A stretch of 64,000 nt of DNA from Rhodoferax sp. OV413 (GTDB lineage: Bacteria; Pseudomonadota; Gammaproteobacteria; Burkholderiales; Burkholderiaceae_C): contig CAMAWD010000001.1 in assembly GCA_945861785.1 (NCBI GenBank), positions 124,001-188,000 of the forward strand, written 5' to 3'. The notes below the pieces were generated by a model. That model made no database searches and was not told the DNA's origin. It saw only the letters and a list, made by a program, of their open reading frames with translations. Made by a program: the position numbers and the translations under genes. This document shows, piece by piece, positions 1 to 64,000 of the stretch (positions are counted from its first letter, which is position 1; every line of letters begins with the position of its first letter).

Positions 1-336
1 CGTGAAAGGGCACGAAAATCGCAATGTCCTGCCCTGCTTCAAGGCCAGACATTCGGCGAGCGGCGTCTCCTGCACGCGCAGTCCCAACCCGCCCAGCGTC
101 TGTGCGATCTTGCCCAAATCGCCCTCACTCTCCATCTGCCATGCGATCCGTTTGATACCCGGCGCGCCTTGGTGGAGAACAAGATTGTGGTGATCGTTGC
201 TGCATCTGAAGAATTGCTCACCTGCCGCGCCGCTCCCATTGGGCATCAGGCCCCAGACGTCCTGGTAAAAGCGGCTCGACCGTGGCAGGTCGGACACACT
301 GAGCGCGACGTAGCCAAGCCGGGAATAACGATGCAT
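1..336 (-). CDS. VOC (glyoxalase/extradiol-dioxygenase fold) protein, partial
   Basis: The minus strand reads openly from an ATG at 336 to the window edge, giving 112 codons; it is missing from the ORF track because it runs off the contig end. The start MHRYSRLGYVALSVSDLPRS and the following SRFYQDVWGL are typical of a vicinal-oxygen-chelate module: a first beta strand carrying a metal-binding His, then the helix after the LxVxD turn. AGGAGA lies just upstream of the ATG. The family includes glyoxalases, extradiol dioxygenases and bleomycin-resistance proteins; the aromatic gene neighbourhood favours a ring-cleavage or lyase-like role, but the C-terminal metal ligands are outside the window, so the reaction is not assignable. 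It is divergent from the Rieske gene at 635. Confidence 0.75.
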   Translation of the reverse strand, partial: MHRYSRLGYVALSVSDLPRSSRFYQDVWGLMPNGSGAAGEQFFRCSNDHHNLVLHQGAPGIKRIAWQMESEGDLGKIAQTLGGLGLRVQETPLAECLALKQGRTLRFSCPFT

Positions 337-430
337 TGCACTCTCCTGATCCAGTGGATGGCCTGCTGCGTGCCCTGGCGCCCCCGGCGAGATGGAGCGA
401 CCCGGCGGCGGCCTGGCAAAAAATTGTACA

Positions 431-485
431 TGCGCTCAACTTCCTATGCAACATGATTGAGCGTGCGTTCAACTTCTTGTATAGT
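431..485 (+). promoter_or_regulatory. Probable promoter with repeated operator-like half-sites
   Basis: TTGAGC (457-462) and TATAGT (480-485) are separated by exactly 17 bp and face the Rieske gene at 635. The region also holds the direct pair TGCGCTCAACTTC (431-443) and TGCGTTCAACTTC (464-476), and the inverted pair GCGCTCAA (433-440) / TTGAGCGT (457-464) around the -35 box. This layout fits binding of a dimeric repressor or activator; the regulator is not identifiable from the site. Both the VOC gene and the Rieske gene could be controlled from here. Apart from this site, the 298 bp between the two genes shows nothing recognisable. Confidence 0.5.
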
Positions 486-634
486 ACACAAAAGCGATTT
501 CGGTCGCCAGGGGTTGATTGGATATCCACGTGTACCGGGTGCCATTCCATGGTGTCGGCGCTATCGGCCAACCCGCGCAGGCTGGCGCAACCGGCCAGGC
601 GCGCGCGGTTATTGGTCATTCAGGAGTCTTGCAG

Positions 635-1918
635 ATGCTGAGCAAAGAGCAGAACGAACGCCTTACACAAGTCGGGTCAGGCACGCCCATGGGTGAGTTG
701 CTCAGGCGGTACTGGCACCCGGTTGCCGCCACGAGCGAGTTTTCCGGGAAGTTCCCGCTGAAGCGCCGACTCCTGGGCGAAGATCTCCTCGTGTACCGTG
801 ATGGAAACGGCAACTATTCAGCCATCGAACCGGTCTGCGCACATCGCAGGGCCACGCTCGAGTTCGGTTGCATCGAGAAGGATGGAATTCGCTGCCCGTA
901 CCACGGCTGGAAGTACGACATTACGGGGCAATGTGTGGACATGCCAGCCGAGCCCGCCAACAGCACCTACAAGGCCAAGGTCAAACTGACCGCCTACCCA
1001 GGAATGGAAATGGGCGGGCTTGTCTGGCTCTACCTGGGGCCACAACCGCAGCCCTTGCTTCCCCGGTTTGACCTGTTTGTCTGGGACCGATGCCTGCGCG
1101 ACATTGGCCAAGTCAGCTTGCCATGCAACTTCGTCCAGATCATGGAGAACTCGGTGGACCCGCACCATGTGGAATGGTTACACGGGATGCTGGGCCGCTA
1201 CATGCGCGGCGGGAGTGCGAGTGATGACCTGTTCAGCAAACACGCGGTGAAAATCGGGTTTGACACGTTTGAATATGGAATCATCAAACGCCGCCTGGTT
1301 GCCGGGCAAACCGAGGAAAGCGACAGCTGGAAAATCGGGCACCCGCTTGTTTTTCCAACCATGCTGCGTGTCGGTGGTGGTGGTCACAACCAGTACCAGA
1401 TCAGGGTCCCGGTGGACGATGTCACGACCCACCTCTACTACTACTCGGCCTACCAGCCTTTGGACGAGACCATTGCCGTGCCGCACCAAGACGTGATCCC
1501 GCTGTATGAGATGTTGTTGCGCTGGCCGGATGGCTCCCCCTGCATGGACGTCACCGAGATTCAAGACATGCTGGTCTGGATCACGCAAAGCCCGATAGTC
1601 GACCGGACCCTGGAGCGCCTGGTCACGTCAGACGTAGGGCTCCATCATTTGCGAAAACTGTATTTTTCGGAAATGGAAAAAGTCGAACAAGGGCTGGACC
1701 CGCTGGGGGTGGTTCGCGACCCGGCCAAGAACACCATGATCGAATTACCCCAGGAACGGCACACCTATGGCGCAGGCACTGAATTTCTGCGCGCAACCCT
1801 GCTCAACGGCCAAGCCCAGTTCAGCCCTTTGCTGCCTGAAATTATGGCCATGTTCGGGCTGTCGAACCTCACCACCGACGGGCAGCTGAAGCAGGCCCAG
1901 CGCCCATTGACCGATTGA
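635..1918 (+). CDS. Rieske [2Fe-2S] aromatic oxygenase, alpha subunit (phthalate-dioxygenase type)
   Basis: This is the oxygenase component of a non-haem iron hydroxylase or O-demethylase. I use the ATG at 635 (MLSKEQNERLTQVGSGTPMG) rather than the ORF-track start at 518, because CAGGAG lies 8 bases upstream and the two other Rieske genes here begin with the same motif; the protein is 427 aa. The Rieske cluster ligands are C68-x-H70 and C87-x2-H90 (CPYHGW). The mononuclear iron site is visible as NSVDPHHVEWLH. The single-subunit architecture resembles phthalate 4,5-dioxygenase and related aryl O-demethylases. The next gene starts 35 bp downstream and looks like a dihydroxyphthalate decarboxylase, which supports an aromatic diacid or methoxy-aromatic substrate. 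No reductase partner is encoded nearby. Confidence 0.92.
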   Translation: MLSKEQNERLTQVGSGTPMGELLRRYWHPVAATSEFSGKFPLKRRLLGEDLLVYRDGNGNYSAIEPVCAHRRATLEFGCIEKDGIRCPYHGWKYDITGQCVDMPAEPANSTYKAKVKLTAYPGMEMGGLVWLYLGPQPQPLLPRFDLFVWDRCLRDIGQVSLPCNFVQIMENSVDPHHVEWLHGMLGRYMRGGSASDDLFSKHAVKIGFDTFEYGIIKRRLVAGQTEESDSWKIGHPLVFPTMLRVGGGGHNQYQIRVPVDDVTTHLYYYSAYQPLDETIAVPHQDVIPLYEMLLRWPDGSPCMDVTEIQDMLVWITQSPIVDRTLERLVTSDVGLHHLRKLYFSEMEKVEQGLDPLGVVRDPAKNTMIELPQERHTYGAGTEFLRATLLNGQAQFSPLLPEIMAMFGLSNLTTDGQLKQAQRPLTD

Positions 1919-1953
1919 CGTGGCCCGTGCCACCCGATCCACCTTGGAGACCC

Positions 1954-2928
1954 ATGAAACAGCCCCTCATTCTCTTGGCGCACAACTATGACAGGACGGC
2001 AGCCGTGGTGGATGGCCGTGTCCTGGTAGGTGGGACCAGAGCGCGTGTTGAAGTCGCAAGCAGCGTTCCCGAAAACTTCAAACGGATGATGGGTGATGAC
2101 GACGTGGTCGCCGGGGAGATGTCGCTTGGTTTTCATGCCGTCATTTCTGGCAGCCAGGACATGAGTCGTTTCGTGGGCCTGCCCATCTTCCTGTCCAGGT
2201 CGTTCAGGCATGGCAATGTCTTTGTGGGTAAAAATAGCCCCCTGGAGAACTTCTCCGAACTCAAGGGCAAGAAAGTCGGACTCGAAGAGTACGCAATGAC
2301 CATGGGCATTTGGGCAAGGGCACTTTTCATGGAAGCCGGGGTCTCCCCGCAGTCCATTGACTGGTACACGGCAAGGGACCCGGTCGTGGTACCAGAGATC
2401 GAAGCCAAGCTCAAGGCGACGCTGAGCTTGAGCCGAGTCCATGGGCGGACCCTCTGGGACTTGCTGGAGCACGGGGAAATCGATGCCGTGATCGGTCGGC
2501 CACCGAAACTCCAGGACGTCCACCATGGTCCGTTCAGACGCTTGTTGAAGGACCATTGGGCGGTCCAGCGGAACTACTATTCCGAGCGAAAAATGTTCCC
2601 GCTCATGCATTTGCTGGTCCTGCGCCGGGCAGCCTATGAGGAAAGACCGGAATTGGCGCGTGACCTCTTCACGGCGTTCGTTCAGTCCAAGCAAATTGCG
2701 GTGGACGATCTGCGCTCCAATCTCCACACACTGTCGGTCACGCTCCCGATGCTGGAGTCGCATATCGATTACACAGTCAGGATTTTTGGCGAAGACTGGT
2801 GGCCCTATGGAATTCGCCAGAACCTTGTTGAGCTCAACGCTTTCGCATCCTATTGCCTGGACCAGGGACTGACCACGGCCCCATTGCGCCTGGACCGCTT
2901 GTTTTGCGCAGAAACACTCTCCAGCTGA
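1954..2928 (+). CDS. 4,5-dihydroxyphthalate decarboxylase-like protein (SsuA/NMT1-like fold)
   Basis: The protein has 324 aa from the ATG at 1954, which follows TTGGAGA; the ORF-track start at 1915 overlaps the preceding gene and has no ribosome site. It has no signal peptide, so it is not a secreted binding protein, although the fold is that of periplasmic type-2 binding proteins. The pattern of an early YDRT segment, a GEMSLG segment, FLSRSFRHGNVFV and GKKVGLEEYAMTMGIWAR matches the 4,5-dihydroxyphthalate decarboxylase (Pht5/OphC) family as I know it. In that pathway it follows Rieske oxygenation and dihydrodiol dehydrogenation and yields protocatechuate. It is co-directional with the Rieske gene, separated by 35 bp, and probably co-transcribed. 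The exact substrate is inferred. Confidence 0.75.
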   Translation: MKQPLILLAHNYDRTAAVVDGRVLVGGTRARVEVASSVPENFKRMMGDDDVVAGEMSLGFHAVISGSQDMSRFVGLPIFLSRSFRHGNVFVGKNSPLENFSELKGKKVGLEEYAMTMGIWARALFMEAGVSPQSIDWYTARDPVVVPEIEAKLKATLSLSRVHGRTLWDLLEHGEIDAVIGRPPKLQDVHHGPFRRLLKDHWAVQRNYYSERKMFPLMHLLVLRRAAYEERPELARDLFTAFVQSKQIAVDDLRSNLHTLSVTLPMLESHIDYTVRIFGEDWWPYGIRQNLVELNAFASYCLDQGLTTAPLRLDRLFCAETLSS

Positions 2929-2990
2929 GGTGCCCATCCACAGGTCGCCGGGTGGCATGCACTGTCACGGTTGGGCGCCCTTCCTCGCGC

Positions 2991-3235
2991 ACCCCCCATG
3001 GGCTTGTGCTTGATCAGCCCACGCTGCACGGTCGTCGGCAACCGGAGCGTTGGTGATACAGTCTGCCGGCGCGCCGAAAAGAGCTGCTTTGGGCGCAACT
3101 ACACGCCGGGCGAACAAGTCCATCGGGCCAACGCGACTCCGTCAGTGCCACCTCGCACTTGTCATCGCTGCCATACCGCTCCATGAACACCATCGTCGAG
3201 AGTCCGGGTTGAAGTTGCACTGCATTCATCGCCAT
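2991..3235 (-). pseudogene. Remnant of IS1595-family (ISXO2-like) transposase
   Basis: On the minus strand the reading from 3235 gives VQLQPGLSTMVFMERYGSDD, then CEVALTESRWPDGLVRPAC and SSFRRAGRLYHQRSGC, which is the N-terminal zinc-ribbon region of IS1595-family transposases (one metal Cys appears changed). In another frame shortly after, LIKHKPMGGARGR resembles the WLIKHKLM block of the same transposases, so the two pieces are joined after an internal deletion and frameshift. The DDE catalytic domain is absent and no terminal inverted repeats were found. The remnant fills most of the 417-bp gap 2929-3345 between the decarboxylase-like gene and hyuA; the rest of that gap shows nothing recognisable. 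Confidence 0.7.
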
Positions 3236-3345
3236 GGCGCACCCCCTGTTGTGGCGAGCCCAGCTGCCGCCCCCACAGGCTCACCACCTGAGCCTGCTGA
3301 GGCATCTCGCCCATCAGGACCGGTTTTGACAGGAGAAAAAACCTT

Positions 3346-5421
3346 ATGACCTGGATGATCGGTATCGATACCGGGGGGACATTCACCGATGTGATCGGCA
3401 TGAACCGCCTGACCGGTGAGCTTCGTACCGTCAAGGTGCCCTCAACCCCGCGCGACCCGTCGCAGGCGATTGTCAACGGTGTCGCCGCACTGATGGAGGT
3501 GAAGGGCGACTTCACCGCCAAGGACATCAGCTTCTTCGCCCACGGCACCACCGTCGCTACCAATGCGGTGATCGAACGCAAGGGCGCCCGCACCGGCCTC
3601 CTGGTCACCAGGGGCACCAACGCCGTGTATTTCGCGCGCATGTCACGCCAGCCCGAGGGCCTGGAGGTCCTGAGCCCGGACCTGCAGAAGCCGGCTCCGC
3701 TGGTGGCGCTGTCGCACACGCGCGAAATCGGTGAACGGCTGGCGTTCGACGGCGCGGTGCTGCAGGCGCTGGACGAGGAAGAGGTGCTGGCGCAGGTGCG
3801 TGATCTCGTGCAGAAGAAGAAAGTCGAATCGATCGCGGTCTGTTACCTGTTCTCGTTCATGCGCGCCGACCACGAACAGGCCACACTGCGTGCCATCCGC
3901 CGTGCCTTTCCTTCGATTCGTGTTTCGCTGTCCAGCGAGCTGATACCGATCATCCGCGAATACCGGCGCCTGTCGACCACCGTGCTCGACGCCTATGTCG
4001 GCCCCACGCTGGATGGTTATCTGCAGCGCCTGGCAGCCGGCCTGCGCGGTGCTGGGCTGACGACCCGCCAAGTGTTCATCATGCAGTCCAACGGCGGATT
4101 GATGAGTATCGATGTGGCGAGCGCCAACCCGGTGCAGACCTTGCTGTCCGGGCCAGCCGGCGGCGTGATCTCGGGCAAGTACCTCGGCGGCATCACCGAG
4201 TTTCCGAACCTGGTGACCTTCGATGTCGGTGGCACCAGCACCGATGTGGCAACCATCGTGGACGGTGAGAACCCGGAGACCACCGACGGCAACGTGGCCG
4301 GCCACGACAGCTCGGTGCCGATGAGCGACATCGGCACCATCGGCGCCGGCGGCGGCACGATCGCGCGGGTTGGTGCGGACGGCCGGTTGCGTGTGGGACC
4401 CGACAGTGCGGGTGCCGACCCGGGCCCGGTGTGTTACGGTATTGGCGGGGTCGACCCCACGGTGACGGATGCCGCGCTTGTGCTGGGCTACCTGGACCCT
4501 TCCGCGGCGTTGGGCGGACGGGTGAAGATCGATCGTGGGCGTGCGGAACGGGCGATCGCCTCGAAGATCGCCGAACCCCTGGGCATCAGCATCGAGGACG
4601 CCGCCTTTGGCATCATCAAGATCATCAGCAGCCACATGGAGGGCGAGATCCGTCTGCGTCTGATGTCGCGTGGCTACAGCCCCAAGCGCTTTGCCTTGGT
4701 TGCGATGGGTGGCGCCGGACCGATGCATGCGAGCATGGTGGCAGCCAACCTCGGGTTCCAGGCCGTGCTGGTGCCGCCTTACCCCGGTCTTGGTTCCGCA
4801 ATGGGACTGTTGCTGACAGATATCCGGCATACCTATCTGCAATCGCGACCGGGTGCACTCGCCAGCTACGACAGCGATGCTGTGGCCGCATTGTTTGCGG
4901 CGCTTCGCGCCAAGGGGGCCGCCGAAGCGCGCGACGAAGGTACCCCAGCCGACACGGTGCATTTCCTCAACTTCCTGGAACTCCGTTATCTGGGCCAGGG
5001 TTATGAGTTGCAGGTCTCCTGTGCGGATGTGCCGCTCGATGACACCGCACGCGCCGACATCAGCAGCCGCTTTCACCAGTTGCACGAGAAGCAATATGGT
5101 CACTGCGCGCCGGACTCGCCGATCGAGATTGTCAACTTTCGGGTCGATTCGGTGGCCACCATGCCAAAGCTGAGGCTGCCCGAACAGGCCAGCGCCGGGC
5201 GTGCAACGGGTGCGGCCCAGCCCCGATCACAACGCAAGGTCTATTTCGCCGAAACGCGGGGATTCGTGGACACGCCGGTGTATGGGCGTGCGACGCTGCA
5301 AAGCGGCGACCGGCTCGTTGGGCCGGCCATCATCGAACAAGCCGACACCACGACCGTGCTGCTGCCGGGGCAACAGCTCTCGGTCGATCCGCACTTCAAT
5401 CTGGTTCTGCGCAATGAGTGA
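3346..5421 (+). CDS. hyuA: Hydantoinase A / N-methylhydantoinase-type ATP-dependent amidase-carboxylase subunit (HyuA family)
   Basis: The protein has 691 aa, starting at an ATG preceded by CAGGAGAAAA. The N-terminus IGIDTGGTFTDVIG is the phosphate-1 loop of the hydantoinase/oxoprolinase ATPase fold, FAHGTTVATNA is characteristic of HyuA, and a second ATPase-core block reads VTFDVGGTSTDVA near residue 290. The family couples ATP hydrolysis to opening of cyclic amides (5-oxoproline, N-methylhydantoin, caprolactam) or to carboxylation of ketones (acetone, acetophenone). It works as a complex with the HyuB subunit, whose start codon overlaps this stop by 8 bp. In an aromatic cluster an aryl-ketone carboxylase role is possible, but the extra subunits known from acetophenone carboxylase are not seen here. 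Confidence 0.9.
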   Translation: MTWMIGIDTGGTFTDVIGMNRLTGELRTVKVPSTPRDPSQAIVNGVAALMEVKGDFTAKDISFFAHGTTVATNAVIERKGARTGLLVTRGTNAVYFARMSRQPEGLEVLSPDLQKPAPLVALSHTREIGERLAFDGAVLQALDEEEVLAQVRDLVQKKKVESIAVCYLFSFMRADHEQATLRAIRRAFPSIRVSLSSELIPIIREYRRLSTTVLDAYVGPTLDGYLQRLAAGLRGAGLTTRQVFIMQSNGGLMSIDVASANPVQTLLSGPAGGVISGKYLGGITEFPNLVTFDVGGTSTDVATIVDGENPETTDGNVAGHDSSVPMSDIGTIGAGGGTIARVGADGRLRVGPDSAGADPGPVCYGIGGVDPTVTDAALVLGYLDPSAALGGRVKIDRGRAERAIASKIAEPLGISIEDAAFGIIKIISSHMEGEIRLRLMSRGYSPKRFALVAMGGAGPMHASMVAANLGFQAVLVPPYPGLGSAMGLLLTDIRHTYLQSRPGALASYDSDAVAALFAALRAKGAAEARDEGTPADTVHFLNFLELRYLGQGYELQVSCADVPLDDTARADISSRFHQLHEKQYGHCAPDSPIEIVNFRVDSVATMPKLRLPEQASAGRATGAAQPRSQRKVYFAETRGFVDTPVYGRATLQSGDRLVGPAIIEQADTTTVLLPGQQLSVDPHFNLVLRNE

Positions 5422-7135
5422 GGTCACCATGCAGATAGATCCCATCACGCTGGAAATCATCGCGAACCGGTTCGACGAGATCCAGCGGATCATGAAACAC
5501 CGGCTCTTTCGCACCGGGTATTCGACCATCCTGCGTGAGTCTTTTGATGGCGGCGCCGGCCTGCTGGACCGCCAGGGGCGGGTGATCGGCGCCTCGGGCA
5601 TGAGCATCCACACGCGGCCCTACGCCTTCTTCATCGCCGGTGTACTGGCTGCATTTGCGGAGAAGGACATTGCCGAAGGTGACGTGTTCATCTCCAACGA
5701 CCCCTACCGAGGCGGCGTGGCGCATTCGCCTGACATGGCAGTGGCCACCCCCGTGTTCGCCGACGGACGCCTGATTGCCTTCTGCACGAGCATCGCACAC
5801 AAGCCCGACGTCGGTGGTCTGGCCCCGGGGTCGGCGAGCCCAGCCTCGCGCTCGATCTTCCATGAAGGGTTGCTGGTACCGCCCTGCAAGCTGTTCGAAC
5901 GCGGACAACTGGTTGACGGTGTCAAGCGCATCCTGGAGAACAATTCCCGCACCCCGAAACTGCTGCTTGGCGACCTGTTTGGTCAGGTGGGGTGCACGCG
6001 CATTGGTGCACAACTGTTCCAGGAGCTCACACAGCGCGAAGGTGTCGCGACCATCCTCAACGCGATTGAGCAACTGATGGACTCCTCCGAGCGGCAACTG
6101 CGCGAGGGCTTGCGGCGCATCCCGGACGGCAAGGTAACGGTGGACAGCTTCCTGGACGGCGACGGGGTGGTGGAGCGGCCGATCCGCATCGCGCTGACGG
6201 TCACGAAGCAGGGCGACGGCATCACCTTCGACTTCACAGGCAGCGAGCCGCAGACCCCGGGCCCGGCGAATACAGTGGTGCAGTCGGTGGAGGCCGCCGC
6301 AATCACCGGCCTGCTGTCCGCCGTCGACCACACTGTCCCCAACAACGAGGGGGTGCGGCGTGTCGTGACATTTATCCTGCCCCAAGATTCAGTCGTCAAC
6401 CCGACTTCGCCGGCACCGGTCAATTCCTACATTCCCACCTCGCACCTGGTGTTCAACGCGGTGATGGAGGCGATCGGCACCCTGGCGCCGGAGCGGGCTG
6501 CGGCGGCTTCCGGTCTGGGCCTGGGCGGCATGGCGCTGGGTTATGCACATACCCGCGCGGGCGGCAGCCACGTGCATTACGAAATCACGCTCACCGCCAC
6601 CGGTGGCACGGCGCGCGGTGATGGCTGTTCGGCCATCATGCCGATGTCCAACCTCGAGTCGGTCCAGCCGATCGAGATCGTGGAGAGCGAGTTCCCGGTG
6701 CGGATCACCGACTTCTCCATGCTGCCTGACTCCTGCGGACCGGGCCGGCACCGGGGTGGCGTGGGTGTGCGCCGGGAGATGGAATTGCTCGAGGACGCGC
6801 AGTTCGTGTCGCGCCTGTCGCAGCGCCGTTACGGCGCCAAGGGACTGGCCGGCGGTATGGCGCCGTCGGTATCGCGCACCGTCGTGCGCGAGGCGGGCGT
6901 CGAGCGTGCCCTTCCCGGTCTGGCGCTGCTGCAGATGAAAGCCGGTGACCGGGTTCGCATCGAACAGTCGGGCGGTGGGGGCTGGGGGGACGCGCGGCTG
7001 CGCGACCCCGAGGCGGTGCTGCGCGACGTCGATGACGGCATCGTTTCGCCGGAGAGCGCGCGACGCGACTACGGCGTCGTGGCCCAACGCAATGTCAATG
7101 GGGAGTTGGTTGTTGCCGCGCTGGAACGCGGCTGA
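5414..7135 (+). CDS. hyuB: Hydantoinase B-type subunit (HyuB family)
   Basis: The protein has 573 aa from the ATG at 5414, overlapping hyuA by 8 bp; an alternative in-frame ATG lies at 5429. The ORF-track start at 5201 lies deep inside hyuA and is rejected. IDPITLEIIANRFDEIQRIM at the N-terminus, an ISNDPYRGG block and SIAHKPDVGG are classical HyuB features. It is the partner of HyuA in ATP-dependent cyclic amidases or ketone carboxylases. The overlap implies translational coupling and equimolar production. The gene ends in a convergent junction with the Rieske gene at 7238. The 102-bp junction contains GCGCCG/CGGCGC arms but no strong terminator. Confidence 0.9.
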   Translation: MSEVTMQIDPITLEIIANRFDEIQRIMKHRLFRTGYSTILRESFDGGAGLLDRQGRVIGASGMSIHTRPYAFFIAGVLAAFAEKDIAEGDVFISNDPYRGGVAHSPDMAVATPVFADGRLIAFCTSIAHKPDVGGLAPGSASPASRSIFHEGLLVPPCKLFERGQLVDGVKRILENNSRTPKLLLGDLFGQVGCTRIGAQLFQELTQREGVATILNAIEQLMDSSERQLREGLRRIPDGKVTVDSFLDGDGVVERPIRIALTVTKQGDGITFDFTGSEPQTPGPANTVVQSVEAAAITGLLSAVDHTVPNNEGVRRVVTFILPQDSVVNPTSPAPVNSYIPTSHLVFNAVMEAIGTLAPERAAAASGLGLGGMALGYAHTRAGGSHVHYEITLTATGGTARGDGCSAIMPMSNLESVQPIEIVESEFPVRITDFSMLPDSCGPGRHRGGVGVRREMELLEDAQFVSRLSQRRYGAKGLAGGMAPSVSRTVVREAGVERALPGLALLQMKAGDRVRIEQSGGGGWGDARLRDPEAVLRDVDDGIVSPESARRDYGVVAQRNVNGELVVAALERG

Positions 7136-7237
7136 ACCCAGGAGTGCGAGCTTGGTGAATGCTGAAGAGAACGACCCGATGTGCCGCGTCGAGGGAGATG
7201 CGCCGATGGGTCAGAGGATGCGACGGCGCAACGGCGC

Positions 7238-8560
7238 TCAGCGTGCCGGCCCCGAGCCCCTGTCCATGAAGGGCTCTCCTGCCAGCGGCCCGGTGTAGTC
7301 CTGGGCCTTCAGGCCCATCGCCTCTTCGAAGCGATGCCGGACCCAGTCTGGCTGTCCGGCTTGCAGGATGTAGCCCAGCACAGTTTGGCGGTGCACCGGG
7401 TTGGCCAGGATCTCTGCGCGCGTCAGCCCATGCATCGCGATGTTGCGTCGCACGCTGGGCAGCTCGATGCGCACGTTGTGCCGCGGGTCGCGCAGGATGC
7501 CCTTTGGGTCCAGGCCTTGTGCCACAGCGGCCAGGTCGGCCAGAAAGCGCCGGCGCAGCATGACGATGCCCCCGTCGCTCGCACCCAGAAACTCGCGCGT
7601 GCGATCGGCGATACGGCCCTGGCCCGCCCACGCGACGAAGTCCTGGTTCATCACGTGGGAGGTGATCCAGCGTCCGTGTTCGTCATGTGTCGGCCCGATC
7701 CAGGTGGGGATGCTGCCCTGGACATAAGGCTCCTGCTCGCGCGGCACATGCACATAGTGCCAGGTCACGCTCAATGTGTTCTCGTCGTCTACAGGCACGC
7801 GCCACTCAAAATGGTTGCCGAGGAAGAATCCGTTCGGCCACAGGCAGACGCGCCCGGTCGTCCAGGCAGTGTCGTTTTCGTCGCTTCCTTCGCGCATGCG
7901 TTTGTACACCAGACCATGCTCGAACTCTTCGAATTTGACCCGCAGGTGGCGGGCGGAACGCCCGGCTTGCGGGCCATCACGCAGGCGTGCGCCCCAGTTG
8001 TCGTGCATCCACTCGAAATGCACCGGGTCGATCGAGTTTTCCTGGCATTGCAGCCAGTTGCAGGGCAATTGCGACAGCACCACCTGCACGAAGCCGTTCT
8101 TCCATGAGAACTGCTCCCAGTCGGGTACCAGGGGCGCGGGCAGCGGACCCAGGTAGGCCCACACCATGCCCCCCTTGGTCTGCACCGGATAGGCCTTCAC
8201 GGCGGCTCCGCCACGCAGGCCATGGCCCGGTCGCGCCAGGTCTTCATAAGGCTGTGCGGTGCAGGCGCCGGTGGCCGAGAACTCCCATCCGTGGTAGGAG
8301 CAGCGCAGGCCCTGCTGCTCGACCATGCCATGCAGCAGATCTGCGCGGCGGTGCGAACAATGCCGGTCGATCAGGCCGAAGTGACCCTGAAGGTCGCGGA
8401 ACAGGACCAGATCCTCACCCATGAGGCGCACGGGCTTGATGGCGACCTGGTCGAATTCGGACACGCCGGCGATGGGCATCCAGTATCTGCGCAGCAGGTC
8501 GCCCATGGCGGTGCCAGTTCCGACCCGGGTGAGGGTCTCGTTCTTGTGCTGGTCGAGCAT
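7238..8560 (-). CDS. Rieske [2Fe-2S] aromatic oxygenase, alpha subunit (second copy)
   Basis: The protein has 440 aa, starting at an ATG with GAAGGAGA upstream. The Rieske ligands C68-x-H70 and C87-x2-H90 occupy exactly the same positions as in the oxygenase at 635, and the catalytic iron motif is NSIDPVHFEWMH. It is clearly paralogous to, but well diverged from, the other two oxygenases, so a different substrate is likely. It lies 82 bp downstream of the acyl-CoA synthetase gene on the same strand and may be co-transcribed with it from the divergent promoter at 10.35 kb. Phthalate-type dioxygenase or methoxy-aromatic O-demethylase are both plausible activities. Confidence 0.92.
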   Translation of the reverse strand: MLDQHKNETLTRVGTGTAMGDLLRRYWMPIAGVSEFDQVAIKPVRLMGEDLVLFRDLQGHFGLIDRHCSHRRADLLHGMVEQQGLRCSYHGWEFSATGACTAQPYEDLARPGHGLRGGAAVKAYPVQTKGGMVWAYLGPLPAPLVPDWEQFSWKNGFVQVVLSQLPCNWLQCQENSIDPVHFEWMHDNWGARLRDGPQAGRSARHLRVKFEEFEHGLVYKRMREGSDENDTAWTTGRVCLWPNGFFLGNHFEWRVPVDDENTLSVTWHYVHVPREQEPYVQGSIPTWIGPTHDEHGRWITSHVMNQDFVAWAGQGRIADRTREFLGASDGGIVMLRRRFLADLAAVAQGLDPKGILRDPRHNVRIELPSVRRNIAMHGLTRAEILANPVHRQTVLGYILQAGQPDWVRHRFEEAMGLKAQDYTGPLAGEPFMDRGSGPAR

Positions 8561-8642
8561 GCGGTCTCCTTCGCGACCTGACTGTCAGAGCGGCGCACCC
8601 AGGCCGCTGCTTGTATTCGTCATCCAGGAATGTCGCGCGTTC

Positions 8643-10328
8643 TCAGGGGTTCAGGAAGTCCTCTTCCCAGTACTCGTGCACGCCGCGCAGGTTCGACGCT
8701 CGGCGCGCAGCTTCCTCGTTGCGCAACTCCACCCTGCGGATCTTGCCCGAGATGGTCTTGGGCAGTTCGCTGAACTGGATGCGACGGATCCGCTTGAAGG
8801 GTGCGACGCGTTCCCTGAGGAACACGAACAGCGCACGGGCGGCATCTGCCGAGGGTGCCACGCCTGGCTTCAGGACGACGAAGCCCTTGGGAACGGCCAG
8901 GCGTTGGGGGTCCGGGCTGGGTACCACCGCGGCTTCCGCGACCGAGGGGTGTTCGATCAGCACGCTTTCAAGCTCGAACGGACTCACGCGGTAGTCTGAA
9001 CTCTTGAAGACGTCATCGGTGCGACCGACGAAGGTGAAGCAGCCGTTCGCATCTCTCATCGCCACGTCGGATGTGCGGTAATGGGTGCCGCCCAGTGCGT
9101 CTGCGGTTCGCTGCTCGTCACCGGCATACCCATGCATGATCGACACCGGCGGCGGGTCGAGCGCCACACTGACTTCGCCTTCGGTTCCCTCCTGGCCTTC
9201 GGTATCGAGCAGCACCACCCGGTAGCCGGGCATCGGACGCCCCATGGAGCCGGCCTTGACCTCCTGCCCCGGTGAGTTGCCGATGATGCAGGTGGTCTCG
9301 GTCTGCCCGTAACCATCGCGGATGGTCAGGCCCCAGGCGCTCCGGACCTTGTCGATGATCTCGGCATTCAGTGGCTCCCCTGCGGAGAGTACTTCGCGCA
9401 GCCGGACCGGGTAGCTGGCCAGGTCAAGCAGCGCAAAGGCGCGCCACACTGTGGGCGGGGCGCACAGGCTGGTGACCCCGCAACGCACGATGGAGTCGAG
9501 CGTGCGCTTGGCGTCAAACCGCGCCTGCTCAAAGATGAACACACCCGCACCGGCATTCCACGGCGCGAAAAAGCAACTCCATGCATGTTTGGCCCACCCG
9601 GGCGAGCTGATGTTCCAGTGCACATCGTCCGGACGCAGGCCGAGCCAGTACATGGTCGACAGGTGCCCGACCGGGTAACTCGCCTGGGTGTGCAGCACCA
9701 TCTTGGCCTTGGCGGTGGTGCCGGAGGTGAAATACAGCAACAGCGGGTCAGTCGCGGCGGTCGCGCCCTCGGGGGTGAAGTCGGCGCTGCAGGACTGCGA
9801 TTCGTTGAAGTCCGACCAGCCCTGCAGGGCCCCTCCAATGGCGATGCGTGCCAGTCCCGGCCGGAGTCCGTCGCACAGGGGGGCCCGGGCATGGTCTGTG
9901 ATCAGCACACACATGCCGCCACGTTCGATCCGGTCTTCCAGGTCGACTCGGGTCAGCAGGGTCGCCGCGGGGCTGATCACCGCGCCCAGCTTGATGATGG
10001 CCAGCGTCAGTTCCCACAACGGTACGACATTGGGCAGCATCACGAGGATGCGGTCACCACGCCTGACACCCAGATTGCGCAAGTAGTTGGCTACACGGTT
10101 CGAGCGCGTGCTGATCTCGGCGAAGGTGAGTGCTGACTCGACCCCCTCGTCGTCGACGATGCGCAGCGCCATGCGGTTGTTGCCTCTGGCCAGTCCATCG
10201 AAATAGTCCAAGGCCCAGTTGAAATCGGCCGAGCGGGGCCATTGGAATTCGCGGTAAGCCAGTTCATAGTTGTCGCGGTGGCGGATGAGGAGGTCACGCG
10301 CCGCAAGGAATTCGTTCGCAGTGGACAT
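8643..10328 (-). CDS. Acyl-CoA synthetase (AMP-forming, ANL superfamily)
   Basis: The protein has 561 aa. The P-loop-like adenylation motif LLYFTSGTTAKAKMVLH, the GYGQTETT block, a TSD motif followed by FVGRTDDVFKSSDYR, and the C-terminal catalytic lysine context PKTISGKIRR are all present, so the enzyme looks intact. FKSSDYRVSPFELE resembles acetyl-/medium-chain acyl-CoA synthetases more than benzoate-CoA ligases. It would activate a carboxylic acid of the pathway with ATP and CoA. It is divergent from the Gfo/Idh/MocA gene across 69 bp containing a TTAG-N4-CTAA operator candidate, and precedes the Rieske gene at 8560. No strong ribosome site is visible upstream of the ATG. Confidence 0.9.
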   Translation of the reverse strand: MSTANEFLAARDLLIRHRDNYELAYREFQWPRSADFNWALDYFDGLARGNNRMALRIVDDEGVESALTFAEISTRSNRVANYLRNLGVRRGDRILVMLPNVVPLWELTLAIIKLGAVISPAATLLTRVDLEDRIERGGMCVLITDHARAPLCDGLRPGLARIAIGGALQGWSDFNESQSCSADFTPEGATAATDPLLLYFTSGTTAKAKMVLHTQASYPVGHLSTMYWLGLRPDDVHWNISSPGWAKHAWSCFFAPWNAGAGVFIFEQARFDAKRTLDSIVRCGVTSLCAPPTVWRAFALLDLASYPVRLREVLSAGEPLNAEIIDKVRSAWGLTIRDGYGQTETTCIIGNSPGQEVKAGSMGRPMPGYRVVLLDTEGQEGTEGEVSVALDPPPVSIMHGYAGDEQRTADALGGTHYRTSDVAMRDANGCFTFVGRTDDVFKSSDYRVSPFELESVLIEHPSVAEAAVVPSPDPQRLAVPKGFVVLKPGVAPSADAARALFVFLRERVAPFKRIRRIQFSELPKTISGKIRRVELRNEEAARRASNLRGVHEYWEEDFLNP

Positions 10329-10373
10329 GGCAGTTTCCAGAAATTGTTGCCGTGCCAGTATCCACAGTTTCGG

Positions 10374-10385
10374 TTAGAACCCTAA
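10374..10385. promoter_or_regulatory. Operator candidate TTAG-N4-CTAA in divergent promoter
   Basis: TTAGAACCCTAA lies in the 69-bp divergent gap between the acyl-CoA synthetase and the Gfo/Idh/MocA dehydrogenase. Read on the other strand it is TTAGGGTTCTAA, one base from the site at 15293 and two from those at 23194 and 24055. It starts 46 bp from the synthetase ATG and ends 13 bp from the dehydrogenase ATG. A protein bound here could repress both genes. The likely binder, by inference, is the MarR regulator at 23297. Confidence 0.55.
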
Positions 10386-10397
10386 TCAGGGGAAACC

Positions 10398-11666
10398 ATG
10401 ATGGAACCCAATCCCCACGAACCGGCGATCACCGCTAACATCGACCGGCATCTGCCCACGGATATTGCCATGACAAACACCCCACTGCGCATCGGTATCG
10501 CCGGCCTCGGACGCGCGTTCTCGGTCATGCTGCCGACCTTCTTGCACGACCCGCGTGTCCAACTGGTGGCCGCAGCGGATCCCATCGCAACGGCGAGGGC
10601 GAGGTTCGTGTCCGACTTCGGCGCACCGGCGTATGACTCGGTCGAGGCCGTGTGTGCAGATCCCCGGGTGCAGGTGGTCTATGTCGCAACGCCGCACCAG
10701 TTCCACAGCCAGCACGTGTGCCTGGCCGCCGCCCATGGAAAACACGTGCTGGTCGAAAAGCCCATGGCCATCACCCTCGATGAGTGCACGCGGATGGTGG
10801 AGGCTTGCCGAGCGGCTGGCGTGTACCTGATCGTCGGTCACAGCCACAGCTTCAACACTCCGATCCAGCGGCTGCGCACGCTGCTCGACAGCGGACGATT
10901 CGGCCGGGTCCGCATGATCAACGCCATCGACTACACCGACTTCCTCTACCGCCCGCGCCGGCCGGAAGAACTCGACACGCGTTCCGGTGGCGGTGTCGTG
11001 TTCAGCCAGGGCGCACATCAAATCGATATCGTGCGCCTGCTCGGCGGTGGCCTGGTGCGCAGCGTGCGCGCATTCACAGGCAGCTGGGACAGTTCACGCC
11101 CTACCGAAGGCGCCTACAGTGCCCTGCTGGGCTTCGAGGACGGAACGTTCTGCAGTGCCACCTACAGTGGGTACGGGCACTACGACAGCGACGCGCTGCT
11201 GGACGACATCGGGGAGTCGGGCGTAGCCAAGAGCGCGGCCGATTACGGCGCCGCACGCCGGCGGCTGGCCACGGCACAATCCGCCGACAAGGAGGCTGCC
11301 CTGAAGGCGGCACGCAACTACGGCGGCAGCCTGTATGCGCCATCTGCCGCCCTGCCGGTGGACCGGTTTCACCAGCATTTCGGTCATATGGTCATCAGCT
11401 GCGAACACGCGGACCTGCGTCCGACGTCCAAGGGGATCGAGATATTTGCCGACGATTCGCGGCATTTCGAGGCCCTGCCGCCGCCGGTTGTGCCGCGCCT
11501 GGAAGTGATCGACGAACTGCATGACGCAGTCATCCGAGACAGGCCACCGCTGCACAACGGGGAGTGGGCCCGCGCCACCACGGAAGTCTGCCTGGCGATT
11601 CTGGAGTCGGCGCGAATACAGGCTGACTGTGCGCTGACGCTGCAGGTCAGGCCGGTGGATCGCTGA
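10398..11666 (+). CDS. Gfo/Idh/MocA oxidoreductase, phthalate-dihydrodiol-dehydrogenase-like
   Basis: The protein has 422 aa from the ATG at 10398, preceded by CAGGGGAAACC; an internal ATG at 10470 would begin directly at the Rossmann fold but has a poorer ribosome site. The NAD(P)-binding motif reads LRIGIAGLGRAF and the family signature EKPMAITLDE is intact. The long form and the GIAGLGRAF start resemble phthalate 4,5-cis-dihydrodiol dehydrogenases (Pht4/OphB); the shorter CHMS dehydrogenase LigC belongs to the same superfamily and is the alternative. With a phthalate-type Rieske oxygenase and a dihydroxyphthalate-decarboxylase-like protein in the island, the dihydrodiol role fits best. Confidence 0.82.
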   Translation: MMEPNPHEPAITANIDRHLPTDIAMTNTPLRIGIAGLGRAFSVMLPTFLHDPRVQLVAAADPIATARARFVSDFGAPAYDSVEAVCADPRVQVVYVATPHQFHSQHVCLAAAHGKHVLVEKPMAITLDECTRMVEACRAAGVYLIVGHSHSFNTPIQRLRTLLDSGRFGRVRMINAIDYTDFLYRPRRPEELDTRSGGGVVFSQGAHQIDIVRLLGGGLVRSVRAFTGSWDSSRPTEGAYSALLGFEDGTFCSATYSGYGHYDSDALLDDIGESGVAKSAADYGAARRRLATAQSADKEAALKAARNYGGSLYAPSAALPVDRFHQHFGHMVISCEHADLRPTSKGIEIFADDSRHFEALPPPVVPRLEVIDELHDAVIRDRPPLHNGEWARATTEVCLAILESARIQADCALTLQVRPVDR

Positions 11667-11719
11667 GCGCAGGGGGCCGCAGCGCAGGCTTGCGGGCGTG
11701 CCGCGCTGTGCCGGGGAGC

Positions 11720-12688
11720 CTACTCGGCCTTGATTCCAGTGGCCCTGATCACGCGCACCCAGCGCTCGTTGTCCTGTCGGCGCAGTTGCTCGGTTTCGGC
11801 CACCGTACCCCCCACAGGGTCGAACGTGTTGGTCGAGATCCAATTGGCGATTTCGGGGGTCTGCAAGGCCTCGCTGACAGCGGCGGACAGCCTGCTGGCC
11901 ACTGCCGGCGGTGTTGCCGGCGGGGCGAACATCGCGAACCACACCATGGAGACGAAACCGGGCACGGCCTCGCCGATCGTTGGCACATCGGGCAACAACG
12001 GATTGCGTTTTTCGCTGCCGATACCCAGGGCACGCAATTTTCCGGACCGGATATGCGGCAGTGCCGAACCAAGGTTCAGGAACATCAACTCAACCTGCCC
12101 GCCCAGCAGATCCGCCATGGCCGGAGCGTTTCCCTTGTAAGCCACGTGCACGATCTTGGTGTTGGTCATGCCCTTGAACATTTCGCCGGTAAGGTGCGCC
12201 ACGCTCGCAATACCCTGCGATGCATAGTTGAGCTTGTCGGGGTTGGCCCGGGCATAGGCAATCAACTCGGGCAGCGACTGGGCCGCCACCTTGGGGTGAG
12301 CGACCAGCACACTGTATCCTTTGGCTGGCGCCGACAAGGCAATGAGAGCATCCGGTTCATAGCCCAATTGCGGATACAGCGTCTTCTGGACAAATGGACC
12401 CGGCATGAACAGCAGCGTCGAGCCATCCGGCGCCGAGCGAAATACCGCCTCGGCTCCCAGGTTGCCGCCTGCTCCCGCCCGATTTTCGACGACGAAAGGC
12501 TGGCTCCAGCGCGCCGACAGGTTCCCTGCAAGCAGTCGCGCCAGGGCATCCGTGGCTGAGCCGGCGGCAAAGGGCACGACAATACGCACCGGCTTGGACG
12601 GGTAGTCCTGTGCCTGTGCGGGCAGCCCATGCAGCAGGCCAGTCACGCCGGCGATCATGAGTATGCGTATGCAAAATTTTTTCATCAT
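11720..12688 (-). CDS. Bug/TctC-family extracytoplasmic solute-binding protein
   Basis: The protein has 322 aa from the ATG at 12688 (MMKKFCIRILM), which has GAAGG upstream; the ORF-track start at 12709 is less likely. An N-terminal signal peptide ends near PAQAQDYPSK. Family hallmarks are VRIVVPFAAGSATDALAR and VENRAGAGGNLG. Such proteins capture carboxylates in the periplasm for tripartite tricarboxylate (TctAB) transporters or act as sensors. No membrane subunits are present in the window. It is the last gene of the long minus-strand operon and converges on the Gfo/Idh/MocA gene with a 53-bp gap. Confidence 0.9.
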   Translation of the reverse strand: MMKKFCIRILMIAGVTGLLHGLPAQAQDYPSKPVRIVVPFAAGSATDALARLLAGNLSARWSQPFVVENRAGAGGNLGAEAVFRSAPDGSTLLFMPGPFVQKTLYPQLGYEPDALIALSAPAKGYSVLVAHPKVAAQSLPELIAYARANPDKLNYASQGIASVAHLTGEMFKGMTNTKIVHVAYKGNAPAMADLLGGQVELMFLNLGSALPHIRSGKLRALGIGSEKRNPLLPDVPTIGEAVPGFVSMVWFAMFAPPATPPAVASRLSAAVSEALQTPEIANWISTNTFDPVGGTVAETEQLRRQDNERWVRVIRATGIKAE

Positions 12689-12727
12689 CGGGCCTTCAAT
12701 GGTGGGCAAGGTTCGTTCGCAGCTGGT

Positions 12728-13468
12728 TCAGAAATTGCGAAGCAGGCGCCCGTACCCGGTGATGGCATCGTTCACGGCACAGCGGCGCAAAGCACTCCAG
12801 CAGATGGACTGGTGCGCTGTCACCACGTTGATTCCGAATTCCTTTTCGATCGGTTCTATCGACTCGGCCACAGCCCAATGCGGGCACGGCATCCACATCG
12901 TGTCGGCCGACGGCGCCTCAAGCATCAGCGCGCGCGCCAAGCCCATGGCAGTGCTGCGCGGCACCAGTCCGAGCCGGTCCGCCGGGAACCCAGCACCCTT
13001 CACTGCGGCTGGTTCGAATTTGTAATCGTCCAGGCAACGCGTGAAAAGGGCATCCTGGCTGGCATCGAAGGGATGACCGATGACAACCTTGCGGGCTCCC
13101 AATATCCGCAATGCTTCCATCTGTGCCGAAGTGCTGGTGGTCACCGGGACGCCGATGTCGCTCTGTACGTCGCGAATCAGCCCATCGACATCACTGCCGC
13201 GCGACCGGTTGATCGGCAACCCGCCGAGGACGAGGAGATCGACCGACGCCCGGGCAATCTCCCGCGCCGCGCGCAGGCTGATCTGGTAGCTCTGGTCGAT
13301 CTCGTCCTTGTTCATGTCGACGATCGCCAATGTCGATATGACCAGACAGACGCCTTCGGGCACCATTTTGTAGAACTCGAACGGGAACACCTCGGTAGCG
13401 GCCGGAGGCGAGGTGTAGCCGATCCGGGCACGGTAGCCATAGATGTCGCGTGGGGAATGTACTTGCAT
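12728..13468 (-). CDS. Maleate isomerase / arylmalonate decarboxylase-like protein (Asp/Glu racemase superfamily)
   Basis: The protein has 246 aa. The N-terminal RARIGYTSPPAATEVFPFEF and the central VTTSTSAQMEALRILGARKV are typical of the maleate cis-trans isomerase/AMDase branch. Two cysteines normally catalyse racemisation or isomerisation in this superfamily. Here the second position is present (WMPCPHW), whereas the position before TTST is Val, so only one catalytic Cys is visible, a pattern reminiscent of arylmalonate decarboxylase (inference). It lies 21 bp downstream of a paralogue that retains both cysteines. A role in isomerising or decarboxylating a ring-cleavage diacid is plausible. 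Confidence 0.8.
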   Translation of the reverse strand: MQVHSPRDIYGYRARIGYTSPPAATEVFPFEFYKMVPEGVCLVISTLAIVDMNKDEIDQSYQISLRAAREIARASVDLLVLGGLPINRSRGSDVDGLIRDVQSDIGVPVTTSTSAQMEALRILGARKVVIGHPFDASQDALFTRCLDDYKFEPAAVKGAGFPADRLGLVPRSTAMGLARALMLEAPSADTMWMPCPHWAVAESIEPIEKEFGINVVTAHQSICWSALRRCAVNDAITGYGRLLRNF

Positions 13469-13489
13469 GGCGGTGGAAGCCCGTGCTGC

Positions 13490-14215
13490 TCAGCGCTGCA
13501 GTGTCGAGAAGATGCGGCCATACCCCGTGATCGGCTCCCGGATGTCGAGCATCTCGAATACGTGCCACAACATGGCCTGGAAACTCGAAATTACCGGAAC
13601 CCCGAGGTCGGCCTCCAGCGGTGCGATGTTGTCGAACGTCGGCATCTGGGCGCAGGGCATGTAGACCGCATCGACATCCGGGGCCATCCGGTATGCCTGC
13701 TTGGCAAGCTGGTACGACGCGCGGGAGGCCATGGACCCTATCTCGATGACCGGCAGCCCCAATCCCTTGATGGCGACAACGGCAATGCCCGAGTCTTCGA
13801 GGAACTTCTTCAGCAGCAGATTCTGGTCCTCCGCAAACGGAGACGCAATCGCGATCCTTTTCGCACCCAGTCGCCGCAGCGCCTCAACAGCCCCGGTCTG
13901 GCTCGTTGTGCATGGGATCGTGGTCACTTCATGCATTTGGCGGATGATCTCCTGGTCAAAGCCGTAGCCCCCATAGGTCACCGTCGGCGACCCTCCCAGC
14001 GCGATGACATCGGATTTGGCGCGTGCCAGTTCGGCAGTGGCATCCTTGAGCTTGAGCAGTGCTGCGCCGATGTTGTCGCGGTCCAGGCGCTGGATCGACA
14101 GGCAGGTCAGGGCCAGTGCAACGCCGGGAGGCGCCACCTTTGGAAACTCCTGGACCATGGTCTCGGCAGTCATCGATGGGCAGATGAAGCCTATGCGGGC
14201 GCGCCATGCGTACAT
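13490..14215 (-). CDS. Maleate isomerase-like protein (Asp/Glu racemase superfamily), two-Cys form
   Basis: The protein has 241 aa starting MYAWRARIGFICPSMTAETM. Both putative catalytic cysteines are visible: TIPCTTSQTGAVEAL and YMPCAQM. That is the arrangement of maleate cis-trans isomerases and Asp/Glu racemases, which use Cys addition to the double bond or alpha-carbon deprotonation. It ends with the same ITGYGR tail as the next gene, so the two are tandem paralogues. In an extradiol pathway an isomerase could act on an unsaturated diacid such as an oxalomesaconate tautomer; that is inference. It follows a Bug gene by 52 bp. Confidence 0.82.
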   Translation of the reverse strand: MYAWRARIGFICPSMTAETMVQEFPKVAPPGVALALTCLSIQRLDRDNIGAALLKLKDATAELARAKSDVIALGGSPTVTYGGYGFDQEIIRQMHEVTTIPCTTSQTGAVEALRRLGAKRIAIASPFAEDQNLLLKKFLEDSGIAVVAIKGLGLPVIEIGSMASRASYQLAKQAYRMAPDVDAVYMPCAQMPTFDNIAPLEADLGVPVISSFQAMLWHVFEMLDIREPITGYGRIFSTLQR

Positions 14216-14267
14216 GAAATCGATCTCCGGGGTCGTAGGTGGTGGATGTCGAAGTGCGCCGCAAGCG

Positions 14268-15236
14268 TCAGTCGGCCTGGATACCGGTTGCCTTGACTAC
14301 GGACGCCCACTTTGTTGTCTCTTCGCGGATAAAGCTGGCGAACGCCAGGGGGTTCATGGTCATGACGCTCATTTGCGCTGCGCCCAGGCGCTTCTGGGTG
14401 TCCGGCTGCGCAAGCGCCTCGGTGATCTTCGCGTTGAGCAGGTCGATGATCGGCCCGGGGGTTCCGGCTGGCGCAAAAATGCCATGCCAGGACGTCGCCT
14501 CGAATCCCGGAAACGTCTCGGAGACCGCCGGCAGGTCGGGCAGGTTGGGCAGTCGCCTGGCCGCGGTGGTCGCCAGCCCCACCAGCTGACCAGCGGCTAC
14601 CTGTTGCACGACCTGACCGGCATCAAACATGAAATTGATATGGCTCCCGAGCAAAGCAACATTGGCCGGGCCGCTTCCGCCGAATGGAATGGGCCGGACA
14701 TCAATCCCGGCGCTGGCTCGGAAGAGCTCCGCAAACAGGTGCTGGGTGCTGCCACTGCCTGCCGTGCCGTAGGTGACCTGCCCGGGCTTTGCCTTGGCCA
14801 TCGCGATCAGTTCGGCAACCGATCGCACGCCGAGCGACGGAGGAACGACGAGGAACGTCGGCACACTGGCTATCGGCGCGACCGGGGTCAGCTCCTTTGC
14901 AGGCTGGTAGGGCAGCTTGGCGCCATACAGGGCCGGATGGATCGCGATCGTGCCCACGTACCCATGGACCAGTGTGTAGCCGTCGGGTGCAGATCTGGCT
15001 GCCTGCGCAGTACCAATATTGCCTGCCGCGCCAGGCCGGTTGACGACCACAAAAGGCTGCCCCAGCATTTGGGTGAGTTTCTCGGCGATGACACGGGTGG
15101 AGAGGTCGGTCGACCCGCCCGGTGGATACCCGACAATCACGGTCACCGGCTTGCTTGGGTAGGCCTGCGCAAATACCGCACCACCCAGAAGGACGCCGGC
15201 GACAGCCAGAAGCAACTTTCCGACCCGAAACTTCAT
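14268..15236 (-). CDS. Bug/TctC-family extracytoplasmic solute-binding protein
   Basis: The protein has 322 aa. I choose the ATG at 15236 (MKFRVGKLLL) because AGGAG lies 9 bases upstream; the ORF-track ATG at 15245 directly abuts that ribosome site. The signal peptide ends near VFAQAYPSK. Family motifs include VGYPPGGSTDLSTR and NRPGAAGNIGTAQ. It would bind a carboxylic acid in the periplasm. It begins after a 171-bp gap containing an operator candidate, the only large gap within the operon, so it may start a separately promoted sub-operon with the two isomerase-like genes and the last Bug gene. Confidence 0.9.
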   Translation of the reverse strand: MKFRVGKLLLAVAGVLLGGAVFAQAYPSKPVTVIVGYPPGGSTDLSTRVIAEKLTQMLGQPFVVVNRPGAAGNIGTAQAARSAPDGYTLVHGYVGTIAIHPALYGAKLPYQPAKELTPVAPIASVPTFLVVPPSLGVRSVAELIAMAKAKPGQVTYGTAGSGSTQHLFAELFRASAGIDVRPIPFGGSGPANVALLGSHINFMFDAGQVVQQVAAGQLVGLATTAARRLPNLPDLPAVSETFPGFEATSWHGIFAPAGTPGPIIDLLNAKITEALAQPDTQKRLGAAQMSVMTMNPLAFASFIREETTKWASVVKATGIQAD

Positions 15237-15292
15237 TGGGAACATCTCCTTTCAGATGCGTTGAACAGCACCACGAGTGTGCATCTCGATGG

Positions 15293-15304
15293 TTAGGGAT
15301 CTAA
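15293..15304. promoter_or_regulatory. Operator candidate TTAGGGATCTAA inside the catabolic operon
   Basis: The site lies 57 bp upstream of the Bug gene ATG at 15236, almost the same distance as the identical-class site upstream of the Rieske gene (56 bp). It differs at one base from the duplicated sites at 23194 and 24055. It occupies the one long gap of the operon, which suggests an internal regulated promoter. The sequence just to its right, GGGGGAAACCCTGA, also resembles the right flank of the site at 10374. Confidence 0.5.
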
Positions 15305-15407
15305 ATGGGGGAAACCCTGAGGGCGGCCCACTAAATTCCGGACCGGGGAATGTTTGCAGAGGGCCCGAAAAACGAACCCGAAAACCGCAGCTTGCGGGCG
15401 GGTACGC

Positions 15408-16382
15408 CTACTCCGCCGCAGGAATTTTGGCCACTTTCACCGCACGTTCGTAGCGCTTCAGGCTGGCACGGATGTTGGTCGCATACTGCAACGGAGTCGT
15501 GTACTTGATGTCGATGCCCCTGGCGCGGAACGAGTCCACGATCTCGGGGGATTCAGAGGCCAGCTTGATGGCGGCAGCCAATTTCTCCAGGACATTTGCG
15601 GGCAGGCCGGCAGGCGCCAGGATGCCGGTTTCGGAAGCGAAGTCGTAGTCCTTGATCAATTCACCGATGGATGGCACATTGGGTAAACCGGCAGCGCGGT
15701 AACTTGTGCTCACACCCAAGGCAAACAACTTGCCGGCGGCAATATGGGGCCCGGCTGTCGCAGCCGACGTGGCGAGCACCGGAACCTCGCCGGCCAGGAT
15801 GGCACCCACGGACTGCCCACTGCCCTTGTAAGGGATGTGCAGCAACTCCACACCCGAGTCCTCGAAGAATGTCGCCATCGAGATGTGGTGGATGCTGCCC
15901 ACACCCGAGGTGCCGAAGTCGATCTTGCCCGGACGGGCCTTGGCCTCGCGAATGAGGTCCTGCAGGCTGCGGATGCTGGTATTGGCACTGGCCACCAGAA
16001 GCACGCCCCCGGTCGCCACCATGCTGATGGGCGTGAAGTCGCGAAGCACGTCGTAGCCCAGGTTCTTGTAGATGTAAGGGGCCACGAACAACTGACCTGT
16101 CTCGCCCGCGATCAGGGAGTACCCGTCAGGCGGCATCTTGACGAACTGCGCGGTGGCTGTGGTTCCGGCAGCGCCCGGGCGGTTCTCGACCACGAAGGGC
16201 TGGCCCAGCAACTCTCCCAGCTTCTTGGCATAGGCGCGGGCCACCAGATCGGGAACGCCACCGGCCGGATGGCCGACGTAGATCTTCACGGGTTTGTTGG
16301 GGTAGTCCTGGGCAAAGGCACTGGTGGCGGCCGCCAGCAATCCCGCAAACGCCAGGATCAGGGTCTTGAGCCATATCGCCAT
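15408..16382 (-). CDS. Bug/TctC-family extracytoplasmic solute-binding protein
   Basis: The protein has 324 aa from the ATG at 16382 (MAIWLKTLIL), with AAGGAGA upstream; the ORF-track start at 16448 would add residues before the signal peptide. Cleavage is predicted after TSAFAQ. Motifs include VGHPAGGVPDLVARAYAKKL and ENRPGAAGTTATAQ. It is closely related to the Bug gene just upstream (16483): both share QLFVAPY, RDFTPISMVAT, GKIDFG and HIPxKGSGQSV, which indicates a recent tandem duplication. A periplasmic carboxylate receptor role is expected. Confidence 0.9.
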   Translation of the reverse strand: MAIWLKTLILAFAGLLAAATSAFAQDYPNKPVKIYVGHPAGGVPDLVARAYAKKLGELLGQPFVVENRPGAAGTTATAQFVKMPPDGYSLIAGETGQLFVAPYIYKNLGYDVLRDFTPISMVATGGVLLVASANTSIRSLQDLIREAKARPGKIDFGTSGVGSIHHISMATFFEDSGVELLHIPYKGSGQSVGAILAGEVPVLATSAATAGPHIAAGKLFALGVSTSYRAAGLPNVPSIGELIKDYDFASETGILAPAGLPANVLEKLAAAIKLASESPEIVDSFRARGIDIKYTTPLQYATNIRASLKRYERAVKVAKIPAAE

Positions 16383-16482
16383 CGTTGTCTCCTTCAGTTG
16401 GTGCAAAAACAGAACTCGCAATAACACGCCGGACCGCCATTCCCGCACGGTTCACGGCCGTCGCGGCAGAACGTAGGAGAAC

Positions 16483-17457
16483 TCAGTCGGCCAGAGGAAT
16501 CTTGGCGATTCTGACGGCGCGCTCGTATTTCTTCAGGTTGACCCGGATGTTCTCAGCGTATTCGGCAGGCGTGGTGTAGCGGACGATGAGGCCGGACTTG
16601 CGAAGGCCCTCCGTCACCTCCGCCATCTCCGAGACCTTCTTCACAGCCGCCGACAACTTGGACAGTATCGGCGCTGGCAGGCCGGGTGGCGCCAGAAAGC
16701 CCACTTCGGATGCGAAGTCGTAGCCCTTCACGAACTCGCCGATGGACGGCACATTCGGATACCCTGGCAGACGGAAACTGGTCGACACCGCCAGCGGGAT
16801 GAGTTTGCCTGCCGCAACATGCACTCCAGCGCCCGCAGCAGACGTTGCGAGCACCGGCACCTCACCCGCCAACGCACTCACGACCGACTGACCACTGCCT
16901 TTGAAGGGAATGTGCTGCATGTCGATACCGGAGTCCTCCATGAACGTGGACATCACGATGTGGTGGATGGTGCCGATGCCGGAACTGCCAAAGTCGATCT
17001 TGCCTGGTCGCGCCGTGGCCTCCCGGATCAGGTCCTGCAGGGTCTTGATCGACGACCCCGGCGTGGAAACGACCATCACCGCCGTAGTCGCCACCATGCT
17101 GATGGGCGTGAAATCGCGAACCGTATCGTACTGCAGGTTCTTGTAGACATAGGGCGCCACAAACAGCTGGCTGGTTTCGCCCACCAGCAGCGTGTAGCCG
17201 TCCGCTGGCATCTTGGACACCTGGGCAGTGGCCGTGGTGGCGCCTGCGCCGGGCCGGTTCTCCACCACCACCGGTTGCCCCAGGACCTCGCCGAGTTTCT
17301 GCGCAAATCCGCGGGCGACGACGTCGGGGCCGCCGCCAGCCACAAATCCGACGATCATCTTGATCGGCCTCGCGGGATAGTCCTGCGCGAACGCGCCACT
17401 GGTTGCCGCCAGCACCGCCGCCAATGCCATGAACCGTCTGCCCAGCGCCTTGTTCAT
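16483..17457 (-). CDS. Bug/TctC-family extracytoplasmic solute-binding protein
   Basis: The protein has 324 aa, starting MNKALGRRFMALAAVL, with AAGGGAA upstream and a signal peptide ending near GAFAQ. It shows the same family motifs as its neighbour at 15408 (VVENRPGAGATTATAQ, KIDFGSSGIGTIHH). It starts 19 bp after the extradiol dioxygenase stop, so it is probably co-transcribed with the ring-cleavage genes. The tandem pair probably distinguishes related aromatic acids or their degradation products, but no substrate can be read from the sequence. Confidence 0.9.
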   Translation of the reverse strand: MNKALGRRFMALAAVLAATSGAFAQDYPARPIKMIVGFVAGGGPDVVARGFAQKLGEVLGQPVVVENRPGAGATTATAQVSKMPADGYTLLVGETSQLFVAPYVYKNLQYDTVRDFTPISMVATTAVMVVSTPGSSIKTLQDLIREATARPGKIDFGSSGIGTIHHIVMSTFMEDSGIDMQHIPFKGSGQSVVSALAGEVPVLATSAAGAGVHVAAGKLIPLAVSTSFRLPGYPNVPSIGEFVKGYDFASEVGFLAPPGLPAPILSKLSAAVKKVSEMAEVTEGLRKSGLIVRYTTPAEYAENIRVNLKKYERAVRIAKIPLAD

Positions 17458-17476
17458 CTGTTTCCCTTGTCAGCAA

Positions 17477-18469
17477 TCATTTCCACACGATGAAACCCGC
17501 ACCGACACCGGTGCCCGCTGGCGTCCGGTACAAGGGCAGGTATTCGGACCACGCCACCGGCATACCTTCCATGGCGCCGGCGGTCAAAACCCAGTTGAGG
17601 ATCTCGGACGACCCTGAGTTGAGCGCACCACGCGGCAGCGAACGCAGCGTCGCGGCGTCGCCAGCCACCAGTGCGCCCATGACGCTGCGGTCGAGCGCCT
17701 CATCCACGACAAAATGGCTCAGCCCACCGGATGCCACGATGGCAACCCGCCGGTCTGACCGGTCGGACTCGAGCACCCTGCGCAAGGCCCGTCCGATGTC
17801 GTGGCAGCGCGCCGCGCTCGGCACGTTGGGCGGGAAGTAGGTGTTGAGCAACAACGGCACCATCGGGATGGGACGCTGGCGGAACAGCCGCTTCGAAATG
17901 AAGCCAAATGCGTGCCCGAGTCCGGCCTTGCCGCCATCACCACAGCTCGCCACAGCGGTCACATCGACGCCCTGGTCGATCAGGCCTTCGATGAGTTGGA
18001 GGGCGAACGCCTGCTGCCCGGGGAGCGTGTGACGCGTGTCCATCAGGTAGCCCCTGCCCATGGTCTTGACCCAATCGGGTGACCCTTGACGTCCAAACGC
18101 ATCGCTCGTGATCAGCTGGTCGTTGTGGTAGATCGCGAACGCAGGCTGGTTGGCCGGACCAAAAAGTTCCCCCTGGTCATCCCCAACGATGAGGACGATG
18201 TCTGGCTGGGCGGCCTCCAGCGTATCGGCCAGGCGGTTCAGGGCGGCTTCACACAACTGCGCCTTGCGTTCGAGTTCGGACGGCTGCGACACCTCGGTGT
18301 AGCGGGGGCCGGTTTCCGCCAGCAGCTCTGCATAGGAGACCCAGCGGCCGTCCGACAGGTTCAACCGGGGGTTGTTGCGGTCGGCCTCTGCGCGGTGCTG
18401 CCAGTCTGAACTCTCCAACGTGAACAGCGGGGTATGGGAAGTGCCGATTCCGAGAACGATATTGGCCAT
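17477..18469 (-). CDS. Class III extradiol ring-cleavage dioxygenase (LigB superfamily)
   Basis: The protein has 330 aa from the ATG at 18469 (MANIVLGIGTSHTPLF); the extra N-terminus in the ORF track is a shadow of the preceding RraA gene. LigB-type features are the early GTSHTP histidine, PDIVLIVGDDQGELF, a YHND segment, PMVPLLLNTYFPPN and the C-terminal catalytic block VASGGLSHFVVDE. Such Fe(II) enzymes open protocatechuate or gallate rings next to the diol. Only the LigB-like domain is present; no LigA small subunit is encoded alongside. Downstream-pathway enzymes lie directly upstream in the same operon, which supports cleavage of a protocatechuate/gallate-like ring. Confidence 0.87.
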   Translation of the reverse strand: MANIVLGIGTSHTPLFTLESSDWQHRAEADRNNPRLNLSDGRWVSYAELLAETGPRYTEVSQPSELERKAQLCEAALNRLADTLEAAQPDIVLIVGDDQGELFGPANQPAFAIYHNDQLITSDAFGRQGSPDWVKTMGRGYLMDTRHTLPGQQAFALQLIEGLIDQGVDVTAVASCGDGGKAGLGHAFGFISKRLFRQRPIPMVPLLLNTYFPPNVPSAARCHDIGRALRRVLESDRSDRRVAIVASGGLSHFVVDEALDRSVMGALVAGDAATLRSLPRGALNSGSSEILNWVLTAGAMEGMPVAWSEYLPLYRTPAGTGVGAGFIVWK

Positions 18470-18479
18470 GGCGTAGAAC

Positions 18480-19112
18480 CTAGTTGGTTGCAGGTAGCTT
18501 GTAGACGTCGATCGTTCGTGCGCCCTGCTTGAGCCGCGCGACGATCTCGAGTTCATCGCGTTCGCGCTGCAAGCCTGCAGCGACGACGCGCACGGCATCG
18601 GCGCGCGCCAAAACCACCACGCCGTCTGCGTCGGCGACCAACAGGTCACCGGTATGCACGAGGATGTCGCCGATCAGCGCCGACCGGCCCACCGACCCGG
18701 CGCCATCGGCCCGCTTCGTGGTGCCACGGATGCAGACACCGGCGGAGAACACCGGCCAGTCAAGCGTGCGAAGTTCCTCGGAATCCCGCACCCCCCCTTC
18801 GGTGACGAACCCGGCCAGTCCGCACTCGCGGGCCGCATTGGCCATGATGCCACCCCAATAACCGGCCTCGGCGTCGGCGCCACATTCGTGGAGCAGCACG
18901 GCTCCCTTGGGTGCCGCGTAGATGGCACGGTGCAGCCACAGGTTGTCGCGCGGGGGGCCGACCACCGTGAAGACCGGGGCGGCAATACGCCAATCGTTGC
19001 GCAACGGCTTGATGGCCGAAGGCAAGGCCCCCATCTTGCCACCGGCTTCGTGCAACGTGGCACTGCCCAGCTGGCGCGCCTGGTGCAGCAGATCGTGGGG
19101 GAACCCGTCCAT
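18480..19112 (-). CDS. RraA-family protein, CHA-aldolase-like (copy 3 of 3)
   Basis: The protein has 210 aa. The RraA/4-carboxy-4-hydroxy-2-oxoadipate aldolase fold is indicated by LGSATLHEAGGK near the N-terminus, YWGGIMANAARECGLAGFV, the TEGGVRD segment that carries the Arg-Asp of the metal/pyruvate site, and DGVVVLARADA. The N-terminus has HEAGG where aldolases usually have a Ser-Asp pair, so it is the most diverged of the three. It lies 10 bp before the extradiol dioxygenase gene and overlaps the previous RraA gene by one base. An aldolase, oxaloacetate decarboxylase or accessory role are all possible. Confidence 0.82.
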   Translation of the reverse strand: MDGFPHDLLHQARQLGSATLHEAGGKMGALPSAIKPLRNDWRIAAPVFTVVGPPRDNLWLHRAIYAAPKGAVLLHECGADAEAGYWGGIMANAARECGLAGFVTEGGVRDSEELRTLDWPVFSAGVCIRGTTKRADGAGSVGRSALIGDILVHTGDLLVADADGVVVLARADAVRVVAAGLQRERDELEIVARLKQGARTIDVYKLPATN

Positions 19113-19768
19113 CAGGATGTTCCCTTGGTCTGAAGGGCGTGGTAGCCCTGATTCTTGCGCGCCTGATCGAGCCGCTCACCCCGTTCCACTGCTGCACGAA
19201 TGTGGTCTTCTGCCTGCTCGATGCGGCTCGCCACCTCGGCCACTTGCTCGATGCGCTCCTTGGGCACCACCACCACCCCGTCCCAATCGCCGAGTACATA
19301 GTCACCCGGGTCGACACGCACACCACCGATCGAAATGCTGCATTGCACCGCGTCCACTGCAACACGGTCCTTGCCGGTGCGCATGTGGCTGGCGCGCGCG
19401 AAGATCGGGTATTTGAGTTCGATGGCACGGGGCGCGTCACGGCACACGCCATCGATCACGGTGCCGCCCAAGCCCTTGCGGCTGGCCACGATGGTGAGGA
19501 TGTCACCCCACACGGTGGCATCCATGCGCTGCTGGTTGTCGAGCGCCACGACCGTTCCTGGCCCGAGATCGTCGATGTAGTCGCCGACCGTGCCGCCGCG
19601 CGTCCCGCACGGCACGTAACGGATGGTGAAAGCGGGCCCGGCTGCCCGAAAACCCGGATCCAGCGGCTTGATGCCCAGACATTGGCCGGCGATACCCAGC
19701 TTGTCCAGCGCGTCCGAGACGGTGGTTGTGTCCATGCGGCACAGCGCCGCCATTGCTTGGGTAGTCAT
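19112..19768 (-). CDS. RraA-family protein, CHA-aldolase-like (copy 2 of 3)
   Basis: The protein has 218 aa. TTTVSDALDKLGIAG and GTVIDGVCRDAPRA are the typical aldolase blocks, the latter bearing the conserved Asp and Arg-Asp of the class II metal site. DWDGVVVVPKERIEQV is also a family motif. It abuts the third copy upstream with no spacer. Class II pyruvate aldolases of this family split 4-carboxy-4-hydroxy-2-oxoadipate to pyruvate and oxaloacetate, the last step after extradiol cleavage of protocatechuate or gallate, and fit beside the hydratase-like gene at 20446. Confidence 0.87.
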   Translation of the reverse strand: MTTQAMAALCRMDTTTVSDALDKLGIAGQCLGIKPLDPGFRAAGPAFTIRYVPCGTRGGTVGDYIDDLGPGTVVALDNQQRMDATVWGDILTIVASRKGLGGTVIDGVCRDAPRAIELKYPIFARASHMRTGKDRVAVDAVQCSISIGGVRVDPGDYVLGDWDGVVVVPKERIEQVAEVASRIEQAEDHIRAAVERGERLDQARKNQGYHALQTKGTS

Positions 19769-20449
19769 TCAGCTGCCTTTCAACATGCTCTCATACTGGT
19801 GGCTCATCACCACGCTCACCGGTTCGCCGTTGCGCACCCGGGCAATCATCTGCTGCTCGCGTGCGGCCAGGCCTTCGGCGGTGGCCAGGACCTCCTCCAG
19901 GCGGGCGGCCGGCACGAACACCACGCCGCTGCTGTCCGCCAGCACCCAGTCACCGGGGCGCACGCGAATGCCGCGCACCACGATCGGCTCCTGGCAGGCG
20001 ATTTCCATCACCCGCCCGCGCGCCGTCGCCGGCACGGCGCCGACGCCGAAGACCGGAAAACCGAACTCAATCGCCTCGTCGATGTCGCGGCACATGCCGT
20101 CGACGATCACACCCTCGATGCCGCGGCTCTTGGCGGCGAAGGACAAGATGCCGCCCCAGCCCGCAGCCTGCTGGTGCGCATGGTGCTCGACCACGATCAC
20201 ATCGCCCGGACCACCCTGGTCGACGGCCGCCGTGCACAGATGGCGTGGCGCGACCCCGCCCTCGGCCGGGCCCAGGGTGACCGTGATCACACGGCCGGCC
20301 ACGCGCGTCTGGCCGGCCAGGCGGCCGATGCCGAAGGCCACGCCGCGGATGCCCAGGCGGTCCAGTGCGTCGGACAACACGCAGGTGTCGACCTTCACCA
20401 GCCGCGCTTGCACAGCGCGGGCGGCTTCGGCCGTCAGCACTGCGCTCAT
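19769..20449 (-). CDS. RraA-family protein, CHA-aldolase-like (copy 1 of 3)
   Basis: The protein has 226 aa from the ATG at 20449, whose ATGA overlaps the stop of the amidohydrolase gene by 4 bp; the 475-aa ORF in the track is an over-extension into that gene. VDTCVLSDALDRLGIRG and GVIVDGMCRDIDEAIE are the family blocks with an intact Asp/Arg-Asp site. Of the three copies, this one is translationally coupled to the 4-oxalomesaconate-hydratase-like protein and is therefore the best candidate for the pathway's 4-carboxy-4-hydroxy-2-oxoadipate aldolase. Confidence 0.88.
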   Translation of the reverse strand: MSAVLTAEAARAVQARLVKVDTCVLSDALDRLGIRGVAFGIGRLAGQTRVAGRVITVTLGPAEGGVAPRHLCTAAVDQGGPGDVIVVEHHAHQQAAGWGGILSFAAKSRGIEGVIVDGMCRDIDEAIEFGFPVFGVGAVPATARGRVMEIACQEPIVVRGIRVRPGDWVLADSSGVVFVPAARLEEVLATAEGLAAREQQMIARVRNGEPVSVVMSHQYESMLKGS

Positions 20450-21441
20450 TTGTAGTTCTTGAAGTGGGTGTACAGGCGGGCGCAGTTGCACTCGAAAATG
20501 TTCTCGCGGTCCTTGTCGCTGAGCATCTCCATGGCCTCGATCACCGGTTTGAGGTCGTCGAAGCTGCGGCCCGAGCGCGGGTCGATCTGGCTGCCCGTGC
20601 CCGGGTTCTCGGTGGCAAAAAGCACCCGCTCGGTGCCAACCACCTTGAACAGCAGCTCCAGCGCGTCCTTGTCGTAGGTGGTGGTGTCGAAGTGCAGGTG
20701 CTTGAGCTGCTCGTCGAAGAAGGCCTCTTTCTTGTGCACCGACCAGGCCCTGAAGCGCCCCATGTGGTAGGGGATGGCGCCGCCGCCGTGCGGGATGATG
20801 AGCTTGAGCGTGGGGAAGCGCTTGAACACCTCCGAGGACAGCAGCGAGGTGATGGCGATGCTCTCCTCGTTGATGAACTTCAGCGTGTACGACAGGCGTG
20901 GCTCGCAGCTGCCGGCTGAATGCACCAGGGCCGGTATGTCGAGCTCGCACAGTTTCTCGTACAGCGGGTACCAGAACGGGTCGCCCATGCCGGGAGGGGG
21001 CGCAGCGTCGCCCTCGGTCGGGTCGGGGTTGAGCAGGCAGCCGATGAAGCCCTGCTCCTTGACGCGGAATTCGAGCTCTTCGAAACAGTTGACCGGCGAG
21101 GTATCGCGGTACTGGGGCAGGCCGGCCACGGCGCGAAAGCGGGTCGGGAACATTTCGACCGTGCGGTAGACCAGGTCGTTCATGTAACGCGTCCACAGCG
21201 CAGTCACCTTGGACGGCTTGACCGAGTGCATCTGCATGTAGGGCCGCGGCGACAGGAACTGGATGTCCGTGCCGACCCTGTCCATGATGTCGATGATGGT
21301 CTGGCCGGCCTTGCGCACCGATTCTTCGGGCAGCACCGGCGGGGAGGTGGGGTTGGCGCGGCTCGCCACCAGTTCGGCCATGTATTTGTAGGCCTCGGGC
21401 GGTACGACCACGTGGGCGTGGGAGTCGATGATCAATGGCAT
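20446..21441 (-). CDS. Amidohydrolase-family hydratase, 4-oxalomesaconate hydratase (LigJ)-like
   Basis: The protein has 331 aa starting MPLIIDSHAHVVVPPEA; His8 and His10 are the metal-binding HxH of the amidohydrolase fold. RMNDLVYR-like and GLPQYRDTSP segments, NPDPTEGD, and LIIPHGGGAIPYHMGRFR match the ACMSD/LigJ branch as I recall LigJ. That enzyme hydrates 4-oxalomesaconate to 4-carboxy-4-hydroxy-2-oxoadipate. The gene is followed by an overlapping aldolase-like gene and, further on, an extradiol dioxygenase, a coherent order. Decarboxylase activity, as in other ACMSD-type enzymes, is the main alternative. Confidence 0.85.
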   Translation of the reverse strand: MPLIIDSHAHVVVPPEAYKYMAELVASRANPTSPPVLPEESVRKAGQTIIDIMDRVGTDIQFLSPRPYMQMHSVKPSKVTALWTRYMNDLVYRTVEMFPTRFRAVAGLPQYRDTSPVNCFEELEFRVKEQGFIGCLLNPDPTEGDAAPPPGMGDPFWYPLYEKLCELDIPALVHSAGSCEPRLSYTLKFINEESIAITSLLSSEVFKRFPTLKLIIPHGGGAIPYHMGRFRAWSVHKKEAFFDEQLKHLHFDTTTYDKDALELLFKVVGTERVLFATENPGTGSQIDPRSGRSFDDLKPVIEAMEMLSDKDRENIFECNCARLYTHFKNYK

Positions 21442-21471
21442 GGGAGGGGTCTTTCGTCAGGGTTAATGGAG

Positions 21472-21864
21472 TCAGGTAATTACGGCCACGGCTTCAAGCT
21501 GCACCAGCATGCCGCCGCGCAGGTCGTACATCAGGGTGTGGCGCGCCGGGCGGTCGTGGGGGTCGGGGAAGCGCTGCAGCCACTGTTCGTTGACGGCTGC
21601 TCGCGCGGAGTCGTCCTTGATGAAGACGGTCATGCGCACCAGGTGGTCCAGCGTGGCGCCGCCGGCCCGCAGCAGGCTCTCCATGTTCTGGAATGCGAAT
21701 TTGACCTGCTCGGCAACGTCCGCGGGCAAGGTGTCGGTCGCCGGGTCCTTGCCCATGATACCGGAGGAATAGATGACATTGCCGACACGCGCACCCATCG
21801 GGATGGGCGCGTTGCCGTGCGTGATGCCGGGGACTTCGAGGCTGCGGCCTTTGCGTTCACTCAT
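21472..21864 (-). CDS. RidA/YjgF-family protein
   Basis: The protein has 130 aa with AGGAG upstream of the ATG. GARVGNVIYSSGIMGKDPATD, an EQVKFAFQNMESLL helix and HLVRMTVFIKD are family features. The Arg typical of imine deaminases before the C-terminal Glu is recognisable in DPHDRPARHTLMYDL. RidA proteins hydrolyse reactive enamines/imines, and members embedded in catabolic operons may act as tautomerases or deaminases on pathway intermediates. It sits between the Rieske gene (32 bp) and the hydratase-like gene (30 bp), so it is a true operon member. Confidence 0.88.
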   Translation of the reverse strand: MSERKGRSLEVPGITHGNAPIPMGARVGNVIYSSGIMGKDPATDTLPADVAEQVKFAFQNMESLLRAGGATLDHLVRMTVFIKDDSARAAVNEQWLQRFPDPHDRPARHTLMYDLRGGMLVQLEAVAVIT

Positions 21865-21896
21865 TCAGGACTCCTGGTTGACTGTGGTGCCGGCGC

Positions 21897-23138
21897 CTAG
21901 GGCTCGAAGACGAGGCCGAGTGCGTCAGCGATGGGGGAGAAGCGCACATGGGTGCGCGACACGAAGGTGCGAAAGCTGCCGCGAAAGTGCTTCTTGCCCT
22001 TCTCGTTGGGCAAATCGATGCGCTGGTTGCGCGCCTCATCGCGGATCACCCCCATCGGGTCTTCCCCGCGCTCCACCTTCTTCATCTCGCGGCGCAGCAT
22101 GCGCCGGTACATCGCAATCCCCTGGTCCGAGGCCCCCAGATTTTCGCGTGTGCGGTTCGCAAGCGGCCCCTGCGTCAGCCACGCCATGACGTCCTGGCCG
22201 TCAATGTGGTCCACGCGGAACTCGCCATTGGCCAGCCGGAACGGCACCTCGTGCAGGTGCACCTCCTGCAGCAGCCGCGGCGGCACCGAGGCCCCCGGCG
22301 GCGGCGTGTACGCGTGGTACCAGAAGTGCATGGTGTTCTCGTCGTCCATCGGCACCCGCATCTGGAACACATAGGCGCGTTTGTCCTCGTCGCCGTTGCC
22401 TACCGCGAGCATGCTGGGGAACACAATCGGGTGGCCCACCTTCCAGTCGTCACCCTCTTCGCTCTGCCCCTCGAGCAGCCGGTGCTTGGTGATGCCCCAC
22501 TCGAACTCCCGAAAGTCGATCTTCTTGTGCGTGGCGCTGATGTGCGTCTTCACCCCCTCCTGCTCCAGCAGGAACTCCGTGCTGCGCCCGTGCAGCCACT
22601 CCGCATGCACCGGGTCCAGCGAAGTCTCCACGATCTGCAGCCAGTTGCACGGAATGTGCGCATGGCCCAGCAACCGGATCGCGCCCGGCACCACAAAACC
22701 ATCAAAACGCGGCAGCAGCGGCACCGGCTTGGGGCCCAGGTAGGCAAACACCAGCCCGCCAAGCTCCTGCACCGGGTAGCCCGCAATCCCCACCTTCTGG
22801 CGGAACTCCAGGTTGTCCTTCTCAAACGGCTGGCTCAGGCACTGGCCCTGGGCGTTGAACTCCCAGCCGTGGTAGGGGCAGCGGATACCGCCCTCGGTGG
22901 GCAAACCGTAGACAAACGAGGCCCCCCGGTGCGGGCACTGGTGCTCGACCAGGCCCAGGCGACCCTGGCGGTCCTTGAACAGCACCAGATCCTCGCCCAG
23001 CAGGCGCACCGCCTTGGTCCACTTGTCGCGCAGTTCCACGGCCGCGGCCACCGGGTGCCAGTAACGGCGCATCAATTCGCCCCCCGGCGTGCCTTTGCCC
23101 ACCTGGGTGAGCAGCCGGTTTTGCTCTGCCGTTTCCAT
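21897..23138 (-). CDS. Rieske [2Fe-2S] aromatic oxygenase, alpha subunit (third copy, operon head)
   Basis: The protein has 413 aa from the ATG at 23138 (METAEQNRLLTQVGKGTPGG) with GAAGGAG upstream; the track's start at 23189 is inside the promoter. The Rieske ligands are C68-x-H70 and C87-x2-H90, and the iron motif is ETSLDPVHAEWLH. It is the first gene of the 13-gene operon running to 11720 and probably performs the entry reaction (dioxygenation or O-demethylation) producing a substrate for the LigB-type dioxygenase. Its promoter region is duplicated on the far side of the adjacent marR-like gene. Confidence 0.93.
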   Translation of the reverse strand: METAEQNRLLTQVGKGTPGGELMRRYWHPVAAAVELRDKWTKAVRLLGEDLVLFKDRQGRLGLVEHQCPHRGASFVYGLPTEGGIRCPYHGWEFNAQGQCLSQPFEKDNLEFRQKVGIAGYPVQELGGLVFAYLGPKPVPLLPRFDGFVVPGAIRLLGHAHIPCNWLQIVETSLDPVHAEWLHGRSTEFLLEQEGVKTHISATHKKIDFREFEWGITKHRLLEGQSEEGDDWKVGHPIVFPSMLAVGNGDEDKRAYVFQMRVPMDDENTMHFWYHAYTPPPGASVPPRLLQEVHLHEVPFRLANGEFRVDHIDGQDVMAWLTQGPLANRTRENLGASDQGIAMYRRMLRREMKKVERGEDPMGVIRDEARNQRIDLPNEKGKKHFRGSFRTFVSRTHVRFSPIADALGLVFEP

Positions 23139-23139
23139 C

Positions 23140-23267
23140 GATGCTCCTTCGTTTTGCCTGAACCTCGCCACCGGCCCGCAGAGCAGCACCCGATTAGCGA
23201 TCTAAGTCTAGCAAATTCCTGACGGCGATCAAGTGCGACCGATCCTCTTTGCGCTAGGGAAAACCCT
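23140..23267 (-). promoter_or_regulatory. Promoter/leader of the Rieske operon; copy 1 of a 128-bp duplication
   Basis: This segment matches 24001-24128 with no gaps; a 61-bp core (23193-23253) is identical. It ends right at the Rieske start codon and includes the ribosome site. On the minus strand TTGATC (23227-23232) and TAGACT (23205-23210) are spaced by 16 bp, and the palindrome TTAGCGATCTAA (23194-23205) sits over the expected transcription start, a classic repressor position. Confidence 0.6.
23194..23205. promoter_or_regulatory. Operator candidate TTAGCGATCTAA (Rieske operon)
   Basis: Palindromic arms TTAG/CTAA surround CGAT, 56 bp upstream of the Rieske ATG and immediately downstream of the predicted -10 box. 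The same 12-mer recurs at 24055, and one-to-two-base variants occur at 15293 and 10374. The neighbouring MarR-family gene is the obvious candidate regulator. Confidence 0.6.
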
Positions 23268-23296
23268 TGGGGTGCGGGACGGCGCGGCAGCGCCGC

Positions 23297-23836
23297 TCAG
23301 CCGACCTTGCGCAGCGGCGGCAAGGTGCGGTTCATCCGGAACTCGTCGACTTCGAGGTTCTTCATCATCGTGATGGCGGTCTTGCGGAAGATCGCGACGT
23401 CGCGCGGAGCAATGCCGCCAATGGCCACCGAGTTGAGCTCCTCGGCCAGCGGGATCAGCTTGTCTTTCAGGGCGCGACCTTCGGGTGTCAGCAGGATGCA
23501 CACGTTGCGCAGGTTGCTGGGGAGCTTCTGGCGCGAGATGTAACCCAGCGACTCCATGGCCCGCAGCGCGCTGTAGGTGGTGGGCTCGGTCACGCCGGCG
23601 TAGTCGCTCAGCTCGCGCTGGGTGATGCCGTCGTGCTCCCACAGGACCCGCAGGAAGGCCCAGTACCCGTAAGAGACCGCATGGTCCATCAGGCGGATCT
23701 GCATGCCCCGGGTCATGCCACGCAACAAATCCTTGACAACGTACGCCAGGCGGTCGTTGGGTACCGCCTCGCGCCACCGGCGCCGCCCTGGCGGCACGGA
23801 AGTATCGATTCGAGAGTCCTTGATGCGAGTAGCCAT
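23297..23836 (-). CDS. MarR-family transcriptional regulator
   Basis: The protein has 179 aa. A winged helix-turn-helix is visible around residues 60-120: AFLRVLWEHDGITQRELSDY, then GVTEPTTYSALRAMESLGYI and the wing RNVCILLTPEGRAL. Helical dimerisation segments flank it. MarR proteins bind short palindromes and release DNA on binding aromatic acids or their CoA esters. It lies at the head of the catabolic operon, in the same orientation, and is itself preceded by a second copy of the operon promoter and operator, implying autoregulation and shared control. Confidence 0.92.
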   Translation of the reverse strand: MATRIKDSRIDTSVPPGRRRWREAVPNDRLAYVVKDLLRGMTRGMQIRLMDHAVSYGYWAFLRVLWEHDGITQRELSDYAGVTEPTTYSALRAMESLGYISRQKLPSNLRNVCILLTPEGRALKDKLIPLAEELNSVAIGGIAPRDVAIFRKTAITMMKNLEVDEFRMNRTLPPLRKVG

Positions 23837-24000
23837 AGGTCTTTATTTTCTGGCGGGAGCCCGGAGCCGGTGCTGGTACGGCGCTCCCAGGTTGGCAAGT
23901 GTACTGGCCGGCACCCGGGTGGCTGCGGAAATGGCTTTCAGAGGTTCGGCAGCAGTCGCGTGGACTTCGCACTTGAGACAAAAATCATGGTCTCATCCTG
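23837..24000 (-). other. Leader between duplicated promoter and marR-like gene
   Basis: There are 164 bp between the duplicated promoter and the regulator ATG. Directly after the duplicated ribosome site there are two short overlapping reading frames, one of three codons (MRP) and one of 16 codons beginning MIFVSSAKSTRLL and ending in TGA. No homology is recognised. It may be a leader peptide or merely the junction of the duplication. Confidence 0.35.
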
Positions 24001-24128
24001 GATGCTCCTTCGTTTTGCCTGAACCTCGCCACTGGCCCGCATCGCAGTATCCTATTAGCGATCTAAGTCTAGCAAATTCCTGACGGCGATCAAGTGCGAC
24101 CGATCCTCTTTGCGTCAGTGAAAACCCC
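24001..24128 (-). promoter_or_regulatory. Copy 2 of the duplicated 128-bp promoter, upstream of marR
   Basis: It is gap-free homologous to 23140-23267 (offset 861 bp) and carries the same TTGATC/TAGACT promoter elements, the palindrome TTAGCGATCTAA at 24055-24066 and the same ribosome site. It faces the marR-like gene. The remaining 71 bp to the hemerythrin stop (24129-24199) show nothing recognisable. Confidence 0.6.
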
Positions 24129-24199
24129 TATGGCAGAGCCGAGGCGGCGATCTCACGCCCCTCTGTGCGCCTGCCACGAAACTTTGGGCCGCTGATGGA

Positions 24200-24652
24200 T
24201 CAGCGCAGAGACAATCCGCGTCGGATCACAACCGGCTTGCCCCCAGTGCGCAATTTGCTGATCCAATGCGCCAGCGCCGAGTCGAGATGGTGCGCATGGG
24301 AGGGGAACCATTGGACCAACTCCTGCACCAGGCGCCGGCAGACGGCAGTATTGCCCTCGCCCAACAGCTTGCGCACCTCGTCCACCGACTTCATCACCGC
24401 TGCATGTTCGTCAATGTGGCATTCCCTGGGCGGGAAATTTGTTTCTGTCATCCAGGCGTTCTCCATGTCGAAATGGGTTCGGGTGTGGGTTGCGAAGATG
24501 TCCAGAAGCGCGGGCAACTCGGCGTCCGAAGCCCGCTCCATTCGTACCACGATGTCGACGAACTCTTTGTGCGTCTCATCCATTTGCGGGTATCCGAGCA
24601 GAAAGTTGTCGCTCCAGGCGAATTGCTCCGGGGGTGGGTTTGTTGTGATCAT
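24200..24652 (-). CDS. Bacteriohemerythrin
   Basis: The protein has 150 aa from the ATG at 24652 (MITTNPPPEQFAW). Di-iron ligands of the hemerythrin fold are visible: MDETHKEFVD (His), HTRTHFDMENAWM (His and HxxxE), CHIDEHAAVM (His) and FPSHAHHLDSALAHW (His and Asp). It would bind O2 reversibly, acting as oxygen store, sensor or carrier for oxygenases. The start has no good ribosome site and is preceded at 12 bp by a (TTGATGC)6 tandem repeat; the longer ORF-track frame starting at 24730 reads through the repeat as SIKHQAS units and is probably not the native start. Confidence 0.9.
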   Translation of the reverse strand: MITTNPPPEQFAWSDNFLLGYPQMDETHKEFVDIVVRMERASDAELPALLDIFATHTRTHFDMENAWMTETNFPPRECHIDEHAAVMKSVDEVRKLLGEGNTAVCRRLVQELVQWFPSHAHHLDSALAHWISKLRTGGKPVVIRRGLSLR

Positions 24653-24663
24653 GGTGTCTATAG

Positions 24664-24705
24664 TTGATGCTTGATGCTTGATGCTTGATGCTTGATGCTT
24701 GATGC
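24664..24705. repeat. Heptanucleotide tandem repeat (TTGATGC)6
   Basis: Six perfect head-to-tail copies of TTGATGC lie 12 bp upstream of the hemerythrin ATG, in its leader (GCATCAA on the coding strand). The unit length is not a multiple of three, so copy-number change would shift any upstream-initiated reading frame and alter leader length. Such loci are typical slipped-strand mutation sites. Confidence 0.85.
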
Positions 24706-24871
24706 TGCAGGCGGCACCGTGGCCGGGCAAGATCGCCCAAGGCCGGCTACACCGCTGCGCAACGGGCTCGGGACACTGATGAAGGTCTGCATTGGTCTAT
24801 TCTGACCTATCTTGTGCGTCGCTTTGGCGCGCGATCCGGTTCCATGCAGGACGGATTGACGGCAGACGTGC

Positions 24872-27800
24872 CTACTTGGAAAGCGCCCGCAACACCACCA
24901 GCAGGTCCTTCGCCTGCACCCGGTCCCCCGGTGCCACATGCACGGCTTCGACTTCCGCGTCGCGGTCGGCGCTCACGTGGGTTTCCATCTTCATGGCCTC
25001 CAGCGCCAGCAAAGTGCTGCCGGCGCTGACACGCTGGCCCGGCTGCACCGCGACACTCACGATGCCGCCCGGCATGGGGGCAGCCACATGCCACGGGTTG
25101 GTCGGGTCGGCCACCGGGCGGCCGCGCGCGGCGGCGCCGGCGTCCGGGCGCAACACCCGCACCGTGCGTGACTGGCCGTTGAGTTCGAACTGCACCTTGT
25201 ACGCCGCCTCGCCGTCGGCCGACACCGATTGCAGTGCCACCAGCAGGGTCTTGCCGGGGTCGATCTCCACCGTCAGTTCCTGGTCTGGTTGCGCGCCGTA
25301 GAAGAACACCGGCGTGGGGAGCATCGAGGTGTCGCCGTACTGGGCGGTGTGCGCGCAGAAGTCGCGCATCACCCTGGGGTACATCAGGTAGGACGCGAGT
25401 TGCCGGTCGTCCAGCGGCTGTTCGCATTCGCGCTCGGCGCTGGCGCGCGCCTCGGTCAGGTCGACCGCCGGGAGGCGGTCCCCGGGGCGGTAGGCAACCG
25501 GCGGCAGCGCGTCGTCGGCCAGCCTGAGCACCTTGCGCGACAGGCCGGCGGGGAATCCGTCTGGCGGAAACCCCAGCTCCCCCTTGAACAAGGACACCAC
25601 CGACTCCGGAAAGGCCACTTCGCGCGCCGGGTCGAGCACGTCGGCGGGGGTCAGGTCGCTGGCGACCATCATCAGCGCCATGTCGCCGACCACCTTGGAG
25701 GTGGGTGTGACCTTGACGATGTCGCCGAACAGGCGGTTCACGTCGGCATAGGTTTGCGACACCTCGGTCCAGCGGTGCGCCAGGCCCATGCCGCGCGCCT
25801 GTTCGCGCAGGTTGGTGTACTGGCCGCCTGGCATCTCGTGGCGGTAGACATCGGCCGTGCCGGAGCGGATGTCGGACTCGAAAGGCGCGTAGAACCGCCG
25901 CACACTTTCCCAGTACATCGAGGCGGCATGTAATGCATCCTGCGACAGGCCAGGGTCGCGTTCGGTCCCCACAAGCGCGGCGGCGATCGACGACAGGTTG
26001 GGCTGCGAGGTGAGGCCGCTCATCGCGTCCAGGGCGCCGTCCACCGCATCGCAACCGGCCTCCACCGCCGCCAGCACCGAGGCGGCCGAAGCGCCGCTGG
26101 TGTCGTGGGTGTGGAAGTGCACCGGCAGGCCGGTTTCGTCTTTCAGCGCCCGCACCAGCGCCGCCACGGCGCGCGGGCGGCAGATGCCTGCCATGTCCTT
26201 GATCGCCAGCAGGTGCACACCGGCTTGTTGCAGTTCGCGCGCAATGCCGGTGTAGTACTTCAGGCTGAATTTGTCGCGCGCGGTGTCGAACAGGTCGCCC
26301 GAATAACATATCGCGCCTTCGCACAGGGCGCCTGTGTCGACCACGGCGTCGATTGCCACGCGCATGTTCTTGACCCAGTTCAGCGCGTCGAAAACGCGGA
26401 ACAGGTCGATGCCGCCAGTTGCCGCCTGCTGCACGAAATGCCGCACCACGTTGTCGGCGTAGTTGGTGTAGCCGACGCCGTTGGAGCCGCGCAGCAGCAT
26501 CTGGAACAGGATATTGGGGACACGGTTGCGCAGCTGGTCCAGCCGCTGCCAGGGGTCTTCCTTGAGGAAACGCAGCGCCACGTCGAAGGTGGCACCGCCC
26601 CAGCATTCGAGCGAGAACAGCTGCGACAACTGGCTGGCGTAGAAGGGCGCGATCGGCAACATGTCGGCGGTGCGCATGCGTGTTGCCAGCAGCGACTGGT
26701 GGGCGTCGCGCAGCGTGGTGTCGGTCACCAGCACGCGGTCCTGGGCCAGCATCCATTGGGCAAATGCCGCCGGACCCAGCGCCCGCAGGCGCTGGCGCGT
26801 GCCGTCCGCCGGCGTTGTTCCGGCAGGCAGCTTGGGCAGCAACGGCCGCGGCAGCGGAAGGGCCGGCAACACGCGGCCCTTGACCTCTGGATTGCCATTG
26901 ACCGCCACCTCGGCCAGAAAACGCAGCAGCTTGCTGGCCCGGTCGCGCCGGGCCGCGAAAGCCAGCAGCTCCGGTGTGTTCTCGATGAAACGCGTGGTGA
27001 GTACACCGGTGGCAAAGGCCGGGTGGTTGATCAGGTTTTCCAGGAACTGCAGGTTGGTGGCCACACCGCGGATGCGGAACTCGCGCAGCGCCCGGTCCAT
27101 GCGCTGGATGGTTTCGCGCGCGGTGGGGGCCCACGCTGTCACCTTGACCAGCAGCGAGTCGTAATACGGTGTGATCACCGCGCCGCCGTAGGCCGTGCCC
27201 GCATCGAGCCGGATGCCGAAACCGGCTGCACTGCGGTAGGCGGCAAGGCGGCCATAGTCGGGCAGGAAGCCGTTTTCCGGGTCTTCGGTGGTCACCCGGC
27301 ACTGCAGGGCGTGGCCGTTCAGCGGTATTTGCGCCTGCGGTGGCACGCCGGTCGGGTGCAACCCGCCGGTGCTCGGGCCGTCCGGGCCTTCAGTGACACC
27401 GATGTGGCCGCCCTCCGTGATGCGGATCTGCGCCTTGACGATGTCCACGCCGGTGACCATCTCGGTCACGGTGTGTTCGACCTGGATGCGCGGATTGACC
27501 TCGATGAAATAACACTTGTCGTCGTCCGCATCCATCAGGAACTCGACCGTGCCGGCGTGGGTGTAGGCTACCGAGCGCATCAGTTTCAGGGCGCTGTCGC
27601 ACAGGGCGGCGCGGCCTGCCGGGTCGAGGTAGGGCGCGGGTGCGCGTTCCACCACCTTCTGGTTGCGCCGCTGCACGGTGCAGTCGCGTTCATGCAGGTG
27701 CACCACGTTGCCGTGCTGGTCACCCAGGATCTGCACCTCCACATGGCGCGCCCGGCGGATGAGCTTTTCGAAGTAGACCTCGTCGTTGCCGAACGCAGCC

Positions 27801-28381
27801 AGGGCCTCGCGCCGCGAAGCGTCCAGCGCGCCGGCCAGTTCGGCCTCGTTCTCGATCACCCGCATGCCACGGCCGCCACCACCCCAACTGGCCTTGAGCA
27901 TCACCGGGTAGCCGATGCCGGCTGCCAGGTGGGCGCACGCGGCCGTGTCGAGGGGCAGCGGGGGCGTGGCCGGCATCACCGCCACGCCGGCCGCCACCGC
28001 CGCGTGGCGCGCCGCCACCTTGTTGCCCAGCGTGCGCATCACGGCCGGTGTGGGGCCGATCCAGCGGATGCCGGCAGCGATGACGGCGTCGGCGAAATCG
28101 GGGTTCTCGGACAGGAAGCCATAACCCGGGTGGATGGCGTCGACCAGCGCCTGCTGTGCGATGCGCAGGATGTCCGCGCCGTCGAGGTAGGCAGCCAGCG
28201 GTTTTTTGCCTTCGCCGACCAGGTAACTCTCGTCGGCCTTGAAGCGGTGCAGGGCCTGGCGGTCCTGCTGCGAATAGATCGCCACGGTGCGTATGCGCAT
28301 CTCCGAGGCGGCCCGCATGACGCGGATGGCGATTTCGGAGCGGTTGGCGATCAGGATCGAACGGATTGGCTGGATGGTCAT
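24872..28381 (-). CDS. pyc: Pyruvate carboxylase
   Basis: The protein has 1169 aa from the ATG at 28381 (MTIQPIRSILIANRSEIAIR); the track's longer start at 28501 has no supporting features. Domain order is the biotin carboxylase (residues 1-460; GYGFLSEN, GGGGRGM, the ERDCTVQRRNQK and EVNPRIQVEHT blocks), the carboxyltransferase of the DRE-TIM type (TDTTLRDAHQSLLATRM, AIKDMAG) and a C-terminal biotinyl domain (ALEAMKMETHV). It converts pyruvate and bicarbonate to oxaloacetate with ATP. The length is normal for the single-chain enzyme. This anaplerotic function complements catabolic pathways that end in pyruvate or acetyl-CoA. Confidence 0.95.
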   Translation of the reverse strand: MTIQPIRSILIANRSEIAIRVMRAASEMRIRTVAIYSQQDRQALHRFKADESYLVGEGKKPLAAYLDGADILRIAQQALVDAIHPGYGFLSENPDFADAVIAAGIRWIGPTPAVMRTLGNKVAARHAAVAAGVAVMPATPPLPLDTAACAHLAAGIGYPVMLKASWGGGGRGMRVIENEAELAGALDASRREALAAFGNDEVYFEKLIRRARHVEVQILGDQHGNVVHLHERDCTVQRRNQKVVERAPAPYLDPAGRAALCDSALKLMRSVAYTHAGTVEFLMDADDDKCYFIEVNPRIQVEHTVTEMVTGVDIVKAQIRITEGGHIGVTEGPDGPSTGGLHPTGVPPQAQIPLNGHALQCRVTTEDPENGFLPDYGRLAAYRSAAGFGIRLDAGTAYGGAVITPYYDSLLVKVTAWAPTARETIQRMDRALREFRIRGVATNLQFLENLINHPAFATGVLTTRFIENTPELLAFAARRDRASKLLRFLAEVAVNGNPEVKGRVLPALPLPRPLLPKLPAGTTPADGTRQRLRALGPAAFAQWMLAQDRVLVTDTTLRDAHQSLLATRMRTADMLPIAPFYASQLSQLFSLECWGGATFDVALRFLKEDPWQRLDQLRNRVPNILFQMLLRGSNGVGYTNYADNVVRHFVQQAATGGIDLFRVFDALNWVKNMRVAIDAVVDTGALCEGAICYSGDLFDTARDKFSLKYYTGIARELQQAGVHLLAIKDMAGICRPRAVAALVRALKDETGLPVHFHTHDTSGASAASVLAAVEAGCDAVDGALDAMSGLTSQPNLSSIAAALVGTERDPGLSQDALHAASMYWESVRRFYAPFESDIRSGTADVYRHEMPGGQYTNLREQARGMGLAHRWTEVSQTYADVNRLFGDIVKVTPTSKVVGDMALMMVASDLTPADVLDPAREVAFPESVVSLFKGELGFPPDGFPAGLSRKVLRLADDALPPVAYRPGDRLPAVDLTEARASAERECEQPLDDRQLASYLMYPRVMRDFCAHTAQYGDTSMLPTPVFFYGAQPDQELTVEIDPGKTLLVALQSVSADGEAAYKVQFELNGQSRTVRVLRPDAGAAARGRPVADPTNPWHVAAPMPGGIVSVAVQPGQRVSAGSTLLALEAMKMETHVSADRDAEVEAVHVAPGDRVQAKDLLVVLRALSK

Positions 28382-28551
28382 GGCGGCTGGGTCGGGTTGG
28401 GCGATAAGCGGGCGCAGGCCCAGCATATCCCACAGCAAGAAACGCACCAAGGCTGACCGGGGCCCGTTATCGGCCGCACGGTCAGCCAGCTTGGCGGCCA
28501 AACCGTGCGCCGGGCCGAATTACGCCCTGCAGGCGCTTGAGCGAACCGGTG

Positions 28552-28794
28552 TCAGGCGGCTTTCTTGGCGGGCTTGGCCTTGGCCTTCTTGGCCGGCGCG
28601 GCCTTGTTCTTGGTCTTCTGGACCGGCTTCTTGGCCGCCATGGACTTTTTCTGTGCGGGTGCTGCAACGGGGGGTTGGGTGGCCTTGGAAGGAGCGGCGG
28701 GTGCGGGTGCGGGTGCGGGTGCCGGCGCAGCGGCCTGCGCCGAGGCTGAAATGGAGATGAAGCCGGCGAGCAGGGCAACGAGGATCTTGTTCAT
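28552..28794 (-). CDS. Small secreted Ala/Pro/Lys-rich protein
   Basis: The protein has 80 aa from the ATG at 28794 (MNKILVALLAGFISISASAQ), a clear signal peptide. The mature part starts with an AP-dipeptide run encoded by a GCGGGT hexamer repeated four times (about 28697-28725), then becomes Lys/Ala-rich with KKA/AKK units resembling histone H1 tails. No known domain is recognised. The basic tail could bind nucleic acid, lipopolysaccharide or the cell wall. It lies between pyc and the exonuclease gene on the same strand but with separate gaps, so it is probably monocistronic. Confidence 0.7.
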   Translation of the reverse strand: MNKILVALLAGFISISASAQAAAPAPAPAPAPAAPSKATQPPVAAPAQKKSMAAKKPVQKTKNKAAPAKKAKAKPAKKAA

Positions 28795-28927
28795 GGAAAT
28801 TCCAGGGTAAGGGCAAGAAACCACCCGGCCCAGCGCCGGGTCTTTGCTTACAACGGTTGGCCGGGTTTGGCGTTGACACGCGCAGGCGCCGGTTGGCAAC
28901 AACTGCGGGATTTCCACGAGCGCCGGG

Positions 28928-29578
28928 TCAGGTCAGCCAGCGCCGCTGTGCCGCCAGGCGGCTGGCGGCTGCAAACGTCACCTTGCCGCCCATGTCCCGC
29001 TGCGCCGCCGGCCATAGTTTTTGCAGCAACTCGGCGGTGGCCAGGGTGTCGGCAGCGGCCTGGTGGCGCACGGCGCAGCGGATGTTCATCTGCGCCATCC
29101 ATTCGTCGAGCGACCGTGCCCGGACCTTCGGGTTCAGCACAGCGGCCAGGGGTTCCAGGTCGAGCCAGGGATTGGCCGGCCGGTAGCCCAGCACGGTATC
29201 GAAGGCGCGCAGGATCAGCGTCTGGTCGAAGGCCGCGTGAAACGCGATCAAGGGGGAACTGCCGATGAAGCGCTCGAAGGCGGTGAGCGCTGCAACGGGT
29301 GGCACCCCCTTGCGCTGCGCCCCGACGCCGATGCCGTGCAGCAGGATGTTGCCCTTGTCGGCGATGCTGACGTCCTGGCGCAGCACCACCTCGAAACTGT
29401 CTCCTGGCACGACGCGGGCGCGGTGGCCGCCGGTGGTGACGGCGATGGCGGCAATCGCCAGCAAACGGTCGCGTTTTGGGTCCAGGCCGCTGGATTCGAC
29501 GTCCAGCACCACCCAGCGGCTGTCGTCGATGTCCGGCCCGGGTCGCAGCCGCCGTGTCAGTGACTGGAGAAAACTCAT
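28928..29578 (-). CDS. DEDDh 3'-5' exonuclease, DNA polymerase III epsilon-like
   Basis: The protein has 216 aa. Exo I is WVVLDVESSGLDPKRDRLL (Asp and Glu), Exo II FHAAFDQTLILRAF (Asp), and Exo III RHQAAADTLATAEL with the catalytic His and last Asp, so the four acidic residues and general base of DEDDh exonucleases appear intact. It lacks the polymerase-binding C-terminal tail of true DnaQ. Its start codon overlaps the stop of the upstream cNMP/CBS/DUF294 gene by 4 bp; this pair is a recurrent arrangement in proteobacteria, and the function of the pairing is not established. Confidence 0.9.
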   Translation of the reverse strand: MSFLQSLTRRLRPGPDIDDSRWVVLDVESSGLDPKRDRLLAIAAIAVTTGGHRARVVPGDSFEVVLRQDVSIADKGNILLHGIGVGAQRKGVPPVAALTAFERFIGSSPLIAFHAAFDQTLILRAFDTVLGYRPANPWLDLEPLAAVLNPKVRARSLDEWMAQMNIRCAVRHQAAADTLATAELLQKLWPAAQRDMGGKVTFAAASRLAAQRRWLT

Positions 29579-31479
29579 CGCTGGTAGTCGAGTTCCATCT
29601 TCTGCTGGAGTCGGCGCGCAACCCGGAAACTCTCCTTGAGCATGCGCCGGTCGATGTCGTTGAGGGTCGACAGTTCGACCAGGTTGGCCTGGTCCGGCGC
29701 GGCACCGGGGTGCGCCATCTGCACCCGCAGGCGCAGCATCTGCAGGAACTCGAACGCGGCCACCCAGGCCTGGCTTTCGTTCGGCGCGACCTTGAGCAGC
29801 GGCCCGAGCGCCTCGAAGCGCTGGCGCGTGCCAGTCTCTGTGACACCGTGCGCCAGCGCATAGAGGCGCGCCACATCCACAAAAATCGCAGTTCCGCTGT
29901 GTTTGAGGTCGATCATGCCGTGCCCGTCCACATCGCGCGTTTCCACGCTGCCCAGCCAGCTCAGGGGCGGCCGGCTGCGCAACGCGTTGTCGGCCATCTG
30001 CTTGATGAAACGCGGCAGGCCGGCTGCCTTGTGTGTCACCAGATCGCGCAAGGCGCTGGCCAGCGACGCGTTCCCGAGCAGCGGGCGCAGGTCAAAATAG
30101 ATGCTGGCCCGGAGCAGGTCTTGCGGGGCGCCACGCTCCATCCAGTCGCCAAAACGCTGGCCCCACTCCTGCACCGTCAGGCAACACTGCGGGTTGCTGG
30201 CCATCACCAGCCCCTTGCACAAGGGGTAGCCGCAGGTGTCGAGCGCCTGGTTGACCTGTGTCGCAAACGCCAGCCACCCGGGACGGTCGGCCTCGGGGTC
30301 GTCGCTTTCGAACACCAGCCCGTTGTCCTGGTCGGTGGAAATTGTCTGTTCGGAGCGGCCCTCCGACCCGAAGGCCAGCCAGCAGGCGCGGCTGAAATCC
30401 AGGCCGTGTTCCCGCGCGACCAATTCCAGCAGTTGTTCGGTCAGCACATCGTTGAGGTGGCTGATCAGTTGGGTGAGCTGGCGCGCGGCCACGCCCTGGC
30501 GCAGCAGCGTGTGGGCAAAGCGGCGGACGTCCCGCGCGGCTGTGGCCAGCGCCGGCACATCGCGCGCAGAGCGGATGGCCGAACTCACATGCTTCAGCGA
30601 CAGGCGCTGCAACGCGAACAGGTCGCGCTCCGACACCAGGCCCACCACGCGGCCACCACGCGTGACCGGCACGTGGCGGATGCCGTGGCGCGACATCAGC
30701 AGCGCGGCGTCCTGGGCGGTCCTGTCGACGTCGAGGGTCAGGATTGGCTGGGTCATCACCTGCGCGATCGGTGTCGCGAGGTCGACCCGTGCCAGCGTGA
30801 TGCGGCCCAGGATGTCGTGCCGCGTGAGAATGCCCAGCGCCGCGCCTTGCGGGTCGGTCACCATCACAGAGCCGATATGGCGTTCGTGCATGGTGCTCAG
30901 CGCGTCGAAGAGCGGAGTGTCTGGCGGGACCGCGACCGGGTTCCTGAGCCCGAGTTGGCCGAGTGGTGTTTCAAGCGTCTGTTCGTCCAGTGCCTGCGAG
31001 GAATAACTGGCCTGCAGTGCCTGGCGCGACAACTCGAGGTAGCGCAGGGCCCGATGGCCCAGGAAAGCCGAAAACTGCGGGCTGAGCGCTGCCAGCGTCC
31101 GGACCTCCGGCACCGGCAGCAGCAGGCAAAACACGTCTTCATGGGCCTGGTAGGTGGCCGCCACTGGCCGCGCGCCCATGACCGCGCCGACCGGAAAGAT
31201 GTCGCCCGCGTCGTATTCGAATCCGGGTGCCTGGTCGTGGCCGCCAACTCGGCCGGTGATGTGTCCCTGGCGGATGCAGATCAGGTGCGTTGGCGGGCCG
31301 TCGGCCGGTGACAGGACGGTTTCACCGGGCGCAAAATAGGCCTGCTCGCTGGCAGCGAGAAAGTGGTCGACATGCTCCGGCTGCATCTGCGCAAACGGCG
31401 CGTGCCGCACCAATTCGGCGCGCAGGTTGCCCATCAGGCTGGGCGAGGGCTGGGTGCCCGACGGCGCGGTGGCGGCCAT
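29575..31479 (-). CDS. Cyclic-nucleotide-binding/CBS/DUF294 nucleotidyltransferase-like protein
   Basis: The protein has 634 aa. The domains in order are a CRP-like cNMP-binding domain (about 30-150, PGETVLSPADG), two CBS motifs (about 180-300, ALSTMHERHIGSVMVTD and LLMSRHGIRHVPV), and a DUF294 putative nucleotidyltransferase (about 330-470) with FGSEGRSEQTISTDQDNGLV, where GSxxR and the paired acids are the catalytic-type residues, then a helical DUF294 C-terminal domain. It resembles GlnD-like uridylyltransferases fused to ligand sensors. It follows the thiolase gene by 21 bp and overlaps the exonuclease gene by 4 bp. Confidence 0.9.
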   Translation of the reverse strand: MAATAPSGTQPSPSLMGNLRAELVRHAPFAQMQPEHVDHFLAASEQAYFAPGETVLSPADGPPTHLICIRQGHITGRVGGHDQAPGFEYDAGDIFPVGAVMGARPVAATYQAHEDVFCLLLPVPEVRTLAALSPQFSAFLGHRALRYLELSRQALQASYSSQALDEQTLETPLGQLGLRNPVAVPPDTPLFDALSTMHERHIGSVMVTDPQGAALGILTRHDILGRITLARVDLATPIAQVMTQPILTLDVDRTAQDAALLMSRHGIRHVPVTRGGRVVGLVSERDLFALQRLSLKHVSSAIRSARDVPALATAARDVRRFAHTLLRQGVAARQLTQLISHLNDVLTEQLLELVAREHGLDFSRACWLAFGSEGRSEQTISTDQDNGLVFESDDPEADRPGWLAFATQVNQALDTCGYPLCKGLVMASNPQCCLTVQEWGQRFGDWMERGAPQDLLRASIYFDLRPLLGNASLASALRDLVTHKAAGLPRFIKQMADNALRSRPPLSWLGSVETRDVDGHGMIDLKHSGTAIFVDVARLYALAHGVTETGTRQRFEALGPLLKVAPNESQAWVAAFEFLQMLRLRVQMAHPGAAPDQANLVELSTLNDIDRRMLKESFRVARRLQQKMELDYQR

Positions 31480-31500
31480 GCGGCAGGTTCTGGGGCTGAC

Positions 31501-32664
31501 TCAGGCGAACACTTCGAACAGCCCCGCTGCGCCCATGCCGCCGCCGACACACATCGACACGACCACGAGTTTCGCTTTGCGCCGCCGGCCCTCGAGCAGG
31601 GCGTGGCCGGCGAGCCGGGTGCCGGTCATGCCGAACGGGTGGCCAATCGCAATCGAGCCGCCGTTGACGTTGTATTTTGCCGGGTCTATGCCCAGCGTGT
31701 CGCGGCAATACAGGCATTGGCTGGCGAACGCCTCGTTGAGTTCCCACAGGTCGATGTCGGCGACTTTCAGACCGTGCCGCTCCAGCAGCCGCGGGATGGC
31801 GAACACCGGTCCGATGCCCATTTCATCGGGCTGGCAACCGGCCACGGCCCAGCCCTTGAACGCACCCAGTGGGTGCAGACCGCGGCGCTCGGCTTCGCGC
31901 GCCTCCATGAGCACCACCGCGCCGGCCCCGTCGGACAACTGGCTGGCATTTCCGGCGGTGACGAACTTGCCCGGGCCTTTGACCGGCTCGAGCCTGGCCA
32001 GCCCTTCGAGGGTGGTGTCCGGGCGATTGCATTCGTCGCGGTCCACGACAGCATCGACCATCGACTCGGCCTTGGTCGCTTTGTCGACCACCTTCATTTG
32101 TGTCTTGACCGATATGATTTCGTCCTTGAACTTGCCGGCGGCCTGCGCTGCCGCCATGCGCCGCTGCGATTCCAGCGAATAGGCGTCCTGGACTTCACGG
32201 CTGATGCCGTAACGCGCGGCCACGACGTCGGCGGTGTCGATCATCGGCATCCAGAAGTCAGGGTACAGGTCGGTGAGCCGGGTGTCGCGCCCACCACCGC
32301 CACCGCCCTGGAAACTGATGGAATCCACACCACAACCCACCACCACGCTGGCGCCTTCCTCGACGATGTGGTGCGCGGCGTTGGCGATTGCGTTCAGCCC
32401 GGAAGAACACGCGCGGTGCAGGGACACGCCCGAGGTGGTCACTGGCAGACCGGCCAGGAGTGCCGCGGCCCGCGCCACGTTGCCGTGCGCGGCGACGCTG
32501 CCGGCAACCACGTCTTCTACCTCTGCCGGGTCCACGCCGGCGCGTTGCACGGCGTGTTCGATGGCATGGCCCAGCATGGTCATGGCGGGTGTGTTGTTGA
32601 AGCCGCCGCGCATGGACTTGGCCAGGCCGGTGCGCGCATAGGAAACGATGACTGCCTGTCGCAT
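31501..32664 (-). CDS. Acetyl-CoA acetyltransferase (thiolase)
   Basis: The protein has 387 aa from the ATG at 32664 ([20 protein letters not shown]); the 551-aa ORF in the track includes a shadow of the preceding gene. The nucleophilic Cys is in [11 protein letters not shown] (about residue 86), the His block is [15 protein letters not shown] and the second Cys block is [10 protein letters not shown], so all three catalytic residues are present. It performs thiolytic cleavage of 3-ketoacyl-CoA, the last step of the beta-oxidation operon. It starts 59 bp downstream of the FadB-like gene. Confidence 0.93.
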
Positions 32665-32723
32665 GGGGTGGTTCTCCTTCTGGGGTTGGTTGAACGGATG
32701 GAAGTCTTGGGTCGGTGGTCGGG

Positions 32724-34805
32724 TCAGGCCGGGTCCTGGAAGCGCCGGCCTTCGTTGGCCAGTTTTTCGAGCAAGTTCGACGGCCGGAAGTCGTCGCCCA
32801 GGCGTGCATGGAACTCGCGCATCTTGTCGCGCACCACACCCAGGCCCAGGCTGTCGCCATAGAACATCGGACCACCGCGGTAGGCTGGCCAGCCGTACCC
32901 GTTGATCCACACGATGTCGATGTCGGAGGCGCGGATGGCCTTGCCTTCTTCGAGAATCTTGGCGCCTTCGTTGACCATCGGGTAGATGCAGCGCTCGAGA
33001 ATTTCGGCGTCTGACACGGCCCGGCGCGTTATCCCCTTGCGGGTTGCCAGTTCGAGGATGAGTTTTTCGACCACCGGCGAGGGGGTGGCGTTGCGTTGCG
33101 CGTCGTAGTCGTAATAACCGGCGCCGGTCTTCTGGCCGCGCCGGTCGAGTTCGCACAAGATCTCGCGCATGGTCTGTCCGGTCGACGCCTCGCGCGTCCA
33201 GCCCAGGTCCAGCCCGGCCAGGTCGGACATGGCGAACGGCCCCATCGGAAAACCGAAGTCAACCAGAACCCGGTCCACATCCCAGGGCATCGCGCCTTCG
33301 AGCACCAGTTGCTGCGCCTCGCGCTGGCGTTGCGCCAGCATGCGGTTGCCGACAAACCCGGGACACACACCCACCAAGGCCGCGATCTTGCCGATCTTGC
33401 GCGCCAGTTTCATCGAGGTGGCGATCACCGGTTTGGAGGTTTTGTCGCCGCGCACCACCTCGAGCAAGCGCATGACGTTGGCGGGCGAGAAGAAGTGCAG
33501 GCCGATCACCGATTCGGGGCGCGTGGTGGCGGCCGCGATCTCGTTCACGTCCAGACGCGAGGTGTTGGTGGCGAGCACCGCGCCCGGCTTGGCGATCGTG
33601 TCGAGCCGTGCGAACAGCGTCTTCTTGACAGCCATGTCTTCGAACACGGCTTCGATCACCAGGTCGCTGTCGGCCAGCGCGTCGAGCGACAGGGTGGGTG
33701 TCAACAGCGCCATGCGTTGGTCCACATCGGTCAGCGTCAGGCGGCCGCGTTTGGCGGTGTTTTCGTAGTTGCGGCGAATGGTTGCAACACCACGGTCGAG
33801 CGCGTCCTGGCGGGTCTCGACGATGGTGACCGGAAGCCCGATGTTCAGGAAGTTCATGGCGATGCCACCGCCCATCGTGCCGGCGCCGACGATGCCGACC
33901 CGGGCCGCTGGAAGCACCGGGGTGTCGTCTGGCACGTCGGGCAGCTTCCAGACCGCACGTTCGGCAAAAAACACATAACGCTGCGCCGCAGACTGGCTGC
34001 TTGCCACCAGTTCCAGGAACAAGCTGCGCTCGAAGGCCATGCCTTCGTCGAAGGGCAGGTTCACGGCGGCTTCGACACAGCGGATGATGGATTCGGGCGC
34101 CTCGAAGCCACGGAACTTCTTGGCATTGGCCTTGCGGAATTCGGCAAAGACTTCGGGCTTTGACCGTGCGGCCACCAGCTTGTCATCCAGGTCGCGGACC
34201 TTTTTGAGCGGCCGATTTTCAGCCAGCACCTGGCGGGCAAATGCCAGCGCACCCTGGCGCAACTGTCCTTCATCGACCAGCGCATCGACCATGCCTTTTT
34301 CCAGGCAGGCCCGGGCACCGATCTGCTGGCCCGAGGTGATGATCTCCAGGGCGTTTTCCACGCCCACGATGCGCGGAAGGCGCTGGGTGCCGCCAGCTCC
34401 GGGCAGCAGCCCGAGCTTGACCTCGGGCAGCCCGCACTTGGCCGATGGCACTGCCACCCGGTAATGGCAGGCCAGCGCCACTTCGAACCCGCCGCCGAGC
34501 GCCGTGCCATGGATGGCGGCGATCACGGGCATGCGGGCGGCCTCGATGGAGCGCAGTGTCTCGAGTGTGCTGGTGCCTTTGGGCGGTTTGCCGAAGGCCG
34601 CGATGTCGGCCCCGGCGATGAAGGTCTTGCCGGCGCAGATGATCACCAGCGCTCGCACCGTGGGGTTGGCGGCAGCCTGCGCCACACCGAGGGCCAGTCC
34701 GTCACGGACATCGGCCGACAACGCGTTGACGGGCGGGGAGTTGAGTGTGAGCACGGCGATGTCGCCTTCGACGTCGAGTTCGGTCACGGAATTGATGCTT
34801 GTCAT
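32724..34805 (-). CDS. Bifunctional enoyl-CoA hydratase / 3-hydroxyacyl-CoA dehydrogenase (FadB/FadJ-like)
   Basis: The protein has 693 aa. The N-terminal crotonase domain (1-190) shows [15 protein letters not shown] and [18 protein letters not shown], with both catalytic Glu contexts ([20 protein letters not shown]). The NAD-binding motif [16 protein letters not shown] starts the dehydrogenase near residue 300, followed by [15 protein letters not shown]. It hydrates enoyl-CoA and oxidises the 3-hydroxyacyl-CoA. Its start overlaps the end of the biotin carboxylase gene by 4 bp (ATGA), showing translational coupling. Confidence 0.94.
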
Positions 34806-36793
34806 GGTGTTCCTTCGAGTTCTACGAGCAGGGTGCCAGCCGCCACCTGCGCGCCGACATCGACGCAGATGCGTTTGACAGTGGCGGCAACCGGGGCGAA
34901 GGCCGGGTGCTCCATTTTCATGGCTTCAAGAACGACCAGCGAATCGCCCTTGGCAACAGTTTGTCCTGCAAGCACCTGCAGCGAGACGATGCGCCCGGCC
35001 ATCGGCGCGCGAACCATGCCGGCGCTGGCCGTGTCGCGCACTGCGGCGCCGACAAGGGTGCGGTCTTCCAGCACAGTCTGGCGGCCGCGTTGCTGCACAA
35101 ACAGCAAGTCATGGCAGGTGGCCACGGCCAGCAACTCGCGCCCGCTGGCGCAGGTGACCGCCAAGTGCTTGGCGTCGCAGGCGTCCAGGGTCAGGTCTTC
35201 GGCGCTGGCAGAAGTCGTTACGCGGTAGCGGTTGCCGCCCAGCGCCTGCAGTCTGGCTTCATGGCCCGCGCCGTCCAGTGCGAAACGCATCGGGACCGGC
35301 CAAGACAGGGCCAGCGCCACGTGGCAGGGGTTGTGTCCCAGGCGCTGCGCCCGGGTGGCGTACAGGGCCAGGGCGGCCAGCGCTGCCCGCAGTGGGACGA
35401 TGGTGCCGAGTATTTCCTCGCCGTGGGCGGGGATGAACGCCGTGCTGGCCCGGCCCTGTGCGAACTGGGGGTGCGCAAGGCAGGCGGCAAGAAAAGCCTG
35501 GTTGGTGCGCACGCCCAGCGCCACGGTGCTCTGCAAGGCGTCGCCCAGTGCCTTGCAAGCGCTGGTGCGATCGGGGCCGTGGGCCACCAGCTTGGCCACC
35601 ATAGAGTCGTAATACGGGCGGATGTCGGCGCCCGGCTCCAGTGCATGGTCGACCCGAACCTCAGCAGAAGGCCGCCAGTCCAGCAAACGGCCGCTCTGGG
35701 GCAGAAAACCCTTGGCCGGGTCTTCGGTGCACAGCCGCACCTCGATCGCGTGGCCGCCGGACTCGAAGCGGCTCAGGATGGTGTCCTGCGAGGTCTCCGG
35801 CAACGGTTCGCCCTGCGCCACACGCAACTGCCACTCCACCAGGTCGTAACCAGTCAGCGCCTCGGTCACAGGGTGCTCCACCTGCAGCCGGGTGTTCATC
35901 TCCATGAAGTAGAAGTGCCCCTGGGTGTCGAGCAGGCACTCGATGGTTCCCGCGCCCCGGTAGTTGATGGCGCGTGCCGCTGCCACCGCCATGTCGCCCA
36001 TGCGCCGGCGCAGGCGCTGCCCTGCGGAACCGGCCAGTGCGGGGGATGGTGCCTCCTCGATCACTTTCTGGTGCCGCCGCTGGACCGAGCAGTCGCGCTC
36101 GCCCAGGTGCACCACATGCCCGTGGGCGTCGGCAAACACCTGGACCTCGACGTGGCGTGGCTGGTTGATGGCACGCTCCAGCAGGAGTGTCGAAACACCA
36201 AATGCCGCCTGCGCTTCAGAGCGTGCGCTGGACAGTGCCGCATCCAGGCCCGCGGCCGACAAGACCAGGCGCATGCCGCGGCCGCCGCCACCTGCGGTGG
36301 CCTTGACCATCAGCGGGTACCCGATGCGCTGCGCCTCGGTGCGCAGGGTGGCGTCGGACTGGTCGTCGCCGTCGTAACCGGGAATACACGGCACGCCCGC
36401 GACCTGCATCAGTTGTTTGGCACGTGCCTTGTCACCCATGGCGCGTATGGCGGCGGGCGGAGGTCCGACCCAGACCAGGCCAGCGTCCACCACCGCCTGC
36501 GCAAAATCCGCGTTTTCGGCCAGAAAGCCGTAACCCGGGTGCACCGCCTGCGCGCCGCTGCCCAGCGCTGCCGCAACGATGGCGGGGATGTTCAGGTAGG
36601 AGTCGCGCGGGGCCGGGCCCCCGATGCGCACCGCCTGGTCGGCCTGACGCACATGCAGCGCGTTCGCATCGGCGTCGGAGTAGACCGCCACCACGCGCAG
36701 GCCCATGCGGCGCGCGGTGCGGGCAATCCGAACCGCGATTTCTCCGCGGTTGGCAATCAGCAGGGAGGAAAAGGGGCGGTCCGGCGCGCTCAT
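34802..36793 (-). CDS. Acyl-CoA carboxylase alpha subunit (biotin carboxylase plus biotin carrier)
   Basis: The protein has 663 aa from the ATG at 36793; the longer start at 36862 in the track lies in the previous gene. The biotin carboxylase domain shows LLIANRGEIAVRIARTA, HPGYGFLAEN, GGGGRGMRLV, GERDCSVQRRHQK and MNTRLQVEHPVTE. The biotinyl lysine is in VVLEAMKMEH near the C-terminus. This architecture is that of methylcrotonyl-, geranyl- or propionyl-CoA carboxylases. Partnership with the upstream carboxyltransferase is shown by a 4-bp overlap. The substrate is not determinable from sequence alone. Confidence 0.93.
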   Translation of the reverse strand: MSAPDRPFSSLLIANRGEIAVRIARTARRMGLRVVAVYSDADANALHVRQADQAVRIGGPAPRDSYLNIPAIVAAALGSGAQAVHPGYGFLAENADFAQAVVDAGLVWVGPPPAAIRAMGDKARAKQLMQVAGVPCIPGYDGDDQSDATLRTEAQRIGYPLMVKATAGGGGRGMRLVLSAAGLDAALSSARSEAQAAFGVSTLLLERAINQPRHVEVQVFADAHGHVVHLGERDCSVQRRHQKVIEEAPSPALAGSAGQRLRRRMGDMAVAAARAINYRGAGTIECLLDTQGHFYFMEMNTRLQVEHPVTEALTGYDLVEWQLRVAQGEPLPETSQDTILSRFESGGHAIEVRLCTEDPAKGFLPQSGRLLDWRPSAEVRVDHALEPGADIRPYYDSMVAKLVAHGPDRTSACKALGDALQSTVALGVRTNQAFLAACLAHPQFAQGRASTAFIPAHGEEILGTIVPLRAALAALALYATRAQRLGHNPCHVALALSWPVPMRFALDGAGHEARLQALGGNRYRVTTSASAEDLTLDACDAKHLAVTCASGRELLAVATCHDLLFVQQRGRQTVLEDRTLVGAAVRDTASAGMVRAPMAGRIVSLQVLAGQTVAKGDSLVVLEAMKMEHPAFAPVAATVKRICVDVGAQVAAGTLLVELEGTP

Positions 36794-38415
36794 GGCCTTG
36801 CCACCCCGAACTGCATCGGCCGCACACTGCGGCGCGCGGACTCGTCGCACAGCTGCAGGCACAGGCCCAGCACGGCGCGGGTGTCGCGCGGGTCGATCAC
36901 GCCGTCGTCGAGCATCAGGCTGGAGGTGGCGATGGCGCTTTGCTGGCGCTCGAAGGTGTCGATGATGGTTTTCTCCTGGGCATCCATGGCGGCTTCGTCG
37001 ATGGTGATGCCTTTGCGTTTCGCCCCTGCCTCGGCCACGATGCGCATGGTGGTGGCGGCCTGCTCACCACCCATCACGGCGGTGCGCGCGTTGGGCCACG
37101 AGAACAGGAACCGGGGCTCGTAGCCGCGCCCGCACATGCCGTAGTTGCCGGCGCCAAAGGACGCGCCGCACATCACGGTGAGTTGTGGCACGCTGGCGTT
37201 GGACACCGCCTGGATCATCTTGGAGCCGTGTTTGATCATGCCGCCACGTTCGTAGGCCTGGCCCACCATGTAACCGGTGGTGTTCTGCAGGTACACCAGG
37301 GGCGTGCCGCTCTGGCAGCAGGCCTGGATGAAATGGGTGGCCTTGCTGGCGCCGTCCGGGTCGAGCGGACCATTGTTGGTGATGATGCCGACCGGATGGC
37401 CCTGGATGGACGCATGGCCGGTGACGGTGGCTGGGCCGTAAAGGGCCTTGAATTCGAGGAAATCGGAGTCGTCCACGATGCGCGCGATCACCTCGCGCAT
37501 ATCGGCCGGCTTGCGCCCGTCGGCCGACAGGATGCCGAGCAGTTCCTCCGTGTCCAGGCGGGGCGGCGGCCCGGCGGTGGTCTGTGACGCCGGTGCCAGG
37601 TGGCGCTGCCACTGCAGGCGCTGCACCACTTCGCGCGCCAGACGCACGCCGTCGGCGTCGTCCTCGGCCATGTATTCACCCAGACCCGACACCGAGGTGT
37701 GCATCTCCGCGCCGCCGAGTTCCTCCTCGGTGGCGATCTCGCCAGTGGCGGCCTTGAGCAGCGGTGGCCCGGCCAGGAAGGCGCGGGCCCGGCCACGCAC
37801 CATGATCACGTAGTCCGACAGTCCCGGCATGTAGGCCCCACCCGCCGTGGACGAACCGTGCACCACGGTCACCACCGGCAACCCGGCCGCGGACAGGCGG
37901 GCCAGGTTGCGGAAGATGGCACCGCCGAGCACAAAACCATCGACCTTGTAGCGCAGCAGGTTGGCGCCGGCGCTTTCCACCAGGTGCACGAAAGGCAGCC
38001 GGTTTTCCAGCGCCAGGTGCTGGGCCCGCAGGATCTTCTCCCGGCCCATGGCGCGGATCGAACCGGCCTCGATACCTGCGTCGGATGCCACCACCATGCA
38101 GCGGGTGCCGGCCACCAGACCGATGCCGGTGATCACACCCGCGCCCGCGACACATTTGGCCGGGTCGGGGTGGTCCAGCCCGAAACCGGCCAGGGTGGAC
38201 AACTCCAGGTAGTCGCTGCCCGGGTCGAGCAGCAGGGCGATGCGGTCGCGTGGCAGCAACTGGCCGCGTTTGTCGAACAGCGGTCTGGATTGCGCCGACC
38301 GGTCACGCGTGCGCTGTTCCAGGGCGCGCACCTCGGCCAGGGTGCGCAGCATGTGCTCGCGGTTGGTGGCGAAGGCCTCGCTTTGCGGCTGGATGCGGGT
38401 ATCGATGACGGGCAT
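36790..38415 (-). CDS. Acyl-CoA carboxylase beta subunit (carboxyltransferase), methylcrotonyl/geranyl-CoA type
   Basis: The protein has 541 aa from the ATG at 38415 (MPVIDTRIQPQSEAF). Carboxyltransferase features are RIALLLDPGSDYLELSTLAG, HGSSTAGGAYMPGLSDY, and the biotin/acyl-CoA site near the C-terminus GAGNYGMCGRGYEPRFLF followed by VMGGEQAA. The last block is typical of methylcrotonyl-CoA and geranyl-CoA carboxylases. It lies between an enoyl-CoA hydratase gene (17 bp) and the alpha subunit gene (4-bp overlap). Catabolism of leucine or of acyclic isoprenoid acids is the leading hypothesis; no acyl-CoA dehydrogenase or HMG-CoA lyase is nearby. Confidence 0.92.
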   Translation of the reverse strand: MPVIDTRIQPQSEAFATNREHMLRTLAEVRALEQRTRDRSAQSRPLFDKRGQLLPRDRIALLLDPGSDYLELSTLAGFGLDHPDPAKCVAGAGVITGIGLVAGTRCMVVASDAGIEAGSIRAMGREKILRAQHLALENRLPFVHLVESAGANLLRYKVDGFVLGGAIFRNLARLSAAGLPVVTVVHGSSTAGGAYMPGLSDYVIMVRGRARAFLAGPPLLKAATGEIATEEELGGAEMHTSVSGLGEYMAEDDADGVRLAREVVQRLQWQRHLAPASQTTAGPPPRLDTEELLGILSADGRKPADMREVIARIVDDSDFLEFKALYGPATVTGHASIQGHPVGIITNNGPLDPDGASKATHFIQACCQSGTPLVYLQNTTGYMVGQAYERGGMIKHGSKMIQAVSNASVPQLTVMCGASFGAGNYGMCGRGYEPRFLFSWPNARTAVMGGEQAATTMRIVAEAGAKRKGITIDEAAMDAQEKTIIDTFERQQSAIATSSLMLDDGVIDPRDTRAVLGLCLQLCDESARRSVRPMQFGVARP

Positions 38416-38432
38416 GGGTTTTGGGATTGGCC

Positions 38433-39236
38433 TCAGGGCTTCGCGGCGGGTGTTGCAGGCCACTGGAACTGCGGGGCCTGTTTTTCCACAAATCGGCGGG
38501 TCGCCTCCTTGTGGTAATCGCTGGTGCCAGCCACAGCTTGCGAGGCGGCTTCGAGTTTGAGCAGGCTGTCGAGGTCACTGTCCAGCGAGCCGTTCAGTGC
38601 GTCCTTGGTGATGGACATCGCGATCGGCGACGCACTCGACAGTGCCCGGGCCATTTGCATGGCACGTGGCATCAGTGCCTCGGGGGCGAGCACTTCAAGT
38701 GCGAGACCGATGTCCAGGGCTTCGGTTGCGCCGACTTCACGCGCGGACATCATGAGCTCCTTGGCGCGCTGCAGACCGACCACCCGGGGCAAGGTGTACA
38801 GGGCGCCGTAGTCGGGCACCAGCCCGATCCGGCCGAAAGCCATGCAAAAACGTGCCCGCGTGGACACCAGAATGAAGTCCGCCAGCAGCGCCAGCGAGAA
38901 GCCGGCCCCGAACGCCGGGCCGTCCACTGCGGCGATCACCGGGCGGTCCAGGTCGTACAAGGCCTTGACGACCCGGTGCGCCCGGCGCATGCCGGCGCGC
39001 ATGGTCTGTGCGTTGCGCACCGTTGCGTTGTTCATGCTGCGCACATCCCCACCGGCGCAGAACGCGCCGCCGGCCCCGGTCAGGATGAGTACACGCACCG
39101 AATCGTCGCGTGCGATCTGTTGCAGCAGGGCGTCAAGCTCAGCCGTCATGGTGGCGCCGATCGCGTTGCGCGCCTCGGGCCGGTTCAGTGTGATGGTGGC
39201 GACGCCTTCGTCGCAGCTATAGAGAAGTGTTTCCAT
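38433..39236 (-). CDS. Enoyl-CoA hydratase/isomerase family protein
   Basis: The protein has 267 aa from the ATG at 39236 (METLLYSCDEGVATITLNRP), with AGGAGG 6 bases upstream, a very strong ribosome site befitting the first gene of the operon. Crotonase motifs are GAGGAFCAGGDVRSM (oxyanion hole), GPAFGAGFSLALLADFILV and FGRIGLVPDYGALYTLPRVV. The second catalytic-Glu position holds Asp-Tyr, so hydratase versus isomerase activity is open. It is divergent from the thiolase-like gene at 39373 across 136 bp. Confidence 0.92.
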   Translation of the reverse strand: METLLYSCDEGVATITLNRPEARNAIGATMTAELDALLQQIARDDSVRVLILTGAGGAFCAGGDVRSMNNATVRNAQTMRAGMRRAHRVVKALYDLDRPVIAAVDGPAFGAGFSLALLADFILVSTRARFCMAFGRIGLVPDYGALYTLPRVVGLQRAKELMMSAREVGATEALDIGLALEVLAPEALMPRAMQMARALSSASPIAMSITKDALNGSLDSDLDSLLKLEAASQAVAGTSDYHKEATRRFVEKQAPQFQWPATPAAKP

Positions 39237-39372
39237 GGTGCCTCCTGAAATCATTGTGGGGTTCCGGGTTGCCCCGAAGGTGTCACGCCGGGGACGGTGC
39301 CGGTGCCTGGGCATGGCCGATCATCGTGGCCCCGGGGCGCGCCCCTGATCGTATCGGCATTTTGCAGACACC

Positions 39373-40539
39373 ATGAGCATCCGACGCAAGGCCTGCATCG
39401 CAGGCGCCTTCGAGCACCCCACCCGCAAGGCCCCTGACAAGACCGTGGCCCAGCTGCATGCCGAATCGGCACGCGGTGCGCTGCTGGACGCCGGCCTGAC
39501 CCTGCAGGACGTGGACGGCTATTTTTGCGCCGGCGATGCGCCGGGGCTGGGCGCCCTGAGCATGGCCGACTACATCGGGCTGCATCCGCGCCATGTCGAC
39601 TCGACCGACACCGGCGGCTCGTCCTACCTGGTCCACGTAGCGCACGCGGCCCAGGCCATCATGGCCGGCAAGTGCAATGTGGCGCTGATCACCCTGGCCG
39701 GGCGCCCGCGCTCGGAGGCGTCCAGCGGCACCCAGCCGCGCAACTGGGGCCCCAACGTGCCGGATGTGCCCTTCGAGGCGCCGTTCGGCGCGGTCACGGT
39801 CAACATGTACGCGATGGTGGCGATGCGCCACATGTTCGACTGGGGCACCACCGCCGAGCAGCTGGCCTGGATCAAGGTTGCCGCGTCGCACCATGCCCAG
39901 CACAACCCGCACGCCATGTTGCGCGACGTCGTCACAGTGCAGGACGTGCTCGATTCGCCGATGATCTCCGACCCGCTGCACAAGCTCGATTGTTGCGTGG
40001 TGAGCGATGGCGGTGGTGCACTGGTGGTCACGCGGCCCGAGGTCGCGCGCGCCCTGAAGCGCCCGATCGTCCACGTGCTCGGGGCCGGGGAGGCCATCAA
40101 GGGCCAGGAGAGCGGTCAGATCGATTTGTCGTTCTCCGGCGCGGCCTGGTCGGGCCAGACGGCGTTTGCCGAGGCGGGCGTGACACCGGCCGACATCCAG
40201 TACGCGTCGATCTACGACAGCTTCACCATCACTGTGCTGATGCAGCTCGAGGACCTCGGTTTCTGCAAGAAAGGCGAGGGCGGCCGTTTCGTCGCCGATG
40301 GCAACCTGATCTCGGGCGTGGGCAAACTGCCTTTCAACACCGACGGAGGCGGCCTGTGCAACAACCATCCCGCCAACCGTGGCGGTATCACCAAGGTGAT
40401 CGAGGCGGTGCGCCAACTGCGTGGCGAGGCCCACCCCGCAGTGCAGGTCAAGAACTGCGGCCTGGCGCTGGCGCAGGGCATGGGCGGGCTGTTGGGCGCG
40501 CGCCATGGCAGCGCGACGCTGATCCTGGAGAGGGAGTGA
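39373..40539 (+). CDS. Thiolase-like protein (SCP2-thiolase type), partner of DUF35 protein
   Basis: The protein has 388 aa. It has a thiolase fold pattern (GALLDAGLTLQDVDGYFCAG, VALITLAGRPRSEAS, SFTITVLMQLEDLGF, GGGLCNNHPANRGG), ending with GLALAQGMGG. At the site where degradative thiolases carry the nucleophilic Cys, the sequence reads TDTGGSSYLVHVAHAAQ with no Cys, so Claisen chemistry by the usual mechanism is doubtful. Such proteins are usually encoded next to a zinc-ribbon/OB-fold DUF35 protein, as here, and the pair forms a complex. The biological substrate may be a side-chain acyl-CoA. Confidence 0.88.
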   Translation: MSIRRKACIAGAFEHPTRKAPDKTVAQLHAESARGALLDAGLTLQDVDGYFCAGDAPGLGALSMADYIGLHPRHVDSTDTGGSSYLVHVAHAAQAIMAGKCNVALITLAGRPRSEASSGTQPRNWGPNVPDVPFEAPFGAVTVNMYAMVAMRHMFDWGTTAEQLAWIKVAASHHAQHNPHAMLRDVVTVQDVLDSPMISDPLHKLDCCVVSDGGGALVVTRPEVARALKRPIVHVLGAGEAIKGQESGQIDLSFSGAAWSGQTAFAEAGVTPADIQYASIYDSFTITVLMQLEDLGFCKKGEGGRFVADGNLISGVGKLPFNTDGGGLCNNHPANRGGITKVIEAVRQLRGEAHPAVQVKNCGLALAQGMGGLLGARHGSATLILERE

Positions 40540-40541
40540 AA

Positions 40542-40952
40542 ATGCCAACTGATACCAGCAACGCCGAGCGCGTGGCCCCGGCCCCGCCGCTGTATCCGGA
40601 CAACGCGGAATTCTGGGCCGGCACGGCTGCCGGGAAACTGCTGGTTCGCCACTGCGCCAGTTGCCACAAGCCGCATTGGTACCCGCGCCCCCAGTGCCCG
40701 TTGTGCATGGGTGACCAGACCGTGTGGAAAGAGTCCGCCGGCACTGGCAGCATCTACACCTTCAGCGTCTGCCGGCGGGTGGGGCCGCATCCCTTTGTGA
40801 TTGCCTACGTGCGGCTGGACGACGGTGTCACCTTGCTGACCAACATCGTGGATTGCGACTTCGACGCCATCCGCATCGGCGACCGGGTCAGGGTGGTGAT
40901 GCAGGCCAGCGAGAGCGGCGTGATGGTGCCGATGTTCACGCCGCACCGATGA
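40542..40952 (+). CDS. Zn-ribbon/OB-fold protein (DUF35 family)
   Basis: The protein has 136 aa from the ATG at 40542; the 475-aa ORF in the track is a frame-shadow of the thiolase-like gene upstream. A rubredoxin-like zinc ribbon (CASCHKPHWYPRPQCPLC) is followed by the OB fold with GTGSIYTFSVCRR. DUF35 proteins bind acyl-CoA and associate with thiolase-like enzymes. The gene begins 2 bp after the upstream stop, with GGAG ribosome-site sequence inside that gene. It overlaps the 3' end of the convergent hvfC remnant by 17 bp. Confidence 0.92.
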   Translation: MPTDTSNAERVAPAPPLYPDNAEFWAGTAAGKLLVRHCASCHKPHWYPRPQCPLCMGDQTVWKESAGTGSIYTFSVCRRVGPHPFVIAYVRLDDGVTLLTNIVDCDFDAIRIGDRVRVVMQASESGVMVPMFTPHR

Positions 40953-41612
40953 CCATGCCAGTCTGCACGGCGCGCGGCAACCATTCACTGAAGTTCAGCC
41001 CTTGCGCATTTTCCAGTGCGCTGAGCAGCTTGAATCCGGCCAGCAACTGCACCAGCATCGCTGCTTCAGCCGCAGAGCAGGCCGCGACGCGGGGACGGTA
41101 GCCCTGGCGCCAGACGATGGCGGTTTCTGCGATGCCGTCGCGCAGCGATTGTCCGGCCTGCTCCAGCGTGGGGCTGCCGTCCAGGTGCGCCGTGACAATG
41201 CTGGCGACCGGGTAGGCGGGTCGGCTGCCAGGGCGCAGCGGTGCAGCGCCCACTCGACACGCGCCACATCGCTCAGGTAGGGCTCTGCGGTCAGTTGGGC
41301 ATTCGAATGCAGGAACGCCGGCAGGTCGCCGCCCCACTGCGCGAGGTCACCTTGTAGCGGCGGATGGTGGTGCCAGAAGTCCCGCGCCAGCCGCGCAAAA
41401 CTTTCCGAACCCAGCAATTGCGCCAGCACCGGGTAGGTTGCCAGCAGGCTGCGTTCGGCTTGCGCGTGGCCGTTGGCACGGTAGGCGCGTAGTCCGCGGG
41501 CGCCGAGGAAAAGAGGCAAGCCTGTACCAGCCGGGGCAGTGGTCCTGCCGGCGTCGGGCCGGGTGAACAGCGCATCCAGCAGGGCCGTTTGCTGGTGGGC
41601 GAGTGTGTTCAC
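40936..41612 (-). pseudogene. hvfC: hvfC-like DUF2063 protein, frameshifted with internal deletion
   Basis: The 5' part from a GTG at 41612 encodes LFLGARGLRAYRANGHAQAE, YPVLAQLLGSESFARLARDF and VEWALHR, the DUF2063 N-terminal domain. After LAADP the coding frame shifts (near 41215) to one reading AYPVASIVTAHLDGS to VIGAA and the stop at 40936. Around the shift the usual link between helical and C-terminal domains seems shortened, so a small deletion is likely. DUF2063 (HvfC) assists HvfB in modifying Cys-rich precursor peptides. It lies 60 bp downstream of hvfB. A sequencing error is the alternative to a real lesion. Confidence 0.75.
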
Positions 41613-41672
41613 AGGATGCCCGCCGTTGGGCTGTTCGGCCGTGCAGCTGTGCAGCCGTTCGGCTGTGCAGTC

Positions 41673-42560
41673 TTATCCATACAGCGTGTGCGCAATTCCG
41701 TCGGCCCGCCGGGCCTGCGCCAGCAGCAGGTCGAGCGCCGGGATGTCGGTATCCCATTCGACCAGGGTGGGCGCGGCGCCAAAGCGCTGCATCGCATGGT
41801 CGTACAGGGCCCAGACGTCCTCGTGCACCGTGCTGCCATGGTCATCGATCACGATATCGCCGCAGTGGGTATGGCCAGCGAGGTGGATTTCGCCAACGGC
41901 CTGCGGGGGGATGGCGTCGAGCCAGTCGCGACAGGTTTGCAACACATCCACACCGGCATCGCGCAACTGCTGGTTCAGCGCATTGACGTACAGATTGTTG
42001 ACGTCCACCAGCAGGCTGCACCCGGTGCGCCGTGCAAGTGCCATGAGGAAGGCTGGTTCGTCCATCGTGTCACCCACCCAAACCACGTAGGCCGACAGGT
42101 TCTCGACCGCGATCGAACGTCCGAGCTTTTTCTGCACCTGTTGCACGTTGGCCACCATCACCGCCAGCGCCTCGTCGGAAAAAGGCACTGGCAGCAGGTC
42201 GGCCGCATGCACCATGGCGGGCCCCTGCGGACCACGCCAGGCACCGCGCGCAAAGCATGCATGGTCGCTGACACGGGCCGGCTGGATGCGGTTCACCAGT
42301 CGGTGAAGGCGTTCGAGGTGCCAGGGGTCGATGCCCGCCGCCGACCCCAGCGACAGACCGACACCGTGCAAACTCACCGGGTACAAGGCCCGTCCCTGCT
42401 CCAGCACCTGCCGCGCCGCACCCCCGTCGCCGAAGAAGTTCTCGGAGTGCACCTCCAGGAAACCGATGGCGGGCTGGCGCTGCAGCCCCGCAGCGGCGGC
42501 AGGGCTGACGCTCGCATTGCCGGCCGCATTCAAAAAAATGCCGGCGCGGACTTTTCGCAA
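41673..42560 (-). CDS. hvfB: HvfB-like DUF692 protein (MNIO, multinuclear non-haem iron oxidase family)
   Basis: The protein has 295 aa from a TTG at 42560; the frame is open back to about 42617 but has no better start. Conserved MNIO blocks are visible: [70 protein letters not shown] and LVEWDTDIP, carrying the His/Glu/Asp/Asn iron ligands. The family installs modifications on Cys residues of small precursor peptides (methanobactin, bufferins). The N-terminus before GFLEVHSEN looks atypical and abuts repeats, so it may be altered. No Cys-rich precursor gene (hvfA/DUF2282) is found in the gap upstream. Confidence 0.85.
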
Positions 42561-42603
42561 CTTGCCTGCCTGAACCGCTTCACGAATCCAGCGCTCGAAG
42601 GTG

Positions 42604-42686
42604 CAGGGATGGGGTCACAGGGATGGGGTCACACAGGGATGGGGTCACACACAGGGATGGGGTCACAGCACACAGGGATGGGGTCA
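42604..42686. repeat. Tandem 14-bp repeat CAGGGATGGGGTCA x5
   Basis: Five perfect copies of CAGGGATGGGGTCA start at 42604, 42618, 42634, 42652 and 42673, separated by CA-type spacers of 0-7 bp. The last copy runs into GGTCTTG, forming the GGGTCAGGTCTTG element also present inversely oriented near 43808 and 44199-44278. It lies directly upstream of hvfB. Confidence 0.85.
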
Positions 42687-42714
42687 GGTCTTGTTTTGCA
42701 GCATTGCCGCAGGT

Positions 42715-42840
42715 TGCACTGCCCATCAGATCGCCTGGCTCACCCCAATGATGCTTGCGCAATCGGCAGCGGATTCCGAACAGTGCCCGCTCACGCCGGA
42801 TGGCCCAGCGCGAGAAATGTTGCAATACAAGACTTGGCCC
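42715..42840. repeat. Dispersed 126-bp repeat, copy 1
   Basis: It is gap-free homologous to 44086-44211. A long shared stretch covers the AATCGGCAGCG and AACAGTGCCCGCTCACGCCG blocks and TGGCCCAGCGCGA. Copy 2 interrupts a vapB-like gene, showing that the element is mobile or recombinogenic. No open reading frame is shared on both copies with an obvious product. Confidence 0.7.
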
Positions 42841-43015
42841 CCAGCCCGTGCTCTGTCATACGGCGAAGATTCAGGGTTCTCCCGCACGCTATCGAGTCTT
42901 CAGTGTCGGCACTGGCCTGCGCACAACCCTTGCATTGCCGGTCTTGCCAGAGCGCTCATGCGTGGGGGCGTCACAGTATCATTGGCCCATTCCTTCCTCA
43001 AACTGCGGAGCCACC

Positions 43016-43291
43016 ATGAACGCGTCCACCCAGGCTGAAACGCTGGCACTCGCCAAAGGTGATCAAAAGCGGCTTGAGCGCCTCGCCGGGCTGGCAGGGC
43101 GTTCGCCAAAAGCGATGCTGAAGTTTGTCCTGCGCGACGGCTTTGATGCGGTGGAAGAAGAAATAGTCGAATCCCAGGCGGCCGAGCGCGATATTGCGCT
43201 TCATGGCACTGTGCCGCACGCCGAGGTGATGCGCAGCGCCAAGCGATTGATCGAGGTGGCGCGCGTAGGAACCCGAAAAAAAGCGGCTTGA
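43016..43291 (+). CDS. Ribbon-helix-helix-type antitoxin
   Basis: The protein has 91 aa from the ATG at 43016, with CGGAG upstream; the track's start at 42755 lies in the repeat. LAKGDQKRLERLAGLAGRSP followed by KAMLKFVLRDGFDAVEEEIV is a CopG/RHH-like DNA-binding module with a long helix, and the C-terminal half is helical and basic as in toxin-binding segments. It directly precedes a RelE/ParE-like reading frame, so it is the antitoxin of a type II module. It is not on the ECF/hvf strand and appears inserted. Confidence 0.75.
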   Translation: MNASTQAETLALAKGDQKRLERLAGLAGRSPKAMLKFVLRDGFDAVEEEIVESQAAERDIALHGTVPHAEVMRSAKRLIEVARVGTRKKAA

Positions 43292-43559
43292 GTGGGCCCG
43301 GCCGGCGCGAGCCGCCTATGAGGGAGCAATTGCGCGCATCGCCATTGACGACGCGCATACCGCCCATTTGGTGGAGGGGCGGGTGGGGCGCAGTTTGGCA
43401 CTGCTGCAAGTGCATCCGCAACTCGGCTCGCCGAGCGTGCTGCTTGGAAGTCGCAACTACGCCATTCCCAATACGGGGCATAACCTGACATACCGTGTCA
43501 CGCGAGACGCCATAGTGATTTTGCGCTGGTATCGACAACGACAAAATGTGCCGCGTTGA
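43269..43559 (+). pseudogene. RelE/ParE-like toxin frame lacking a normal start codon
   Basis: The frame is open from just after a TAG at 43266 to a TGA at 43557-43559. It reads KKRLEWARPARAAYEGAIAR, then LVEGRVGRSLALLQVHPQLG, and ends TYRVTRDAIVILRWYRQRQN, an almost complete RelE/ParE toxin pattern. However, no ATG, GTG or TTG occurs before the KRLEWARPA block, where the toxin should begin next to a run of seven A's overlapping the antitoxin. A point change of the start codon or a homopolymer indel would explain it; the ORF track's internal TTG at 43368 gives only 63 aa. Confidence 0.65.
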
Positions 43560-44008
43560 GAAGCGTCAGTCCCCATGATCGCCTGCAGCAGTCCGCGTTC
43601 GGGCGCGGTGGCCGATGCGACCTCAGTCAAGTTTCCCGTCTGCATGCCCTGGCACCTGGCGATAAGCCTGTGGCAGACCGGTCACCGGTTCGCGCCGAAG
43701 ATGCTCCGCGTTTTCAAGATGCGCTGAACAGCATCACCAAGCGGCACTTGCCGACCCGACGTCTTTCACATCAAGCCCGTTGACAGGGGGCAGGCCCAGG
43801 CAAAAGGCAAGACCTGACCCAATATTGTAGCTTTGGCGCGTTCGCACTGTGCCTGTCGAAGTGCCTGGCGGGGGTTCGACAGGCTCAGCCCGAACGAGTC
43901 TGTTCTAAAGCGATGAGTATTGAGACCTGACCACGTGCCCGCTTGCGCGAACCCGGCTGCCAGTTAAAAATGCACACACTACGTACACACCTCACCAAGA
44001 AGCTTCAG
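43560..44008. other. Intergenic region with REP-like palindrome
   Basis: These 449 bp show no convincing gene. They contain a CAAGACCTGACCC motif (about 43808), and the inverted repeat CTGTCGAA (43853-43860) / TTCGACAG (43875-43882) followed by GCTCAGCCCGAACG, a widespread REP-type palindrome. Short ORFs in the track (43556-43783 plus, 43457-43645 minus) have no recognisable product. Confidence 0.55.
43853..43882. repeat. REP-like inverted repeat
   Basis: Perfect 8-bp arms CTGTCGAA and TTCGACAG enclose a 14-bp loop. The right arm continues into GCTCAGCCCGAACG, the sequence commonly found in proteobacterial intergenic REP elements. No RAYT transposase is present in the window. Confidence 0.65.
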
Positions 44009-44122
44009 ATGGCAGCCGTGATCAGCCGTGTTTTCATGAATGGCAATAACCAGGCGGTTCGTATACCGCAGGAGTTCCGCCTGGATGCACTGCCCATCAG
44101 ATCGCCTGACTCATCTCTATGA
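44009..44122 (+). pseudogene. Truncated VapB-type antitoxin
   Basis: From the ATG at 44009 the frame reads MAAVISRVFMNGNNQAVRIP then QEFRLDA, the AbrB-like N-terminal DNA-binding motif of VapB antitoxins. It then runs into copy 2 of the 126-bp dispersed repeat and stops at 44120-44122 after 37 codons, so the toxin-binding tail is lost. No VapC for this antitoxin follows on the same strand. It is too short for the ORF track, which lists only frames crossing it. Confidence 0.8.
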
Positions 44123-44211
44123 TGTTTGCGCAATCGGCAGCGAATTCCGAACAGTGCCCGCTCACGCCGGATGGCCCAGCGCGAAAAATGTTGCAATGCA
44201 AGACCTGACCC
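44086..44211. repeat. Dispersed 126-bp repeat, copy 2
   Basis: This is the gap-free homologue of 42715-42840, differing mainly by transitions. Its left end falls inside the vapB-like gene and its right end leads into three CAAGACCTGACCCCGCAGCC units. Confidence 0.7.
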
Positions 44212-44278
44212 CGCAGCCGAAACAAGACCTGACCCCGCAGCCGAAAAATGTTGCAATGCAAGACCTGACCCCGCAGCC
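44199..44278. repeat. CAAGACCTGACCCCGCAGCC x3
   Basis: Three perfect 20-bp copies start at 44199, 44223 and 44259; two are preceded by AATGTTGCAATG. The element is the reverse complement of the GGGTCAGGTCTTG motif next to the hvfB tandem repeat. The stretch 44123-44384 otherwise holds only repeats. Confidence 0.8.
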
Positions 44279-44297
44279 TTTATGCCCCGCAGCCTTT

Positions 44298-44375
44298 CAG
44301 GCAGATAACATTTGCGTAAGAAGCCCGTACCGCCACCGTCAATCCGTCCATGCCCTCCACCATTCTTGTAGCCGA
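44298..44375. repeat. Duplicated promoter and 5' end of the response-regulator gene (remnant copy)
   Basis: These 78 bp match 45719-45796 with only a few substitutions and no gaps. They carry the same leader (GGCAGATAACATTTGCGTAA) and the first codons MPSTILVA, after which the frame diverges and ends in TAG at 44398-44400 near the PIN gene stop. It marks a duplication that brackets the PIN/Phd module and the sigma-factor fragment. Confidence 0.8.
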
Positions 44376-44384
44376 CAACCAGAG

Positions 44385-44807
44385 TCAACCCACCAAATAG
44401 AGCGCGACGCGATCAGAGGTCCAAGTGGCAATCCCGGTGCCAAAGAAGTCGGCATCCTCCGTCCAGACGGGGCAACCGATCGCCATTGCGCAAGCGAGAA
44501 CAGGCCAGTCATCGGCATCACGTATGGCAATCCTTTGGAGCGCTTGTGCTTGCAAGCTTGCATAGACTCCAAATTCCAGCGGTCGGACGACTGATTCCAG
44601 TGCGGCCAATACGGCCATCGCCGGCTCGCTTTCCAGGCCTCTTTTCTTGAGCAGCGCAGGAAGGTGTTTTTGGGCGTCTGCATAAGCCACATCAGGCGCA
44701 AAGAATTGGACTGATTCTGCGTTGTCGACAATGAGTTCCCGCACCCGTCTACCCAATACCGCTCGAATCAGGATGTTGGCGTCCAGAATGATTGCTTTTT
44801 TGCTCAT
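44385..44807 (-). CDS. PIN-domain toxin (VapC-like)
   Basis: The protein has 140 aa with GGAGG 8 bases upstream of the ATG. The PIN nuclease acids are visible: IILDANILIRAVLG (Asp), the central helix with ADAQKHLPALL, RDADDWPVLACAMAIGC (Asp-Asp) and VWTEDADFFG (Glu/Asp). It is expected to be a ribonuclease toxin. Its cognate antitoxin is probably the Phd-like gene at 44948, separated by a 140-bp palindrome-rich insert that breaks the usual tight coupling. Confidence 0.87.
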   Translation of the reverse strand: MSKKAIILDANILIRAVLGRRVRELIVDNAESVQFFAPDVAYADAQKHLPALLKKRGLESEPAMAVLAALESVVRPLEFGVYASLQAQALQRIAIRDADDWPVLACAMAIGCPVWTEDADFFGTGIATWTSDRVALYLVG

Positions 44808-44947
44808 CAGGCAACCTCCATGCTGCGCATTGCGCTATTCCCCCTTGGGGCGGCCCTGCGGGGTCATCAGGGTACCTTCGTCCTGCGGGCTGCGGTGCGA
44901 GCCCCTTGGGAGCGGCCCGGCGGCGCTCATGCCGCCACGGCTGCGCG
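44808..44947. repeat. Palindrome-rich insert between antitoxin and PIN toxin
   Basis: The 140 bp contain two related units, CCCCTTGGGGCGGCCCTGCGG and CCCCTTGGGAGCGGCCCGGCGG, plus GCGCTCATGCCGCCACGGC, sequences typical of intergenic repeats in Comamonadaceae-like genomes. Just before the toxin start the reading MEVA-stop overlaps the toxin ATG, the kind of overlap expected from an original antitoxin end. Confidence 0.55.
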
Positions 44948-45211
44948 CTACTTGGCCTCGCTCGAACGGCTGCGCGCCGTTTTGAATTCTGCGACGACGG
45001 CGTCGACGTCAATGCGCTTGGCCGCCAGCAACCGGTCCAAAGCCTTGCTGGCCTTCTTGAGCGACGCGATGTCGGCTTCGGCATGTCCGTGGGTGGGTAT
45101 GAAGTAACCAATAGTCTGTCCATGCCGTGTCACCGCCACCGGCGTGTTGGACGCAACGAACTCGGCTATGCCGGCACGAAATTCCCGAATCCCTACTTTG
45201 GTGGTTTCCAT
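44948..45211 (-). CDS. Phd/YefM-family antitoxin
   Basis: The protein has 87 aa from the ATG at 45211; the track's longer start at 45538 is a shadow of the sigma-factor gene. METTKVGIREFRAGIAEFVA then NTPVAVTRHGQTIGYFIP is the Phd/YefM fold, followed by a long charged helix. It lies upstream of the PIN toxin on the same strand. A palindrome with a -10-like TATGAT lies 28-53 bp upstream and is probably its autoregulatory operator. The C-terminus may have been altered by the inserted repeat. Confidence 0.85.
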   Translation of the reverse strand: METTKVGIREFRAGIAEFVASNTPVAVTRHGQTIGYFIPTHGHAEADIASLKKASKALDRLLAAKRIDVDAVVAEFKTARSRSSEAK

Positions 45212-45238
45212 GGCACTTTTCTTTGGGCTCACACGCGA

Positions 45239-45264
45239 TTTGTGTGAATCATAGTGTACACAAA
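45239..45264 (-). promoter_or_regulatory. Promoter/operator palindrome of the Phd-PIN module
   Basis: Perfect 7-bp arms TTTGTGT (45239-45245) and ACACAAA (45258-45264) enclose a minus-strand TATGAT (45248-45253), a good -10 hexamer. It lies 28 bp upstream of the antitoxin ATG, the normal place for Phd autorepression. Confidence 0.55.
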
Positions 45265-45281
45265 GACTCGGCGAGAGCATG

Positions 45282-45641
45282 CTACTCGGCCACCTCGTCC
45301 GGGCGTGGATTTGGGCATTCGATGGCCAGCGCCTGGCCGTCTTCATCGTCCACATCCAGGCTGTCGGTGCCGGCGCGCTGGCGTACCAGGTCGACGATCT
45401 TGTGCTTGAGGATGGCGGTGAGCCAGGAGCGCAGCGCGGCGCGGCCGGCAAATGCCGCGCGGCCGGACAACACCGCTTCGAACACATCGTGCACCGCGTC
45501 CTCGGCCAGCATTGGGTCGTGCAGGCGGGCCTTGGCAAAACGCACCAGGGCGCTGCGGTGCGACACCATGTCGCGCCAAGGAACAGGAACGCCCATCTGC
45601 GGATTGAAGCTGGCGGCGAAGGCGTGGGCGGTGGCTTGCAT
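45282..45641 (-). pseudogene. ECF sigma factor truncated after region 2
   Basis: There are 119 codons from the ATG at 45641 (MQATAHAFAASFNPQ). HRSALVRFAKARLHDPMLAE then DAVHDVFEAVLSG and ALRSWLTAILKHKIVDLVRQ are sigma-70 region 2 (core binding and -10 recognition). The frame stops right after NPRPDEVAE, where family members continue into the linker and region 4 (-35 recognition), which is absent. The break lies next to the Phd-PIN promoter, so insertion of that module probably cut the gene. As it stands it cannot recognise a -35 element. Confidence 0.82.
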
Positions 45642-45718
45642 GGGGCGTTCCTTGAAAAGGGCTGTTTCGGTGCAGTGACTGTGCCGGCCCCACCTCGCGC
45701 CAGGCTCCCGAATCCTCA

Positions 45719-45796
45719 CAGGCAGATAACATTTGCGTAAGAAGCCCGTACCGCCGCCGACAATCCGCCCATGCCCTCCACCATTCTTGTTGCCGA
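45719..45796 (+). promoter_or_regulatory. Leader and 5' end of response-regulator gene (original copy of 78-bp duplication)
   Basis: The segment contains GGCAGATAACATTTGCGTAA, about 30-50 bp upstream of the response-regulator ATG at 45771, and its first eight codons. It is duplicated at 44298-44375. Confidence 0.6.
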
Positions 45797-46349
45797 AGAC
45801 CAGGCCGATATCCGTGACCTGCTGGTCATGAACCTGTGCAATGCCGGTTACGAGGTGACCGCCGTAGCCGACGGTGTGGCTGCGCTCGCAAGCCAGAACG
45901 AGGTCGCCAGCGACCTGCTGATCCTTGACCTGATGATGCCCGGCATGGACGGCCTGGAGGTGTGCAAGGCACTGCGCGCGCGTGGGCGCAGCAGCCCGAT
46001 CCTCATGCTCACCGCCAAGTCCACCGAACTGGACCGCGTGCTCGGGCTTGAACTGGGTGCCGACGACTACCTGACCAAACCGTTCTCGCTGGCCGAACTG
46101 CTGGCCCGCGTCAAGGCCTTGTTGCGACGCGCCGACCTGCTGCGTGTCGCGCAGTCGCAGGCCCAGCAGCAACCGGTGTTGCTGCGCAATGGCGACCTGG
46201 AAATCCAGCCCGGCAAACGCAGCGTGCGTTACCGCGGCGAGCTGATCGACTTCACCGCGCTCGAGTTCGATCTGCTGCTGCATTTTGCGCAATCACCGGG
46301 CCGACCTGTTCCTGGGGCGCGTGGTGGGCATGTACGACGACATACTTGA
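45771..46349 (+). pseudogene. OmpR-family response regulator with truncated DNA-binding domain
   Basis: The receiver domain is complete (residues 1-120): ILVAEDQADIRDLL, the phosphoacceptor in LLILDLMMPGMDG, LMLTAKS and LTKPFSLAELLARV. The winged-helix domain starts (GELIDFTALEFDLLLHFAQS) but after PGR the sequence leaves the family and reads a short unrelated tail to 46349. The same DNA then continues in another frame as the histidine-kinase sensor domain, so a deletion has removed the recognition helix and the kinase 5' end. The remaining protein could be phosphorylated but not bind DNA normally. Confidence 0.8.
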
Positions 46350-47688
46350 CATGCACACGCGCAAGCCCGACGAGTTCAACCAGTTCCTGCGCAACCTGGT
46401 GTTGTTCGAGCCTGATACACAGCTCTATCTGCTTGACGCCACGGGCCTGGTGTTGTCGTCCACGGGGAACGCGAAGCTGCCGGCGGGTTTCAAGGTGGCA
46501 TTGGCGCCGGTGCTTGAGGCCGCTGCCGGGGCCGACATGCCGTATGTGATGGGGGACGACCCCGAACGCATGGACGCCGACGCGGTCATCGCAGCCCGGC
46601 CGTTGCGGCGCAACGCGATTGCTGGCGACGGACGGGTGGCGGGTTACCTGTACCTGGTGTGCCACAAACCGCTGGTGTCCGAGGGGCAACTGCGGGTGTT
46701 CGGCAGCACCTTTGCCGGGCCGGCGTTGGCAGCGTGTATTGCTGTGGTGCTGGCGGCCACGCTGCTGGCGGCCTGGACCATCGCCACGGTCACCCGCCCG
46801 CTGCGCCAGCTCACGCTGGCGGTTGTCACGTTGTCCAACAGTGGGCTGGAGCCTGGTGCACCTGGTGCCGCACAGGTGCAACTCCCCAGGTACACCCCGG
46901 ACGAGTTCGGCCAGCTGACCACCGCCTTCGGCCGCATGTTCGACACACTGCGCCAGCAGTGGGCCGCCTTGCGCCGGCTCGACCACTTCCGGCGCGAAGG
47001 GGTGAGCAATCTGTCGCACGACCTGCGCTCCCCGCTGACCGCCACCGTGGCTTGTCTCGAAACCCTGGAGACGCGCTGGGTGAACGACCCGCAACGCGAT
47101 GCCGACCGGGCGCTGGTGGCGATGGCATTGCGCAACACGCGCAATGCTGCGCGCTTGGTGCAGTCGCTGGGCGACCTGGCGCAGCTCGACGAACCCGAGT
47201 TCAAGCTGCAGACCGAGCTGCTCGATGCCGGCGAACTGCTCGACGACATCGTGCTTCGGTTCGGCCAGCGCGCCGCCGAACGTGGTGTCGAGTTGCGCAC
47301 CGAACAGTCGGATGCCGCCCAAGCACCCATCGCGGCGCTCGACATCGAACTGTTCGAGCGCGCAGTGGCCAACCTGGTCGATAACGCGCTGAAGTTCTGC
47401 CGTGCCGGTGACAGCATCACCCTGGCTGCCTGCCGGCGCGGTGACCGGGTGGAGGTCAGCGTCAGCGACACCGGCCCCGGCATCCCGGCGGCCGACTTGC
47501 CGTAGCTGTTCGATCGTTTCTACCAGAGCCGCACCACAGTGGTGCCGGCCACCGGTGAAGGCGGCAAGGGCCTGGGCCTGGCGATCGTCAAGCGGATCGC
47601 GGAGCTGCGCGGCGGCGAGGTGACGGTGACCAGCACAACTGGCGCCGGCACACAGGTTATGCTCGTGCTCCCCGCCGCCCCAGCCTGA
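46285..47688 (+). pseudogene. Sensor histidine kinase, 5'-truncated and with in-frame amber codon
   Basis: The frame opens at 46285 in a periplasmic sensor region (GMYDDILDMHTRKPDEFNQF) without the first membrane helix. A membrane span (LAACIAVVLAATLLAAWTIA), HAMP, the H-box VSNLSHDLRSPLTATVACLE, the N-box NLVDNALKFC and G1 VSDTGPGIPAADLP follow. A TAG at 47503-47505 then interrupts the ATPase domain; the same frame continues with LFDRFYQS, G2 GKGLGLAIVKRIAELRGGEV and ends at 47688. Family logic suggests CAG mutated to TAG. It overlaps the truncated response regulator gene. Confidence 0.85.
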
Positions 47689-47772
47689 GCGTCGCCGCGT
47701 TGCGGCACGGCGGACCGCCCCGCAGCTTGGAGCGCAATCGCCTGCGTGGCCGCTCGATGACCACAGAAGTGA

Positions 47773-48510
47773 ATGACTGAACCTGTCCGCCTCTCCAAAC
47801 GTGTTGCCGACATGGTGCCGTGCTCCCGCCGTGAGGCCGAGCAGTACATCGAAGGCGGCTGGGTGCGCGTGGACGGCCAGGTGGTCGAAACGCCGCAGTT
47901 TCGCGTGGGTACGCAGACCGTGGTGATCGATCCAAAGGCCAGCCTCGCACCGCTGTTGCCGGTGACGCTGCTGCTGCACAAGCCCCCCGGGTACGACTGG
48001 GACGCCAGCGGCCCCAAACCGGCCGCCCAGTTGCTGGTGCCGCAGAACCACTGGGGCCCCGACCGCTCGGGCATCCGTCTGCTGAAACGCCACATGACCG
48101 ACCAGCGCTGTGTCACGCCGCTGGAGCATGCCGCGACCGGCCTGTTGGTGTTCTCGCAGGAGCGCCCGATCCTGCGCAAGTTGCTGGAAGACGGCGCGCT
48201 GGTCGAACACGAGGTGATCGTCGATGTGCGGGGCGCGGTGGGCGAGGACGCGCTGGTGCGCCTGCGCCGCTCGCCGGTGGTGGACGGCCGCGCCATGTTG
48301 CCGGCCAAGGTCAGCGTGACCAGTGACTCCCAAGGTGGCACCAGCCTGCGTTTCGCCACCAAGGGCAGCCACCCGGGCCAACTGGCCCAGATGTGCGAGC
48401 AGGCCGGTCTGGCCATCATCGGCATGCGGCGCATCCGGGTAGGGCGTGTCCCACTTTCATCCCTTCCGGTCGGCCAATGGCGCTACCTGTTGCCGACCGA
48501 GCGCTTCTAG
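47773..48510 (+). CDS. S4-domain RNA pseudouridine synthase-like protein (RsuA/RluB family)
   Basis: The protein has 245 aa. The N-terminal S4 RNA-binding domain reads RLSKRVADMVPCSRREAEQY and GWVRVDGQVV. The pseudouridine synthase fold follows (TLLLHKPPGYDWDASG). In active enzymes the catalytic motif is GRLDxxTxGLL; here it is TPLEHAATGLLVFSQ, with Glu at the catalytic Asp position. The C-terminal block GMRRIRVGRVPLSSLPVGQW is conserved. It may be an RNA-binding protein with altered or lost activity, or a lineage-specific variant. It is intact in length and codon style, unlike the genes just upstream. Confidence 0.85.
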   Translation: MTEPVRLSKRVADMVPCSRREAEQYIEGGWVRVDGQVVETPQFRVGTQTVVIDPKASLAPLLPVTLLLHKPPGYDWDASGPKPAAQLLVPQNHWGPDRSGIRLLKRHMTDQRCVTPLEHAATGLLVFSQERPILRKLLEDGALVEHEVIVDVRGAVGEDALVRLRRSPVVDGRAMLPAKVSVTSDSQGGTSLRFATKGSHPGQLAQMCEQAGLAIIGMRRIRVGRVPLSSLPVGQWRYLLPTERF

Positions 48511-48586
48511 TTCGCCAGGGGCCTTTGGCGCAGAACCGGATGCCGCGCCGTTCGCCTCCAGCCCTGGTTACACGGAGCGCGCCGGG

Positions 48587-49396
48587 GTGAACGACGCATT
48601 CGTTGTCGGGCCGCTGGTGTTGCCGTATGCGCTGTTGCTGTTGCTGGTCGCAGTGGGATGCACCTTTCTCGTTGGCAAGCGACTCGCCGGCAAGGGTGGC
48701 GCCGAAGTCGAAAGAGCGTTGTGGCACACCTTGCTGTTCGGGCTGCTTGTGGCGCGCCTGGCGTTTGTCTGGGAGTTCCAGGCGGTCTACCGCGCCGCGC
48801 CGCTGGACATCCTCGATATCCGCGATGGCGGATGGACCGCCACCGCCGGGTTTGTCGGCGCCTGGCTGTACGCACTCGGGCGGCGGGGGCAGATACCGGC
48901 AATGCGCCGGCCGCTTCAGTATGCATTGCTGACCGGGTCAGTCCTGTGGCTTGTCGGCAATATCGCATTTGCAGTGCGACCCGGACCGGGGCAGGAGATG
49001 CCGGCGCTTGGATTCGCGTCTTTGGAGGGGCGAACGGTCCAACTGTCCGAGTTCAAGGGCCGGCCGGCTGTGGTCAACCTGTGGGCCACCTGGTGCCCAC
49101 CGTGCGTGCGCGAAATGCCGGTTTTGCAGCAGGCGCAATCCAGCAACCCCACGGTCAACTTCGTGTTCGTGAACCAGGGTGAACCTGCCGACAAGGTCGC
49201 CGCGTGGCTACGGGCCCGCAACCTGCCCTTGCGCAACGTGCTGCTCGATGCACACGGGCAGACCGGCGCTGCGTTCAAGCAGCGCGCGCTTCCCACCACG
49301 CTGTTCTTCAATGCGCAGGGCGAACTGGTGAGCATGCGGGTCGGGGAGTTGTCGGCCGCCACTTTGACCGAACGGCTGCAGGCTTTGAATCCCTGA
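48587..49396 (+). CDS. TlpA-like thioredoxin with Lgt-like membrane N-terminus
   Basis: The protein has 269 aa from the GTG at 48587 with GGAG upstream; the ORF-track start at 48446 lies in the previous gene. Residues 1-130 form about four membrane helices resembling the prolipoprotein diacylglyceryl transferase bundle (LPYALLLLLVAVGCTFLVG, LLVARLAFVWEFQAVY). The periplasmic domain is TlpA-like with the redox motif WATWCPPCVREMP near residue 170 and a cis-Pro loop ALPTTLFF. It would reduce disulfides of periplasmic clients such as copper-binding or cytochrome proteins. It heads the putative metal-handling region. Confidence 0.87.
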   Translation: MNDAFVVGPLVLPYALLLLLVAVGCTFLVGKRLAGKGGAEVERALWHTLLFGLLVARLAFVWEFQAVYRAAPLDILDIRDGGWTATAGFVGAWLYALGRRGQIPAMRRPLQYALLTGSVLWLVGNIAFAVRPGPGQEMPALGFASLEGRTVQLSEFKGRPAVVNLWATWCPPCVREMPVLQQAQSSNPTVNFVFVNQGEPADKVAAWLRARNLPLRNVLLDAHGQTGAAFKQRALPTTLFFNAQGELVSMRVGELSAATLTERLQALNP

Positions 49397-49539
49397 GCCG
49401 GGGCCTGCCTGGTTCCCATCGCGTGGCAGCGACTTCGCGCGCAATTGACCTCGATCAAATGGAACCTGCATGGCGACCGTAGACTCCATCCATCGTCCGA
49501 TCAGTCCACATGGTTCGATGGCCTGACACGACCCAAGTC

Positions 49540-50001
49540 ATGAAGCCACTGCGCAACCCCCGTCAAACACGGCTCACCGTGGTGGTGATACTGTTCGTTT
49601 GGCTGCTGACCCTGGCTGCCGGTGTGGTCAACGCCTGCCAGCTGCACGAGGACCACACAACGGGCGCAGGAGGGCTGGCGCACGGCACGCAGGCAGCCGC
49701 ACGCAGCATGGCCGAACACACCGCGGTCTCGGCCGGTACAGCTCCGGCAACGCAGCAGGACGATGCCGAGGACCAGATGGCGGAGTCGATCGCGTGCCAA
49801 GCCCTGTGCGCGACGATGCAATCGGCCGTACCCAAGCAAAAACCATTGGCCTTTGCGGACCCGGCTTCAGAGCCGGTGCTGGTCACGGGCAGCGGGCCGG
49901 TTCGAGTTTGGCCCAGCCCGGTGTCCGAGGCGCCAATCACGGCGCACTTGCCCAGACCGGAACCTCCCGTCTTCATCCGCTTCCTGCGCTTGACGCTATA
50001 A
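49540..50001 (+). CDS. Hypothetical secreted/membrane-anchored protein
   Basis: The protein has 153 aa from the ATG at 49540 (MKPLRNPRQTRLTVVV); an upstream ATG at 49510 is an alternative. One N-terminal hydrophobic helix (VVVILFVWLLTLAAGVV) is followed by a region with His and Cys (NACQLHEDH, IACQALCATM) and a Pro-rich end (PRPEPPVF). No domain is recognised. Its composition and position next to a Met-rich protein and DUF411 suggest a periplasmic metal-related role, similar to the protein at 52835 which has the same Pro-rich end style. Confidence 0.6.
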   Translation: MKPLRNPRQTRLTVVVILFVWLLTLAAGVVNACQLHEDHTTGAGGLAHGTQAAARSMAEHTAVSAGTAPATQQDDAEDQMAESIACQALCATMQSAVPKQKPLAFADPASEPVLVTGSGPVRVWPSPVSEAPITAHLPRPEPPVFIRFLRLTL

Positions 50002-50135
50002 GTCCACGCCTTGGGTTGGCCACCGTGCGGCGGTGCCCGCGTGGCGGCCGGCCCTGTCCATGTTCAGCCTGGTCGGTCGACCCCGCCGGACGGTCTTTTG
50101 GTTCCTCACCTTTTTTTCACTGATTGGAGATTGCC

Positions 50136-50591
50136 ATGACACGACTTTCACGCACCCTGCTTGTCGCTGCACTGCTTGCCGCTGCAGCCGGCGCACCGAC
50201 CTTCACGTCGGCACAAGCCCCCCAAAAGCCACCAGCCGCCGCGGCCGGAATGAAAGGCAATGCCGACCACATGGCGGCCATGGATGGCCAGATGAAAGCC
50301 ATGCGCGAGATGCACGACAAGATGGTCAACGCGAAAACGCCCGAGGAGCGCAACGCCCTGATGGCTGAACACATGAAGGCCATGCAGGGCGGCATGGCCA
50401 CGATGGGCATGATGGGCGGCGCCGGCATGGGTGGCATGGGTGGCATGGGCGGTATGGGTGCGATGCAAGGCGGCAAACCGATGCCGGGCGACATGAACCA
50501 GCGCCAGCAGATGATGGAAAAACGCATGGACATGATGCAGTCCATGATGCAGATGATGATGGACCGCATGCCTGCCACACCGGCAAAATAG
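50136..50591 (+). CDS. Met/Gly-rich periplasmic protein, putative copper-binding
   Basis: The protein has 151 aa from the ATG at 50136, following TTGGAGA. The signal peptide ends near TSAQA. The mature part holds H/M-rich helices (MREMHDKMVNAKTPEE, MAEHMKAMQGGM), a GGMGGMGGMG run and a final MMEKRMDMMQSMMQMMMDRM helix; roughly a quarter of the mature residues are Met. Met-rich periplasmic proteins bind Cu(I), so a copper buffer or chaperone function is likely. No defined family is recognised. It precedes the DUF411 gene by 90 bp. Confidence 0.75.
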   Translation: MTRLSRTLLVAALLAAAAGAPTFTSAQAPQKPPAAAAGMKGNADHMAAMDGQMKAMREMHDKMVNAKTPEERNALMAEHMKAMQGGMATMGMMGGAGMGGMGGMGGMGAMQGGKPMPGDMNQRQQMMEKRMDMMQSMMQMMMDRMPATPAK

Positions 50592-50681
50592 GCGTCTCAC
50601 AGGCCCGGTCGGCACGGCGGGCGTGATCAGGCCGTGCTGGTGGGGACTGCTACCACCCTCTGAAATTTCTAGGAGATCCGT

Positions 50682-51158
50682 ATGCGAAGACGATTCATCA
50701 TCCAGGCTGGCGCTATTGCGCTCGGTACCTTGGCCGTGGCGAGCCCGGTCATGGCCTTGGCGGCGGGCAAACCGCAGTTGGAAGTCTGGAAGTCGCCCAC
50801 CTGCGGGTGTTGCCACGACTGGATCGCGCACCTGCAGGCCAATGGGTTTCAGGTCGCGGTGCATGACGTGAGCGAGGCCGCCAAGGCCGGCCAGCGACTC
50901 AAACTCGGCATGCCCGACAAGTTCGGCTCGTGCCACACCGGGCTGATTGACGGCTATGTGGTGGAAGGCCACGTGCCAGCGCGCGAGATCACCCGTTTGC
51001 TCAAGGAACGGCCCAAGGCCGTGGGCCTCGCCGTGCCTGGCATGCCGGTGGGCTCGCCTGGCATGGATGGGCCCGTGTACCAGGGGCGCAAGGATGCGTA
51101 TGCCGTGTTGTTGGTGCAGCGGGATGGAAACGCCGCAGTGTTCCAGTCTAACCGCTGA
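50682..51158 (+). CDS. DUF411 periplasmic metal-binding protein
   Basis: The protein has 158 aa with a signal peptide (MRRRFIIQAGAIALGTLAVA, twin-Arg-like start). DUF411 hallmarks are VWKSPTCGCCHDWIAHLQAN, a thioredoxin-like CxCC site, and DKFGSCHTGLIDGYVVEGHVPA. Members are usually encoded in copper or heavy-metal resistance loci. TAGGAG lies just upstream of the ATG. The gene is convergent with the Bug gene at 51184, with a 25-bp gap. Confidence 0.9.
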   Translation: MRRRFIIQAGAIALGTLAVASPVMALAAGKPQLEVWKSPTCGCCHDWIAHLQANGFQVAVHDVSEAAKAGQRLKLGMPDKFGSCHTGLIDGYVVEGHVPAREITRLLKERPKAVGLAVPGMPVGSPGMDGPVYQGRKDAYAVLLVQRDGNAAVFQSNR

Positions 51159-51183
51159 TTCGGATGGGGCTGAGCCCGCGCCC

Positions 51184-52131
51184 TCAGTCCGCCTGAAACC
51201 CCGACGCCTTGATCACCGGGTTCCAAACAGCCTTGTCGGAGGCCAGCCGGCGCGCCATGTCATCGGCTGACCCAGGCGCGACGCTCAGCCCGAGTTTCTC
51301 GAGCCGGTCGGATATGTCAGGCGCCTTCAATGCCACCTGCAGCGCCGCGTTGAGCCTGTCCACGGCGGAGCGCTGCATGCCGGCCGGGCCGAACAGGCCG
51401 AACCACGCGACAGCGTCGATGTCGATGCCCTGTTCCTTGAAGGTGCCCACCCCCGGGAACTGCGGGCTGCGCTTTGCGCCGCTGAGCGCCAGCACCCGCA
51501 ACTTGCCGGCGCGGTGGTTTTCGGCGAACTCGGCCGGCGTGTCGAAACCGATCGGAATCTGGCCTCCCAGCAGGTTTACCACCATGGGCGCGCCGCCCTG
51601 GAACGCAACGTGGGTCAGCTTGAGCTTGGCTGCCGAGGCCAGCAATTCACCGAGGAAATGCGGCATCGAGCCCGCCGCCGGTGAGCCGTAGTTGGCCAGG
51701 GCCGGGTTGGCGCGCAGCCAGTCGATCAGCTCTTTCATGTTGGTGGCCGGAGTCAACGGCCCCGCTGCCAACGCCAGCGGGAAACTGACCACATTGCCCA
51801 CCGGCGTGAAGTCGGTCGTGGTGTCGTACTTGATGCTGCGAAACACCGCCGGCTGCACCACCATCGCGGCAAACGGCACCAGCATGAGGGTGTTGCCGTC
51901 GGGCGCGGCGTCCTTGACCACCTGGCTGGCAATGCGCCCGCCGGCGCCGGGCCGGTTTTCTACCAACACCGGCGTGCCGAGCACATCCTTCATCTTGTCT
52001 GCGATGGAGCGCGCCGTGACGTCGGCAGAGCCGCCGGCCGGGAACCCGACCAGGATCCGGACCGGGGCCTGGGCCCAGGCGGTGTGGGCAAACACCAAGG
52101 CGAGTCCCAATAAGGCATGGCGCAACAGCAT
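51184..52131 (-). CDS. Bug/TctC-family extracytoplasmic solute-binding protein
   Basis: The protein has 315 aa. The signal peptide MLLRHALLGLALVFAHTAWA is followed by VRILVGFPAGGSADVTARSI and ENRPGAGGRIASQ. It is a fifth member of the family in this window but lies outside the aromatic island and is not a close copy of the tandem pair at 15-17 kb. Its position between metal-handling genes suggests an unrelated insertion. The substrate is unknown. Confidence 0.9.
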   Translation of the reverse strand: MLLRHALLGLALVFAHTAWAQAPVRILVGFPAGGSADVTARSIADKMKDVLGTPVLVENRPGAGGRIASQVVKDAAPDGNTLMLVPFAAMVVQPAVFRSIKYDTTTDFTPVGNVVSFPLALAAGPLTPATNMKELIDWLRANPALANYGSPAAGSMPHFLGELLASAAKLKLTHVAFQGGAPMVVNLLGGQIPIGFDTPAEFAENHRAGKLRVLALSGAKRSPQFPGVGTFKEQGIDIDAVAWFGLFGPAGMQRSAVDRLNAALQVALKAPDISDRLEKLGLSVAPGSADDMARRLASDKAVWNPVIKASGFQAD

Positions 52132-52248
52132 GGTGTCTCCGGGCGAAGGGTAAGTTGTGGTCTGCCAGTGTCCTGCTGTTCGCCCGGCTGGTCTATCGGT
52201 AGTTGCCCGATGGCTGGCGCGGTCGGCCGTGCGGGCAGGTGAGGCGCC

Positions 52249-52758
52249 TCAACGCTTCATCCCGGGCATGGCGCCCATTGCGCCATCCGCCTGCCCCATC
52301 AACAACGTCGGGTCGAGCATGCCGAAGATCATCGCGACATGGGCGACCACCAGGAAGATCGCCACGAACGTCGCGTGCAGCTTGAGTTTGTTCTCCTCGT
52401 TGCGCTGCTTGCCGATCACTCCAAGGTCGAGCAGCGCCAGGCCCAGCAATGGCACGATGCCCGACAGGTAGAAACCCACGGCAATGACATCGGCTGCGCC
52501 GCGCCAGCCTCCGGTGCTGGTCAGGGGGACGACGGCTGTGGCCATCAGGTACACGAATACACCGCAGAAATACAGGCCACCGGCAATACTCGCTGTGCGG
52601 TTGATGGTTCTCACGCCGCCGTGGAACTGGCGCGAGAACAGGATATACAACTCGGTGATGGCCACGGTCTCGGCCAGGATGACCGGAACGGCCATGAAAA
52701 GGATCAGGTTCCATGGCTGGTTGCTGGCCAGCAGCTCCATGTAGTGCGTCATGTTCAT
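52249..52758 (-). CDS. Small integral membrane protein (four helices), function unknown
   Basis: The protein has 169 aa from the ATG at 52758 (MNMTHYMELLASNQPW) with TGGAGA upstream. Four hydrophobic segments are visible: LILFMAVPVILAETVAITEL, ASIAGGLYFCGVFVYLMATA, VIAVGFYLSGIVPLLGLALL and ATFVAIFLVVAHVAMIFGML. It ends MGAMPGMKR, Met-rich as in other copper-linked proteins of this region. I do not recognise a characterised family. It lies 76 bp downstream of a secreted protein gene on the same strand. Confidence 0.75.
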   Translation of the reverse strand: MNMTHYMELLASNQPWNLILFMAVPVILAETVAITELYILFSRQFHGGVRTINRTASIAGGLYFCGVFVYLMATAVVPLTSTGGWRGAADVIAVGFYLSGIVPLLGLALLDLGVIGKQRNEENKLKLHATFVAIFLVVAHVAMIFGMLDPTLLMGQADGAMGAMPGMKR

Positions 52759-52834
52759 TTTGAAATCTCCAGGGTGAAAATTGCAGGGCAGCGGCGCTGC
52801 CATCGGCAGGACGGTAGGTACACAAGCAGGAGAT

Positions 52835-53182
52835 TCAGAATCGGGGAGGTCGAGGCTCGGGAGTGACCGCGACCCCGGCCATCACGGGTTCGGTCGGCGT
52901 GGCAAACGCTGTCGGATTGGCAATTCGGGTGCGCGCGACCGTCTGTGCCGCCATGGGTTGCCAGTGGGTGGCGCATGCAACGCAGTCTGCGCAGCCCGAC
53001 CCAAGCCCTTTGTCGGCGGGGGTCTGCCAGACCACAGGGGCTGTACGCGCTTGTGCGGTCGGGGCGTTGTGTATCGCGCTGCCCGGGCCCGCGAGCGATG
53101 CGCCAGTGGGGCAGGCCCATGCGGATGGGGCCGCCAGCAACATGGCACCAGCAAGAAGCAAGCAGCGCAGCATTGAACGCAT
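52835..53182 (-). CDS. Hypothetical secreted protein with Cys-rich segment
   Basis: The protein has 115 aa from the ATG at 53182 (MRSMLRCLLLAGAMLLAAPS); a longer start exists at 53254. After the signal peptide come WACPTGA and a GCADCVACATHWQPM cluster of three Cys and one His suitable for metal binding, and a Pro-rich end (TPEPRPPRF). It resembles the protein at 49540 in composition. A role in copper handling is inferred from neighbours only. It is probably co-transcribed with the membrane protein gene downstream. Confidence 0.6.
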   Translation of the reverse strand: MRSMLRCLLLAGAMLLAAPSAWACPTGASLAGPGSAIHNAPTAQARTAPVVWQTPADKGLGSGCADCVACATHWQPMAAQTVARTRIANPTAFATPTEPVMAGVAVTPEPRPPRF

Positions 53183-53343
53183 CAAAACCCCGGTGACCTT
53201 GACCATGGCCGGATTTTCCGGACATGGCGCTTGCCCTGCGTTGACGGCGATCAAGGATGCGCGCGCGCTTGCCCTGCCGCGCGCAGTCGCCCAAATCTGA
53301 ACCCCAACTTCGCCGGCTCGGTAAAAACCCTTTAAAAAGTTTC

Positions 53344-53389
53344 TTGACTCAGGTCTATATTCCTGTGTGTTTAGGCATATTTAAAATAT
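53344..53389 (+). promoter_or_regulatory. AT-rich promoter/operator region of the hydroxyproline-type cluster
   Basis: TTGACT (53344-53349) is a good -35 box, followed by an unusually AT-rich stretch with the palindrome ATATTT-A-AAATAT (53377-53389). The exact -10 is ambiguous. The palindrome is a candidate operator for the GntR regulator at 60385. Confidence 0.4.
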
Positions 53390-53441
53390 ATTAAGCAAAC
53401 ATCTGGAGCGAATACATGCCAAACATGGAAGAGGTCTGCCG

Positions 53442-53632
53442 ATGAAAAACCCTCGCTGGAAAGGCATATTTCCCACCATCACCACCAAATTCCACGCCGA
53501 CGAAAGCCTGGATCTGGAGGGCACATGCGCCGCCCGCGGTTGCCGCTGGTCGGCGCCGAACGCGAGTTTGTCGAGACTGTCGTGAATACCGCCCTGGCCA
53601 CGCGCCCGGTGCAATACCAGTCCGTTCCCTGA
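53442..53632 (+). pseudogene. DHDPS/NAL-family gene remnant (internal deletion)
   Basis: The ATG at 53442 begins MKNPRWKGIFPTITTKFHAD then ESLDLEGTC, the start of a dihydrodipicolinate-synthase-family protein. Directly after, in another frame, RPRLPLVGAEREFVETVVNT then ALATRPVQ ending at a TGA (53630-53632) is the C-terminal end of the same family. The middle, about 250 residues including the catalytic Lys and Tyr, is gone. In hydroxyproline gene clusters a DHDPS-family deaminase acts on pyrroline-hydroxycarboxylate, so this was probably that enzyme. Confidence 0.75.
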
Positions 53633-53712
53633 GCATCGCGTGCCTCTCGAAAGGCCGCACATGTGCAAGTCCCCCTGTTCCACTTGGTCCCATAATTTTT
53701 TGAGGTGCTTAT

Positions 53713-54540
53713 ATGAAGATGAAATCCCTCGCGGTGTTGGCTGTAGGTTCCGCGTTGTTGTGCGTCGGCCCAATGGCCTTTGCCAAAGACAAACTTGACA
53801 GCATCATTGAATCGGGCAAGCTGCGCTGCGCCGTGGTGCTGGACTTCCCGCCCATGGGTTCACGCGACAGCAGCAACACGCCCATCGGTTTCGATGTCGA
53901 CTATTGCAATGACCTGGCCAAAGTGCTGGGGGTCAAACCCGAGATCGTGGAAACCCCGTTTGCAGACCGTATCCCCGCGCTGGTCTCCAACCGCGTGGAC
54001 GTCGTTGTCGGCTCTACCTCCGACACCCTGGAGCGCGCCAAGACCGTGGGCATGTCCATCCCCTACTTTGCCTTCACCATGGTGGTGCTCACCCGTGATG
54101 ACAAAAAGATCCAGAACTACAGCGACCTCAAAAGCCACCCGGTTGGCAACACGGTCAGTACCTATGAGGCCATCGCCCTGGAAAAAGACGTGAAAGCATG
54201 GAATGACAAGAAAGGCAGTTTCCTGGCCTTCCCGACCCAGGCCGACACGATTCTGGCCGTCAGTCAGGGCAAAATCGCTGCAACCGTGGCAACCTCCACG
54301 GTGGCATTTGCCTCGATCAAATCGGGCAAATACGACAAGCGCCTCAAAGTCGGTGGCAATGCGCCTTACCCGATCGACTATGTTTCGCTGGTTGTTGCGC
54401 GCAGCGAGTACGGCCTGATCAATTACCTCAACCTGTTTGTCAACCAGCAAGTGCGCACCGGGCGCTACGCAGAGCTGTACAAAAAATGGGTTGGCGAAGG
54501 CAAGGCCCCTGACCTGACCGTGCCCGGCGTCTTTTACTGA
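53713..54540 (+). CDS. ABC transporter substrate-binding protein, polar amino acid type
   Basis: The protein has 275 aa with signal peptide MKMKSLAVLAVGSALLCVGP. SBP family 3 features are LDSIIESGKLRCAVVLDFPP, DVDYCNDLAKVLGVK and the DRIPALVSNRVDVVVGSTSDT block. It captures an amino acid or derivative in the periplasm for the permeases at 56397 and 57074 and the ATPase at 57717. The aconitase X gene is interposed. Hydroxyproline or a relative is the inferred ligand. Confidence 0.92.
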   Translation: MKMKSLAVLAVGSALLCVGPMAFAKDKLDSIIESGKLRCAVVLDFPPMGSRDSSNTPIGFDVDYCNDLAKVLGVKPEIVETPFADRIPALVSNRVDVVVGSTSDTLERAKTVGMSIPYFAFTMVVLTRDDKKIQNYSDLKSHPVGNTVSTYEAIALEKDVKAWNDKKGSFLAFPTQADTILAVSQGKIAATVATSTVAFASIKSGKYDKRLKVGGNAPYPIDYVSLVVARSEYGLINYLNLFVNQQVRTGRYAELYKKWVGEGKAPDLTVPGVFY

Positions 54541-54603
54541 TCGGTGCCCGCGCCCACCCTCGGAAGAACATGCTTCTGGTGGGCGCACGAATTGAATTTG
54601 AAT

Positions 54604-56382
54604 ATGCAAACACAAGCCATCCAAGGCGAAGCGCTCACCTCAGGATCGGCCCGGGGGCCGGTACTGTTCAGCGACACCGCACTCAGTTTCTGGGGCGGTG
54701 TCCAGCCCACCAGTGGCGAAGTCATAGACCGCCACCACCCGCTCAGCGGGCAGATCATCACAGGCAAAGTGCTCGCCATCCCCAACGGACGCGGCTCCTG
54801 CACCGGCAGCAGCGTGCTGATGGAAGTCATTCTCAACGGCAATGGCCCGGCGGCCCTTGTGCTCGAACAAGCCGACGAAATCCTGGCCCTGGGCGCCATC
54901 GTGGCCGAACTGGTGTTCGGCCGCGTCTTGCCGGTTGTCAGTGTGGGCAGCGCCGCGTTTGCGCGCCTGCGCCATGCGGCCTGGGCAGATGTGCATGCAG
55001 ATGGCCAAGTGCGCTTGAGCGACACAGCCTTGCCCGTATCGGCAGCGGCAACGGCACCCGAAGTGGCCCCGCTCTCGGGCGCAGCCACTGCCATGCACCT
55101 GACCGCGCAAGACCAGGACATGCTTGCCGGTGGCCAGGGCAAGGCACGCCAGGTCGCGATGCAAATCGTCTTGCGCATGGCGCGCCTGCAAGGTGCGACC
55201 GAGCTGATAGACATCGTGCAAGCCCATATCGACGGCTGCATTTACACCGGCGCGGCCAGTTTGCGCTTTGCGCAGCAGTTGTGCGCATGGGGAGCGCAGG
55301 TCAAAGTGCCCACCACCCTGAATTCGATTTCGGTAGACCAGCGCCGCTGGCGTGCGATGGGCATCGACCCCGGTTTTGGCGAGGCCGCAAGCGCCCTGGG
55401 CCAAGCCTATGTGGACATGGGTGCGCAAGCGAGTTTTACCTGCGCCCCGTACCTGCTCGACAGTGCGCCTCAGGCAGGCGAACACATCGTCTGGGCTGAA
55501 TCCAACGCCGTGGTCTATGCCAACAGTGTGCTGGGAGCCTACACCGCCAAATACGCCGATTTTCTGGACATCTGTATTGCCCTGACCGGACGCGCACCCA
55601 AAGCCGGCTGCCACTTGCCGGGCAACCGCCACGCCATGCTGCGCATCCAGGTGCCCGCCCCGCGCGGCGCAGATGATTCCTACTACCCCTTGCTCGGTTA
55701 CCACGTTGGCTTGCTTTGCGGCACCCACATACCGGTGCTCTGCGGCCTGGAAAATTCCGCGTTGTCCAGAGACGACCTCAAAGCCTTTGGCGCCGCCTTT
55801 GCCACCAGCAGCGCAGCGCCCATGTTCCATATCGTTGGTGCCACGCCTGAGGCGCCCGATGCCGCTACCGCACTGGGCGGTAAAGCGCCAGCCCAGTCCT
55901 TGACGGTCACGCTGCAAGGCCTGCAAAACGCGTGGCGTGAACTGAGCAGTTCGGCCGAGCTGCAGGTGGATCTGGTGGCACTCGGCAATCCACATTTTTC
56001 CGTGACCGAATGCCACGCGCTGGCCCAACTGCTTCAAGGACGCAAGCCCCATCCCGGCACGCAAACCGTGCTCACTCTGGGCCGAGCGGTGAAAGAGCAA
56101 GCCCGGGCGAACGGTGACATTGCGCTGCTCGAAGCCTTTGGTGTGAACCTGATTACCGACACCTGCTGGTGCATGCTCGACGAGCCAGTTGTGCCCGTCG
56201 CGGCCCGCGTCATCATGACCAATTCGGGAAAATACGCGCACTACGCTCCCGGCCTGACCGGCCGCCAGGTGCACTTTGGCTCACTGGCGGCGTGCGCGCA
56301 AACTGCCTGTACCGGCCAGGCGCCGTCGGCCCTGCCCACCTGGCTGACAAGCCAGGCGCAAACAGAAAGCGCCCCCACCTAG
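54604..56382 (+). CDS. Fused aconitase X (AcnX), cis-3-hydroxy-L-proline dehydratase-like
   Basis: The protein has 592 aa from the ATG at 54604; a GTG at 54544 is a possible longer start. The N-terminal swivel (small-subunit) domain reads GEALTSGSARGPVLFSDTAL and NGRGSCTGSSVLMEVI; the large domain follows from about residue 150 (LTAQDQDMLAGGQGKARQVA) with DIVQAHIDGCIYTG, PTTLNSISVDQRRWRAMGID, ESNAVVYANSVLGAYTAKYA and ITDTCWCM near the end, which supply the Fe-S/active-site cysteines. In other bacteria AcnX dehydrates cis-3-hydroxy-L-proline to pyrroline-2-carboxylate. The reductase at 59204 would then make L-proline. Confidence 0.87.
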   Translation: MQTQAIQGEALTSGSARGPVLFSDTALSFWGGVQPTSGEVIDRHHPLSGQIITGKVLAIPNGRGSCTGSSVLMEVILNGNGPAALVLEQADEILALGAIVAELVFGRVLPVVSVGSAAFARLRHAAWADVHADGQVRLSDTALPVSAAATAPEVAPLSGAATAMHLTAQDQDMLAGGQGKARQVAMQIVLRMARLQGATELIDIVQAHIDGCIYTGAASLRFAQQLCAWGAQVKVPTTLNSISVDQRRWRAMGIDPGFGEAASALGQAYVDMGAQASFTCAPYLLDSAPQAGEHIVWAESNAVVYANSVLGAYTAKYADFLDICIALTGRAPKAGCHLPGNRHAMLRIQVPAPRGADDSYYPLLGYHVGLLCGTHIPVLCGLENSALSRDDLKAFGAAFATSSAAPMFHIVGATPEAPDAATALGGKAPAQSLTVTLQGLQNAWRELSSSAELQVDLVALGNPHFSVTECHALAQLLQGRKPHPGTQTVLTLGRAVKEQARANGDIALLEAFGVNLITDTCWCMLDEPVVPVAARVIMTNSGKYAHYAPGLTGRQVHFGSLAACAQTACTGQAPSALPTWLTSQAQTESAPT

Positions 56383-56396
56383 GGCTTGCTGCGGCC

Positions 56397-57065
56397 ATGG
56401 TCTTTGACTACTCCTTCCGCTGGCTGGCGGCCTTCAAGGCGTTGCCCGACATGTTGTTGGGCACCTGGTACACGCTGCAGACCACCGTGTTGTCCATGGT
56501 GTTTGGTGTGCTCATTGCGCTGGCGCTCACGGCCATGCAGACCGCCCGCCTGGCGCCGCTGCGCCACTTTGCCAATGCCTGGGTATCGGTGGCGCGCAAC
56601 ACGCCGGCACTGTTCCAGATCTACATGCTGTATTTCGGCCTGGGCGCGTTTGACATCCACCTCAGTTCCGCCTTCGCGTTGCTGGCCGGCATCACCTTCA
56701 ACAACGCAGGTTACCTGACCGAAAACTTCCGGGGTGGCCTGAAAGCCATTCCCCAGACCCAGGTGCGCGCCGCGCGTTCGCTGGGCATGAGCGCGTTCCA
56801 GGCCTACCGGCTGATCGTCGTGCCGCAGCTTCTGCGCATCGTGTTTTACCCCATGACCAACCAAATGGTCTGGGCCATGCTGATGACCTCGCTCGGTGTG
56901 GTGGTGGGCCTGAACAACGACCTCACCGGCGTCACGCAGGCCTACAACGTGTTGACTTTCCGCACCTTCGAGTTTTTCACGATCGCAGCGGTCATTTACT
57001 ACCTGCTGGCCAAAACCATCATGCTCGCGGCGCGCCTGCTGGCCTGGCGTCTGTTCCGCTACTGA
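56397..57065 (+). CDS. Amino-acid ABC transporter permease (HisM/GlnP type)
   Basis: The protein has 222 aa from the ATG at 56397, 14 bp after acnX. The first helix region WYTLQTTVLSMVFGVLIALA, RNTPALFQIYMLYFGLGAF, and the ATPase-coupling EAA-like loop ENFRGGLKAIPQTQVRAARS then LGMSAFQAYRLIVVPQ are typical of family 3 permeases. It forms the heterodimeric channel with the next gene's product. The end overlaps nothing; 8 bp separate it from the next ATG. Confidence 0.93.
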   Translation: MVFDYSFRWLAAFKALPDMLLGTWYTLQTTVLSMVFGVLIALALTAMQTARLAPLRHFANAWVSVARNTPALFQIYMLYFGLGAFDIHLSSAFALLAGITFNNAGYLTENFRGGLKAIPQTQVRAARSLGMSAFQAYRLIVVPQLLRIVFYPMTNQMVWAMLMTSLGVVVGLNNDLTGVTQAYNVLTFRTFEFFTIAAVIYYLLAKTIMLAARLLAWRLFRY

Positions 57066-57073
57066 GCCGCACC

Positions 57074-57724
57074 ATGCCTGGCACTGACTTTTCCATTTCC
57101 GACCTGCAGTTCATGCTGGCAGGTGCCTGGGTCAGCCTGCAGCTGACACTGTGGGCGATGTTGATCGGCACCCTGGCCGGTGCGGTCTTCGGCCTGCTGC
57201 GTGCCGTGTTTCCGCGGGCCAGTGCTCCGCTGGGCTGGTTGCTGGACGTGTTCCGGTGTGTTCCGCTGCTGATCCAGTTCGTGCTGTTCAATTCCTTCAA
57301 CAGCATTGCCGCCATCAACTGGACTGCCTTTGCCATCGGCTGCCTGGTGCTGGGCATTTACTGCGCTTCTTACTGCACCGAAGTGGTCCGCGGCGGTGTG
57401 CTGGCGGTGCCGCCCAATGTGGTGCGCGCTGCGCGCTCGCTGGGCCTGAGCTACGGGCAAACCTTGCGCTACATTGTTGTTCCCATGGCCGCGCGCGTCA
57501 GCTTTCCGGGATGGATCAACCTCACACTCGGCGTAGTCAAAGACACCTCGTTGGTGCTGTGGATCGGCATCATGGAGCTGCTGCGCGCATCGCAGTCCAT
57601 TGTCACGCGCATCCAGGAGCCGATACTGGTGCTGTCGATTGCCGGGCTGATGTACTACGTCATGAGTTGGGGCATTGCCCGCATCGGCCAGCAGGTCGAA
57701 AAAGGATGGCAGGAAAATGATTGA
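57074..57724 (+). CDS. Amino-acid ABC transporter permease (second subunit)
   Basis: The protein has 216 aa. VSLQLTLWAMLIGTLAGAVF, a VFRCVPLLIQFVLFNSFNSI segment and the coupling loop EVVRGGVLAVPPNVVRAARS then LGLSYGQTLRYIVVP show the same family as its neighbour. It pairs with the permease at 56397. Its 3' end overlaps the ATPase gene by 8 bp. Confidence 0.93.
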   Translation: MPGTDFSISDLQFMLAGAWVSLQLTLWAMLIGTLAGAVFGLLRAVFPRASAPLGWLLDVFRCVPLLIQFVLFNSFNSIAAINWTAFAIGCLVLGIYCASYCTEVVRGGVLAVPPNVVRAARSLGLSYGQTLRYIVVPMAARVSFPGWINLTLGVVKDTSLVLWIGIMELLRASQSIVTRIQEPILVLSIAGLMYYVMSWGIARIGQQVEKGWQEND

Positions 57725-58439
57725 AATCGACCAGGTACACAAATCCTTCGGCCAGCTCAAGGTGCTCCAGGGCGTGAGCATGACGGTGAACAAGGGGGAG
57801 GTCATCTCGGTGATCGGCGGCTCGGGTTCGGGCAAATCCACCCTGCTGATGTGCATCAATGGCCTGGAGCCGATCCAGCGCGGCACGATTCTCCTGGACG
57901 GTACCAACGTCCACGCCCCGGGCACCAACCTCAACGCCCTGCGCCAGCGCATCGGCATCGTGTTCCAGCAATGGAATGCATTTCCGCACCTCACCGTGCT
58001 CGAAAACGTGATGCTTGCGCCGCGCAAAGTGCGCGGCCTCAGCGCCATCCAGGCCGAAGAGCTGGCGGTCAACCAACTCAGCCATGTGGGGCTGCGAGAC
58101 AAGCTCAAAGTCTTCCCGGGCAAGCTCTCGGGCGGCCAGTTGCAACGCATGGCGATTGCCCGCGCGCTGGCCATGTCGCCGGACTACATGCTGTTTGACG
58201 AAGTCACTTCGGCGCTGGATCCGCAACTGGTGGGCGAAGTGCTCGACACCTTGCGCATGTTGTCAGACGAAGGCATGACCATGGTTTTGGTTACCCACGA
58301 AATCCGCTTTGCGCGCGACGTTTCCGACCGCGTGGCGTTTTTCCGCAACGGCGTGATCCACGAAATCGGCGCCCCGCAGCAGGTCATCGACGACCCGCAG
58401 CGCCCGGAAACCGCCGAGTTCCTCAAGTCCTCGCACTGA
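57717..58439 (+). CDS. Amino-acid ABC transporter ATP-binding protein (GlnQ type)
   Basis: The protein has 240 aa from the ATG at 57717, after AGGAAA. Walker A is [18 protein letters not shown], the Q-loop [19 protein letters not shown], signature [17 protein letters not shown], Walker [14 protein letters not shown] and the H-loop [10 protein letters not shown]. All catalytic elements are intact. It energises uptake through the two permeases upstream. Confidence 0.95.
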
Positions 58440-58488
58440 ACGCGCCCGCAGCACCGGTTCAACTTCACCCACCAGCACCCTGACAGCC

Positions 58489-59187
58489 ATGCAAACCATT
58501 GAAGTGATCGACTCGCACAGCGGCGGTGAACCCACGTGTTTGGTGATCTCCGGTTTTCCGGACCTGGGCAGGGGCAGGCACACCATCGAAACCCCGGTCG
58601 GCAATGTGCAAGCCACGCTGCATGAAGACGGTTCTGTCAGCGTGTGCAACGTAGCGGCCAGGCACCACTTGCACCAAGTTACGCTTGATGTGCCGGGTTG
58701 CGGCAGAGTACATGGCGACGTGGCTTGGGGCGGCAACTGGTTTTTTCTCTGCAGCGACCATCGCCAGCGTGTTTCTAGCGACAACCTGGCCAGCCTGAGC
58801 AGCTACAGCATCGCGCTGCGCCATGCGTTGTTGGCCCAAGGCATCACTGGCACAGATGGTGCCGAGGTTGACCACATCGAACTCTTTGGCCCGGATGACC
58901 AGGGTGCCGACCGCCGCAACTTTGTGCTCTGCCCCGGCAACGCTTGCGACCGCCCACCCTGCGGCACCGGCACCAGTGCCAAAGTGGCCTGCCTGGCCGC
59001 CGACGGCAAGCTCGCCCCCGGCGCCGCCTGGACGCAAGCCAGCATCATCGGGAGCCGGTTCGAAGCGAGCTACGTGTTTGAAAACGGCGAGGTCATTCCC
59101 ACCATCCGAGGGCGTGCGTACATCAGCGCAGAGGCCAAACTGGTGCTCGACCCGCAGGATCCCTTTGTCTGGGGCATCCGCCCGTGA
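58489..59187 (+). CDS. Proline racemase/hydroxyproline epimerase-family protein lacking the N-terminal catalytic segment
   Basis: The protein has 232 aa, about 80-100 shorter than family members. It starts [20 protein letters not shown] then PDLGRG and jumps directly to [14 protein letters not shown], omitting the segment that normally contains the first catalytic Cys (MCGHG) and much of the first barrel. The second Cys is present ([20 protein letters not shown]), as is WGGNWFF. The frame is preserved, so the product is still translatable, but two-base racemisation or epimerisation should be impossible. It sits between the ABC ATPase (49 bp) and the reductase (16 bp). Confidence 0.85.
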
Positions 59188-59203
59188 TGCAGGCCGCAGT
59201 GCA

Positions 59204-60220
59204 ATGAGCAACACAGTCCACCTCTCGCTCGATGAAGTCAGTGCGCTTGCACTGCGTGTACTGCGCCACCACGGCATCATCGAAGCGCAAGTGCAGGCCA
59301 TGGCGCGCGTCATGACGGCCGGCGAGCGCGACCAATGCCACTCGCACGGCCTGTTTCGCCTGCTCATGTGTGTGCAGTCTTTGCGCCAAGGCAAAGTCGT
59401 GCGGGATGCGCTGCCGGTGGCGCAACATCGCTCGGCTGCGGTGGTCGCGGTCAATGCCCATTGCAACTTTTCCCCGCTGGCGTTTGAAGTTGGCAGCGCA
59501 CTGCTGATCGAGAAAGCGCACCACACCGGCATTGCCGCACTGGTCATCAACAACTGCCTGCATTTTTCGGCGCTCTGGCCCGAGGTGGAGCAACTCACGC
59601 AGGCCGGTTTGTGCGCCCTCATCATGACGCCCAGCCATGCCTGCGTGGCACCGGCAGGTGGCAAGCTGCCAGTGTTTGGCACCAACCCGATTGCGTTTGG
59701 CTGGCCGCGCGCCAATGGCCACCCCTATGTATTTGACTTTGCCACCAGTGCCATCGCGCGTGGCGAAATCGACCTCTACCGCCGCAGCGGCCGCACCCTG
59801 CCCGAAGGCTGGGGGATTGATGAAAACGGCGCACCCTGCACCGATGCGGCCACTGTTTTGCAACGCGGCGCCATGCTCACTTTTGGCGGCTACAAAGGCT
59901 CGGCCCTGGCGACCATGATCGAACTGCTTGCCGGCCCGCTGCTGGGCGACCTCACCAGCACTGAATCGCTGGCCTTGGACGGCCGGCCCGGCGGCGCACC
60001 GCGCCACGGTGAATTGATCGTTGCGTTTGACCCGCGCTTTTTTTCCGGTCGCGACCCGGCCACCGACCAGGCCAGCGCCGAACAACTCTTGCAAGCCATC
60101 CGTGGGCAGGGCGCGCGTCTGCCTTCTGAGCGCCGCTACGCCGCACGCGCGCACAGCATCGCGCATGGTGTCGACATCGCCCGCGCGCTGCACGACGATA
60201 TCCTGGCCCTGATGGATTGA
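59204..60220 (+). CDS. Ldh/MDH2-family reductase, delta1-pyrroline/piperideine-2-carboxylate reductase-like
   Basis: The protein has 338 aa from the ATG at 59204 (MSNTVHLSLDEVSALALRVL). Family features are the catalytic-type His in DQCHSHGLFRLLM, KLPVFGTNPIAFGWPR, VFDFATSAIARGEI, and TFGGYKGSALATMIELLAGP. Members such as DpkA/LhpI reduce pyrroline-2-carboxylate or piperideine-2-carboxylate with NAD(P)H, yielding L-proline or pipecolate. This is the expected step after AcnX. Malate/lactate dehydrogenase activity is the alternative. Confidence 0.9.
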   Translation: MSNTVHLSLDEVSALALRVLRHHGIIEAQVQAMARVMTAGERDQCHSHGLFRLLMCVQSLRQGKVVRDALPVAQHRSAAVVAVNAHCNFSPLAFEVGSALLIEKAHHTGIAALVINNCLHFSALWPEVEQLTQAGLCALIMTPSHACVAPAGGKLPVFGTNPIAFGWPRANGHPYVFDFATSAIARGEIDLYRRSGRTLPEGWGIDENGAPCTDAATVLQRGAMLTFGGYKGSALATMIELLAGPLLGDLTSTESLALDGRPGGAPRHGELIVAFDPRFFSGRDPATDQASAEQLLQAIRGQGARLPSERRYAARAHSIAHGVDIARALHDDILALMD

Positions 60221-60384
60221 TTGGTTTCCCCCCCCCCCTCCTGACTGACCTTTCACGGCAAACGGCATGAACCTGAAGAGCCGCTTCTCTGTGGCCCCGG
60301 CACCCGGCATGTTGCCGATGCCCATGGGTTGCCGCGCCCGGAGCGGACCCACGCAGGCAGTGCATCCCGCTGCTCCATAACAGC

Positions 60385-61053
60385 ATGGCCACCAAAAGTC
60401 CTGCCACTCGCATCGAACCCAAACGCCGGGCGGCAGACCTGGCGTATGACCGCATCGAAGCCCTGATCTCCAAGCTGCAAATTGCGCCAGGCTCGACCGT
60501 GGTGGAAAGCGAAATTGTCGAACTGACCCAACTCGGCCGCACCCCGGTGCGCGAAGCACTGATGCGCATGGCAGCCATCGACCTGATCGTGCAACAACCC
60601 CGGCGCGGTCTGAGCGTGTCCTCGATCGATGTGGTGGACCATCTCGACCTCATCGAGACCCGGCGTGCGCTGGAGCGCCTGATTGCCGCCAGCTCTGCGC
60701 GACGCGCCAATGCGGCGCAACGCAAAGAGCTGGTGCGTTGTGCCGAAAAGATGCTCAAGGCTGGCGCGGCTGGCAATCTGGACCAGTACATGGCCGCCGA
60801 CCAGGAACTGGACCGCGTGAACCACGCTGCTTGCGGCAACCGCTCGGCGGTCAAAGCCGTGGTGCCGCTCATCGTGCAATGCCGACGCTTCTGGTACCGC
60901 TACCAGGCCGAAGGCGAAATCAGCGAAGGTGCCCGCTTTCACATGCTGCTGGCCGAAGCCATCGCCTCTGGCGACGCAGCACAAGCGGCCGATGGCGCCG
61001 GTCAATTGATGGACTATCTGGAGCGTTTTGCGCGCAAGGTGATCAACCTGTAG
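60385..61053 (+). CDS. GntR-family (FCD) transcriptional regulator
   Basis: The protein has 222 aa. The N-terminal winged helix reads AYDRIEALISKLQIAPGSTV then ESEIVELTQLGRTPVREALM and RMAAIDLIVQQPRRG; the helical FCD effector domain follows with LDLIETRRALERLIAASSAR and a metal-binding Asp/His pattern (MAADQELDRVNH). It lies 164 bp beyond the reductase gene on the same strand, after an 11-C run (60228-60238), and probably controls the hydroxyproline-type cluster. Confidence 0.92.
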   Translation: MATKSPATRIEPKRRAADLAYDRIEALISKLQIAPGSTVVESEIVELTQLGRTPVREALMRMAAIDLIVQQPRRGLSVSSIDVVDHLDLIETRRALERLIAASSARRANAAQRKELVRCAEKMLKAGAAGNLDQYMAADQELDRVNHAACGNRSAVKAVVPLIVQCRRFWYRYQAEGEISEGARFHMLLAEAIASGDAAQAADGAGQLMDYLERFARKVINL

Positions 61054-61114
61054 GTGCACCCACCAAAGAGCAAAACCGCCGCAGCCGTGACGCACGGTGT
61101 TTGTGTTGGCGCTG

Positions 61115-62482
61115 TCAGGGCGACGATGCCAGGGTGTAGAGCGGCTCCGGGCTGGCGCTCGTCGCCTGGCCCAGCGCTTCGGCCGCAGCGTCGGCGTAGG
61201 GTGCTGGCCAGCCGAAGATGGCGCTCGCCTGTTCGCAGCGCCGGCGCAAGTGCTTCTTGTCAGCCCCGCCGAGGTGGATGATCGCGTAGCGGTAACTGCC
61301 CAGCCATTTGAAGTCGCGTTGCATCGATCCGCGCGGCTTGGGGAACTCCAGCAGCATTCCGTCGGGGAAGTCTTGTGCAAAAGTTTCACGCTGCTGCTGC
61401 TCTGGCATACACACGGCCGTGTCCGGGCTGAATATGCGGTAGACGAAACTCGATGCCGCGCCGGCCACGGGATTCGCACGGGGCAGCAGCCCGGGGTCGC
61501 GACCCCATGCGAGTTCGAGCGCCATGCGGTGCAGGTCGATACCCTCGACGCGCTGGTACAGATCGGAAAACTGCGGCGCCATGCGGGGGTTGAACTCGAT
61601 CACCGACAACTTGCCGCTGGCCGGGTCATGGAAGAACTCCATGTTGAACATGCCATTCGTGAAACCAACGGCGGTCAGGAACTTGCGCGCCACTTCCAGT
61701 GCCTGCGCATGCACCGGCTTTTGCAGGCCGCTGGGGTATTCGAAACGCATGAACGCGTCGGTGCCCGGGTACATGACGGCCTGCACCACGCCGATTTCAT
61801 GCACGGCACCATCGAACACATACCCATCCAGGTTGTATTGCGGCGCCTTCACCGGCTGCTCCAGCAGCAAACGGTGCGCGGTGCCGGCTTGCGGCAGGCG
61901 TTTGCGCACGATCTGTTCGAACGGCTCCACCAGGTGGCGGATGACCCACAACTCCCATGCACCAAAGCGGGTGTGCGCCTGCAGTGCGTCGCGGTCTGGC
62001 ACGTTGGCCGCCAGCACCGAAAACGCCGCCTTGACGGGTTTCACGAAGGCCGGGTAGGTGAGCCCTTCCGGCACCGGCTCGCCGTAAGCGGCCTCGAGAC
62101 TCGCAAAGGGTATGTTGGCCCCGGGGCAGACCTGCTCCAGGACCTGGCGTGCGTACAGCTTGTGCTGGCATGCCAGGATGGCCTCGACCGGGGTGCCTGG
62201 CCAGCCCATGCGTTCGGCCAGCAATGCGGCTGCAAGGGCGCCGAACTGCTCGTGGTTCGATACCACGGCTTTCCAGCCAGCGCGCCGCGCGCGCCGTTCC
62301 AGCCGGTCCACGAAGCGCTGCATGTTGAACCACACCAGGCGGGCATTGCTCGGAAACGAAAAGAGATCGAAACCCTCGCTGTCGAAAGAGAAGTGGTCTT
62401 GCCAGCGGGCAAACCCCGTCTGGTCCCAGTCGTAGTTGAACAGCACCAGGGTGCGGCCGCAATCTCTAGCGGCCGGTGTCAT
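61115..62482 (-). CDS. ATP-grasp domain protein (carboxylate-amine ligase-like)
   Basis: The protein has 455 aa. LVLFNYDWDQTGFARWQDH at the N-terminus, an ACQHKLYARQVLEQ segment, YPAFVKPVKAAFSV (nucleotide-binding Lys), EQPVKAPQYNLDGYVFDG and the Mg-binding FNMEFFHDPAS / VIEFNPRMAPQFSD blocks are ATP-grasp features. The product is unknown; related proteins ligate amino acids or modify peptides. It overlaps the DUF547 gene by 17 bp, indicating co-expression. Confidence 0.85.
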   Translation of the reverse strand: MTPAARDCGRTLVLFNYDWDQTGFARWQDHFSFDSEGFDLFSFPSNARLVWFNMQRFVDRLERRARRAGWKAVVSNHEQFGALAAALLAERMGWPGTPVEAILACQHKLYARQVLEQVCPGANIPFASLEAAYGEPVPEGLTYPAFVKPVKAAFSVLAANVPDRDALQAHTRFGAWELWVIRHLVEPFEQIVRKRLPQAGTAHRLLLEQPVKAPQYNLDGYVFDGAVHEIGVVQAVMYPGTDAFMRFEYPSGLQKPVHAQALEVARKFLTAVGFTNGMFNMEFFHDPASGKLSVIEFNPRMAPQFSDLYQRVEGIDLHRMALELAWGRDPGLLPRANPVAGAASSFVYRIFSPDTAVCMPEQQQRETFAQDFPDGMLLEFPKPRGSMQRDFKWLGSYRYAIIHLGGADKKHLRRRCEQASAIFGWPAPYADAAAEALGQATSASPEPLYTLASSP

Positions 62483-63287
62483 TCAGTGACCAGTCGTAGT
62501 CCAGGTGGGAGACGCTGACAGAGCCGGCCTTGAGCTTCTCGCGGTCGGCGGGTGCGTCGGCCAGTTGCTCGGCATACCGCGCCAGCAGGTCGTCGATCTT
62601 GTGAAAACCTTTGTGGCCTTTTTCGAAGTCTTCGCGGAACCATTTGAAGATGGAGCTGATTTCGGCTTTGCCATTGGCATAACGGTTGCGCGTGTGGTCG
62701 CCCATGAAACGCAGCATGCCGTCATCGAGTTGTGCATCGAGGCGCGCCAGGGTAAAGGCCTCCGGGCGCAGGGCGGGGCAGCCGATGGACGCGCAATTGA
62801 CTGCGCCATGCACCCGAGGATCGGCATATTTGGGGCGCAACTGCTCGTGTTCGATCCAGTCGAGGTTGCGTTCTTCGTCGAGCAGGCGAAAGAACTTCTT
62901 CTTCCAGGGGCTCTGGACGATGCTGCCGAGGTCCTTGATGGACTTGAGGTCGGGGTATTTGGTGAGGATCAGTTCAACCGTGAACCCGTTGTAGGCATTG
63001 ATCAGGAACACCATCTGCTGCTCGCGGCTAAGCGTGGCGAACGCGCCGGCCGATACGCCCGACCATTCGGCGAGCACCTTTTTCAACACGGCGCGATCGG
63101 CCAGAAAACCCTTGTAATCCACCCGCGACTGTTTGTTGTCGGGCAACCAACGCACGTGTTTCTTCAGCAGTGCGTCCCAGGCGGCGTAGGTCAGGTCGAG
63201 AGCGGCCGGGGCCTGTGCCTGGCTGCCGCGCGCCAACCAGGGGGCGGCGGTTGCGGCCAGCAGGCCCAGCAAGTCACGTCGTTGCAT
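62466..63287 (-). CDS. DUF547 secreted protein
   Basis: The protein has 273 aa from the ATG at 63287 (MQRRDLLGLLAATAAPWLAR), a twin-Arg-like signal peptide; the longer track start at 63368 overlaps the upstream gene. DUF547 features include FLADRAVLKKVLAEW, LSREQQMVFLINAYNGFTVE and GAVNCASIGCPALRPEAF with two conserved Cys/Ser and EISSIFKWFREDFEK. The function is unknown; the fold resembles papain-like or transglutaminase-like enzymes. It starts 4 bp after the flavin reductase stop. Confidence 0.88.
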   Translation of the reverse strand: MQRRDLLGLLAATAAPWLARGSQAQAPAALDLTYAAWDALLKKHVRWLPDNKQSRVDYKGFLADRAVLKKVLAEWSGVSAGAFATLSREQQMVFLINAYNGFTVELILTKYPDLKSIKDLGSIVQSPWKKKFFRLLDEERNLDWIEHEQLRPKYADPRVHGAVNCASIGCPALRPEAFTLARLDAQLDDGMLRFMGDHTRNRYANGKAEISSIFKWFREDFEKGHKGFHKIDDLLARYAEQLADAPADREKLKAGSVSVSHLDYDWSLNDTGR

Positions 63288-63291
63288 TGTT

Positions 63292-64000
63292 TCAGTTCCT
63301 TTTCCAATCGTGGTATTTGCGTACCCATTCGAGCAAACGCACCGGTTGGTGGGCACGCTTCCATTCACCGGCCGCGTACTTGTTGGCCTCTGAGAGAGTC
63401 GGGTAGGTGTGGATGGTTCCCAGGATCTTGTTCATGCCCAGGCCGTGTTTCATGGCCAGCACGTATTCCGCCAGCAGGTCGCCGGCATGCACCCCGACGA
63501 TGGTGGCGCCCAGTATGCGGTCCTTGCCTGGCACGGTGAGGACCTTGACGAAACCGTGCGCCTCGCTGTCGGCGATCGCGCGGTCGAGGTCGTCGATGCC
63601 GTATTTCACCACTTCATAGGGTATACCCTGCTCCTTGGCTTCCTGTTCGTTCAAACCCACCCGTGCCACCTCCGGGTCGATGAACGTCGCCCACGGGATC
63701 ACCGAATAGTCGGCCTTGAACTTCTTGAAGTCACCGAACAACGCATTGACGGCGGCATACCAGGCCTGGTGCGCAGCCGTGTGGGTGAACTGGTAGGGCC
63801 CGGCCACGTCTCCGGCGGCATAGATGTTGGGGTAGAGCGTCTGCAGGTATTCGTTGGTCTCTACCGTGCGCTGGGTCGGGATGCCGAGTTCTTCCAGTCC
63901 GTAGCCCGACAGGCGCGCCACCCGGCCCACAGCGCAAATGAGTGCGTCGAACCCGATCCGGTGCTCCTGCCCTGCGTGTTCCACGATGAGCACTTTGCTG
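63292..64000 (-). CDS. Pyridine nucleotide-disulfide oxidoreductase (mercuric reductase/Lpd-like), partial C-terminal part
   Basis: The frame is open to the right window edge; the visible 235 codons cover the NAD- and FAD-binding C-terminal half and dimerisation domain. FDALICAVGR, then NIYAAGDVAGPYQFTHTAAH (FAD site) and ATFIDPEVARVGLNEQEAK, and HTYPTLSEANKYAAGEWKR near the end (the HTYPT replacing the Lpd HAHPT His motif) are seen. The N-terminal CxxxxC redox site is outside the window. It forms an operon with the DUF547 and ATP-grasp genes. Confidence 0.88.
   Translation of the reverse strand, partial: SKVLIVEHAGQEHRIGFDALICAVGRVARLSGYGLEELGIPTQRTVETNEYLQTLYPNIYAAGDVAGPYQFTHTAAHQAWYAAVNALFGDFKKFKADYSVIPWATFIDPEVARVGLNEQEAKEQGIPYEVVKYGIDDLDRAIADSEAHGFVKVLTVPGKDRILGATIVGVHAGDLLAEYVLAMKHGLGMNKILGTIHTYPTLSEANKYAAGEWKRAHQPVRLLEWVRKYHDWKRN

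Follow-up and report, generated by a model that had tools for sequence, protein, structure and literature searches.

The promoter-operator that precedes an aromatic-catabolism operon in the window (the whole 64-kb stretch of DNA analysed here) has been duplicated, so that the adjacent MarR-family protein probably represses both copies, which would give matched induction of operon and regulator together with negative autoregulation. In the proposed circuit, MarR would repress the operon through a 128-bp promoter-operator-ribosome site segment, its dimer binding the palindrome TTAG-N4-CTAA. Because this palindrome overlaps the start site and the end of the -10 box, the bound dimer would block RNA polymerase until it is released from the operator by a substrate or intermediate of the pathway. 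Near-identical promoters with the same operator would drive both marR and the Rieske operon, leading to matched induction, and copy 2 would transcribe marR through a 164-nt leader, leading to negative autoregulation. MarR binding, repression, the inducer and the use of copy 2 through this leader are inferred. The case would be a traceable one of a regulator and its target gaining shared control by promoter copying, the earlier state being apparently retained in orthologous clusters.

The repeat is direct and 127 nt long, with a start-to-start spacing of 861. Ungapped alignment of the two copies gives 118 identical positions out of 128, i.e., 10 differences, and the longest identical run is 61 bp (23193-23253 and 24054-24114). 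The initial annotation, which had described a repeated 128-bp segment with a gap-free identical core of 61 bp and the same orientation of both copies, is borne out on these points, both copies lying on the minus strand, as do the hemerythrin, marR, Rieske and following genes. Its further statement that the copy ends exactly at the Rieske start codon holds for copy 1, which stops 1 nt before the ATG; it left out that copy 2 is not directly adjacent to marR, lying 164 nt from the ATG of that gene. The similarity of the copies is far above chance: a BLAST search of the source genome with copy 2 returned two places only (E 1.3e-61 and 1.2e-48, 93% identity), with no third copy in the 7.1 Mb and 202 contigs of that assembly. 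Although a draft genome in 202 contigs might contain a false duplication, such an assembly artefact is scarcely credible here, because the copies differ at 10 positions and have unique flanks on both sides; the repeat also sits inside a long contig.

Each copy is predicted to be a promoter-operator. The -35 and -10 boxes are weak by consensus; a scan of the region for consensus sigma-70 promoters gave no hit, and conservation was used for the promoter call instead. In copy 1, the -10 box is extended, being preceded by TGC, and its last T is common to the box and the operator, while the ribosome binding site (RBS) and the Rieske start codon read GGAGCATC-G-ATG. The earlier proposal that the segment holds a promoter and an operator is supported by its conservation in orthologous clusters (L003 and L004, see below) and by its match to a clade-wide architecture. 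The coordinates of these elements and of the surrounding genes are given in Table 1.

Table 1. Features of the duplicated promoter-operator and its surroundings, in window coordinates.
Feature	Position	Strand	Basis or remark
Copy 1, promoter-operator-RBS segment, in the gap between marR and the Rieske gene	23140..23266	-	Same position and core in L003, L004
Copy 2, extra and probably derived, upstream of marR	24001..24127	-	Absent upstream of marR in L003, L004
Operator TTAGATCGCTAA (TTAG-N4-CTAA), copy 1	23194..23205	.	Candidate, from sequence
Operator TTAGATCGCTAA, copy 2	24055..24066	.	Candidate, from sequence
-10 box TAGACT, copy 1	23205..23210	-	Invariant in L003, L004; -10/operator abutment clade-wide
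-35 box TTGATC, copy 1, 16-nt spacer	23227..23232	-	Conserved in L003, L004
-10 box TAGACT, copy 2	24066..24071	-	Sequence
-35 box TTGATC, copy 2	24088..24093	-	Sequence
marR, MarR-family regulator, 179 aa	23297..23836	-	PF01047, 41.7 bits (cut-off 24.6)
Leader, copy 2 to marR start codon, 164 nt	23837..24000	-	Mini-ORFs MRP* and 16-aa ORF
Rieske oxygenase gene opening the controlled operon; C-terminal domain LigXa-like	21897..23138	-	PF00355 and PF19301 above cut-off
Rest of catabolic operon	15408..21864	-	Gene order same in L003
Further exact TTAG-N4-CTAA site, weaker candidate operator	10374..10385	.	Between start codons of AMP-ligase (10328, -) and Gfo/Idh (10398, +)
Further exact TTAG-N4-CTAA site, weaker candidate operator	15293..15304	.	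48 nt upstream of TctC gene (15245, -)

Scanning of the 64 kb yielded four exact TTAG-N4-CTAA sites, all within the catabolic cluster, and none with one mismatch; the whole genome has 14 exact sites vs. 33 of a reversed control pattern. On the plus strand, GGGGAAACC follows each of the two sites outside the repeat, and neither has an abutting -10 box. They may be additional operators, recognised by this regulator or by a different one.

The palindrome recurs well beyond this genome. In 852 kb of sequence around 80 marR homologs, TTAG-N4-CTAA occurs 81 times vs. 0.87 times expected under a first-order model, and in 58 of the 81 cases a Rieske start codon follows 27-268 nt downstream. It was not found in 183 kb of control loci (Rieske or amidohydrolase homologs with no clade MarR), nor were exact sites present at L005 and L007-L013, which carry close MarR homologs and no Rieske neighbours. 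When the clade promoters are aligned, the -10 box runs directly into the palindrome and the spacing of -35 box, -10 box and operator is common to them, many reading TTGACA-N17-TAATCT/TTAG; the window promoter, with its TTAG-N4-CTAA operator and abutting -10 box upstream of the Rieske gene, shares this geometry, its spacer being 16 nt. Collectively, TTAG-N4-CTAA is very probably the operator of a MarR subfamily linked to Rieske clusters, a candidate operator that would be common to dozens of related bacteria. The window protein itself contains the MarR winged helix-turn-helix domain and matches MarR structures by sequence, and the best conserved part of the MarR protein is the putative recognition-helix (helix-turn-helix) region. 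Searches of open-access literature returned nothing relevant for the operator word, and the operator thus appears not to have been described before. The MarR subfamily concerned is widespread in Proteobacteria, where it is found beside Rieske oxygenase genes of phthalate-type and other aromatic pathways. This is a more useful result than the duplicated-promoter variant of the circuit. The operator sequence could allow regulon prediction from sequence and biosensor design.

The layouts found among the relatives bear on whether marR is autoregulated. In most of them marR closes an operon that is transcribed away from the Rieske gene, the usual order being Rieske(-) <-operator-> reductase(+) Gfo/Idh(+) marR(+), and one operator region can therefore serve both regulator and target. 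Caballeronia/Paraburkholderia-type loci have a separately placed marR, and in 12 of the 14 examined a conserved operator variant, TTCGATATCTAATCAT, belongs to it on the upstream side. This variant, or a close form of it, precedes the marR match by ~200 bp (L017, L020, L023, L024, L026, L028, L030, L033, L036, L037, L041 and L070) and has one fixed departure from TTAG-N4-CTAA. Several loci, many of them alphaproteobacterial, show paired operators ~50-110 bp apart in the gap between the Rieske and reductase genes (L014, L018, L025, L031, L038, L042, L047, L049, L053, L055, L068 and L073). Thus, a putative operator upstream of the regulator is common in the clade. Autoregulation in the window is likely, because regulator and target usually come under a common predicted operator in the clade. 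The genes here all run in the same direction, and a duplicated promoter would put an operator before marR.

The orthologous clusters indicate which copy came first. Two such clusters, both in metagenome-assembled genomes (MAGs), were found among the 80 genomic loci with related MarR genes: L003, from a Rubrivivax MAG (MarR 79%), and L004, from a betaproteobacterial MAG (MarR 74%). In both, the Rid and amidohydrolase genes come after marR, and TTGATC-N16-TAGACT joined to TTAGrTnnCTAA stands between marR and the operon, kept while most of the nearby intergenic sequence is not conserved. Nothing like this element occurs upstream of marR in L003 or L004, where Gfo/Idh and VanB-type reductase genes are found instead. 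The initial annotation had suggested looking for the duplication in related strains, and these clusters carry the element at the copy 1 position only. Because of this, copy 1 presumably occupies the shared, ancestral place and copy 2 is presumably an extra, derived copy that arose by lineage-specific duplication. Of the nucleotide differences between the copies, one site favours copy 1 and two conflict when compared with L003 and L004; these differences leave the direction unsettled, and the polarity therefore rests on gene position. Duplication during cluster assembly, as originally suggested, is plausible. Six other genomes of the genus were searched and lack the catabolic cluster, as would be expected had it been acquired by transfer, but this does not date the duplication. 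Likewise, no MarR as close as those of L003 and L004 was present in the six congeners or in 399 sampled genomes of the order, and an amidohydrolase query against 401 genomes of the family returned only homologs of 76-81%, in differently ordered clusters.

Copy 2 could alternatively be a passive scar of cluster rearrangement beside the hemerythrin and pyruvate carboxylase genes, which lie upstream of the window marR, with marR expressed from a weak leader promoter or by read-through. The 164-nt distance to marR and an RBS that precedes only a 3-codon ORF (ATG AGA CCA TGA) and no real gene count against the use of copy 2 and are what such a scar would leave; in addition, a TACACT hexamer upstream of marR is present in L003 and L004 too, and the neighbours of marR differ between the window and these clusters. 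Moreover, autoregulation is not universal even among the orthologs, as no operator adjoins marR on its upstream side in L003 or L004. However, the differences between the copies cluster outside the identical 61-bp promoter-operator core (permutation P = 0.012 for an identical run of this length), and other lineages retain an operator before marR, making a mere scar unlikely. As for the leader itself, no intrinsic terminator was found in it on the minus strand, its predicted RNA structure is not special (z = -0.77), a search in it for leftover pieces of genes, marR and Rieske among them, gave nothing convincing, and no plasmid match was found.

Repression of the duplicated promoters by MarR also has to be weighed against readings that change the role of the protein or of the repeat. 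MarR-family activators exist, and one of aromatic operons is BhbR2 (PMC12016517), so MarR might act at the TTAG-N4-CTAA sites as an activator or dual regulator; this is improbable, given that the site overlaps the -10 end and start region both in the window and across the clade, as fits polymerase blocking, whereas the BhbR2 footprint covers the -35 box, from -22 to -43 (PMC12016517). The repeats might instead bracket marR as a deletable cassette, given that the gene lies between direct repeats of 93% identity spaced 861 bp apart, and recombination between them would remove marR with one copy, leaving a constitutive operon. This is compatible with the preferred explanation and not exclusive of it, but as a reading in its own right it is very improbable: the deleted form is not seen in the one assembly, its recombination product occurs in no relative, and so short a repeat would recombine rarely. 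We give little credence to a combined version, in which the duplicated segments restored autoregulation after the divergent layout was lost and also act as a deletable repressor cassette. If true, recombination would let the pathway alternate between an inducible and a constitutive state.

MarR repression of tandem promoter copies can be set beside several known systems. The phthalate-type clusters (Rieske, VanB reductase, Gfo/Idh and MarR), represented by L014-L082 and by plasmid pPNAP04 of Polaromonas naphthalenivorans, have the same MarR subfamily. Most of L014-L082 have the same operator and many an operator-abutted -10 box, but they mostly have one divergent operator region, whereas the window has two tandem promoter copies. 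CbaR of Comamonas testosteroni BR60 (Tn5271), from work by Providenti and Wyndham in 2001, is reportedly a MarR-like repressor adjoining a Rieske oxygenase operon; its sites are said to lie at the start site and just downstream, and the cbaR gene to be divergent. It would resemble the window MarR in belonging to a Rieske operon of a comamonad, its gene being divergent unlike the window marR, and it may be a characterised relative. The closest described circuit is that of DesR in Sphingobium sp. SYK-6, a repressor of the MarR type that controls aromatic catabolism and recognises similar inverted repeats before its target genes and its own gene (PMC6888825). Similar sites at own and target promoters are thus what DesR shares with the proposal made here. 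However, the DesR sites are short similar repeats of the GTTTGTGTnACATAC type, differently placed at each promoter, whereas in the window the duplication takes in an entire promoter-operator-RBS segment, with TTAG-N4-CTAA as the putative operator. HpaR is a MarR repressor of a meta-cleavage operon, and its autoregulation is discussed in the same work (PMC6888825); the window MarR scores 35.7 bits against the HpaR equivalog (TIGR02337), below the cut-off of 121.2.

The operon downstream of the Rieske gene encodes Rid, an amidohydrolase-2, three RraA-like aldolases, a LigB-type extradiol dioxygenase and two TctC solute-binding proteins, and these genes, together with the Rieske gene, point to a pathway in which an aromatic acid undergoes extradiol cleavage. 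In L003 only a remnant of the Rieske gene with an internal deletion is left (6676-6978), and in L004 the gene is absent (6480-6680). Because the putative promoter-operator and the downstream pathway genes remain in both clusters, the pathway seems able to dispense with the oxygenase or to replace it. Reductase and Gfo/Idh genes, usual but not universal neighbours in the subfamily, are not adjacent to the window marR; the Gfo/Idh gene at 10398 is 12 kb away from it, and the nearest homologs of the L003 reductase are on other contigs. The cluster goes on at 7238-15245, where it encodes another LigXa-like Rieske protein, an AMP-binding ligase, Gfo/Idh, two arylmalonate-decarboxylase-like proteins and additional TctC proteins. 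On the other side of marR, a 7-mer, GATGCTT, is tandemly repeated at 24664-24705, just upstream of the hemerythrin gene.
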